44,182 nucleotides of DNA from Bacillota bacterium (GTDB lineage: Bacteria; Bacillota; Clostridia; TANB77; UBA1234), in NCBI GenBank assembly GCA_016280725.1, contig JAEEHF010000076.1, forward strand, positions 1 to 44,182, given 5' to 3'. This document shows, piece after piece, positions 1-44,182 of this stretch; positions within the stretch are counted from its first letter, which is position 1; every line of letters begins with the position of its first letter. The notes beneath the pieces were generated by a model that was not told the DNA's origin, did not search any database, and was given only the letters and a program-made list of their open reading frames with translations. Position numbers and translations under genes: made by a program.

Positions 1-311
1 GCGTATTAACAGATAATCCAAATACGGTTGTTCTAAACACTGCTACAGCTTTTGAATCATTTGGAACATGTACAATAAGCTACGATGCAAATGCAGGGAA
101 TGACACTGTAACTAATATGCCAGAATCACAAATAAAACTTGTTGGAGAAGAAATTACATTATCCGACAAAGTTCCTGTAAGAAGTGACTGGATATTTAAA
201 GGATGGGCCAAATCAAATACTGCTACTTATCCAAATTATCCTGTAGAACAAACTAACAAATATAGCACTAACGCCCATATAACTTTATACGCTGTTTGGA
301 CAGCACAGTAA
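1..311 (+). CDS. C-terminal end of a large InlB/Flg_new-repeat surface protein (5' truncated)
   Basis: Reading from base 3, the frame is open for 102 codons to TAA at 309-311, and it enters from the left edge without a start. The last ~75 residues form one Listeria-Bacteroides (InlB B-repeat, Flg_new) unit: a beta-strand opening ISYDANAG, then DTVTNMPE, LSDKVPVR, a central FKGW and a closing LYAVW. The protein stops four residues later, so there is no LPXTG motif, hydrophobic tail or S-layer domain. The unit closely resembles the one at 43681-43893 of the giant gene at the other end of the window (shared DTVTNMPE and LSDKVPVR), but the DNA is not identical. It is therefore a paralogue or the end of the same kind of gene. 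Such repeats occur in exported adhesin-like proteins. The gene converges on the minus-strand genes that follow. Confidence 0.85.
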   Translation, partial: VLTDNPNTVVLNTATAFESFGTCTISYDANAGNDTVTNMPESQIKLVGEEITLSDKVPVRSDWIFKGWAKSNTATYPNYPVEQTNKYSTNAHITLYAVWTAQ

Positions 312-356
312 TTCAAACAATTAACCATTTATATTCAATTCTTATTTAAATATAAC

Positions 357-390
357 AAGCCCGGTGATTAAAAGAGTTACCGGGCTTTAA
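357..390 (+). terminator. Intrinsic terminator after the truncated repeat protein
   Basis: A perfect 9-bp stem AAGCCCGGT (357-365) / ACCGGGCTT (379-387) encloses a 13-nt loop and is followed by a short T/A-rich tract. It lies 46 bases after the stop codon at 311 and fits termination of that gene. Confidence 0.8.
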
Positions 391-399
391 TATCTATTA

Positions 400-552
400 T
401 TATCTTTCTTCATTTGTATTTTCAAAATCAATTGTAACAAAAAAACGTCATCTATTTTTCCTATTAGTTGAGTTCTTATAGTTGTATACTCACCAACCTA
501 AACATTCACATCTTCTTCTACAGTATATTTGGATGTCTTGGTGTACCAGTGT
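400..552 (-). pseudogene. Decayed gene remnant, about 50 codons
   Basis: The minus strand here reads like protein once two lesions are allowed. Upstream codons give YTVEEDVNV, then a TAG, then VGEYTTIRTQLIGKIDDVF, then a +1/-1 slip in a run of T, then VTIDFENTNEER and a TAA at 400-402. The TAG could be a mutated CAG, because the residues on both sides continue smoothly. No start codon or ribosome binding site is visible, and a stop lies just upstream of about 552. I do not recognise the protein. It may be the 3' tail of a gene removed when this region was rearranged. The call rests on amino-acid composition only. Confidence 0.35.
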
Positions 553-574
553 AATTAAATCAATATAAAAAGAA

Positions 575-606
575 CAGGCTGGATTTTATTCCAGCCTGCT
601 TTTCTT
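575..606 (-). terminator. Intrinsic terminator of the 609-1073 gene
   Basis: A perfect 9-bp stem CAGGCTGGA (575-583) / TCCAGCCTG (590-598) with a 6-nt loop lies directly beyond the stop of the minus-strand gene. On the minus strand it is followed by TTCTTTTTAT. On the plus strand it is followed by CTTTTCTTT, so it may act in both directions between convergent genes. Confidence 0.8.
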
Positions 607-608
607 TA

Positions 609-1073
609 TCAGAACTGATACCTATGTTCTGATTTTGTTTCGAAAACCCGTTTCTTGACATCCATCCATTCGATAACACCGGAGTTATATGAGATTCCTT
701 TTGAGTCAATGAAGACAGCCTTAACCCTTTTTCCATCGCGAATAGCTTTTTCTACTTCTTCAAGCTCATCCGCATCATACCAGGTAATTTTTGTATCTTC
801 CTTGACTCGCCATTCGACTACGTCAATCTCCGTCAGACACATTCTCCTCATGTCCTGTCCGATGATGACATATTCACCATCTTCGGTAGTTACCACGTTT
901 CCCTCGATGTGGTTAACAGTGCCAGTCCTTTTAGTATCAAGACTTTCGTCTGACACATATACCATCCGGAATTTGACTTCCTCATTAAGCCACTCGATTC
1001 CCTCGGAAATAGTATATCTCTTTGCGCCGTCATCATTAACAAAGTAGGTCAGCCTAACCTTACGTTCTTTCAT
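609..1073 (-). CDS. Unrecognised 154-residue cytoplasmic protein with internally repeated beta-rich unit
   Basis: The frame is open up to 1100, but ATG at 1071-1073 is preferred because AGAGGAGG lies about 7 bases upstream of it; the earlier ATG lacks such a site. The protein is highly charged, with no signal peptide or membrane segment. Two stretches look like copies of one unit. Residues about 35-70 (RMVYVSDES...TGTV...VVTTEDGEYVI) match residues about 118-150 (KAVFIDSKG...SGVI...VFETKSEHRY) in strand pattern. I infer a duplicated small beta-barrel or SH3-like fold but do not recognise a family. It has its own consensus promoter with a ~130-nt leader and its own terminator. Codons such as CGG, GTC and ACC look more GC-rich than those of gyrB or recF, which hints at a different origin. 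Confidence 0.7.
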   Translation of the reverse strand: MKERKVRLTYFVNDDGAKRYTISEGIEWLNEEVKFRMVYVSDESLDTKRTGTVNHIEGNVVTTEDGEYVIIGQDMRRMCLTEIDVVEWRVKEDTKITWYDADELEEVEKAIRDGKRVKAVFIDSKGISYNSGVIEWMDVKKRVFETKSEHRYQF

Positions 1074-1208
1074 GTACACTTCCTCCTCTAGTTGCTCCAT
1101 TCATCCTTCACGAAAGTTCTCAAGGCGTACTTCTGCTAACTCACTAGTCTACCTCCTTTTTTATGTCGTCAATTCGTGACAAATCAATTTTGTTGAAATC
1201 CAAGAGAT

Positions 1209-1237
1209 ATTATACAATATATTTATAATTATGTCAA
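1209..1237 (-). promoter_or_regulatory. Consensus sigma-A promoter for 609-1073
   Basis: On the minus strand TTGACA (1232-1237) and TATAAT (1209-1214) are separated by exactly 17 bases, a perfect vegetative promoter. Transcription would start near 1202, leaving a leader of about 130 bases before the ATG at 1073. The leader contains an extra AAAGGAGG near 1151-1158, followed only by a two-codon frame (GTG AGT TAG). Confidence 0.85.
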
Positions 1238-1324
1238 CTTACTTTAGTCTGGCGGATGGCTCTTTTCTGAAGAAATCGTGACAGCTCTTTTTTAAAAATT
1301 CTTCATCCTTGCCACATCACAAAA

Positions 1325-1356
1325 AACGACGCTCAATCACTTGAGCGTCGCTTTTT
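1325..1356 (-). terminator. Intrinsic terminator of the SpoU-type methyltransferase gene
   Basis: A perfect 10-bp stem CGACGCTCAA (1327-1336) / TTGAGCGTCG (1341-1350) with a 4-base loop is flanked by an A-run on the left and a T-run on the right. On the minus strand it is followed by TTTTTTGTG, a canonical terminator nine bases after the stop of the gene at 1359. Confidence 0.88.
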
Positions 1357-1358
1357 AA

Positions 1359-1910
1359 TTATTTACCAATTGACCTACAATACTTATCGTATGCATCATA
1401 CAGAATAACACTTGCAGCAGTTGATACGTTGATAGAGTTGCACATTCCAAGAAGTGGCAAATGTACAGCTACATCAGATTCATCAATAACATCTTGTGAA
1501 ACACCATCATATTCTCTGCCAAGAACCAAACAAAGCGGAAATGTCGGTGAGAATTCTCTGTAATCGATACTGTTTTCGGTTACCTCGACTGCAGCAATCA
1601 TAATGCCTTGAGCTTTAAGCTCTTTCACAACTTCAGCTGCACTCTCTCTGTATTCCCATTCGACCCACTTTTCGGCTCCGCGAGAACTACTTTTGATTTT
1701 CTTATTTGGAGGAACAATCGTGTTTCCACAAATGAAAACCTTCTTAACTAGAAGAGCATCAGCAAGTCTCAAAATGGTACCAACATTATGTGCTACTTTT
1801 AAGCTATCCAATACAATATAGATTTCATTACGCTTTATAGTAGAAAAATTATGACGAGAAACCCTAGTAGCCCTTAGTTCCTCTTTTGAAAGCTGATGGT
1901 CTTTAGCCAT
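1359..1910 (-). CDS. SpoU/TrmH-family RNA 2'-O-methyltransferase
   Basis: This is a SPOUT-class enzyme that transfers a methyl group from S-adenosylmethionine to a ribose 2'-OH in tRNA or rRNA in the cytoplasm. All three SpoU motifs are present: NVGTILRLADAL (motif 1, with the conserved N and R), LVLGREYDGVSQD (motif 2) and LPLLGMCNSINVSTAASV (motif 3, part of the trefoil knot). At 183 residues it is about the size of TrmH/TrmL-like members and lacks the extra N-terminal substrate-binding domain of RlmB. The start is ATG 1908-1910, because GGAGG lies 7 bases upstream; an earlier in-frame ATG at 1931 has no such site. Which nucleotide it modifies cannot be told from sequence. It follows the small gene at 1952 by 41 bases with no terminator between them, so the two are probably co-transcribed. 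Confidence 0.88.
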   Translation of the reverse strand: MAKDHQLSKEELRATRVSRHNFSTIKRNEIYIVLDSLKVAHNVGTILRLADALLVKKVFICGNTIVPPNKKIKSSSRGAEKWVEWEYRESAAEVVKELKAQGIMIAAVEVTENSIDYREFSPTFPLCLVLGREYDGVSQDVIDESDVAVHLPLLGMCNSINVSTAASVILYDAYDKYCRSIGK

Positions 1911-1951
1911 ATTGAACCTCCATTTAATCATTCAAAGTAACTTCTTTAGTC

Positions 1952-2164
1952 TTACGGTGTCCAAGAGTCTTCCCACGAAGATTCGATGTACTGATTGCAC
2001 TGTGCCTTGAGCCTTTCGATATTGTCCTGGCACCGTTCAATCGTTTTCAGAGCAAATTCCTTGTCCTGAGCATATACGTACCGATTGTACTTTTCAATAT
2101 GCTCCCGAATTGCTGCTCTCTGCCCCTCAATCTGAGGCATGACTTCGTGACGAGTTTTACCCAT
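1952..2164 (-). CDS. Unrecognised 70-residue coiled-coil-like protein
   Basis: A small, charged protein beginning MGKTRHEVMPQ and ending ESSWEDSWTP. The middle (residues about 15-60) is rich in E, K, R, Q and A in a pattern that predicts a helical hairpin or coiled coil. The start at 2164 is chosen because AAAGGAGG lies just upstream, whereas the longer frame to 2233 would begin inside the promoter. There is no signal peptide or membrane segment. Like the 609-1073 gene it looks more GC-rich than the replication genes beside it. It is the first gene of a likely two-gene unit with the RNA methyltransferase. I do not recognise its family. Confidence 0.65.
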   Translation of the reverse strand: MGKTRHEVMPQIEGQRAAIREHIEKYNRYVYAQDKEFALKTIERCQDNIERLKAQCNQYIESSWEDSWTP

Positions 2165-2204
2165 GGTGTAATCCTCCTTTTGTTTTATTATGGAAACCAC
2201 AGAT

Positions 2205-2233
2205 AAAATACCATCATTTTTGAATTTTGTCAA
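2205..2233 (-). promoter_or_regulatory. Probable sigma-A promoter for the 2164-1359 unit
   Basis: Minus-strand TTGACA (2228-2233) lies 17 bases from TATTTT (2205-2210). The -35 is perfect and the -10 matches at four of six positions. It lies 40 bases upstream of the ATG at 2164. Confidence 0.6.
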
Positions 2234-2261
2234 CCAATATCATGCTTTATGTAAATTTTTT

Positions 2262-2308
2262 ATAAAATTAGAGCCTATTGAAGTAATTTTTTCTTCAAAT
2301 TAGGCTCT
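2262..2308 (-). terminator. Intrinsic terminator after gyrB
   Basis: A long stem pairs AGAGCCTA-TTGAAG (2270-2283) with CTTCAA-A-TTAGGCTCT (2293-2308), with one bulged base, and is followed on the minus strand by AATTTTATAAAA. It begins six bases past the gyrB stop and closes the dnaA-side operon. Confidence 0.85.
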
Positions 2309-2313
2309 TTTTA

Positions 2314-4281
<1,968 letters not shown>

Positions 4282-4346
4282 CTATTTTTTAAAGAGAATC
4301 TATCCTTTTTCGAAATATGATATTTTTACTTTTATGATGCACTTAT

Positions 4347-4359
4347 GTAGCGCCACTAC
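4347..4359. repeat. Short GTAG-CGCC-ACTAC palindrome at the recF stop
   Basis: GTAGCGCCACTAC is a near-palindrome that overlaps the recF stop codon (4356-4358). Its arms resemble those of the hairpin at 11432-11456 (TAGTGGCG ... CGCTAC). It may be a small dispersed palindromic element; two copies are too few to be certain. Confidence 0.35.
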
Positions 4360-5435
4360 GAATTATCTAATACTTTACCACTGTTAATATTAAACAATTT
4401 AATGTTTTTTGTCAAACTGTCATACTGTAAGATTTGCGCCAAATCAGTACATGTTATTATTACTTGGTAATCTTTTACAACATCAAAAATAGATAATACT
4501 CTTTGATGATCAAGCTCAGATGTAACATCATCTAAAAGAAGAATTGGATTTTCTCCTATTTCTTCTTTAATTATGTTTAGTTCTGCTATTTTTAATGCAA
4601 GAATTGCAGTTCTATGCTGACCTTGTGAACCAAACATACTTAAACTTTTGTCATTTATTAATATTTCAAAATCTTCTCTGTGCGCTCCCTCTGTTGTATA
4701 TCCTTTAAATAAATCATTTTGTTCATTTTTCTTAAGTAATTCTAAAAAGTTTTCCTTATTTGTAAAGTTAGTTTTGTAGATAATCTTAATTTCTTCTTCA
4801 TTATTTGTTAATGAAGGATGAATTATGGTAAGTTTATCTTGCAATTTATCAACATATTCTCTTCTATATTGATTAATTATCACCATTTTGTCAGCTAATT
4901 GTTCATTCCATACATCCAACATCTCAGAATTTTTAGATTTTAGTACTGCATTTCTGTTATCTAAGATCTTATTGTACTCTGATAACTCATGTAGATACTT
5001 TGGCTTAAGCTGTGAAATCAATATATCTAAAAATTTTCTTCTTAATGCTGGTCCCTGTTTAAGTATTGAAATATCATCTGGTGAAAAAATAACTAAGTTG
5101 ATATTTCCAACTAATTCGCTATTTCTATTAATTTTTACACCATTTAGCTTTATTTGCTTAGTTTCCTTTTTGTTTAAGTTAATTTCAATGGTGTTTTCTC
5201 TATTATTTTTTTCATATGTAATAAGAATATTAGAATACTCATGATTTAGCTTAATTAATTCAGCCTCTTTATACGTTCTAAACGAACGTCCAATCGCACC
5301 AAAATATAAAGCCTCTAGAATATTTGTTTTTCCTTGTGCATTATATCCATAAAATACATTGGCACTTTCATTAAAATCAATCTTTTGCTCTCGATAGTTT
5401 CTGAAGTTTTTAATATATAAACTCTTGATATACAT
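4356..5435 (-). CDS. recF: DNA replication and repair protein RecF
   Basis: SMC-like ABC ATPase that loads RecA on gapped DNA at stalled forks, in the RecFOR pathway. Walker A is GYNAQGKT (30-37). The ABC signature region is GSQGQHR (269-275). Walker B is LLLDDVTSELD (299-309) with the D-loop immediately after it. The 359-residue length is typical. It starts 8 bases after dnaN, and AAGGTG in that short gap serves as ribosome binding site, so the two genes are surely co-transcribed and perhaps translationally coupled. The S4-domain gene yaaA, which often sits between dnaN and recF in Firmicutes, is absent. The gene is very AT-rich (many AAA, ATT and AAT codons), in line with the genome. Confidence 0.96.
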   Translation of the reverse strand: MYIKSLYIKNFRNYREQKIDFNESANVFYGYNAQGKTNILEALYFGAIGRSFRTYKEAELIKLNHEYSNILITYEKNNRENTIEINLNKKETKQIKLNGVKINRNSELVGNINLVIFSPDDISILKQGPALRRKFLDILISQLKPKYLHELSEYNKILDNRNAVLKSKNSEMLDVWNEQLADKMVIINQYRREYVDKLQDKLTIIHPSLTNNEEEIKIIYKTNFTNKENFLELLKKNEQNDLFKGYTTEGAHREDFEILINDKSLSMFGSQGQHRTAILALKIAELNIIKEEIGENPILLLDDVTSELDHQRVLSIFDVVKDYQVIITCTDLAQILQYDSLTKNIKLFNINSGKVLDNS

Positions 5436-5443
5436 TTTTCACC

Positions 5444-6562
5444 TTATTCTTTTAACCTAACTGGTAATACCATATATGTATATTTATCTTCTGCTGTACT
5501 TCTAATGACACATGGTGAAATATTTGAGCCAAAGTCTAAGTAAACTTCATCATCCTCAATTGCTTTTAATGCATCTAATAAATACTTTGGATTAAAACCT
5601 ATTTCAAGTTCCTTTCCTTCCATTTCAACAGCAACTTCTTCTTTAGCATCTCCAGCTTGAGAAGTACAAGAAACTACTATGCAATCAACATTGATGTAAA
5701 TCTTAATAGGATACTTCTTTTCTTTTTCGCTACTAGATATTGAAAAAATAGCAGCTCTTTCAATTGCATCTTGTAAATTACTTTTATCTATTTTAATTCT
5801 AGTCTCTTTTTCTTTTGGAATTACGTTTCCATAATCAAGAAAGTCTCCTTCCAAAAGTCTAGTTACTATTTTACAGTCATTTATTTCAAACAAAGCCTGA
5901 TTCTTAGAAATTCCAATTTTAACTAATTCATCAACATCTAATAGATTCTTTGCAACTTCGCTTAAATATTTACCAGGTACTATTGCTTTAAACTCTTTTT
6001 GCTCTGTAAAAACTGGTGCTACTCTTTGAGCTAATCTAAAACCATCAACAGCGACTATATTTAGTAAGCTTCCTGTAACATCAAAAAGACATCCTGTAAA
6101 TATTGGTCTATTTTCATCTGTACTAACTGCAAATGCAGTTCTTTTTATCATATCTTTCAACACTTTTTGTGGAATAGATATACTCTTATCCACAGAAATG
6201 TTAGGAAGAAGTGTAAATTCATTTGCATTCATAGTAGAAAGTTTATATTTTGAACCTTCACATTCTATAAGAAGGATATTATTTTCGTTTAGTGAAACAA
6301 TTATCTCTTTATTAGGAAGTTTTCTTATTATTTCAGAAAACATTCTACTATCTACTACTGCTTCTCCTTCATCTCTAATATCAACATCTTCTATTCTATA
6401 TTCCATTCCAACTTCTAAGTCATTAGTGGTAAGTGTTAACTTTTTGTTTTTAAGTTGTAAATGAATTCCTTCTAATATAGGTGTTGTTGTTCTACCTATT
6501 GATGAACGAGTCACACTATTTAATCCTAATAATAATTTTTCTTTTTCACAAATAAATTTCAT
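5444..6562 (-). CDS. dnaN: DNA polymerase III beta subunit (sliding clamp)
   Basis: Ring-shaped homodimeric processivity clamp that tethers DNA polymerase III to the template. The 372-residue length and three repeated clamp folds match the family. Recognisable segments are TRSSIGRTTTPILEGI near residue 18-33, the middle-domain stretch NRPIFTGCLFDV with VDGFRLAQR, and the C-terminal YMVLPVRLKE that forms part of the hydrophobic peptide-binding cleft. GGAGGG lies 9 bases before the ATG at 6562. The gene is preceded by a 342-base AT-rich gap downstream of dnaA and followed by recF 8 bases later. A perfect DnaA-box sequence TTATCCACA occurs inside it at 6186-6194, which may be chance. Confidence 0.97.
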   Translation of the reverse strand: MKFICEKEKLLLGLNSVTRSSIGRTTTPILEGIHLQLKNKKLTLTTNDLEVGMEYRIEDVDIRDEGEAVVDSRMFSEIIRKLPNKEIIVSLNENNILLIECEGSKYKLSTMNANEFTLLPNISVDKSISIPQKVLKDMIKRTAFAVSTDENRPIFTGCLFDVTGSLLNIVAVDGFRLAQRVAPVFTEQKEFKAIVPGKYLSEVAKNLLDVDELVKIGISKNQALFEINDCKIVTRLLEGDFLDYGNVIPKEKETRIKIDKSNLQDAIERAAIFSISSSEKEKKYPIKIYINVDCIVVSCTSQAGDAKEEVAVEMEGKELEIGFNPKYLLDALKAIEDDEVYLDFGSNISPCVIRSTAEDKYTYMVLPVRLKE

Positions 6563-6695
6563 ATAATAAACCCTCCATTTTTTTCTAAAAATTTAAAAGT
6601 TCTTCTTTAGTAAAAAAAATGAAATTTTTTAATTAAATAAATAATATTTAATAATAATAATAGTAATATATGTTAGTAAAGTTAGTAACTAATCT

Positions 6696-6713
6696 AAAGT
6701 GTACTTCCGTAAG
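6696..6713. repeat. Copy 1 of a dispersed CTTCCGTAAG motif
   Basis: AAAGTGTACTTCCGTAA (6696-6712) recurs identically over 17 bases at 25132-25148. The core CTTCCGTAAG spans 6704-6713. It lies in the dnaA-dnaN gap. Confidence 0.6.
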
Positions 6714-6846
6714 AAAAAATCGATGTTAACAAAGTGTGAATTCTAAACAAACAATATAAACATATTTAACATTTGAATTGTGAAAAAATACAAAATCACA
6801 TGTTAATAACATGAATTTCACATTTTGATGTTAGTATTCAATCTAT

Positions 6847-6859
6847 TGCTTCCGTAAGT
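6847..6859. repeat. Copy 2 of the dispersed CTTCCGTAAG motif
   Basis: TGCTTCCGTAAGT (6847-6859) shares 13 bases with the copy at 25017-25029. It lies 46 bases beyond the dnaA stop and 145 bases from copy 1, in the same orientation. Confidence 0.6.
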
Positions 6860-6904
6860 AAAGATAAAAGATTTGTAAACTAATTTATTATTATGTTACT
6901 TTTT

Positions 6905-8230
6905 TTATTTACCAAGATTTTTATTGATTATCATTTTCTTAATGTTATCCACAATTGTCTTAGTATTTGGATTTAATTTCATCTCTTCTTCAACTTTTTT
7001 TATTGCATAAATTACTGTTGAATGATCTTTTCCTCCAAATTCTTTTCCGATATCTTTTAAAGATAATCCAGTTAATTGTTTTGAAAGATACATTGCGATT
7101 TGTCTTGGAAAAGCAATATCGGATGTCTTCCTTTGAATCTTAAAATCGTTTTGGTCTAAGTTGTAATAATTTGCAACCATATATTGAATGTAATCTACAG
7201 TTATTACTTTATCAGAAGAACGTTCTAGGTCCCCTACTGCCCTTTCTGCAAGTTGCATTGTAATTTCACTATTGGTTAAAGATGCCATAGCTACAATTTT
7301 GTTAAATACACCTTCAAGCTCTCTGATGTTTGATTCAACTTTTGATGCTATCATTTGAATAATTTCATCATCTATAGTTCTATTTTCAAGCTGACACTTC
7401 TTTTTAAGAATTGCACATCTTGTTTCATAATCTGGTTTTGAAATATCTGCTACTAGTCCCCACTCAAATCTTGACTTTAATCTTTCTTCTAATGGATTAA
7501 TATCTTTTGGTGGTTTATCTGATGATATGATTATTTGCTTTTTGTTTTCGTATAGATCATTAAATGTATGGAAAAATTCCTCTTGGCATCTTTCTTTGCC
7601 AATAAAAAATTGAATATCATCTATTAATAGTAAGTCTATGTTACGATATTTGTTTCGAAAATCTTCAGTTGTGTTATTTTGAATTGCATTAATAAGTTCG
7701 TTGGTGAATTTTTCTGAAGTAATATAAAGTATCTTAGCATTTGGATTCTGACTTAGTACAAAATTACCTATTGCATGCATAAGATGTGTTTTACCAAGAC
7801 CAACACCGCTATATAAGAAAAGCGGATTGTATGCTTCACCAAGACTTTCTGCAACTGCTAAAGCTGCTGCATGTGCAAAACGATTATTTTCACCTATAAC
7901 AAAAGTATCAAATGTATACTTTGGATTTAATGATGTTGTAGATGTTTGAATTTGTGGTTGTTCTTTTGGTATAACTTCAGTTTCGTTTTCTAACACTATG
8001 TTTATTGTATATTCTTTATTTGTAACATGCTTAAAAGCAGATTTGATTAATTCTTTATATTTGATATCAACTGTGTTTTTTTGAAATTGTGAAGTAGCTC
8101 TTAAGTTTACAAATTGATCATCCATAGACACTGGTGTTAGTGGTTTAACCCATGTATCAAAGCTTATTCCAACCATTTCAGGTTTTATTATATCTAAAAC
8201 TTTTTCCCAATATTCATTAAGAACTTGCAT
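6905..8230 (-). CDS. dnaA: Chromosomal replication initiator DnaA
   Basis: AAA+ ATPase that binds DnaA boxes and melts the origin. Residues 1-80 form the helicase-loading domain I. After a short linker the AAA+ domain has Walker A GVGLGKTH (142-149) and Walker B LLLIDDIQF with D204-D205. C-terminal domain IV has the DnaA-box-binding helix-turn-helix with GGKDHSTVIYAI at about 399-410. The frame is open to 8266, but I choose ATG 8228-8230 because AGGAGG lies 4 bases upstream of it. That gives 441 residues starting MQVLNEYWEKVL, matching other DnaA proteins. An inverted pair of DnaA boxes sits 29 bases upstream in its leader, consistent with autoregulation. It is the first gene of the minus-strand replication cluster. 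Confidence 0.97.
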   Translation of the reverse strand: MQVLNEYWEKVLDIIKPEMVGISFDTWVKPLTPVSMDDQFVNLRATSQFQKNTVDIKYKELIKSAFKHVTNKEYTINIVLENETEVIPKEQPQIQTSTTSLNPKYTFDTFVIGENNRFAHAAALAVAESLGEAYNPLFLYSGVGLGKTHLMHAIGNFVLSQNPNAKILYITSEKFTNELINAIQNNTTEDFRNKYRNIDLLLIDDIQFFIGKERCQEEFFHTFNDLYENKKQIIISSDKPPKDINPLEERLKSRFEWGLVADISKPDYETRCAILKKKCQLENRTIDDEIIQMIASKVESNIRELEGVFNKIVAMASLTNSEITMQLAERAVGDLERSSDKVITVDYIQYMVANYYNLDQNDFKIQRKTSDIAFPRQIAMYLSKQLTGLSLKDIGKEFGGKDHSTVIYAIKKVEEEMKLNPNTKTIVDNIKKMIINKNLGK

Positions 8231-8258
8231 TATTTCCTCCTGATAAGTTATTAACAAT

Positions 8259-8290
8259 TTATTCACAAATGTTAATAAAAGTGTGAATAA
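8259..8290. promoter_or_regulatory. Inverted pair of DnaA boxes upstream of dnaA
   Basis: TTATTCACA (8259-8267) and its exact reverse complement TGTGAATAA (8282-8290) are separated by 14 bases. Each differs from the consensus TTATCCACA at one position. They lie in the dnaA leader, so they can serve both as origin boxes and as an autoregulatory operator. Confidence 0.65.
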
Positions 8291-8658
8291 ATATTTTATT
8301 TTTCTTTATAATGTGCTATATACTAACAAATTTTAAATGCGAAAAATTGTTAATTTGTTTTTTCTTTATATATAAGCACTTTAGAAAAAATTTGTCTATA
8401 AATAAGCATTTTTTATGCGAACACTTTTTCTAAAGCGTTATCAATTTTTATGTATATTTTACAAAAAATAATTATGTCTAATAAATTCGTCAATGTACTA
8501 ATAAATAGACTTTTTCAAGTCATAGACATTATATATTTTTTACCAAATATTTGCAATAAATATCTAAAAAAAAATGTGTTCGCATTTTTTTATATTTTTT
8601 GTTCGTAGTATGCATCTTATGTTTACCACTAACGTTTTCATTTTTTGTTATAAACAAC

Positions 8659-8688
8659 TTGACACTATAAGAAACCACATAGTATAAT
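8659..8688 (+). promoter_or_regulatory. Sigma-A promoter for rpmH-rnpA
   Basis: TTGACA (8659-8664) and TATAAT (8683-8688) are both perfect, with an 18-base spacer. Transcription would start near 8695, so the in-frame ATG at 8692 is outside the transcript. This settles the rpmH start at 8758. Confidence 0.88.
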
Positions 8689-8757
8689 GTTTTGGCTATG
8701 AATATAGCATTAAACGAGTCTTTATTTTATATTTATATATATTTAGGAGGTACAAAA

Positions 8758-8892
8758 ATGAAAAGAACTTACCAACCAAAGAACAGACAAGAAAAGAAAG
8801 AACATGGCTTTAGAAAAAGAATGGCTACAAAAAACGGAAGAAATGTTCTAAAAAGAAGAATGTTAAAAGGTAGAAAAAAGCTATCTGCATAA
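8758..8892 (+). CDS. rpmH: Ribosomal protein bL34
   Basis: A 44-residue, strongly basic protein of the large ribosomal subunit. [24 protein letters not shown] and the closing KGRKKLSA are diagnostic of bL34. The start is ATG 8758 with AGGAGG 7 bases upstream (8745-8750). The frame is open further left, but that ATG precedes the transcription start. It is followed by a small hairpin and then rnpA, the usual order. Confidence 0.97.
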
Positions 8893-8902
8893 TGTTAGAA
8901 AT

Positions 8903-8926
8903 GCCCCGATTTTGGGGCTTTTTTAA
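8903..8926 (+). terminator. Hairpin between rpmH and rnpA (attenuator or terminator)
   Basis: GCCCC (8903-8907) pairs with GGGGC (8914-8918) around a 6-base loop and is followed by TTTTTTT. It probably lowers rnpA expression relative to rpmH, since no other promoter for rnpA is obvious in the short gap. Confidence 0.75.
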
Positions 8927-8954
8927 TTTATTCTGCTAGAAAGGAGGCTTTAAG

Positions 8955-9296
8955 ATGATCAATACTAAATCAATTAAGGACAACAATGAGTTTCAAAAAG
9001 TGTTAAAGCAAGGGAAATGGTATGGAGCAGACTTTATTTGCATGTATGTTCAAAAAAATAACCTTGAAATCAATCAAATTGGGCTTGCTATTGGAAAAAA
9101 GGCTGGAAAAGCATACAGAAGAAACCATATAAAAAGACTAATTAGAGCCTCATATACGGTTTTAGAAAAGGATATGGAAGTAGGATATAATATTGTTTTT
9201 ACTTGGAAAAGTAATGCTGAATACGAAAATTGTACTTTTGATGAAATTAATGGAGACGTATCAAAAATGCTTAAAAAGGCTGGAATACTTAGATGA
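8955..9296 (+). CDS. rnpA: Ribonuclease P protein component
   Basis: The protein subunit that binds the catalytic RNase P RNA and the 5' leader of precursor tRNAs. The RNR signature is visible as [11 protein letters not shown] in the middle of the 113-residue protein, preceded by [11 protein letters not shown]. Length and the rpmH-rnpA-yidD order are typical. GGAGG lies about 8 bases before the ATG. Its stop overlaps the start of yidD (ATGA), so translation of the two is coupled. Confidence 0.95.
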
Positions 9297-9520
9297 AAAA
9301 GATATTTATATTCCTAATTAGATTCTATCAAAAAGCTATTTCACCATCACTTGGAAAAAATTGCATTTATACACCAACTTGCTCTGAATATACAATTGAA
9401 GCCATTAAAGAGTATGGGTGCATAAAAGGCGTAATCATGGGAATTAAGCGAATTTTGAGATGTAGACCTGGAAAAATAGGAGGATATGATCCAGTTCCTA
9501 AAAAAGAAAATAATACATAA
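9293..9520 (+). CDS. yidD: Membrane protein insertion efficiency factor YidD
   Basis: A 75-residue amphipathic membrane-associated protein that assists YidC-dependent membrane insertion. The family hallmarks are [11 protein letters not shown], the conserved cysteine segment [28 protein letters not shown] and a short charged tail. It starts inside the last codon of rnpA (ATGA overlap) and lies 70 bases before yidC, its functional partner. Confidence 0.95.
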
Positions 9521-9534
9521 GTTACTTGTATAAT

Positions 9535-9572
9535 CTCAACAAATATTGTAATATTTGTTGAGGCTTATTTTA
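9535..9572 (+). terminator. Hairpin between yidD and yidC
   Basis: A perfect 13-bp inverted repeat CTCAACAAATATT (9535-9547) / AATATTTGTTGAG (9550-9562) is followed by GCTTATTTTAT. It is AT-rich with only a weak T-run. It may be a partial terminator or an mRNA-stabilising hairpin ahead of yidC. Confidence 0.55.
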
Positions 9573-9590
9573 TACATAGGAGGTTATATT

Positions 9591-10655
9591 TTGGGAAACA
9601 TATTTGGAGGACTTGCATATTTATTTGGATATTTACTTAAATTTTGGCTAAATATTTGTGGAAACTATGGAATTGCAGTGTTTTTGTTTTCAGTAACGAT
9701 TAAACTTATTTTGTTTCCAATGTCTTTAAAACAGCATAAATCAATGAAACAAAATCAAGAACTACAACCAAAACTCAATGAATTACAGCAAAAATATGGC
9801 AATAACCAAGAACAAATGGCTATAGAATATCAAAAGTTCATGAAGGAAAACAAGTTTAATCCATTTGGTGGTTGTTTACTTGCAATATTGCAGATTGTAG
9901 TGCTATTTGGAGTATTATACGTTGTTACAAATCCAATTAAATATATGGATAAATATAGCGATGAGGAAATTCAAGTTGCCTTTGAAGAAGCTGTAATTAA
10001 GCAAGATTTTAGTGGTGATATTTCTGCATATGAAGCAGATGTATTAAAATATCATTATAGAGATACGTCAGGAGAAGGACCATCAATTTCTGGAGATAGC
10101 TTAGTTTTAGCTAAAACAGAGTATTTAGACGCTTATAAAAAGGGTTCTAGATATTATGAGTTAAAAATACTTAAAGAAAAATATGATTTAAATTTATTTG
10201 GAATAGATTTAGGAACAACAACAGCAGAAAACCCAACAGACTTGAAATTGTGGATTTTCCCAGTGCTTACAACGGTTTTCTATTACATTTCTCTATGGAT
10301 GGTTTCTAGAAAACAAAATACTACAAAGCAGACTATTAAAGATGCTAATGGAGAAGAAATTGCAATGCCTAATATGATGATGATGAATATCTTCATGCCA
10401 ATCATGTCAGGATTTATTTCATATAGCGTTCCACAAAGTATGGGTCTTTACTGGTTTATAAACAGTTTCATTCAAATAATTATTCAGTTTGTGTCTGAAA
10501 AAATAGTTGAAAAAAAGGATAATAAAGATTCAAAAGTTTTAGATCCAATTGATCCTATTAAAGATGATAATGAAACTGATGAAGTTATTAAAGATGAAAA
10601 GGCAGCAAATAGCTCAAAAAGCAAGAAAAATAAAAAATCTAAAAAGAAAAAGTAA
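9591..10655 (+). CDS. yidC: Membrane protein insertase YidC/OxaA
   Basis: Inserts and folds proteins in the cytoplasmic membrane, alone or with SecYEG. I choose TTG at 9591 as start because AGGAGG (9578-9583) lies 7 bases upstream; the frame is open to 9555 but has no site there. That gives 354 residues. The conserved core begins at NYGIAVFLFSVTIKLILFP with the basic cytoplasmic loop KQHKSMKQNQELQPKL, followed by FGGCLLAILQIVVLFGVLY. Later membrane segments are LWIFPVLTTVFYYISLWMV, a stretch containing MMMMNIFMPIMSGFISYS, and LYWFINSFIQIIIQF. A ~90-residue extracytoplasmic insertion follows the second segment. The C-terminus is a long lysine-rich tail as in ribosome-binding YidC variants. There is no lipobox. 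Confidence 0.94.
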   Translation: MGNIFGGLAYLFGYLLKFWLNICGNYGIAVFLFSVTIKLILFPMSLKQHKSMKQNQELQPKLNELQQKYGNNQEQMAIEYQKFMKENKFNPFGGCLLAILQIVVLFGVLYVVTNPIKYMDKYSDEEIQVAFEEAVIKQDFSGDISAYEADVLKYHYRDTSGEGPSISGDSLVLAKTEYLDAYKKGSRYYELKILKEKYDLNLFGIDLGTTTAENPTDLKLWIFPVLTTVFYYISLWMVSRKQNTTKQTIKDANGEEIAMPNMMMMNIFMPIMSGFISYSVPQSMGLYWFINSFIQIIIQFVSEKIVEKKDNKDSKVLDPIDPIKDDNETDEVIKDEKAANSSKSKKNKKSKKKK

Positions 10656-10670
10656 GGAGGAAGATAAAAA

Positions 10671-11366
10671 GTGGCAAAGGTAGTTGAAAGTATCGGCAAA
10701 ACGTATGATGAAGCTTTGAAATCTGGACTTGAGCAAATTGGACTATCTGAAGATGAAGTTAATATAGAAATTATAAAATCACCTTCAACAAAAAAATCAT
10801 TTTTCAGTATTTTAGAAGCGAGAGAAGTTAAATTATTAATCACAGAAAAGAATAGTCCTAAAACGAATGAAAATGCTCATAAAGAAAAAGAAATCGTAGA
10901 ACTTGATGAAGATACTATTAATAGTGCTAAGTCAAAAATAGAGGCATTTTTGAACGAATACATAAAAACAATGGAATTAAGCCTTACATATGACATTAAT
11001 TACGATAAAGGAATAATTAATGTTACATTAGAGGGTGAGAATTCTGGTATTGTTATAGGACATAGAGGTGAAACCCTTGAAGCACTTCAAACATATGTAA
11101 CTGCTGTGGTTAATAAGGATAGTGAAACAAGAATAAGATTAGTATTTGATTCTGAAAACTATAGAGAAAAAAGAGCTAAATCACTTGCAGGACTAGCACA
11201 TAGAGAAGCAGAAAAAGTTATAAGAACTAAGAGAAATTATACATTTGAACCTATGACAGCATTTGAGAGAAAAGCTATTCACACAGCTCTTCAAAATAAC
11301 TCAAAAGTTGAAACACATAGTATAGGAGAAGAGCCTTACAGAAAGGTTGTTATAGCACTTAAATAA
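10671..11366 (+). CDS. khpB: RNA-binding protein KhpB (Jag), Jag-N/KH/R3H
   Basis: A cytoplasmic RNA-binding protein which, with KhpA, affects cell elongation and small-RNA regulation in Gram-positives. The start is GTG 10671 with AAGGAGG 10 bases upstream. Domains in order: Jag_N (residues about 1-50, KTYDEALKSGLEQIGL), a charged linker, a KH domain with the GHRG loop at 130-133, and R3H at about 165-231 (AHREAEKV ... RKAIH). Length 231 is typical. It lies 15 bases after yidC and ends in a strong terminator. Confidence 0.93.
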   Translation: MAKVVESIGKTYDEALKSGLEQIGLSEDEVNIEIIKSPSTKKSFFSILEAREVKLLITEKNSPKTNENAHKEKEIVELDEDTINSAKSKIEAFLNEYIKTMELSLTYDINYDKGIINVTLEGENSGIVIGHRGETLEALQTYVTAVVNKDSETRIRLVFDSENYREKRAKSLAGLAHREAEKVIRTKRNYTFEPMTAFERKAIHTALQNNSKVETHSIGEEPYRKVVIALK

Positions 11367-11370
11367 AAAA

Positions 11371-11396
11371 ACGCCCATTTAGGGCGTCTTTTTTTT
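11371..11396 (+). terminator. Intrinsic terminator after khpB
   Basis: ACGCCC (11371-11376) pairs with GGGCGT (11382-11387) and is followed by eight T (11389-11396). It ends the rpmH-to-khpB transcript. Confidence 0.88.
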
Positions 11397-11431
11397 CAAA
11401 ATTTCAGAGAACTATATTTTACCGTTTTGAT

Positions 11432-11456
11432 TAGTGGCGTACGTTGTACGCCGCTA
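11432..11456 (+). repeat. Stable 11-bp hairpin upstream of mnmE
   Basis: TAGTGGCGTAC (11432-11442) pairs with GTACGCCGCTA (11446-11456) over 11 positions with one G-T, leaving a 3-base loop. No T-run follows, so it is not a normal terminator. Its outer arms match the palindrome at 4347-4359. Function unknown. Confidence 0.5.
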
Positions 11457-11511
11457 CAAATAAACCCGTGTTGCTTGAACTAGAGGCACATAAGGTAAAT
11501 AAAAAAATAAC

Positions 11512-11539
11512 TTGTTAAATGCTCATTTTGTGATATAAT
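11512..11539 (+). promoter_or_regulatory. Probable promoter of mnmE
   Basis: TTGTTA (11512-11517), a 16-base spacer and a perfect TATAAT (11534-11539) lie 28 bases before the mnmE ATG. Confidence 0.65.
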
Positions 11540-11567
11540 TATGTAAATTTGTCTTGGAGATGAAAAT

Positions 11568-12926
11568 ATGGATACAATAGCAGCAATATCAACGCCTTTA
11601 GGCTATGGTGGTATTGGCATAATTAGGATTTCAGGTGAAGATTCACTAAAAATTATAAAGTTAATATTTAAAAGTAATCATCAAGTTAAAGACCATGAGA
11701 TAGTTTTTGGTAAAATCGTTGATAATAGTGAGGTTTTGGACAATGTATTAGTTTCATATTTTAAAGGACCGAACTCATATACTGGTGAAGATACTGTTGA
11801 AATTAATTCTCACGGCGGAATAGTTGTTATGAGAAGAATATTAGAACTTGTCCTTAAAAATGGTGCTAGAATGGCTGAACCAGGCGAATTTACAAAAAAA
11901 GCATTTCTAAATGGAAAACTAGATTTGTCGCAAGCTGAATCAGTTATGGATTTAATAAATAGCAAATCTATTAAGCAAAATAAAGTATCTGTTAAACAAT
12001 TAGAGGGAAAACTTGGAAAGCAAGTAAATGAGATAAAGTCAGAATTATATGATGTTTTAGTTGATTTAGAGGCCAATATTGATTATCCAGAATATGATAT
12101 TGAAGAAGTTAGTAAGAATAAAGTTGAAAACATAGTAAATAATTTACTTATAAAATTATCTAAATTATCTGATTCTTTTTATGATGGTAATATAATCAAA
12201 AACGGTATAAATGTTGCTATTGTTGGAAAACCTAATGTAGGAAAATCATCACTTTTAAATAAGCTTTTAGACAAAGAAAGAGCCATAGTTTCAGATATAC
12301 CAGGCACTACAAGGGATACAATCGAAGAAACAATTATTATAGATGGAATTGTATTTGTTTTTGGTGATACAGCTGGAATAAGAAACACAAAGGATACCAT
12401 AGAAAAAATTGGAGTAGATAAAAGCATTGAGCTATTAAATAATGCAGATGTAGTTATTTCAATGTTTGATTTATCTAAAGAATTAGACGCAGAAGACTTA
12501 AAAATACTAGATTTCATTAAAGATAAAAAGAAAATAATAATTGCAAACAAATCTGACTTAGAAGGATTTAATCTTGATAGATTGAAGGAAAAATATGATA
12601 TAAAAGCAGAAGATATTATAGAAATGTCTACAAAAGAAGAAAAAGGAATAGATGACCTAAAGCAAAAACTTGTTCAAATGTTTAATATTAACGCAATTGA
12701 GCAAAATGATGAAAATATATTAACTAATGAGAGGCACAAAGAGGCTGTAGATAGCACAATTGCGTCTTTAAAGAATATTCAAGATAGCTTAAAAGCAAAT
12801 TTACCACTAGATATGATATCAATAGATTTACAAAATGCGATAAAGTATCTAGGTGAAATTACTGGAGAGAGTGTTTCTGAAGAAATAATCAATGGAATAT
12901 TTAAAAAATTCTGTTTAGGAAAATAA
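11568..12926 (+). CDS. mnmE: tRNA modification GTPase MnmE (TrmE)
   Basis: A potassium-activated GTPase that, with MnmG, adds the cmnm5 group to the wobble uridine of certain tRNAs, using a methylene-tetrahydrofolate carbon. The N-terminal folate-binding domain opens MDTIAAISTPLGYGGIGIIR. The G domain has P-loop GKPNVGKS (220-227), GTTRDT, DTAG (267-270) and NKSD (327-330). The protein ends with the catalytic CLGK motif (449-452). Length 452 is normal. GGAG lies 8 bases before the ATG. It starts the second plus-strand unit and is followed 36 bases later by its partner mnmG, with a parS site between them. Confidence 0.96.
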   Translation: MDTIAAISTPLGYGGIGIIRISGEDSLKIIKLIFKSNHQVKDHEIVFGKIVDNSEVLDNVLVSYFKGPNSYTGEDTVEINSHGGIVVMRRILELVLKNGARMAEPGEFTKKAFLNGKLDLSQAESVMDLINSKSIKQNKVSVKQLEGKLGKQVNEIKSELYDVLVDLEANIDYPEYDIEEVSKNKVENIVNNLLIKLSKLSDSFYDGNIIKNGINVAIVGKPNVGKSSLLNKLLDKERAIVSDIPGTTRDTIEETIIIDGIVFVFGDTAGIRNTKDTIEKIGVDKSIELLNNADVVISMFDLSKELDAEDLKILDFIKDKKKIIIANKSDLEGFNLDRLKEKYDIKAEDIIEMSTKEEKGIDDLKQKLVQMFNINAIEQNDENILTNERHKEAVDSTIASLKNIQDSLKANLPLDMISIDLQNAIKYLGEITGESVSEEIINGIFKKFCLGK

Positions 12927-12928
12927 AA

Positions 12929-12944
12929 TGTTTCACGTGAAACA
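12929..12944. promoter_or_regulatory. parS site 1 (ParB centromere)
   Basis: TGTTTCACGTGAAACA is the exact 16-bp palindromic parS consensus that nucleates ParB spreading. It lies between mnmE and mnmG, about 4.5 kb from the candidate origin and 3.6 kb from parB. Confidence 0.95.
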
Positions 12945-12962
12945 TTTTGGAAAGGAGTCAAA

Positions 12963-14867
12963 ATGGAATATATTGCAGGCGACTATGATGTAGTGGTAAT
13001 TGGAGCTGGACATGCTGGATGTGAAGCAGCTTTGGCAACATCTAGACTTGGCTTTAAAACAATTCTATTTACAATTAATATGGATACTATAGCTAATATG
13101 CCTTGTAATCCACATATTGGTGGTACCTCAAAAGGACATCTTGTAAAAGAAATAGATGCTCTTGGTGGCGAAATGGGAAAGAATATAGATAAATGTTTTA
13201 TCCAACTTAAGATGCTTAATAAATCAAAAGGTCCAGCAGTATATTCATTGAGAGCTCAAGCTGACAGAAGAAAATATCAAGAAAAAATGAAGCATACTCT
13301 TGAATTACAAGACAATCTTGATGTAAAACAAGCAGAAATTGTAAAGATAAATATAGATTCTAATAAAGTACAATCTGTAGTTACAAGAATTGGTGCGATT
13401 TATAACACAAAATGTATAATAGTAGCTACTGGAACATACCTTAAGGGTAAGATTTTTATTGGAGAAAATAGCTATGAAAGTGGTCCAGATGGCGTATTTC
13501 CAGCATTATTCTTAACAAGTTCACTTAATTCAAATGGAATTAATACTAGAAGATTTAAAACTGGAACACCAGCAAGAATTAATAGAAAGACAATTGATTT
13601 TTCTAAAATGGAAATACAACCTGGAGATAATGATATAGAATACTTTTCATTTGAAAACAGCGATAAAAGAGCAAAGCAGGATAATCAAATTCCATGTTAT
13701 TTAACTTACACTAATAAATTAACACACGAGATAATAATGAAAAACATTAATCGCTCTCCACTTTATGGTGGTGAAATTGTTGGTGTAGGTCCAAGATATT
13801 GTCCATCAATTGAGGATAAGGTTGTTAGATTTAAAGATAAGGAAAGACACCAAATCTTTGTTGAACCTCTTGGTGAAAGTACAGAAGAAATGTACATACA
13901 AGGAATGTCAAGTTCATTACCAGAAGACGTTCAAATAGCACTATATAGAACGGTTCCAGGTCTTGAAAACTGTGAATTTACAAGGACTGCTTATGCTATA
14001 GAATACGATTGTATTGATTCAACTAATTTAAAACTTAGTTTAGAATATAAAGGAATTGATGGATTATTCTTTGCAGGACAAGTTAATGGCTCATCTGGTT
14101 ATGAAGAAGCTGCCGCACAAGGGCTTATGGCCGGAATTAATGCTGCTAGAAAGCTAAGTAATAAAGAGCCAATAATTCTTGATAGATCACAAGCATATAT
14201 AGGTGTTTTAATAGATGATCTTGTTACCAAAGGAACTAATGAACCTTATAGAATGATGACTTCAAGAGCAGAATATAGATTAGTATTAAGGCAAGATAAT
14301 GCTGATGAGAGGCTTACTCCAATCGGACACGAAATAGGACTTATATCTGATGAAAGATTTAATAAGTTTTTAGATAAATATGACAAAATAAATAGAGAAA
14401 TTCAAAGAATTAAAAATACTAATATAAGGCCTACAGACGAAGTAAATGAATTACTTAAAAAGTACAATTCATCTGAAATTGATAATGGTGTAAAACTTTC
14501 AGACTTAATTAAAAGAAGCGAACTTAACTACGAAGAGCTTAAGCCAATAGATACTGAAAGACCAGAGCTATCTAAAGATGAAATCGAAGAAGTAAATATT
14601 AAAATTAAGTACGAAGGATATATTAAACTTCAGGAAGAACAAATCGAGAAATTTAAGAGTTTGGAAAATAAAAAATTACCAACTGATATTGATTATGAAA
14701 AACTTGAAGGGCTTAGAATAGAAGCAAGACAAAAATTAAACAAATATAAACCTAATTCAGTTGGTCAAGCATCCAGAATTTCTGGAATTTCTCCTGCCGA
14801 CATATCAGTACTATTAATTTACTTACATGAAAAAGAAAAAAATGTTTCACGTGAAACACAAAACTAA
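12963..14867 (+). CDS. mnmG: tRNA uridine-5-carboxymethylaminomethyl modification enzyme MnmG (GidA)
   Basis: FAD-dependent partner of MnmE in forming cmnm5U at tRNA wobble positions. The dinucleotide-binding motif GAGHAG spans 14-19. Other family landmarks are [21 protein letters not shown], the FKTGTPARI stretch, and [21 protein letters not shown] near residues 365-385. The C-terminal MnmE-binding domain closes with [20 protein letters not shown]. Length 634 is typical. AAAGGAG lies 6 bases before the ATG. A parS site is embedded in its last codons, which therefore encode NVSRET; this ending is also seen in other Firmicutes MnmG for the same reason. Confidence 0.96.
14843..14858. promoter_or_regulatory. 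parS site 2 inside the 3' end of mnmG
   Basis: A second exact TGTTTCACGTGAAACA lies in the last codons of mnmG. Together with site 1 it brackets mnmG, 1.9 kb apart. Confidence 0.95.
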
Positions 14868-14884
14868 AATCATTGAGGTGTAGA

Positions 14885-15595
14885 ATGGAATACTTAAAAG
14901 CAAAAGATGAATTCAAAAAGATTAATATTGATTTAAGTGAAGAACAATATAATAAATTTAGAATATATCAAGATACACTTTTAGAATGGAATAAAAAAAT
15001 GAATTTAACTTCTATTACACAAGATGAAGAGGTTTGGATTAAACATTTTATTGATTCTTGTACGATTGCTAAATTTATTAATATTGGAGAAAGTATTATT
15101 GATGTTGGAACAGGTGCAGGATTTCCAAGTATACCTGTTAAGATAACAAATGATTCTACTAAAGTAACATTACTTGATAGTTTAAATAAGAGAATTAACT
15201 TTTTAAAAGAATTGTGTGAAAAACTTGCATTAAATGGTTTGAATTTTGTTCATGGAAGAGCCGAAGATTTTGCAATTAAAAATGAGCATCGTGAAAAATA
15301 TGATGTTGCATGTGCAAGAGCAGTAGCAAATTTATCAACATTAGTTGAATATTGTTTGCCTTTTGTTAAGGTTGGTGGTCGTTTTATATGTATGAAATCT
15401 GGAAAAGTTGATAAAGAACTAGAAGATGCAAAAAAAGCAATTGAAATCCTTGGGGGTAAAATTAACAGTATTGAAAAATTCACACTTCCAGATGGAGAAT
15501 CTGAAAGAAGTATAATACTGGTTGAAAAGATTAAAAAAACGCCTAATGCTTATCCAAGAAAAGCAGGAATTCCATCAAAAAATCCGATTATGTAA
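14885..15595 (+). CDS. rsmG: 16S rRNA (guanine-527 N7)-methyltransferase RsmG (GidB)
   Basis: Methylates G527 of 16S rRNA with S-adenosylmethionine; loss gives low-level streptomycin resistance in several bacteria. The Rossmann-fold motif VGTGAGFP is at 74-81, followed by LLDSLNKRINFL, HGRAEDFA and RAVANLSTLVEYCLPF. The C-terminus AYPRKAGIPSKNPI is the typical RsmG ending. ATG 14885 is preferred over the TTG four codons earlier because GAGGTG lies just upstream of it. The gene is 236 residues long and follows mnmG by 17 bases, in the same transcript, ending in a strong hairpin. Confidence 0.95.
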   Translation: MEYLKAKDEFKKINIDLSEEQYNKFRIYQDTLLEWNKKMNLTSITQDEEVWIKHFIDSCTIAKFINIGESIIDVGTGAGFPSIPVKITNDSTKVTLLDSLNKRINFLKELCEKLALNGLNFVHGRAEDFAIKNEHREKYDVACARAVANLSTLVEYCLPFVKVGGRFICMKSGKVDKELEDAKKAIEILGGKINSIEKFTLPDGESERSIILVEKIKKTPNAYPRKAGIPSKNPIM

Positions 15596-15601
15596 ATGGT
15601 T

Positions 15602-15658
15602 AAAATCATTTTCTTTTTATATTGCTACTAGTAATGAAAAGAAAATGATTTTTTATTT
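15602..15658 (+). terminator. Terminator after rsmG
   Basis: A perfect 16-bp stem AAAATCATTTTCTTTT (15602-15617) / AAAAGAAAATGATTTT (15637-15652) with a 19-base loop is followed by TTATTTTT. Confidence 0.8.
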
Positions 15659-15677
15659 TTCACTCATCTTGTTCGTA

Positions 15678-15706
15678 TTTACATTTTATTTAATAAACTA
15701 TATAAT
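15678..15706 (+). promoter_or_regulatory. Promoter of parAB
   Basis: TTTACA (15678-15683), a 17-base spacer and a perfect TATAAT (15701-15706) lie 45 bases before the parA start and just after the rsmG terminator. Confidence 0.75.
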
Positions 15707-15750
15707 TTATATTCGAAGAAACATTGATTTACAAAAAAGGAATGATGAGA

Positions 15751-16515
15751 ATGGGAAAAGTCATTGCTATTGCTAATCAAAAAGGTGGTGTTGGAAAAAC
15801 AACAACTGCCGTTAATTTAAGTGCATGTATTGCAATGCAAAAGAAAAATGTTTTACTTGTAGATGCCGATCCACAGGGAAATGCAACATCTGGTGTTGGA
15901 GCAAGTAAAGATGTTGAACAATCAACATATGATGTTTTATTAAATGATGTAGATATTAATGATACTATTCAAAAAAGTTCGGTACCAAACCTTTTTGTTT
16001 GCGCGTCAAATATTAATTTGGCAGGTGCCGAATTACAACTTGTTTCAGTAAAAAACAGAGAATTTAAACTTAAAGAAGCGATTGATAAAGTTAAAAATGA
16101 GTTTGATTATATTATCATTGATTGTCCACCTTCACTTGGACTAGTTACGTTAAATGCACTTACATCAGCGGATTCAGTACTAGTTCCTATACAGTGTGAG
16201 TATTATGCACTAGAAGGTCTTGGTCAATTAATGAGTACAATTGATTTAGTTCAAAAACACTTTAATCAAAATCTTGAAATAGAAGGTGTTGCACTTACAA
16301 TGTTTGATGCAAGAACCAATCTTTCAATTCAAGTAATTGATGAGGTAAAAAAATATTTTAAAAATAAAGTATATAGAACAGTAGTACCTAGAAATGTAAA
16401 ACTTAGTGAGGCACCTAGTTATGGGCTTCCAATAATAATGTACGACAAAATATCTAAGGGTGCTATTGCATACAACAATTTAGCAAAAGAAGTAATTAAG
16501 AACAACAAAAAATAA
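15751..16515 (+). CDS. parA: Chromosome partitioning ATPase ParA (Soj)
   Basis: A deviant-Walker ATPase that binds DNA non-specifically and drives separation of ParB-parS complexes; in Bacillus it also regulates DnaA. Deviant Walker A KGGVGKTT is at residues 11-18, followed by [14 protein letters not shown] and [17 protein letters not shown] take ATG 15751 as start because AAAAAAGG is about 10 bases upstream and the product begins [13 protein letters not shown] like other Soj proteins; ATGs at 15742 and 15745 are alternatives. The 254 residues are typical of chromosomal ParA without an N-terminal DNA-binding domain. parB follows 21 bases later. Confidence 0.95.
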
Positions 16516-16536
16516 ATTTAATTTGGAGGAATAAAG

Positions 16537-17418
16537 ATGGCAAGTATTAAAAGTGGCCTTGGAAAAGGATTAGAAGCTCTATTTCCATCTAACGTTAATG
16601 TTGATATTTTATCAAATGATTCAAAGGATGCAGTGATTGAATTAAAAATTAATGATGTAGAACCGAATATCAATCAGCCTAGAAAATCATTTGATGATGA
16701 AAAACTTGAAGAACTTGCAAGTTCAATTAAAGAACATGGAATAATTCAACCTATAATAGTTACTAAAAAAGACGACTATTATCAAATAATTGCAGGTGAA
16801 AGAAGATGGAGAGCGTCAAAGAAAGCTGGATTAAAAACTATTCCTGCTATTGTTCGTTCTTATGATGATAAAAAGACAAGAGAAGTTTCTTTAATTGAAA
16901 ACATTCAAAGACAAAACTTAAATCCTCTTGAAACTGCTAAAGCTATTAGAGAATTAATGGACGAACACAATATGACTCAAGAAGATATTTCAAAGACTCT
17001 TGGCAAAAGTAGAAGCAGCATTGCAAATACATTAAGGATTTTAAATCTTGATGAAAGAGTTCAAGAGATGATTGAAATGGGCAAGATTTCAGAAGGACAT
17101 GCTAGAACAATTGCGTCAATTGAAAACCCTGCTAAGCAATACAAGTTTGCACTTGATATAATCAATTTGGACATGAGCGTTAGAGATGCTGAAACACATG
17201 CAAAAGAAATTAAAACTAAAGGTGTTTCAAAATCTAAAAAGGCAGTAAAAGGGAAATTTGAAGTTATTACAAAAGACATTGAAAATAAATTGAAAGAGGC
17301 ACTTGGTACAAAAGTTACTCTAAATGCCCAAACAAAGAGTAAAGGCAAAATTGTTATAGAATATTATTCACAAGATGAATTAGACGGGATTCTAGAAAAA
17401 TTAGGAGTAGAACTATAA
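16537..17418 (+). CDS. parB: Chromosome partitioning protein ParB (Spo0J)
   Basis: A CTPase that clamps onto DNA at parS sites and spreads, recruiting condensin. The N-terminus MASIKSGLGKGLEALFP and the CTP-binding GERRW (87-91) and ENIQRQNLNP (121-130) motifs are clear. The parS-reading helix-turn-helix lies at about 147-168 (TQEDISKTLGKSRSSIANTL), and a C-terminal dimerisation domain follows. Length 293 is normal. TTGGAGG lies 7 bases before the ATG. Two perfect parS sites in the window are its expected targets. The next gene starts one base after its stop. Confidence 0.96.
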   Translation: MASIKSGLGKGLEALFPSNVNVDILSNDSKDAVIELKINDVEPNINQPRKSFDDEKLEELASSIKEHGIIQPIIVTKKDDYYQIIAGERRWRASKKAGLKTIPAIVRSYDDKKTREVSLIENIQRQNLNPLETAKAIRELMDEHNMTQEDISKTLGKSRSSIANTLRILNLDERVQEMIEMGKISEGHARTIASIENPAKQYKFALDIINLDMSVRDAETHAKEIKTKGVSKSKKAVKGKFEVITKDIENKLKEALGTKVTLNAQTKSKGKIVIEYYSQDELDGILEKLGVEL

Positions 17419-17419
17419 T

Positions 17420-18436
17420 ATGATATATCCAAAATTTCTAAATAAAGGTGATACAATTGGAATATGTGCACCAAGTAGTGGAATAGATGAGGGCGACACA
17501 AGATTTGATGTGTCGCTTAATCGTTTTAAGGATGAAGGATACAATATAGTTGAAACAGCCAATGTTAGAACAGGTATGACACCTTCTTCGGATGTCACTA
17601 CTAGAGCAAAAGAATTTAATGAATTAATGGCAAATGACAACATTGATTTTATTTTTTCTGCTAGTGGCGGAGATTATCTAATGGAAATATTGCCGTATTT
17701 AAATGAAGAAGCAATCAATGAAAAAATACAAAGTGGAAAAATCAAGTGGTTTGCCGGATATTCTGATCCAACATCATTATTATTTTACTTAACTACTAAA
17801 TTTGATTTGGCAACATTATATGGTGTAAATGGCGGAAGTTTTGGTTTAGACGGATTATATAAAAATCATAAAGATGCTTTAGAATTTATAAAAGGTAATA
17901 TTGTTGTTCAAGAAAGTTTTGAAAAATGTGAACGCCTTTCATATGAAGAAAAAGTTAAAAGCGGACTTAATAAATATATACTTAACACACCCGTAGAATG
18001 GTTAACCCCAAATGGTGATGTGGATATAACTGGAAGATTAATTGGTGGCTGTATAGATTGTTTACAATATTTAATTGGAACAAAATTTGATTATGTACAA
18101 AGATTTATCGAGAAATATAAAGATGATGGTATAATATGGTACTTTGACAATTTCTCATTAAAATCCGAAGAATTATATTGTGTTCTATGGGAAATGAAAG
18201 AAGCAGGCTGGCTTAAGTATTCAAAAGGATTTGTGTTTGGAAGAACATTAATTAGAGGCTCAATGCAAAATTTAAGTTATGAAGATGCAATAATAAGAGC
18301 ACTTGGAAAAGAAATTCCAATAATTATTGATGCGGATATTGGGCATGTTAGACCTACATTCAATTTAATAAATGGAGCTATTGGACATTTTAAGTCGAGT
18401 AATAAAAAAGGAAGTTTAGAAATAAAGTTACAGTAA
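17420..18436 (+). CDS. Peptidase S66 family (LD-carboxypeptidase / MccF-like)
   Basis: A serine peptidase-fold protein of the family that trims tetrapeptides in peptidoglycan recycling (LdcA) or inactivates microcin C-type conjugates (MccF). The nucleophile elbow is GYSD with Ser115, in GYSDPTSLLFYL, and the catalytic His is His309 in DIGHVRP. At the position of the family's catalytic Glu the sequence reads WYFDNF, with Asp243; this may be a conservative swap or my misalignment. The 338-residue length fits. No signal peptide is present, so it is cytoplasmic. It starts one base after the parB stop, with AGGAG 12 bases upstream inside parB, so it is co-transcribed and probably translationally coupled. 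Whether it is an LD-carboxypeptidase or a self-immunity enzyme cannot be decided. Confidence 0.85.
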   Translation: MIYPKFLNKGDTIGICAPSSGIDEGDTRFDVSLNRFKDEGYNIVETANVRTGMTPSSDVTTRAKEFNELMANDNIDFIFSASGGDYLMEILPYLNEEAINEKIQSGKIKWFAGYSDPTSLLFYLTTKFDLATLYGVNGGSFGLDGLYKNHKDALEFIKGNIVVQESFEKCERLSYEEKVKSGLNKYILNTPVEWLTPNGDVDITGRLIGGCIDCLQYLIGTKFDYVQRFIEKYKDDGIIWYFDNFSLKSEELYCVLWEMKEAGWLKYSKGFVFGRTLIRGSMQNLSYEDAIIRALGKEIPIIIDADIGHVRPTFNLINGAIGHFKSSNKKGSLEIKLQ

Positions 18437-18490
18437 TCAATATATTTAAGGCATAATTCTTGGTATTTTATAAATAATAGGGTGATAATA

Positions 18491-19210
18491 ATGTTTGAGA
18501 AAAAAGTAACATATAAAGGAAAGAAAATCGGAAATGAAAAACATTTTATTGTAAATGTAGAGGGTTCTAAAATTGAATTCCTTAATGATAACGGGCAACT
18601 AAAATTACGAGTAAATGGCTATATTTCTGGAGACGAAAAAGACAGAATTATTGAAGAAATAATTGATGAAAATCCTGATTTTAAAGCACTTTCCACTCTA
18701 TATCAAAAACAAAAAGAACTTCGTAATAGAGTTACTCCATTAAGTGAAGAAAATAAAAGTCCAATGAATAATAATATTCTTGAACAAGCAAATAATATTT
18801 TTACTAATCCAGATAATAGCGGTAATAGTCTATTTTTAAATAATATTTGTATTGGCACAGAGCATAATTATACTATTGATTTAAACGGAATATTATTTCA
18901 AATTGTTGAAAATAATGATGGTGGAGTAATTGCAATCAAAATTAATAATATATTCTATAAAGTATTGTTTTTAAAAAGCAATAATTATGCACCAATGGAA
19001 AATATTCCAGACGCCATAAATAATTGGATTAATGGAACATATAAACTGCTTGGAAGTGAAAGACTTAATGTTGAGGGATTACAGAAAATAATTAATCAAA
19101 TTGAGTTTCAAAACACATGGTTTAGAATTCAAAACTGGGTTTTAAACGAATTTAATATTTATTCAATTTATGATACTGAAGATACATTTAGAGGGACTTG
19201 GAAAACTTAG
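18491..19210 (+). CDS. Unrecognised 239-residue cytoplasmic protein
   Basis: A hydrophilic, asparagine-rich protein beginning MFEKKVTYKGKKIGNEKHF. There is no signal peptide or membrane segment. The first ~65 residues look beta-rich. A polar linker (about residues 75-110, rich in N, S and P) leads to a second beta-rich unit and a final helical part containing two WxxxNxxN-like patches (WFRIQNWVLNEFNIY). GTG 18482 is possible, but ATG 18491 is better placed relative to AGGGTG (18479-18484). It lies 54 bases after the S66 peptidase and 21 bases before the small membrane protein. I do not recognise a family. Confidence 0.7.
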   Translation: MFEKKVTYKGKKIGNEKHFIVNVEGSKIEFLNDNGQLKLRVNGYISGDEKDRIIEEIIDENPDFKALSTLYQKQKELRNRVTPLSEENKSPMNNNILEQANNIFTNPDNSGNSLFLNNICIGTEHNYTIDLNGILFQIVENNDGGVIAIKINNIFYKVLFLKSNNYAPMENIPDAINNWINGTYKLLGSERLNVEGLQKIINQIEFQNTWFRIQNWVLNEFNIYSIYDTEDTFRGTWKT

Positions 19211-19231
19211 AATTATTAGGAGACGTAAACT

Positions 19232-19468
19232 ATGAAAAAAAGACTATTGCCAGTATATATATTTGTTACTAAATTTTTATTTAGTAGCTTCTGTCTAGCT
19301 GATGTAGTGATGACAGACAGAGAAGGAAAAACTCTTGCTCGTCATGGGGGACCAGGGATAGGACAAGAATCTAAAGAATATATATTATATGGAGTGCTAG
19401 GATTTTTTCTAATCATTGTAGTTATAGAGGTATGTTTATTTCTCTCTGGAAGAAATAAGAAAAAATAG
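19232..19468 (+). CDS. Small membrane protein with signal peptide and one C-terminal membrane segment
   Basis: A 78-residue protein. The N-terminus KKRLLPVYIFVTKFLFSSF is a plausible signal peptide ending near SFCLADV; LxxC-type spacing before Cys could also make it a lipoprotein, but the sequence is not a clean lipobox. A short exposed part (DREGKTLARHGGPG) follows, then a hydrophobic segment YGVLGFFLIIVVIEVCLFL and a basic tail SGRNKKK that would stay in the cytoplasm. AGGAG lies 9 bases before the ATG. It resembles the layout of small cell-envelope proteins with a glycine-rich loop, but no family is recognised. Confidence 0.7.
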   Translation: MKKRLLPVYIFVTKFLFSSFCLADVVMTDREGKTLARHGGPGIGQESKEYILYGVLGFFLIIVVIEVCLFLSGRNKKK

Positions 19469-19491
19469 GGTACAAAATCCCTAAAAACCGA

Positions 19492-19520
19492 TTGACATTA
19501 GACAAATAGGGTGTTACACT
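19492..19520 (+). promoter_or_regulatory. Promoter of tRNA-Ser(UGA)
   Basis: Perfect TTGACA (19492-19497), a 17-base spacer and TACACT (19515-19520) place a transcription start about 9 bases before the mature tRNA 5' end. Confidence 0.75.
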
Positions 19521-19535
19521 TATTAAGCATGACAC

Positions 19536-19708
<173 letters not shown>

Positions 19709-19766
19709 TGCGAACTGGATTTGGGTACGCATTCCGAAGGAATCTGTGAGAACGAAGTTCGAGCAT

Positions 19767-19866
19767 ATCCCACCCTCTCCGCCAAGCAAAATAAACAGCT
19801 AAATATGAAGTGGCAGAAAGTGATGGAAGTAGAATTCGAACCCACGGAAAATACAGGAGCTCGAAG
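19767..19866 (+). repeat. 100-bp direct repeat, unit 2, with an orphan tRNA-Ser 3' end
   Basis: This is the second copy. It begins with ATCCCACCCTCTCCGCCA, the 3' end of tRNA-Ser(UGA) including CCA, but the bases before it (19709-19766) do not fold as a tRNA body. It is therefore a 3'-end duplication, not a second functional gene. The 58 unique bases between the copies have no coding capacity I trust. Confidence 0.85.
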
Positions 19867-19894
19867 AATCATATCAAATTTATCAAATAAACTT

Positions 19895-19948
19895 TAAGAG
19901 TGAAAAGCGAAGGGCATATAATCATATACTTTTCACTTTTCACTCTTA
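19895..19948. repeat. 13-bp inverted repeat between the two tRNA-Ser genes
   Basis: TAAGAGTGAAAAG (19895-19907) and CTTTTCACTCTTA (19936-19948) are exact reverse complements with a 28-base loop. No T-run follows. It may be a weak terminator or processing signal. Confidence 0.5.
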
Positions 19949-19964
19949 TCTATTAACTAATAAT

Positions 19965-20056
19965 GGAGACATACCCAAGTAGGTCGAAGGGGGCAGTTTG
20001 CTAAACTGTTAGGTCGGGCAACCGGCGCGAGAGTTCGAATCTCTCTGTCTCCGCCA
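19965..20056 (+). tRNA. tRNA-Ser, anticodon GCU
   Basis: A 92-base class II tRNA. The acceptor GGAGACA pairs with TGTCTCC (20046-20052), followed by G and an encoded CCA (20054-20056). The anticodon arm GCAGT-TTGCTAA-ACTGT gives anticodon GCT. The long variable arm and the T-arm GAGAG-TTCGAAT-CTCTC are present. It reads AGC and AGU codons. Confidence 0.96.
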
Positions 20057-20059
20057 AAA

Positions 20060-20089
20060 GGCAACCTTTAAATAGGTTGTCTTTTTTTG
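20060..20089 (+). terminator. Terminator after tRNA-Ser(GCU)
   Basis: GGCAACCT (20060-20067) pairs with AGGTTGTC (20074-20081), with one G-T, and is followed by seven T. Confidence 0.85.
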
Positions 20090-20268
20090 TTTTATAATGC
20101 AAATTTAATCAAAAAAAGTCTGTTTTAAAGCATTTTTTAGACAAATTCCTTACAATTCTGTTACAAATCCCTTTTTATCTAGTAAATGTAATAAAATATA
20201 TGAGGATAAATGGGTTTTTATGCCTTTTTTATGATTTAAATTCTTTTTTGTAAAGGATGATACTTTAA

Positions 20269-23200
20269 ATGAAAAAAGATCAGGGAAAATCAGGATTAAA
20301 AAATAAGATTCTTGTTTTGTTAATAATTATCTTTAATATAATATCTATAATGTCATTAACTTTTGGTGATGCAGATGGTGAAGTTACAGGACATGATCAT
20401 ACTTATGGGCCTTGGCAAGGTAATTCAAGCGGGCATTATAAAGTATGTACGGTATGTAGCCAATCTACAGGGATTACACCTCACAACTTCACTGGCTGGG
20501 AACAAGGAACTTCAAATAACGTACTAACTCGTAGATGTTTAACGTGTAATTATATTGAAACTAAACAGGCAAATCCTTGTGCTTCTGGTCATAATTATGG
20601 AGGTTGGACAACGATTGCAAGTGCAACGTGTACTAGAGCTGGCAGAAGACAAAGAACATGTACAAGATGCGGAAATGTTGAAAGTCAATCTATTCCTGCT
20701 TTAGGGCATAATTATGGTAGCTGGGAAATAACATCTCAACCAACTTGTACTGCTACAGGAACTAGAGTAAAAACATGTTCAAGATGTAGAGATACGGTAA
20801 GTGAAAGCATTCCAGCACTTGGACATGTTGAAAGTGATATTTGGAGCAATAATAATCAATATCACTGGAAAACGTGTACAAGATGTGGAACTATGGTGGG
20901 AAATACAGAAGCACATATTGATGCAGATGAAAGTGGATCATGTGACATATGCGGATACAGTATGATAGTTACTGTTGTTCCACCAGTACTTGCAAAAACA
21001 TATGTTTACAATGGTTCAGAGCAAACAGCAGAATTTACAAATTGGAATAATAATATATTACTTGCTCAAAATGATAAACGAACAGATGCGGGGTCACAGG
21101 AAGTAACCGTATTGATAAAAAACAAAAATAAATATGTATGGAGTACGGGAGGAAACGAAGATAGAACATATACTTTTATAATTAAACCTCAAGTAATAGA
21201 GATGCCAGTTAAACACAACTATACATATGATGGAACTAATAAAGTTGGAGTTGAAGCTGGAACAAATTATGAAAGAATAAGCGATTACGAGGCAACTGAT
21301 GCTGGTTCATATAGAGCATTAGTAAGGCCATTAGAAAACTATTGCTGGGAAGATGGTAGTGTAGGAAATCAAGTACTAGTATGGGAGATAAAGAAAAAGC
21401 CAGTTTCTGTAACATGGAGCTCTCCGTCAGAGTTGACATACACAGGAAATTTACAGTCAGTTATTCCATCGTGCGTTTTAGGTGTAACTGGTGAATCTAT
21501 GACATTTTCATATGAGCAACGTGTAAATGTTGGAACGTATACAGTAAATGCAATTCCAACAGCAGTTATTGGTGGAAGAGAAAAATTATCTAATTATGAG
21601 GTATCAAATACTACTGCAGAGTATTCTATAATACCAACGCAGATGGAAAGTGATGTTACAATCACACTCGGTACTACATCATATGTATATGATGGTACTT
21701 ATCATACACCTGAAGTTACGGTTAAGAATGGTGATGTTGTTTTAAACAAAAATGATTATTCGGTTGAATATGTAAATAACAAAAATGCAGGAACTGCAAG
21801 TGTAGTTATTACAGGTGTCGGAAATTATTCTGGTTTTAAAACAGAGAATTTTACAATTGCAAAAAGAGAATTGACGGTTACACCAGAAGAAAATCAAGAA
21901 ACGATGCTTGGAGTTACAAACTATACTCTAAAATATACATATTCAAATAACGTCGAATCGGAAACGCCTGGTTTTACAGGAAAGCTTGCTAAAGCTGGAG
22001 ATAATAACTTGGGACCACACGAAATCACGATCGGTACTCTTCGTTTGGTTGACAATGGTAGCTTTTTAGCTGCAAACTACACAATCAAATTTACAAGTGG
22101 AGTTATTTTTGAAATAAAAGATTACGATTGTATGGAACTTGAAGTGCTGATTCCAGAAAGAGGAATCTTAGAAATACCAATTCCAGCGAATGGAAAAAAT
22201 AATTATTTAGTATCTTGGGGTGACGGAAGTTATGAGAGGATTGTTGGAACAGGATTTCCATCACATTACTATGTAACATTGGAGCCAAAGACATACACTG
22301 TAAGAATCGCTGGAACTTGTGAATCTTTTGGATATACAGGTGACTCAATAGTTACCTCAACCAATATCTATTCAAGCTACTATTCTTTTACACATTTTTT
22401 AACTAAAATTAAAAAGTTTGGAAATCTAAGTGCATCAAAAATTGGATTTAGTAACTGTTCAAATCTTGTCGGTCCATTACCAACACCTTCAGGATTTGAA
22501 AACCTAACTAGTGTAGACAATATGTTTTATGGTTGTGAAAAATTAAATGGAACAATTCCAGAAGAAATGTTTAAGGATTGCGAATTAATTAGAAGCGCTA
22601 AAAATACATTTTATGGTTGCAGACTTCTTACTGGTCAAATTGACGAATCATTATTTGAAGGTTGTAGTAATATTCGTTCTTTTGAGAATACATTTAAAGG
22701 TTGTATTGGATTGACTGGAGAAATTCCGGAAGAATTATTCAAAGATAATGTAGAAGTACTAAGTTTTGCGGGCACATTTAATGGATGTACAGGATTAACA
22801 CAAATTCCTGAAAAACTATTTGAGAAAAATATAAAGAATGCATCTTTTTCAGAAACATTTTCAGAATGCACTGGAATTACAAGCATTTCAGAAAATTTAT
22901 TCTTACAAAACACATTGGCATCGAATTACTATAAAACCTTCTACGAAACAAGCATATCTAGTGTACCTACAAACTTATTTGCTAACAATATTGTTTCTAG
23001 AATATCAAATGATATAAATAGCCAAAATGACTATAGATCAACATTTGAAAATTGTACAAATATTGAGAATTTAAATTTAAATATATTCTTTATTGGAAGA
23101 GATATGTTTAAGAATTGTACAAACATTGAAGAAATTACACTTCCAAGTGTGGCTATGATTGGTGAACATGCCTTCTATGCATGCAACAACTTAGATAATA

Positions 23201-23676
23201 TCAAAGTTGGAGGCGAAATGTTGTCAAGCATTGAAAGCGAAGCATTTATGTATACTGGCACTAACCCAAATATTTTAAAAACGTATGTTAACAAAAATAA
23301 TGGTGTGTTGGTAAATTACTTATGGAATAATAGTAACAGACAAATTGATATTGAAGCGCCAAAAGGATATGTTGAAATTATTGCTCCAAATTATCCATAT
23401 ACTAATACAAAAGAAGTACAACTTAGAATTACAGTAGATGGAGATCCGGTCGCAGATGAAATTCAAATTGCTATTTTAAACGATAAGACATATACTATTC
23501 CAACCCAAGAAGAGTTGGATAATATTGGTGGCGACGAATCACTTAACATATTTAATTGGGAACCATATGTTCAAAATAAGGCATGGACTCTTAGAGATGT
23601 TGAGGGTGTTAGAACAGTTTACGTATACTTTAAAGATAAGATGGGAAATATTAGCAATGTTTCAGTAGATTTATAA
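20269..23676 (+). CDS. Secreted 1135-residue protein: CxxC repeats, MBG/Ig-like repeats, BspA-like LRRs
   Basis: It begins with a signal peptide (basic start, hydrophobic LVLLIIIFNIISIMSLTFG to about residue 33). Residues ~40-235 carry repeated CxxC pairs in units ending IPALGH and HNYGSWE (CTRCGNVES, CSRCRDTVS, CDICGYS); I infer zinc-binding or disulphide knots. Residues ~236-640 are MBG-like/Ig-like repeats of the YDGTYHTPEVTV / NKNAGTASVVITGVGNYSG type. Residues ~690-1010 are LRR_5/BspA-like repeats with MFYGC, TFKGC and TFNGC steps about 29 residues apart. The last ~100 residues are a beta-rich domain ending MGNISNVSVDL, with no LPXTG or membrane anchor. Such proteins are usually exported adhesins. 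AAAGGA precedes the ATG by about 10 bases. It is monocistronic with a strong terminator, and it shares its N-terminal CxxC architecture with the giant gene at 25321. Confidence 0.85.
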   Translation: MKKDQGKSGLKNKILVLLIIIFNIISIMSLTFGDADGEVTGHDHTYGPWQGNSSGHYKVCTVCSQSTGITPHNFTGWEQGTSNNVLTRRCLTCNYIETKQANPCASGHNYGGWTTIASATCTRAGRRQRTCTRCGNVESQSIPALGHNYGSWEITSQPTCTATGTRVKTCSRCRDTVSESIPALGHVESDIWSNNNQYHWKTCTRCGTMVGNTEAHIDADESGSCDICGYSMIVTVVPPVLAKTYVYNGSEQTAEFTNWNNNILLAQNDKRTDAGSQEVTVLIKNKNKYVWSTGGNEDRTYTFIIKPQVIEMPVKHNYTYDGTNKVGVEAGTNYERISDYEATDAGSYRALVRPLENYCWEDGSVGNQVLVWEIKKKPVSVTWSSPSELTYTGNLQSVIPSCVLGVTGESMTFSYEQRVNVGTYTVNAIPTAVIGGREKLSNYEVSNTTAEYSIIPTQMESDVTITLGTTSYVYDGTYHTPEVTVKNGDVVLNKNDYSVEYVNNKNAGTASVVITGVGNYSGFKTENFTIAKRELTVTPEENQETMLGVTNYTLKYTYSNNVESETPGFTGKLAKAGDNNLGPHEITIGTLRLVDNGSFLAANYTIKFTSGVIFEIKDYDCMELEVLIPERGILEIPIPANGKNNYLVSWGDGSYERIVGTGFPSHYYVTLEPKTYTVRIAGTCESFGYTGDSIVTSTNIYSSYYSFTHFLTKIKKFGNLSASKIGFSNCSNLVGPLPTPSGFENLTSVDNMFYGCEKLNGTIPEEMFKDCELIRSAKNTFYGCRLLTGQIDESLFEGCSNIRSFENTFKGCIGLTGEIPEELFKDNVEVLSFAGTFNGCTGLTQIPEKLFEKNIKNASFSETFSECTGITSISENLFLQNTLASNYYKTFYETSISSVPTNLFANNIVSRISNDINSQNDYRSTFENCTNIENLNLNIFFIGRDMFKNCTNIEEITLPSVAMIGEHAFYACNNLDNIKVGGEMLSSIESEAFMYTGTNPNILKTYVNKNNGVLVNYLWNNSNRQIDIEAPKGYVEIIAPNYPYTNTKEVQLRITVDGDPVADEIQIAILNDKTYTIPTQEELDNIGGDESLNIFNWEPYVQNKAWTLRDVEGVRTVYVYFKDKMGNISNVSVDL

Positions 23677-23692
23677 AAAATATCAAATTACG

Positions 23693-23745
23693 ACGTCCCT
23701 TATTTTCGTATTTTTCGAAAATAAGGGGCGTTTTGGTTTTTTTTA
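23693..23745 (+). terminator. Strong terminator after the 1135-residue gene
   Basis: A 16-bp stem ACGTCCCTTATTTTCG (23693-23708) / CGAAAATAAGGGGCGT (23716-23731), with one G-T, is followed by a T-rich run interrupted by GG. Confidence 0.85.
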
Positions 23746-23810
23746 GGAAATGTGGACAAAAACATGTGATTGTGGGAAAATATAAATGATAAATATAGTA
23801 GGAGGAAAAT

Positions 23811-24383
23811 ATGAAGAACAAAAGAAAAATATTAGCGGTATCGATGACATTGATGGTATTAATACTTGTAGCATGTGATAAAAATAACAATGAAAATAAT
23901 AACAATGATGTAAAAGTGACTGAAACAAAAAATAATAGTGCACAATATATTCCAAAAACAGAAAATCAAGATTTGTATAAAGAAGTAAATATATATCAAG
24001 AGTACAATACTTATTATAATTTAAAGCACGCAATGGACGAAGCTAAAGAGTCTCTTGAAAATATTGTTGACATATCTAAACTTGTCGAAATGAGTGACGC
24101 AAAAGAAAAATATGATACAGGAGATCACGAAACCAGCGCTTACACCTCAAAAGAAAACGACAGTTATCTAGAAATAGCTAGCATTAAGCTTAAAAATACA
24201 GACGAACTTATTTGGGCAATGCAAAAAGCATCAGATAGAGCAAAAGCTCTTAAAGAGAGCGGCATAATTCAAGACATTGATAAAGAAGTTATAATTGAAA
24301 TAAATGGTGGAGTATTGACTATGGTTGTTTCAAAAGAAAATGCGTTACAAATATCAGAAGCAATTACAATGGTGTTGAAGTAG
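23811..24383 (+). CDS. Lipoprotein, tentatively DUF4358-like
   Basis: 190 residues. A lipoprotein signal peptide ends in LVAC with the lipidated Cys22, followed by an asparagine-rich linker (NNNENNNND), so it is anchored on the outer face of the membrane. The body, about residues 45-190, has the pattern ENDSYLEIASIKLKNTDEL, a helix, then an end strand GGVLTMVVSKENA. This resembles clostridial DUF4358 lipoproteins; I offer that only as a likeness. AGGAGG lies 6 bases before the ATG. The next gene, 28 bases on, has the same general layout (strand, acidic turn, helix, IAFIVSENA), so the two are probably diverged paralogues in one operon between the two large surface-protein genes. Confidence 0.75.
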   Translation: MKNKRKILAVSMTLMVLILVACDKNNNENNNNDVKVTETKNNSAQYIPKTENQDLYKEVNIYQEYNTYYNLKHAMDEAKESLENIVDISKLVEMSDAKEKYDTGDHETSAYTSKENDSYLEIASIKLKNTDELIWAMQKASDRAKALKESGIIQDIDKEVIIEINGGVLTMVVSKENALQISEAITMVLK

Positions 24384-24411
24384 GGGATAGAAGAAAGGAA
24401 ATGTGTTATAG

Positions 24412-25008
24412 ATGGACAATCTAAAAATTAACTATAAAAAGTTTATCTTAAGAGTGGGAATAATAGGAGGTGTTACACTTTTAATTATTCTATTAATAAG
24501 AAGCGGCTTTAATAATGAAAATAAAGCAAAAGTTAAACCAGAAAATAAAGATATTATGGTTATAACACCTACGGAACAAGTTTTTACATCAAATGAAGAA
24601 GAAATTGTGAACAAAAAAGAAACGATTAAAAATGTTCAAGAAGGATTGTTGTCGAGTCAACTATTTTCGAACAAAGTTAAAAACTTAGGTAACGAAGAAA
24701 TTTTAACTACATATCAATTAGAAGAATATAAAGATAAATTGGATGGATTTGCTTTAATAGATGAAAATGACAACTCATATCAAGAGGTTGTAGTGCTTGC
24801 AGCATATGACAAAAACGATTATGATGCTCTACTAGTTAAATTTATAGGAAGACTAGAGGATTTGAAAAAAGCACATGGAAACAAATATGGTAATTTATTT
24901 AAACAAAACAAGAATGTTGTTTTAAAACAAGAAGCAGGAAGAATAGCATTTATTGTTTCAGAAAATGCAAAAGAAATTGAAACTACAATTAATGGACTAT
25001 ACGATTAG
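24412..25008 (+). CDS. Membrane-anchored protein, paralogue-like to the preceding lipoprotein
   Basis: 198 residues. A short basic cytoplasmic start is followed by one hydrophobic segment, VGIIGGVTLLIILLIRSG (about residues 16-33), with no cleavage site or lipobox; I predict an uncleaved signal anchor with the rest outside. The outer part has an acidic-helical stretch, then NSYQEVVVLAAYDKNDYDAL, a helix, and GRIAFIVSENAKEI near the end. The last two segments parallel the lipoprotein before it. GAAAGGA lies about 11 bases before the ATG. No terminator separates the two genes. Function unknown; it may help assemble or sense the giant protein encoded next, but this rests on position only. Confidence 0.7.
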   Translation: MDNLKINYKKFILRVGIIGGVTLLIILLIRSGFNNENKAKVKPENKDIMVITPTEQVFTSNEEEIVNKKETIKNVQEGLLSSQLFSNKVKNLGNEEILTTYQLEEYKDKLDGFALIDENDNSYQEVVVLAAYDKNDYDALLVKFIGRLEDLKKAHGNKYGNLFKQNKNVVLKQEAGRIAFIVSENAKEIETTINGLYD

Positions 25009-25016
25009 GAATTATA

Positions 25017-25029
25017 TGCTTCCGTAAGT
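25017..25029. repeat. Copy 3 of the dispersed CTTCCGTAAG motif
   Basis: TGCTTCCGTAAGT matches the copy at 6847-6859 over 13 bases. It lies nine bases past the stop of the preceding gene. Confidence 0.6.
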
Positions 25030-25131
25030 GAATATGAATTATTAAAACTATGTTTATATTTTTGTAACAAAAGAAAATAAAATGAAAACAAACTTTAACA
25101 AAAATAGCTATTTTAATAAGTGAAAAACACA

Positions 25132-25149
25132 AAAGTGTACTTCCGTAAA
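25132..25149. repeat. Copy 4 of the dispersed CTTCCGTAAG motif
   Basis: AAAGTGTACTTCCGTAA is identical over 17 bases to the copy at 6696-6712, 18.4 kb away beside dnaN. It lies 121 bases from copy 3, in the same orientation. Confidence 0.65.
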
Positions 25150-25167
25150 GTGTTACAAGCAAACTTT

Positions 25168-25206
25168 ACCCGCAAACGCCGTAATAGTAAGCGTTTGCGG
25201 GTTTTT
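25168..25206 (+). terminator. Terminator of the two small membrane-protein genes
   Basis: ACCCGCAAACGC (25168-25179) pairs perfectly over 12 bp with GCGTTTGCGGGT (25191-25202) and is followed by TTTT. Confidence 0.88.
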
Positions 25207-25211
25207 GCGTG

Positions 25212-25240
25212 TGGACAATTATAATTAAAAGACTTATATT
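25212..25240 (+). promoter_or_regulatory. Probable promoter of the giant gene
   Basis: TGGACA (25212-25217), a 17-base spacer and TATATT (25235-25240) each match consensus at five of six positions. The leader carries a 10-bp inverted repeat AAGATATTAA (25246-25255) / TTAATATCTT (25277-25286) before the GGGAGAG ribosome binding site. Confidence 0.6.
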
Positions 25241-25320
25241 ATAACAAGATATTAAATATAAGAGGCAAAGTCTGTCTTAATATCTTAAAGTGCACAACAC
25301 AAAAAGGGAGAGAACAAAAA

Positions 25321-28300
25321 ATGAACAGAAAAACAAAACGTTGTATTTTGATAATGCTAACACTCTTAATCAGCCTGGTGGTAGGAACAGCTACACTGGC
25401 GTGTGAACACTGTGGAGTGGAAAGCTGGAGGGAAGTACCCGAAACGTATACAGGAGGGCAAACACAGACTCAGCACATGAGTTACATTCACGTATGTAAC
25501 AACTGTGGACAAGCTGGCGAGTCATTGTGGCGAAACCATAAATATCAAGCTGGTTCTACAGTTTGCTCGGTATGTCAATACGAAAGTGCTCCTGTTCATG
25601 AACACACTTGGGGAACAGAAAGGACGTATACGGTATATCCAACATGTACAACAGGTGGATCTTATTACCTTACATGTACAACGTGTGGTGAAATGCAATC
25701 GTATTCTGTTTCTGCATTGGGACACAACTATGGTGATTGGGAAGACTACAGCAATACTCAACACCAAAAAATCTGTTCAAGAGACATCTCTCACATTGAA
25801 TTCGAAAATCACGTAGATTCAAACGGAGACGGTTTATGTGATATTTGTGCACATGGTATTGTAACTGCTCTTCCAAAACCATTTATAATTGACACTTATG
25901 TTTATTCTGGTTTTGAGTATGAAGCAGCAATAGCAAATTATGACGGACTATTAATGACAGCCTCAAACATATATAGGACAAACGCTGGAACACAGTATGT
26001 TTCAATAATCTTAAATGACAAAATAAATTATTGTTGGGATGATGGAAGCGTAGATGATCTATCTTTAGAATTCACAGTTGAAAGAGCAACGATAGATATT
26101 CCAGAAGGATTGTCATTTGTTTTCAATGACACAATTCAGCAGGGAGTTCCAAATGGTCAATTTTATGAAATTTCAGGAACATATTCAGCTAAAGATGTTG
26201 GTGAATATACAGCAACTGTACAACCAGATACAAATCACAAGTGGAGCGATGGTACAATAACATCTAAGAATATTTCTTGGTCTATCACACCTGCCATTGT
26301 GCCAGATGTTATTACAGTTGATTGGGAATATGATGGAAAAGAAAAAGAAGGAGTTACTCCAGTACAAGGATTATCTATTACTGGTGATTTGGTTGGAACT
26401 GATGCAAAAACTTATACAGCAATAGCAACTCCAGATTCAAACCATACATGGTCAGATGGTACAAGAACAGCAAAGACACTTACATGGGAGATTACCAAAA
26501 AGCCAATTAGTGTTATATGGGGATCACAAACTGTATTTAATTATGACGGAAGTGCACATGCTCCAACTGCTACTATTCAAACAGGTGTTTTAGGAGAAAC
26601 GATGGCTGTTACAAGAACTACCAAAACCAACGTTGGTACTTACACATCTGTTGCTACACCGGGTAACGTAACTGGTGGAAGGGCTAAAAAAGGAAACTAT
26701 CTTGTTACAAATCTTGAGTGTGATTTCTCAATTGTTGAAAACACAGTATCGGATTTTGAAATTACATTATCGCAAAATTCTTTTGAGTATGATGGCACTC
26801 AAAAAAGACCTTCAGTTACAGTAAGAAAAGGTGGAACAACTCTTACCGCATCAAATTATACAGTATCATATCAAAATAATATAAATGCTGGAACGGCAAC
26901 TGTTTTAATTACTGGACAAGGAACTTATACTGGAAGTGGATATAAAACATTTACAATCAATAAAAAACAAATAAGCACTGTGTGGGATGAAACTACATTA
27001 AGTTTCACATATGATGGGAATATTCATTTGCCAGTGGCAGCGGCTAATACTGGAATAACAGGTGAAATGGTTGAATTACTTGTATTAGGGTCAAATAAGG
27101 ATGCCGGCTCATATACAGCAACTGCATTGATTAATAAAGTTTCAGGCGGAAGACAAAGTGCAAGCAACTATGAATTAACAAATACTACTCATGCTTACGT
27201 TATTAATCAACGAGAAATAGTTGCTTCACCAAAAGGCGGATTAGGTAAAGTATATGGAGAAGAAGATTCAAGATTAATTCCACAATTTTCTAACCTTGTA
27301 GAGGGAGAAATTCCATCTACAACTGGATCACTTACAAGAGCAGCTGGCAATGACGTTGGCGAATATGCGTATACTGGAATAGGATCAATTGAATTAATAG
27401 ATAATGGAACTTTTAATGCAAATAACTACACGTTATCGTATGCAAATAATGGCAATCAATTTAAGATTGAACCGAAAGATTTGTCATATGCTTTGGTTGC
27501 AGTGGATCCAGTAGAAGAAAAGTATAACGGAAGTGAGATAAGACCTTCTGTTACTGTATCAATAGAGGGCATTACATTGACAAGAGAAACTGATTATTCA
27601 GTTACTTATAAGAACAATATTAATGTAGGTGTCGCAACAGTTGAAATTAATGGATCAGGAAATTATAAAGGAAAAGCAGAAGGAAGATTTTCAATAAAGC
27701 CTTCTCCAATAATTGACTATGATAATGTTATTACAACAGTTCTAAATACAACTTCTATGGTATATACAGGAACACCAAGAGAACCGGAAGCTACGGTTAC
27801 ACTTAATGGAATTAGATTAGAGAAAAATTTAGATTATACGATTTCATATAGAAATAACATTAACGTTGGTAATAATGCAGTTGCAATTATAAAAGGAATT
27901 GGCAGAATTTTTGGAACGAAGGAATTGCTATTTAGCATAACACCAACAACACTAAACGGAACAGCTACAGTAGAACCAAGTTCATTTATATATAGTGGAA
28001 AAGAAAACACACCACTATTAAAGAACTTCACCTTAGATAATGGAACTGTTCTTGTTCAAGGACGCGATTATGAAGTTTCATATAGAAACAATATAGATGT
28101 TGGTAGGGGTGTATTAATTGCAACTGGTAAAAACGGACTTGGAGGAACACAAGAATTCCAGTTTGAAATTAAAAAGAGAACACCAATTATTACAATGACA
28201 GATAGATCAGTTCCTTATACAGGTCAGCCTTTTGCGCTTGATGGAGCTTCAGTATATGGAACAATAAATTACAAGAATTTACAAAATGTTGATGAGATAT

Positions 28301-31300
28301 CAAATTATATAGTATATAACTACTATTCTGATTCGGGACTAACAACAAAAATAAATGGTGTTCCAACAGAAATTGGAACTTATTATGTTCAAGCTACACT
28401 TCCTGAAGATGCAAACCATAATGAGGCAAAATCTAATGTTGCAAAATTAACAATTTTTGGTGCACCATCAAACCCAATAATAAGTGGAAATAACGGAAAC
28501 AGAACGTTACCTTCTGGATGCACAGTTAATGAAGGACTGTATATAAACATATATGGAAGTGAAATTACTGCATCAAGAGGAACAACCATTAAATATATGT
28601 ATAGGATAAATGAAATAGCATGGATAGCGTATAGTGGGACAATTTCTAACACACTAGAAGGACATTATATAGTAGAGGCTTATGCGTATGTTGCTGAAAG
28701 ACCAAGTTTAAGATCTGAAACCGTTACTTATGAATTTACAATAGATAAAAGTGTACCAGAGATATCAGATAGTGATATTGTTATACCTGAAACTACAGAT
28801 ACAGTTGTTATAGAAGTTGATGTAACAAATACAGATATAAAGGAAATATTTATAACAGAAACTCAAGGGTATAATCCAACTGCTCTAGATAACTGGAGTA
28901 ATGTAAGAGGTAGAGTTAACGGAAAAACAATATTCGAACTTTCTCAAGGTGATGAAGTTAAGACATTATACATTTGGGAGAGAGATGAGGCAGGAAATGT
29001 TAGCGGGCCAATTACAAAGAATATAATTTTAAATGCAACAAAAATAGGAAATATAAATAATAATAAAGCAAATATATTCTTTAAAGTAACAGATGAATAT
29101 TTACACACGGCCAATATAACAAAAGACGATGTTTTATTCTACATTAATGGATTTGAAACATCAGGAAAACTTCTTTCATTAAGCAGAGAAGAAATTGCCA
29201 ATGGATATAAGTTTAGTGGTGTGATGAACAACATCACAGGTGATGGAGAATTAAGCTTTAAAGTAAGTAAAGAGCTTATATTTGATAAAGCAGGCAACAC
29301 AATTTCTAACATAAATGAAATTGTAAGAACTGAAGAAATTACTGTAGATAATACAATTCCAAAATTAAATATATCTTCTTCGGAAGCAAGTATTCATATT
29401 GAAGTATCTGACGAACATTTAAAAGCAGTAATGATTAATGGAGCCATTGTTGCTAATCAAGATGGAAGCTATGATACGGAATTGTTCTATGGAAAGAATA
29501 CAATAACTGCAATTGATGAATATGGAAATGAAAACATCAAGATAGTATATAGAGAGTCAGAAGAAGCAGAATTTATAAGGAGCACACCTAATGAGCCAGA
29601 ATTATATGATGGCATGAAGGCTGTATACTATACTGGTGATACAGAGAACGTATCAGATTACTTTGACGAAACGATGTATTCATATGAAGATCCAAATGAT
29701 AATTTGGAAAACACATCATCAGAGTGGGCAAACGCAAAAACAGAAGATGGAAGTATGTGGGTATGGATACCAAGATATGCATATAAGGTAACATACTATA
29801 CAGATGCAACAAAAACATCTGTAAGTGATACAAAAACAAATTATGCTTCATACGATATCCTATTTTTACATGAAGCAAGCAATGATTATAAAGACCAAAA
29901 TGGAACGATATCTCCAATGCCTGATGGATATACCGTAGCGGCTGCATTCGCTGGAAGCTATGATAATGGAAATTCAGTAGCTGAAACAAGAGGATTTTGG
30001 ATTTCAAAGTATGAAATATCTATGGAGACATCTAGTGACGGTCAAACATGGGTAAATGGTGATTCGGCAGAATTTGGTGGAGGAAACATTCTTACAACTA
30101 ACGCAGGAAATAGTGAATACATAAGAGCAGTTTCTAAGCCAAATAGGAATTCTTGGAGAGGAATAAATATATCTAATGCATATTTGAATTCAAGCAGTAT
30201 GCTTACAAAATGCAATTCACACTTAGCAAAGAATAGCGAATTTGAAGCAGCTCTTATACTTGGAAATAGTGCATATGGAAGAAATGGATCATATATTGCA
30301 TTAGATACAGATATAAAAACTGGAACAGCAGTTGCTACTAGCACAACTGGAAATGTTACCGGTGTATTTGACATGCTTGGTGGTGCATGGGAGTATACAT
30401 CAACATATTTAAATACTTTATCAGATACAAGTGATACAACTGCATTAATAAATGGCAAGTCAAACAATAAAGAAGTTTTAAGCAGTAGTGATTTATCGAA
30501 CATTATATTTGATGAAAAAGAATATGGTGTTATGGGGAATAATCCTCAAAATGCATATCAAACTTCAAAGGTAGTATTTAGAGGATTAGACTATACCAAT
30601 ACTAATATTGCTACTGGAAGTATTCCTTCAAACGGAGCAGCAAGCAATAAGATAGGCTATAGAGTTACTTTAAGCAGAAAGGATAGAGGTACTTTAACAA
30701 CATTTACAGTTAAGAACTATACAAGAAACCTTAACTCTGCTTCGTATACGTTAAACTCTACTGACACATTCTCGGCTTATGATGGTGATGAATTATTTGT
30801 AAGTTCATATAGAAAAGAGATTCCTGGATTTACATTATTTAAAGGATTTATAAATAACGGTGGAACAACAATTCCAGAAAATGGAGAAGTTCAGAAATTC
30901 TCTGTAGATAAAAATGGAAATACAGTATTAAATATTTACTATAGAAGAAACATATTAAGAATCAAGTTCCATGTAAACGGAGGATATTTAGGGCAAACAA
31001 GTCTTGCAGGAGCACATTTGTCAGATTCGTTTTTCTGTTATAATGGAGCACCTAAGGGAGAATTCTGGCAAGGTGTTTATGGTGGATATGTTGGTTCTAG
31101 AAAAGACGCAACTTTAGATACGGTTAAAGATGGAATATATAATTATAATAATTCATCTGCTATTAACTTTAAGAGAACAGGATATTATATTGAAAGCAGG
31201 GCGGAATGGAATACAAAACCTGATGGAACGGGAACATCGTTTGACCAAGCTAAAACGAATTATTCTGCAAATACATTTGCAGGATGTGATTTGAGCAAAG

Positions 31301-34300
31301 GTGATCAAGTAGTTACATTATATGCTAATTGGAAACCAATTCATTATACAATTAGATTTGACCAAAATAATGGAACTGGAAGCATGGAAGACATTCCAAT
31401 GGTGTATGAACAAACAGTTACATTACCAAATAATACATTTACTAGAGAAGACTGCGTATTCTTATATTGGAATACAAAACCAGATAGAACAGGTACTACT
31501 TACCAAAATGGAGCAACGGTAAGGAACTTAACAACAACAAATAACGCTGTTATTACACTTTATGCACAGTGGAGATTTAACTATGCAAGATATGAAAGTG
31601 GTCCTAAGTTTAATGAGGATATTAAGAAGTTAGCTGGAACTGCAAATGCAACAGTTAGTTCAGATGATTATTTAATTAGAAAAATTGAATGGCAAAATGG
31701 ACCATTTACTGTTAATAATGTACCAAGTGGAGCAATAAACGTTGCAGGCATAGAATATATGCCTATATACGCATGGCTTGAAGGAACAACAGTTAAATTA
31801 TGGAGTGAAAGTGAAAAAGTACTGTTAGATGACGATTGTTCATCTATGTTTAGAAGATTACGTAATTTATCTGAAATGGATATTAAAGATGTATTGCATT
31901 ATACAAATTCAGATAATGTAACAAATCTTGCATATTTATTCTCTGGATGTAATAACATAACAGATATTGATATGACAGACTTTAATACGTCTATAGTTAC
32001 AGATATGTCATATATCTTTAATGAGTGTACAGCTCTTGCACAATTGGATATTAGTACATTTAATACTGAAAAAGTTGAAAACTTTACGGCAGCATTTAAA
32101 GCTATAAGAGGAATTTCTATATTAGATTTAACTGTTCTTGATACTTCAAGTGCAACAGATATGACACAAATGTTTTATGGAAACGACGGAATTGTTGAAT
32201 TAATAATAACAAGTTTTGACACAAGCAAAGTTGAAAAAATGTCAAGAATGTTCTATGGATGTTCAAATCTAACAAAAATACTTGCTTCGGAAAACTTTGT
32301 AACTACAAGTGTAACTGATGACTCAAATATGTTTACGGGAAGCCAAAGAATAAATGGCGGCTCGGGAACAACATATAATGCAGCACATGTTGGAAAAGAA
32401 TATGCACACCTAGATGGTAAAGATGGCTTGCCAGGATATTTCTGGAATGAAATATTCTATACAATAGCATTTAATGCAAACGGTGGAACAGGAACGATGA
32501 GCAATATTCCTGCACAGTATGGATTTAATGTAACATTACCATCAAATACCTTTACAAGAAATGGATATACATTTAATGGATGGAATACTAAAGCTGATGG
32601 AACTGGAACGGCATATGCAAATGAAGCTACTGTAAAGAATTTAACATATGTTAATAATTCAACAGTAACTCTATATGCACAATGGAACGTTATTGTATAT
32701 ACCATTACATATGACTTAGATGGTGGAAACGTAGAAGTAGAAAATCCTACAACTTATACAGTAGAAACTCCAACATTTACATTAAATAATCCTATAAAAG
32801 AGGGATATACATTTAAAGGCTGGACAGGAACGGAATTGCCGACGGCTCGCGTCAGCGTGTCTATAAATCAAGGAAGTTATGGAGATAGAAGCTATGTTGC
32901 TACTTGGGAAGAAAAAGTTGCAAAATATGTCACAGGTAAAAACTTCAATGCAATAATTAAACAATTAGCAGGTGACACGGGTGCTACACATCAAACTGTA
33001 AATACGACAATTACAGGCATAGAATGGCAAACATCTAAGCCGGCAGATAGCATTTTGAATGCTTCTACAACGAAGAATGTAGGGCTAACAACAGAAACTC
33101 CTATCTATGCATGGTTTGATAATGGAAAAATAAAATTATGGTCTGATGCAAGACATATATACTTTAACGAAGATATGTCACTTATGTTTGTAAGGATAAG
33201 CAACTTAAACGAACTTAATCCAATTCAAGACTGCGGTGTTACAGAGGGAACTTCAAATGTAACAAATCTATATGGAACATTTGCATACACAGGAATAAAC
33301 GGTAACACTTATAAGCTAAAGGGACTTTCAACTTGGGATGTTTCTAAAGTTACATCTATGACGAGCTTATTCTTAGAAGCTGGAAAGAGTGCACAAACAT
33401 GGGAAATAGGAGATTTGTCAAGCTGGAATACTTCTAAAGTAACTAGAATGGATTACATGTTCTATAGAGCAGGTATGAATGCATCAAATTGGAACATTGG
33501 TAGTCTAGCAAATTGGGACGTATCAAAAGTAACTACAGCACTATATATGTTTAGAGAAGCTGCAATTAAAGCAACCTCATTTAACCTAGGAAATCTAGAT
33601 AACTGGAATACAGGCAATATTACAACAATGGGTTCTATGTTTGCGAGTGCAGGTAAAGAGGCACAAACATGGAATATTGGTGATTTATCAGGGTGGAATA
33701 CGTCAAATTCAACAAATATGCAATCTATGTTTAGAGATGTTTGTGTAAGTGGAGACACATTTAACATAGGTAATATAAACAATTGGAATACATCAAAAGT
33801 AACCGATATGTCACATATGTTCAATAAGGCTGGACAATCTGCATCTAATTGGAATATAGGAGAATTAGATAATTGGAATACAAGTCAAGTTAAAAATATG
33901 TCATATATGTTCCAAAACGCTGGTATGTCAGCAGCAACGTGGAACATAGGAAAGCTAGACAATTGGAATACTGAAAAAGTTACGTCATTTATATACATGT
34001 TCCAGTATGCGGGATACTCTGCTAATACATTTGACATAGGTAATTTAGATGATTGGGAAATTGGAAGTGCAACATCAATTTCATATATGTTCAACTATGC
34101 AGGATACAATTCAGAGACATGGAATATAGGACATTTGGATAATTGGGATGTATCAAATATAGAATATATGACATTAACGTTTGGTTGGGCAGCACATGGA
34201 GTTAATGATACATGGGATATAGGAAACTTAGACAATTGGAAGACAGGTAAAGTTAAATCTTTTGCCGGCACATTCCAACAAGCAGGAAATGGTGCAACCA

Positions 34301-37300
34301 CATGGAATATAGGAGATTTATCTAATTGGAATGTTTCTAGTTGTACCAATGCAGATGGAATGTTTACAGAAGCTGCATATCATGCTACGTCTATGAATAT
34401 AGGTAATTTAGATAATTGGAACGTTTCAAACCTTGTACATGCAACTGCAATGTTCTGTGATTTAGGCTTATATGCTACATCATGGAATATCGGAAACTTG
34501 TCTAATTGGGATGTTTCTAATGTAGAAACAATGCATGGTATGTTCTATCATTATGGTGGACGAGATACTTCAGCGGACACATTGGATTTATCTGGATGGG
34601 ACACATCAAAAGTCACAGATATGAATAGAATGTTCTCAAACTCTTCGGTGCTTAAAAAGATATATGCTTCACCGTCATTTGTAACAACAAATGTTACAGA
34701 TTCCGAGAATATGTTTAGATATTGTCCGGTATTAAAAGGTGGAAATGGAACCGTATTTAATGAGAATCACATAGATGCTGAATATGCATGGATTGATGGA
34801 AGAATAGATCCAGATACTGGTGTAGCAAGACCAGGATATTTCTGGTGTCATGATGAATATCAAATAACATATGACAAAAATACAACAGATACTGTAACAA
34901 ATATGCCAGAAGCTCAGACAAAGAAATATGGCGAACCACTAACATTATCTAGCATGGTTCCAGTAAGAATAGGATATACATTTAAAGGGTGGGCAGAAGC
35001 AAGTGATGGTCCTGTTTTATATAATGCAGGTGGAACATATAGAAAGAATAGTGAAGCAACGCTTTGTGCACAATGGGAAATAAGGAACTATGGTGAATTT
35101 GATGGCGATAGTCTTGTAAATGCATATGACACACTACAAGAAGCATTTAGTGGAGCAACAAGTGGAAGAACTATTAAACCATTAGTTGGAATAACAGAAA
35201 CAACAACAGCCTCAGTTCCATTAGGAAAGACGTTAAGCCTTGACTTAAATGGAAAGGTTACTTCATTAAGTGGAGCAGAAATCGTAAACAATGGTAATTT
35301 AACTATAACAGGTGAAGGAACTTTATCTGGAGATTACAATACAGTAGTTACAAATACAGGAACTTTTGTACAAGAAGGAACATCTACAATAAGCTTTAAT
35401 CCTACAACAAATACAAACGAAACTGCGGAGTGTTTAGCTATTATAAATTCTGGAATTTGTAATTTAAACGGTGGAACAATTACAGGAACAAGAGCAATTA
35501 GAAATATTGCTCAAGGTGCTGTAATAATTCAAAATATGACAATACAAACTACTAGAGCAGGAATTCAAAATCGTAGCTCAAGAAATACAGAAGCAAATCC
35601 AGGATTAAGAATAATTAGTGGCTCACTAAGGGTAACAAATTCAGGAAATGTTGTTTCTACTTCTACAGGTGGTTTGACAGTAATTGATGGCGGAACAATT
35701 CAAGGAACATCCAATGATACGCCTGCCGTTATAAACTCAGATGGAAGAACAATTATAAACGGTGGAACAATTACAAAGTCAAGAGATAGAGCTGTACGTC
35801 AATGGAAGAGCACAACCGGCGTAATTGAAGTAAGAGGTGGAACAATTAATTCTACTCAAGGAGTTGGTATTAGTTCTCAAAATGGTGGAACAATAATTGT
35901 TACAGGAGGAACTATTACTGGTGGATCAGAAGGTATTAGATTATATGGCACAGATACTTTAATAATTGGAACAAATGAACAGGTGCCAGATGTAAGCACA
36001 GAAGTACCATCTATTACAGGTGGAACAATGGGTATTAATGCAGAAGTTGGAACTATAAAGTTCTATGATGGTGTAATTAAAGGTTCTACAAATAATGCTA
36101 TAGTCGGAAGTGTAGCAGAAGTTCCGGTAAATTACGGAATTAAGAAGACCACAAGTGGAAATATTGAGACAGCAATACTGGTACCTCAATATGTAATTAC
36201 ATATAATGCAAATGGTGGACAAGATGCACCAGCTTCTCAAAATAAATTAGAAGGTGTAGACATAGCTCTTGCATCTGATGAGCCAACGAGATTAGGCTAT
36301 GCATTTAATGGGTGGTCTACTACAAGTAATGGAACAGTTGAATATACTTCAGGTGCAACATATTCTGCAAATGAATCAACCACATTATATGCAGTTTGGA
36401 GCGAAGAGACTTATGTAATAACATACGACTTAGACGGAGGAACGGTAGCTGCTGCCAATCCAACAAGTTACACAGTGGAAACGGAAACATTTACATTAAT
36501 TAATCCAACTAAAGACGGATACACATTTACAGGCTGGACAGGAACAGGATTGTCAACGGCTAGCGACAGCGTGTCTATAAATAAAGGAAGCACTGGAGAT
36601 AGAAGCTACACTGCAACATGGAGCATTATTAGATACACAGTTGAATACTATCAAGGAAATAATAGTTCAACTTCAGGATTTACGAAGTTTGATGTTACAG
36701 ACGTTCATACATATGGACAAAGCAAGAACTTAAAAACATATGCTGAACTTGGTGGAACAGCTCCAGAAGGATGGACATTTGATGGTTGGTCACAATCTGA
36801 AACAGGTACAAGGAGGACATTTACAGATGGTCAGTCAGTAACAAATTTAACTGACGTACAAAATGGAGTAATTAAACTATATGCGATATTTGTTAGAAGC
36901 ATTAGATTTAAATCTGGATCAACTGGTGCAACAGGTAAAATAATAAAACAATATTATAATCCATATAATGTAGTTGGATATTTAACATCTGTAGAAGTGC
37001 CAACATTAGCAACTATATCAGAATATTGGAATCCTCTTGGATATAGGGAAGATACAGTTGCAGGAACCGCTACGGTAGCAATTGGAAGTAATATAACTCC
37101 AGCAGTAAATGGCACAACAACATACTATGGTGTATATGAAAAGATTATTGATGTATATTCGGGTGTATTAAAAGAAACTCATACAACAACAACTCAATAT
37201 GTCAATGTTAATAATAATACGGTTTCCAGTGTAGAAGTGCCACCGCTAACAACTATAGACGGATGGACAAAAAACGGTTATAGAGATGATGAACTACCTG

Positions 37301-40300
37301 AATGGGCACATTTTAGTGTAGGTGATACGGCTCGCACAATAAATATTAGTTACGATAGTAGCAATACTACACTATATGGTGTATATAATCATAATTGTTC
37401 ACTAGAATATAGACCTAATTACTCGGGAGCAACAATGAGTGTTGGCGCTAGTAAAATAGTATGCCTAAATACAAGTTCGGCTACAACAGGTGCAGCTACA
37501 TTTACTATAAATAATGTGAGCTGGACATCAGGAAGAGAAGGATATAATTTCGTAAATTGGAATACAGAACCGGATGGAAGTGGAATTACTTACGTTGTAG
37601 GTGATAGCGTCGTTAAGACTTATCAATATAATGCCCCATCATTTACTACAACTATTTATGCTCAATGGACACCAATTGAGTATTCGATTGCATTTGACGC
37701 AAATGGTGGAACCGGAACAGCAATGGCAAGTATACCTGCAACATATGATGTTGCTCAAAACTTACCAACTAATACATATTCAAAGACAGATTATGCATTT
37801 GATAGTTGGAATACTATGGCAGACGGAAGTGGAACATCATATAACGATGGACAAAGTGTAAGTAACCTAACAACAACTGATGGAGCTACAATAACACTTT
37901 ATGCACAATGGAGACAATCGGCATTTACGATTTCATATGAATTAAATGGTGGAACTGTTTCTACACCAAACCCATTTGGATATAGTGTAGACTCAGAAAC
38001 ATTTACATTAAATAATCCAACAAAATCAGGATACGACTTTGTAGGTTGGTCTGGAACTGGATTAACAGGAAATGCAAATAAAACAGTAACAATACCTCAT
38101 GGAAGCACAGGAAATAGAAGCTACACAGCAAACTGGACATACACAGCAACTCCACAAATTGTATTAGACGACTATAATACATTTAACTATTCTGCAGATG
38201 GCGGAGCTTTATACTTTGTAAGCACAACTCAAACTACAGTACCAAGTGCAGGAACTTCTGGATGGACTACTTCAACTACTACAGGAAACTTAACACTTGT
38301 AGAAGGAACTACATACTATGTATGGGTTAAAGATGAAAATGGAGAAGTATCTCCAAATGGCAGTACAATAGCAGTAAGAACAATTACAAGAGAAGTAGCA
38401 GAAGGAAGCACATTAATTGCTAAGTATACAGATTCAGAAGGTGCGGATATTTCATTTAGTAGTAATAAGGCAAACGTATTAAATGGTACAGCTGTATACA
38501 TACAAGCAACTGCTAATATGGGATATCATGATCCAATACTAAAAATTAATGACGCAGCACAAATGGATGCAACATATGTAGGAAACGTAACTTCTAATGT
38601 TTCAATTAGAACAATGGTTTCGTTGTATCCATACACAATCACATATGACCTAGATGGTGGAACAGTTGCATCTGCAAATCCAACATCTGGATACTATAAT
38701 ACAAACGTTAATATAGCAAACCATCCAACAAAGAGTGGATATACATTTACAGGTTGGACTGCAACATCGGGACTTAATACAACTAATGCAAAATATGGAG
38801 ATACAGCTTCAACAGTAACTACTTCATGGAGCAGTGCTAGTACAAAAGTCAAAGCAAAGTACTTTGTAAATTTAGCAACGCTAGGTAGCACAATTGTTTT
38901 AAAAGCTAACTGGCTAGAAAACAATTATTTAAATACTTCAACGTCTACGTATTACGAGACGCTAGCGACTGCATTGTCTGAAGTTCAAAGTAACCAAACT
39001 ATACAGGTTGTGAAAGATTTAACTGATGCATCAACAGAGGATCCAACACTTGCAAGTGGAAAGACGGGAGTTAAGCTAGATTTAGTTGGTAAAACAGTGA
39101 CATTGAATAAACAAATAGCTAACAATGGAGAATTAGATATTTATACAACAGTTAATGGAGCGATACTGCAAGGAAATTTTGGGGGAGGAAACACCATACA
39201 CTATACTGGAGCACTTTTGTTTAACAAAGGAACATTGACAATAAATGAAACTAATGATAATTACACAATGAGTATTATTAATTCAGGTGATGGGGAAGCT
39301 ACAAATGTAATATATAATGAAGGAACATCTGCTTCCATAACATTAAAATCAAATGTAACACTAAAAAATACATGGAATACCAATAATTATTTTCTGGGAC
39401 AATATGTAGTTTATAACCAAAAAGGAAATGTAGTGATAGACGGAGCAAAAATTGAAAATGAATCCCTTCATGGCATTTATAATAATACGAATGCACAGTT
39501 AACGATACTGTCAGGTAGAGTTGAAACAAAACTAGTTGGCATTTGTTCGTATGGAAATACATATATATATGGAACTGAGAGTGAAACAATAATATCAAGT
39601 TCAGATGATTATGCTATATATAGTGAGGGTCCTTTAAACATATGGGGGGGTAAAATAATTTCAACTCGTTCTGAAATATCTGATTATTATAATGCTGATG
39701 GTTTAAGGTTAAAAGGAACTCAACCAGTAAATATTTATGGCGGAAATATTTCTGGCGGTATATATGGAATTGACGTTGATTTTGATTACGATAGTGTTTG
39801 TTTAAATATTTATGGAGGAACTATAATAGGAAGAGGAATAAATGGTTCAGAAGACCAGAAAGATTATGGAATTTATTTGAACAATGGAACTGTAGAAGTA
39901 TCTGGAGATGTAATTGTCTCTGGTCAAAAATATGGAATATATAATAATAACGGTACGGTTAGAATAAGGAGCGGAACAATAGAAGCGACCGCTACAGATG
40001 GAATTGGGATAAGTGCTTATAATTATGCTAATAGCGTAGTGCTTGGTTCCAATGACAATGATGTTAGTACAACATCACCAGTTATAAAAGCAATATCTAA
40101 TATAGGTGTTTCAGTGAGGGGCACAGCACCATTATATTTCTATGATGGAAGAATTCAAGGAGAGCCAGGCAAATCAATCTATTCTGATGTTACAGTCATA
40201 ACGCCATCAGGCTATGTAGTAAATAAGACAACTGCAGATGGAATTGAAACAGCAACATTGGCTCCAACTTTCACATCAACAATTAGAATAAAGAAAGATG

Positions 40301-43300
40301 ATGTAAATTGGTCAAGTAGCGGAATGAATGTTGCACTATATCAAGATGGTGTTCAAAAGTATGCATATAGTTCAGCTACAACGACCGGCTCAAATATTGT
40401 ATTTAATGATGTTTTAGAAGGTACATATGATGTATATGCAACTAGAATTGGAACAACTAAGACGACAATTATTGACACAGGAATAGATATTTCTACTAGC
40501 TTGCCAAATGCAACATTAGATTACTATACAGTTACAAGGGTGGTTGGATCTAACTCTTCTCTAACGACAAAAATAGGAGATTCAAGTGGAACATCATTTA
40601 CAACTACTCCTACACAAGTACTAAAAGGAGAAACTATATATGCTAATGCTACAGCAAGTGGCACAGGATATACAGGCTACTTAAAGGTAAATAATATTGA
40701 TTCTGATAATAATACAACATATGCAATAAATAGTGCTACAAAATTTGCATCTTCTAGAGGATATATAAAATATCCTGTTACATACTATCCTGGAACAACA
40801 GATACAGTAACAGGAATGCCAGCTAATCAAGTTAAGACGTATGGAACGACATTAAAATTGTCTTCTGATAGACCTTCAAGAACAGGATATTATTTCTTAG
40901 GCTGGGCAACAACTGAAGGAGCAACTTCCGCAACATATCAACCGGGGGCAAATTATACAACAAACGCTGCTTTATCGCTATATGCTATTTGGAGAGGACC
41001 ACAAATTACATTTAACGGAAATGGAAGCAATATCTCGGGGATTTCATCATTAGCTCCGGTAAATGCACCACCTGGACAAGCTATCACTATACCAACAACA
41101 GATAAGACAGAAATAAACTCGCCAATCACAATGCATAGCTTTGCTGGATGGAGCACAACTAAAGTGGTTGAGGGTGAGGATACAGAGGTTGTTGAGTATT
41201 ATCCGGGAGACCAGATTACTATTACAGAAGACACAACGTTGTATGCTGTATATACTTCAGACCTAATAGAATCAGTTGCAAACGCACCGGTACTTGGTGA
41301 TGGAATGAAAGCAGTTTGGTGGACAGATGAAAATGATCCATTAAATTCAGAAGTAACTGGTAACTCATATCCAGCAGGAACATATAGTTATGTTTCTGTA
41401 GGACATGATGTAAGAGATGAAAAACAATCTAAATGGGCGAATGCAATTACTGAAGAAGATGGAAGCTACTGGGTATGGATACCAAGATATGCATATAAGA
41501 TACACTCATTTAAAACAACAGATAAAAGTAGATTATATAAAGATGAAATAGATTTATACAGTAATCATAATAATAATAAAACAGGACAAATAGAAATAAT
41601 ATTCTTAAATGGAACAACTGATAAATACTTAGGAACCGACAATCAACTTCATGATTTGCCTGAAGGCTACATAGTACACCCAGCATTCCAAAAGATGACT
41701 ACTGAAGAAGAGTCAGGTGGATTGAACCCACTTGGAAAATGGGATTCTGAAATTGAAGGAATTTGGATAGCGAAATATGAGATGTCATTAGAAACATCTA
41801 TAGATGGTGGAACAACTTGGGAAAACACAAATACTATAAATTATTCAAACAGTCAAAGATTGGGATGTATCTATACTACAAACGCTGGAAATGAAGACTT
41901 AACAACTATTTATAGAGTTGTATCTAAGCCTAATATGAATGTATGGGGTGAAGCCGCTGTTGATTACCAATACGATAATTCAAAATATATGAACCCAAAC
42001 TTAAATAGCCATTTGATTAAAAATAGTGAGTGGGGAGCTGTATCATACTTGTCATATTCAACATATGGTAGAAATGGAACAAAAACCACTGTAGATACTA
42101 ATCAAATAGTTACTGATAACAATGATAAAGAGACAAGCACTACTGGTAATATATATGGAATATTTGATATGTCTGGTGGAGGTGCTGAAAGAGTTGCTGC
42201 ATACAACTTGAATACTACTGCACAAAGCAGCTTAACTAGAGAAACAAATATTAAATATAGACAAAGATTCCAATTTTCTAATACATCAATAAGAGAAGGC
42301 GAAGCAGGATATGAAGTTACATATTTAATAAACAATCATAGTTATTCTTCATGGGAAGGTGAAGATTATTATATGATTGATTATTCATACGTTCTACGTG
42401 GTGGATGTAGTGTAGGGCAAATATCTGAACAAATGGGTATAGCTAATAATCCTTCTGATGCCGGACTATTTGCCTCAATAAGTTCTACAGGATATTCAAA
42501 AGACGTCGATAGTATTGAAGATGTATATGCTTATAGAGCAGCACTAATTATTGGCGGAGACGAAAAAACGATAACATATACTTCGGCTTCAAATGATAGT
42601 TCAATTACTAACATACCAGCACCTCAGCAAAAACGAGATGGATTTTCAATTGATTTAAGCGAACAAATACCAACAAGAACTGGCTATACTTTCTATGGTT
42701 GGGCAGATTCTGCAACATCAACTAAACCAGTATATCAACCGGGAGATAGATATAGTAAAAATGGAGATGCAACATTATATGCGATCTGGATGCCAGATGA
42801 GCACATTACATATGATGCAACAAATATAGAATTAGGAATAGGTACATTTACAAATGGCACATCACAAAATATTGTTGCATATGATACTAATAATACAGTA
42901 GTTACAAAATATTCTCATACATCCAATATTGATGATGAAGGTATAGCTTCAGGAACATATAGTAATAACTTAGAAACAAATGATGTAGTAACAATACCAG
43001 GAGCAATATCCCTTCATGTAAAATTATATTATTCTACGCAAAGTACACTTACTGACTGGGTATGTGTATGGGAAGGAAATAAAGCAAACTATATTGCAAA
43101 TAGGAACTATTCTTCAAGTAAGCTTGGAACAAATACTGGAAAATTTGGCGACGGTATGAAAACTACATTTGAACAAGCAACACTAATAGAAGGAGATATT
43201 GATGGAGATACCGTAACATTTGGGTTCCATTCAAATGCAAGTTCGGCATACTATGGTTACTATGCGATTGTTACAAATAATGGAACTTTAAGTACTGCTG

Positions 43301-44182
43301 GTGGCTATGAAGAACCGATACTTACAAATATGAACTTTGTAGGTTGGGCAGATGTAAATAATACAACTCTTCCAACTTATACAAGTGAGCAAGAAGTTGT
43401 TGATGCAAAAATTCCAGATGGAACAGTGTATGCAGTATATGGATATAACATTGAATATGATTTAAATGGCGGAACAAGCTCTGCAATACCAAATGGAACA
43501 AAATTAAAAAATGTTGACTTAACTTTACCAAGTACAACAAGAGAAGAATTTACATTTATGGGTTGGGATGAAAATCCAAATCAAAATCCTGATACACCAA
43601 CATATGTTGGAACATCAGCTATCTATTCTGCAAATGCATCTGTAAAATTATATGCAATTTGGAAAGCAAATGAATATCAGATTACATATAATGCTAATGC
43701 AGGAACAGATACTGTAACCAATATGCCAGAAAACCAAATTAGATATGGTGGAACAACACTAACTTTGTCAGATAAAGTTCCTGTAAGAGGAGATTATACA
43801 TTCTTAGGTTGGAAAAAGACTGCTTCAGGAACATCAGCACAGTTCCAGCCAGGAGGAAGCTATAGTGATAATAATAGTGTTATACTATATGCATTATGGG
43901 CACACAAGGTAACGTATAATGCAAATGGTGGTACCGGAGCACCAGCTGCTCAAAATAAAATTGATGGAGTAAATTTAACATTAAGTTCGACAAAGCCTAC
44001 AAAAGAAGGGGTTATATTTGTTGGTTGGAGCTTGGGTGCTTCAGATAACAATGTGGTATATCATCCAGGGGATATCTATTCTACTGAAGCAGATTTGAAT
44101 CTATTTGCAGTATATGGTGCAATTATAACATTTGATGCAAATGCAGAGGATGCTAGTCTGGGTAGTGTTCCTACAACAGTTC
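25321..44182 (+). CDS. Giant exported multidomain protein, at least 6287 residues (3' truncated by window end)
   Basis: One frame is open from ATG 25321 (GGGAGAG 7 bases upstream) to the window end; I translated every line and found no stop. Residues 1-27 are a signal peptide (LIMLTLLISLVVGTATLA). Order of parts, by residue: CxxC pairs (28-185), MBG/Ig-like repeats (about 190-1050), Ig-like/loop domains (1060-1420), FGE-like domain 1 (about 1424-1790), Flg_new repeats, short BspA LRR block (about 2190-2330), two Flg_new repeats, 30-residue LRR array (2671-3091), Flg_new, beta-helix 1 (about 3257-3620), many Flg_new units, beta-helix 2 (about 4539-4980), FGE-like domain 2 (about 5324-5747), more Flg_new units. 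The composition (T, N, G, Y rich; few Cys after the start) fits an extracellular adhesin. Its end, and thus its anchor, is not in the window. Confidence 0.9.
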   Translation, partial: MNRKTKRCILIMLTLLISLVVGTATLACEHCGVESWREVPETYTGGQTQTQHMSYIHVCNNCGQAGESLWRNHKYQAGSTVCSVCQYESAPVHEHTWGTERTYTVYPTCTTGGSYYLTCTTCGEMQSYSVSALGHNYGDWEDYSNTQHQKICSRDISHIEFENHVDSNGDGLCDICAHGIVTALPKPFIIDTYVYSGFEYEAAIANYDGLLMTASNIYRTNAGTQYVSIILNDKINYCWDDGSVDDLSLEFTVERATIDIPEGLSFVFNDTIQQGVPNGQFYEISGTYSAKDVGEYTATVQPDTNHKWSDGTITSKNISWSITPAIVPDVITVDWEYDGKEKEGVTPVQGLSITGDLVGTDAKTYTAIATPDSNHTWSDGTRTAKTLTWEITKKPISVIWGSQTVFNYDGSAHAPTATIQTGVLGETMAVTRTTKTNVGTYTSVATPGNVTGGRAKKGNYLVTNLECDFSIVENTVSDFEITLSQNSFEYDGTQKRPSVTVRKGGTTLTASNYTVSYQNNINAGTATVLITGQGTYTGSGYKTFTINKKQISTVWDETTLSFTYDGNIHLPVAAANTGITGEMVELLVLGSNKDAGSYTATALINKVSGGRQSASNYELTNTTHAYVINQREIVASPKGGLGKVYGEEDSRLIPQFSNLVEGEIPSTTGSLTRAAGNDVGEYAYTGIGSIELIDNGTFNANNYTLSYANNGNQFKIEPKDLSYALVAVDPVEEKYNGSEIRPSVTVSIEGITLTRETDYSVTYKNNINVGVATVEINGSGNYKGKAEGRFSIKPSPIIDYDNVITTVLNTTSMVYTGTPREPEATVTLNGIRLEKNLDYTISYRNNINVGNNAVAIIKGIGRIFGTKELLFSITPTTLNGTATVEPSSFIYSGKENTPLLKNFTLDNGTVLVQGRDYEVSYRNNIDVGRGVLIATGKNGLGGTQEFQFEIKKRTPIITMTDRSVPYTGQPFALDGASVYGTINYKNLQNVDEISNYIVYNYYSDSGLTTKINGVPTEIGTYYVQATLPEDANHNEAKSNVAKLTIFGAPSNPIISGNNGNRTLPSGCTVNEGLYINIYGSEITASRGTTIKYMYRINEIAWIAYSGTISNTLEGHYIVEAYAYVAERPSLRSETVTYEFTIDKSVPEISDSDIVIPETTDTVVIEVDVTNTDIKEIFITETQGYNPTALDNWSNVRGRVNGKTIFELSQGDEVKTLYIWERDEAGNVSGPITKNIILNATKIGNINNNKANIFFKVTDEYLHTANITKDDVLFYINGFETSGKLLSLSREEIANGYKFSGVMNNITGDGELSFKVSKELIFDKAGNTISNINEIVRTEEITVDNTIPKLNISSSEASIHIEVSDEHLKAVMINGAIVANQDGSYDTELFYGKNTITAIDEYGNENIKIVYRESEEAEFIRSTPNEPELYDGMKAVYYTGDTENVSDYFDETMYSYEDPNDNLENTSSEWANAKTEDGSMWVWIPRYAYKVTYYTDATKTSVSDTKTNYASYDILFLHEASNDYKDQNGTISPMPDGYTVAAAFAGSYDNGNSVAETRGFWISKYEISMETSSDGQTWVNGDSAEFGGGNILTTNAGNSEYIRAVSKPNRNSWRGINISNAYLNSSSMLTKCNSHLAKNSEFEAALILGNSAYGRNGSYIALDTDIKTGTAVATSTTGNVTGVFDMLGGAWEYTSTYLNTLSDTSDTTALINGKSNNKEVLSSSDLSNIIFDEKEYGVMGNNPQNAYQTSKVVFRGLDYTNTNIATGSIPSNGAASNKIGYRVTLSRKDRGTLTTFTVKNYTRNLNSASYTLNSTDTFSAYDGDELFVSSYRKEIPGFTLFKGFINNGGTTIPENGEVQKFSVDKNGNTVLNIYYRRNILRIKFHVNGGYLGQTSLAGAHLSDSFFCYNGAPKGEFWQGVYGGYVGSRKDATLDTVKDGIYNYNNSSAINFKRTGYYIESRAEWNTKPDGTGTSFDQAKTNYSANTFAGCDLSKGDQVVTLYANWKPIHYTIRFDQNNGTGSMEDIPMVYEQTVTLPNNTFTREDCVFLYWNTKPDRTGTTYQNGATVRNLTTTNNAVITLYAQWRFNYARYESGPKFNEDIKKLAGTANATVSSDDYLIRKIEWQNGPFTVNNVPSGAINVAGIEYMPIYAWLEGTTVKLWSESEKVLLDDDCSSMFRRLRNLSEMDIKDVLHYTNSDNVTNLAYLFSGCNNITDIDMTDFNTSIVTDMSYIFNECTALAQLDISTFNTEKVENFTAAFKAIRGISILDLTVLDTSSATDMTQMFYGNDGIVELIITSFDTSKVEKMSRMFYGCSNLTKILASENFVTTSVTDDSNMFTGSQRINGGSGTTYNAAHVGKEYAHLDGKDGLPGYFWNEIFYTIAFNANGGTGTMSNIPAQYGFNVTLPSNTFTRNGYTFNGWNTKADGTGTAYANEATVKNLTYVNNSTVTLYAQWNVIVYTITYDLDGGNVEVENPTTYTVETPTFTLNNPIKEGYTFKGWTGTELPTARVSVSINQGSYGDRSYVATWEEKVAKYVTGKNFNAIIKQLAGDTGATHQTVNTTITGIEWQTSKPADSILNASTTKNVGLTTETPIYAWFDNGKIKLWSDARHIYFNEDMSLMFVRISNLNELNPIQDCGVTEGTSNVTNLYGTFAYTGINGNTYKLKGLSTWDVSKVTSMTSLFLEAGKSAQTWEIGDLSSWNTSKVTRMDYMFYRAGMNASNWNIGSLANWDVSKVTTALYMFREAAIKATSFNLGNLDNWNTGNITTMGSMFASAGKEAQTWNIGDLSGWNTSNSTNMQSMFRDVCVSGDTFNIGNINNWNTSKVTDMSHMFNKAGQSASNWNIGELDNWNTSQVKNMSYMFQNAGMSAATWNIGKLDNWNTEKVTSFIYMFQYAGYSANTFDIGNLDDWEIGSATSISYMFNYAGYNSETWNIGHLDNWDVSNIEYMTLTFGWAAHGVNDTWDIGNLDNWKTGKVKSFAGTFQQAGNGATTWNIGDLSNWNVSSCTNADGMFTEAAYHATSMNIGNLDNWNVSNLVHATAMFCDLGLYATSWNIGNLSNWDVSNVETMHGMFYHYGGRDTSADTLDLSGWDTSKVTDMNRMFSNSSVLKKIYASPSFVTTNVTDSENMFRYCPVLKGGNGTVFNENHIDAEYAWIDGRIDPDTGVARPGYFWCHDEYQITYDKNTTDTVTNMPEAQTKKYGEPLTLSSMVPVRIGYTFKGWAEASDGPVLYNAGGTYRKNSEATLCAQWEIRNYGEFDGDSLVNAYDTLQEAFSGATSGRTIKPLVGITETTTASVPLGKTLSLDLNGKVTSLSGAEIVNNGNLTITGEGTLSGDYNTVVTNTGTFVQEGTSTISFNPTTNTNETAECLAIINSGICNLNGGTITGTRAIRNIAQGAVIIQNMTIQTTRAGIQNRSSRNTEANPGLRIISGSLRVTNSGNVVSTSTGGLTVIDGGTIQGTSNDTPAVINSDGRTIINGGTITKSRDRAVRQWKSTTGVIEVRGGTINSTQGVGISSQNGGTIIVTGGTITGGSEGIRLYGTDTLIIGTNEQVPDVSTEVPSITGGTMGINAEVGTIKFYDGVIKGSTNNAIVGSVAEVPVNYGIKKTTSGNIETAILVPQYVITYNANGGQDAPASQNKLEGVDIALASDEPTRLGYAFNGWSTTSNGTVEYTSGATYSANESTTLYAVWSEETYVITYDLDGGTVAAANPTSYTVETETFTLINPTKDGYTFTGWTGTGLSTASDSVSINKGSTGDRSYTATWSIIRYTVEYYQGNNSSTSGFTKFDVTDVHTYGQSKNLKTYAELGGTAPEGWTFDGWSQSETGTRRTFTDGQSVTNLTDVQNGVIKLYAIFVRSIRFKSGSTGATGKIIKQYYNPYNVVGYLTSVEVPTLATISEYWNPLGYREDTVAGTATVAIGSNITPAVNGTTTYYGVYEKIIDVYSGVLKETHTTTTQYVNVNNNTVSSVEVPPLTTIDGWTKNGYRDDELPEWAHFSVGDTARTINISYDSSNTTLYGVYNHNCSLEYRPNYSGATMSVGASKIVCLNTSSATTGAATFTINNVSWTSGREGYNFVNWNTEPDGSGITYVVGDSVVKTYQYNAPSFTTTIYAQWTPIEYSIAFDANGGTGTAMASIPATYDVAQNLPTNTYSKTDYAFDSWNTMADGSGTSYNDGQSVSNLTTTDGATITLYAQWRQSAFTISYELNGGTVSTPNPFGYSVDSETFTLNNPTKSGYDFVGWSGTGLTGNANKTVTIPHGSTGNRSYTANWTYTATPQIVLDDYNTFNYSADGGALYFVSTTQTTVPSAGTSGWTTSTTTGNLTLVEGTTYYVWVKDENGEVSPNGSTIAVRTITREVAEGSTLIAKYTDSEGADISFSSNKANVLNGTAVYIQATANMGYHDPILKINDAAQMDATYVGNVTSNVSIRTMVSLYPYTITYDLDGGTVASANPTSGYYNTNVNIANHPTKSGYTFTGWTATSGLNTTNAKYGDTASTVTTSWSSASTKVKAKYFVNLATLGSTIVLKANWLENNYLNTSTSTYYETLATALSEVQSNQTIQVVKDLTDASTEDPTLASGKTGVKLDLVGKTVTLNKQIANNGELDIYTTVNGAILQGNFGGGNTIHYTGALLFNKGTLTINETNDNYTMSIINSGDGEATNVIYNEGTSASITLKSNVTLKNTWNTNNYFLGQYVVYNQKGNVVIDGAKIENESLHGIYNNTNAQLTILSGRVETKLVGICSYGNTYIYGTESETIISSSDDYAIYSEGPLNIWGGKIISTRSEISDYYNADGLRLKGTQPVNIYGGNISGGIYGIDVDFDYDSVCLNIYGGTIIGRGINGSEDQKDYGIYLNNGTVEVSGDVIVSGQKYGIYNNNGTVRIRSGTIEATATDGIGISAYNYANSVVLGSNDNDVSTTSPVIKAISNIGVSVRGTAPLYFYDGRIQGEPGKSIYSDVTVITPSGYVVNKTTADGIETATLAPTFTSTIRIKKDDVNWSSSGMNVALYQDGVQKYAYSSATTTGSNIVFNDVLEGTYDVYATRIGTTKTTIIDTGIDISTSLPNATLDYYTVTRVVGSNSSLTTKIGDSSGTSFTTTPTQVLKGETIYANATASGTGYTGYLKVNNIDSDNNTTYAINSATKFASSRGYIKYPVTYYPGTTDTVTGMPANQVKTYGTTLKLSSDRPSRTGYYFLGWATTEGATSATYQPGANYTTNAALSLYAIWRGPQITFNGNGSNISGISSLAPVNAPPGQAITIPTTDKTEINSPITMHSFAGWSTTKVVEGEDTEVVEYYPGDQITITEDTTLYAVYTSDLIESVANAPVLGDGMKAVWWTDENDPLNSEVTGNSYPAGTYSYVSVGHDVRDEKQSKWANAITEEDGSYWVWIPRYAYKIHSFKTTDKSRLYKDEIDLYSNHNNNKTGQIEIIFLNGTTDKYLGTDNQLHDLPEGYIVHPAFQKMTTEEESGGLNPLGKWDSEIEGIWIAKYEMSLETSIDGGTTWENTNTINYSNSQRLGCIYTTNAGNEDLTTIYRVVSKPNMNVWGEAAVDYQYDNSKYMNPNLNSHLIKNSEWGAVSYLSYSTYGRNGTKTTVDTNQIVTDNNDKETSTTGNIYGIFDMSGGGAERVAAYNLNTTAQSSLTRETNIKYRQRFQFSNTSIREGEAGYEVTYLINNHSYSSWEGEDYYMIDYSYVLRGGCSVGQISEQMGIANNPSDAGLFASISSTGYSKDVDSIEDVYAYRAALIIGGDEKTITYTSASNDSSITNIPAPQQKRDGFSIDLSEQIPTRTGYTFYGWADSATSTKPVYQPGDRYSKNGDATLYAIWMPDEHITYDATNIELGIGTFTNGTSQNIVAYDTNNTVVTKYSHTSNIDDEGIASGTYSNNLETNDVVTIPGAISLHVKLYYSTQSTLTDWVCVWEGNKANYIANRNYSSSKLGTNTGKFGDGMKTTFEQATLIEGDIDGDTVTFGFHSNASSAYYGYYAIVTNNGTLSTAGGYEEPILTNMNFVGWADVNNTTLPTYTSEQEVVDAKIPDGTVYAVYGYNIEYDLNGGTSSAIPNGTKLKNVDLTLPSTTREEFTFMGWDENPNQNPDTPTYVGTSAIYSANASVKLYAIWKANEYQITYNANAGTDTVTNMPENQIRYGGTTLTLSDKVPVRGDYTFLGWKKTASGTSAQFQPGGSYSDNNSVILYALWAHKVTYNANGGTGAPAAQNKIDGVNLTLSSTKPTKEGVIFVGWSLGASDNNVVYHPGDIYSTEADLNLFAVYGAIITFDANAEDASLGSVPTTV
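25402..25860 (+). other. CxxC-pair region of the giant protein
   Basis: Residues ~28-180 contain CEHCG, CNNCG, CSVC, CTTCG and CDIC, plus SALGHNYGDW. The same unit type forms residues 40-235 of the 1135-residue neighbour (IPALGHNYGSW), so the two genes share an N-terminal module. Similar CxxC/HNYG units are common in clostridial surface proteins; the metal or disulphide role is inferred. Confidence 0.75.
25870..28470 (+). other. MBG/Ig-like repeat region of the giant protein
   Basis: About ten beta-rich repeats with the signature YDG-x-PSVTV, NYTVSYQNNINAGTATVLITG-GTY (for example near 26761-26960, 27541-27680, 27781-27920). These are MBG-type and related bacterial Ig-like units, which normally act as stalks. 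Confidence 0.7.
29590..30690 (+). other. FGE/SUMF1-like (C-type-lectin-fold) domain 1
   Basis: Begins DGMKAVYYTGD, contains MWVWIPRYAYKV, RGFWISKYEISMETS, GVFDMLGGAWEYTS and VFRGLDYTN, and closes IGYRVTLSR. The order matches the sulfatase-modifying-factor fold (DMxGNVWEW ... RGGSW ... GFR), but I see none of the enzyme's catalytic cysteines. A binding rather than enzymatic role is likely. Confidence 0.65.
30955..31575 (+). repeat. Flg_new (InlB B-type) repeats, first group
   Basis: Two consecutive ~75-residue units of the type FDQNNGTG ... LPNNTFTRED ... YWNTKPDRTGTTY ... LYAQW. They are the first of roughly 20 such units in the gene. Later ones lie near 32458, 32698, 34861, 36193, 36415, 37681, 37924, 38635, 40777, 42570, 43445, 43678, 43906 and 44115. 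Confidence 0.8.
31900..32320 (+). repeat. Short BspA/DUF285 LRR block, ~24-residue period
   Basis: Repeats of the form LDTSSATDMTQMFYGN and SFDTSKVEKMSRMFYGCSNL recur about every 24 residues, the usual DUF285 spacing. This contrasts with the 30-residue array downstream. Confidence 0.75.
32821..32895 (+). repeat. Conserved repeat segment shared with 36535-36609
   Basis: This 75-base stretch begins TGGACAGGAAC and includes AGCGTGTCTATAAAT. It is much closer in DNA to 36535-36609 than the flanking repeats are, including an unusually GC-rich patch (ACGGCTCGCGTC here, ACGGCTAGCGAC there). Confidence 0.6.
33331..34593 (+). repeat. Array of fourteen 30-residue DUF285-type repeats
   Basis: Fourteen consecutive 90-base units (one of 93) encode NWNTSKVTxMxxMFxxAG followed by xxAxTWNIGxLx. 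The phase never breaks from 33331 to 34593, 421 residues in all, and a partial unit (GWDTSKVTDMNRMF) follows. Invariant features are W at position 2, MF at 13-14 in most units, and WNIG or FNIG near 24-27. Unit sequences differ, so the array is old and under selection, not a recent expansion. Confidence 0.85.
35090..36180 (+). other. Parallel beta-helix segment 1
   Basis: Residues ~3257-3620 show short repeating strands with NGG-T turns (LNGGTITGTRAI, VIDGGTIQGT, INGGTITKS, VRGGTINSTQ, VTGGTITGGSEGI). This is typical of right-handed beta-helix (pectate-lyase-like) stalks, here following a domain with the LGKTLSLDLNGK motif often seen before such helices. Confidence 0.65.
38935..40260 (+). other. 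Parallel beta-helix segment 2
   Basis: Residues ~4539-4980 are a second copy of the same architecture: VKLDLVGKTVTLN, then NIWGGKII, NIYGGNISGGIYGI, NIYGGTIIGRGI, RIRSGTIEAT, and a closing FYDGRIQG that parallels FYDGVIKG at the end of segment 1 (36061). The two segments are therefore an internal duplication. Confidence 0.65.
41290..42560 (+). other. FGE/SUMF1-like (C-type-lectin-fold) domain 2
   Basis: Begins DGMKAVWWTDEND, contains YWVWIPRYAYKI, EGIWIAKYEMSLETS, IYGIFDMSGGGAERVA and VLRGGCSVGQ, and closes VYAYRAALIIGG. It is a diverged copy of domain 1 within the same protein, with the same landmarks in the same order. Confidence 0.65.
43678..43893 (+). repeat. Flg_new unit most like the left-edge fragment
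   Basis: YQITYNANAGTDTVTNMPE ... LSDKVPVRGDYTFLGW ... LYALW shares DTVTNMPE and LSDKVPVR with the fragment at 1-311. A third related unit is at 34861-35073 (DTVTNMPEAQ) and a fourth at 40777-40995 (DTVTGMPANQ). Confidence 0.8.

Follow-up and report, generated by a model that had tools for sequence, protein, structure and literature searches.

Extracellular proteins of 3,000-8,000 amino acids, named Giant1-5, are encoded by five consecutive genes in Apilactobacillus kunkeei and, according to the abstract of that report, carry N-terminal solenoids (PMC12863079). Ligand-binding modules are grafted onto modular type IV pilins, as in PilB of Streptococcus sanguinis (PMC8179133), and C-type-lectin-fold targets diversified by diversity-generating retroelements (DGRs) are known generally on membrane-anchored proteins (PMC8144416). 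TaqVP is the variable protein of the Thermus aquaticus DGR. Surface proteins with InlB B-repeats and DUF285/PARCEL repeats (PF09479, PF03382 and TIGR02167) occur in Firmicutes and Mollicutes (PMC2996958, PMC8900821).

Here we describe a giant protein of an uncultured gut Clostridia bacterium, which is a genuine, unbroken exported protein. Like Giant1-5 as their abstract presents them, it is huge, elongated, lineage-restricted and length-variable and contains β-solenoid-like modules; unlike them, it has InlB B-repeats, formylglycine-generating enzyme (FGE)-fold domains and predicted CUB domains, none of which that abstract mentions (PMC12863079). As in the modular pilins, binding modules are shared with a pilin-type carrier, the last third of the giant being homologous to a prepilin-type ectodomain of its own genome (PMC8179133); unlike them, the giant begins with a Sec signal and lacks a prepilin one. 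It shares the FGE/C-type-lectin fold with the DGR variable proteins TaqVP and Mtd, and homologous domains in its relatives are retroelement targets; unlike those proteins, its own genome yielded neither reverse transcriptase nor template copy. Its repeats place it beside the InlB B-repeat and DUF285/PARCEL proteins, from which it differs in being far longer, in adding FGE and CUB domains and in having no sortase anchor. Literature searches covering giant InlB proteins, bacterial CUB domains and retroelement targets in Clostridia pilin-like proteins revealed nothing closer than the work cited. The new points are the combination of modules, the predicted CUB fold, and a whole ectodomain common to the giant and a prepilin-type protein.

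The giant open reading frame

The stretch of DNA analysed (44,182 bp, hereafter the window) comprises the leading bases of a 98,733-bp contig. Host MnmG is closest to those of gut Clostridia metagenome-assembled genomes from sheep, rabbit and other hosts, with 75% identity to the best match. The giant frame starts at 25321 and is open to the window end, as the initial annotation had reported from the window, and its stop codon lies past the edge at contig position 46239. The chain, previously put at a minimum of 6,287 residues, has 6,972 (757 kDa, pI 4.7). The right edge, which had been proposed as the place to find a stop and an anchor, thus contains the first and not the second. There are no internal stops and no Ns in the frame. 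Over the same span, each of the remaining five frames contains 274-738 stops, and GC content at the three codon positions is 0.41/0.45/0.19; together these values show that the giant frame is coding.

The host genome is metagenome-assembled (2.2 Mb, 90% completeness, 7% contamination) and several paralogues share the repeats of the giant, both of which would favour a chimera assembled from several repeat genes. However, no exact 40-mer occurs twice within the frame, the longest exact match to the closest paralogous contig is 46 bp, and the last 128 bp of contig C12 recur at the start of the window contig (C108), an overlap that points to an assembly word length of ∼127. On these grounds, simple repeat collapse or misjoining at repeats is unlikely. 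Residues 1-2464 also align end to end with the gene of a congeneric genome (G003) at 50% identity without a frameshift, although the junction into the last third is spanned by no homologue, and frames at the same locus reach 5,315 aa in G003 and about 6,200 aa in G002. Hence, a chimera is highly improbable.

The features of the locus, all on the plus strand, are as follows; residues are those of the giant.

3..311, +, C-terminus of a 2,182-aa prepilin-type protein begun on contig C12
20269..23676, +, 1,135-aa exported neighbour (CxxC, MBG-like, LRR_5), with homologues upstream of the giant in G002 and G003
23811..25008, +, pair of small genes conserved in G003, where they too precede the giant: one of 190 aa (lipoprotein-like), one of 198 aa
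25169..25206, +, terminator-like hairpin, read directly: CCCGCAAACGC, 11-nt loop, GCGTTTGCGGG, TTTTT
25212..25240, +, candidate promoter TGGACA-17-TATATT, a consensus match not above shuffles
25321..44182, +, giant open reading frame, continuing to contig position 46239
25321..25401, +, Sec signal peptide (residues 1-27), a hydrophobic stretch
25402..25854, +, cysteine-rich unit (28-178) with five CxxC pairs (28, 59, 82, 119, 173)
25858..28458, +, MBG-type stalk (∼180-1046): PF18676 31.3 bits (cut-off 25), PF18887 weak
28459..29574, +, putative Ig-like linker (∼1047-1418), weak Glucodextran_B match
29575..30615, +, FGE-fold (C-type-lectin-type) domain 1 (1419-1765)
31345..31566, +, InlB B-repeat 1 (profile)
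31906..32391, +, DUF285/PARCEL array of 25-26-aa units (2196-2357; HMM)
32458..32877, +, InlB B-repeats 2-3 (profile)
33307..34698, +, DUF285 array (2663-3126), with 13 regular 30-aa units from 33400
34858..35070, +, InlB B-repeat 4 (profile)
35098..36186, +, β-helix-like stalk 1 (3260-3622), repeated NGGTITG-type turns
36190..38823, +, InlB B-repeats 5-11 with linkers (profile)
38920..40260, +, β-helix-like stalk 2 (4534-4980), sequence pattern
40255..44182, +, continuing past the edge, region 51% identical to the C12 prepilin-type protein (4979-6781)
40771..41247, +, InlB B-repeats 12-13 (profile)
41269..42411, +, FGE-fold domain 2 (5317-5697; local HMM, family alignment)
42568..42783, +, InlB B-repeat 14 (profile)
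42907..43332, +, predicted CUB-fold domain 1 (5863-6004)
43309..44182, +, InlB B-repeats 15-19 (15 partial; 19 straddles the window edge and ends at contig position 44337)
beyond the window edge, predicted CUB-fold domain 2 (6382-6527), the modelled copy
beyond the window edge, Ig-like stretch (∼6571-6667), sequence pattern
beyond the window edge, third β-helix-like stretch (∼6668-6972), sequence pattern

The hairpin, which has a perfect 11-bp stem and was absent from the scan listing because its loop exceeds the length that the scan permits, separates the preceding gene from the giant, and the giant is therefore probably transcribed as a separate unit. A Shine-Dalgarno-like GGGAG lies upstream of its ATG. 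The 1,135-aa neighbour has the same CxxC units as the giant together with LRR_5 repeats. A convergent ABC permease and ATPase gene pair lies downstream of the giant, and the same pair is found downstream in G002 and G001. Immediately beyond the giant (L011:3480-4185), genes for a Gp49-like protein and then an HTH protein resemble a HigBA toxin-antitoxin pair, and a secreted serpin is encoded at L011:10619-12346 (PF00079, E 6e-47).

Repeat arrays and stalks

Using a profile seeded from Pfam matches, we found 19 InlB B-repeats in the giant, two of them partial, compared with none in 20 shuffles, close to the 20 or so anticipated initially. The PF09479 and PF03382/TIGR02167 repeats both score above cut-off. 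The rest of the module list of the initial annotation held for the most part. Its CxxC units correspond to the five pairs. The MBG portion of its MBG/Ig stalk is sound (MBG_2 exceeds the Pfam cut-off and MBG_3 is weak), and the Ig portion is a putative assignment with a weak match. Its two β-helix stalks are present as sequence patterns, with no Pfam match to either. The repeats it took for BspA leucine-rich repeats are actually of DUF285/PARCEL type, the BspA-type LRR_5 repeats being located in the upstream gene, and two predicted CUB-fold domains, one of them beyond the edge, had been omitted.

FGE-fold domains and their relatives as retroelement targets

Two FGE-like domains of lectin fold had been proposed, and both were recovered. 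Domain 1, when scanned alone, scores 25.1 bits against a Pfam cut-off of 23.3. Domain 2 has no Pfam match and was recovered by a local HMM seeded with domain 2 itself and also by the family alignment. A model of domain 1 built from an alignment of 17 homologues has a pTM of 0.79 and a mean pLDDT of 71, with low-confidence loops. Structural comparison of this model by VIA-align ranked TaqVP first (Z 10.5, 201 residues, 4.2 Å), followed by formylglycine-generating enzymes and the phage protein Mtd with Z of about 5. Foldseek gave nothing useful with the same model, and no FGE structure was among the matches listed. The sole PDB match by sequence is 5vf4, which is TaqVP. At the position of the catalytic cysteine pair, which we take to be that of human FGE, there is no cysteine after the RGL of domain 1 and a single cysteine after the RGG of domain 2. 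Identification as an FGE enzyme (SUMF1) was dropped since the catalytic pair is missing, and from the same absence we infer that the two domains would bind rather than catalyse.

Domain 1 is present in the giants of all four genomes of the genus, and domain 2 was found only in the giant of this genome, the G003 gene being incomplete. Of 114 related genomes, 69 encode homologous FGE domains, and most of the fetched loci with a visible N-terminus have a prepilin-like or other membrane-anchoring start.

We inspected ten reverse-transcriptase loci in related genomes, and eight of them contain a repeat pair of 56-157 bp whose 4-22 mismatches all lie at adenines of one copy. When C or G was taken as the free base in a control scan, just two pairs with 4 mismatches each were obtained; T reproduces the result for A, of which it is the complement. 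One of the eight pairs, that at L182 with 4 mismatches, also emerged when C and G were the free base and, not being base-specific, was excluded from the count. At L174, L175, L176, L177 and L178, from four genomes, the variable copy lies at the C-terminal end of a pilin-like protein that matches the FGE family significantly. FGE-family domains in four relatives are thus targets of adenine-specific retroelement hypermutation. An adenine-biased pair is also present at L183, where the pilin-like protein does not match the FGE profile of the giant, and another at L181 in an apparent phage tail protein.

Searches of the host genome (∼90% complete) found neither a reverse transcriptase nor a duplicate of the C-terminal region of FGE domain 1 or 2, and no adenine-biased repeat pair was found within the window. 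Retroelement diversification of the giant was accordingly rejected. The giant thus carries relatives of a diversifiable domain with no sign of diversification itself.

Predicted CUB-fold domains

A CUB-like unit of 140 residues occurs twice in the giant and twice in the C12 prepilin-type protein. A model derived from seven sequences has a pTM of 0.79 and is closest to PCPE-1 (Z 10.3; rmsd 2.3 Å over 103 residues), and all 50 entries listed for it are CUB or CUB-containing proteins, TSG-6, neuropilin, C1s and C1r among them. Foldseek returned six matches with E < 0.001, all of them CUB-containing complement chains. A Pfam scan of the unit gave no CUB match, a PDB sequence search with the alignment gave chance matches only, and the conserved CUB disulfides were not found, there being one invariant cysteine across the four close copies. 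Two domains of the giant are predicted to adopt the CUB fold. Such domains are rare, being found in 3 of 238 related genomes. In a 2,483-aa frame of another family (G086:C2; L133, L135), two CUB-like domains alternate with SpaA/Cna-B-like units.

Homology to a prepilin-type protein

The 2,182-aa prepilin-type protein is split over the two overlapping contigs (window 1-311 and C12, L014:7690-14055) and has the prepilin-type signal MKNLFNKKNSGISLVALVITIIIIIII at its N-terminus. It exceeds the 860-aa case described as "most extreme" by domain number among modular pilins (PMC8179133). Residues 4979-6781 of the giant are 51% identical to residues 328-2117 of this protein, and the shared last third would most simply have arisen by duplication and fusion. 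From this homology, the lineage appears to shift one binding cassette between pilin-type and free giant carriers.

The same homology bears on whether the giant is a partner of type IV pili, in which case its pilin-derived end would pair with the homologous protein on a filament. Besides the 51% identity, the host genome encodes members of the type IV pilus/secretion ATPase family, including one strong match to the assembly-ATPase family, and the FGE domain of relatives is found mainly on pilin-like proteins. However, the giant has no prepilin signal, and we consider such a partnership improbable. A further suggestion, which we also consider improbable, is that cassettes are exchanged within the genus, FGE and CUB modules evolving on prepilin-type proteins and being copied into giant Sec-exported chains. 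This would include a stage of retroelement hypermutation in other genomes of the order and pilus-free display on the giants.

Export, retention and proposed function

The description of the giant as exported is borne out by its Sec signal, and signal peptides are likewise present at the N-termini of its same-locus homologues in G001-G003. A class III (prepilin) signal is absent, the chain starting with MNRKTKRCILIMLTLLISLVVG. The cysteine at residue 28 creates a loose lipobox, ATLAC; the G003 homologue has AYGC and those of G001 and G002 have none, so that a lipid anchor is conceivable in this species although the motif is not conserved. A scan of the whole chain revealed no hydrophobic segment besides the signal. 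The C-terminal end, TTILVPNS, contains neither sortase motif nor membrane segment, and the only sortase-like motif in the chain is an internal NPTTN. No sortase was detected in the host genome, in which, at 90% completeness, one could have been missed.

Taken with its modules, these properties suggest that the giant is probably a Sec-exported adhesin, secreted or surface-held, with spacer repeats and several binding pads. Sequence and fold prediction establish export and the identity of the modules; we infer ligand, retention and multivalency. Signal peptidase I would release the chain outside the cell, where the repeats may form a long rod presenting the FGE and CUB domains as ligand-binding pads for multivalent attachment to a protein or glycan surface, such as host mucus, feed particles or other cells. 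The protein would then stay on its producer non-covalently or be shed as a matrix protein. In the latter case it would be no adhesin in the strict sense, and a released scaffold for matrix formation or aggregation, shed into mucus or biofilm and cross-linking its partners, is a credible reading that we nevertheless consider unlikely. It is consistent with the lack of a sortase in the genome and of a covalent anchor in the giant or, as far as is visible at their C-termini, in the complete homologues of G001 and G002, but the giant may equally be retained non-covalently; binding to the cell wall may be mediated by the CxxC unit or by the repeats. The earlier view of a modular protein is supported, and the giant is very probably a binding protein, given the predicted lectin-type FGE fold without the cysteine pair, the predicted CUB fold and the spacer repeats.

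Relatives in the genus

Each of the three further congeneric genomes that we examined has a relative at this locus: at least 5,315 aa in G003, where the contig end cuts the gene; an open frame of 6,232 aa in G002, or ∼6,190 aa when counted from the start that is probably used; and 2,834 aa in G001. The genus also encodes several further proteins of 3,900-6,600 aa. A search of genome contigs with the N-terminal 1,893 residues of the giant found no relative. The varied length and modules of the same-locus relatives indicate that the giant family is a genus trait with rapid turnover of modules, and the initial statement that such modules seldom occur together in a single chain overstates the case for this lineage. 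Nor is there support for its ranking of the giant as the strongest candidate in the window for an undescribed system, since it is a surface protein rather than a system. The giant is an unusually large, locally shuffled case of a genus-wide type of surface adhesin and no new kind of system.

By itself the giant leaves known adhesion biology unchanged. It does provide a clear case of one genome with a predicted ligand-binding cassette on both a pilin-type and a giant free carrier, adds predicted bacterial CUB-fold domains that profile libraries miss, and ties giant surface proteins of the gut to domains of a family hypermutated in relatives. Two of the paralogous giants, of 6,570 aa (G001:C17:99460-119178) and 6,086 aa (G002:C2:3201-21476; L042-L045), have similar SLH-like stretches at their ends (FTDIDGHWAYYGIVEAT in G001).
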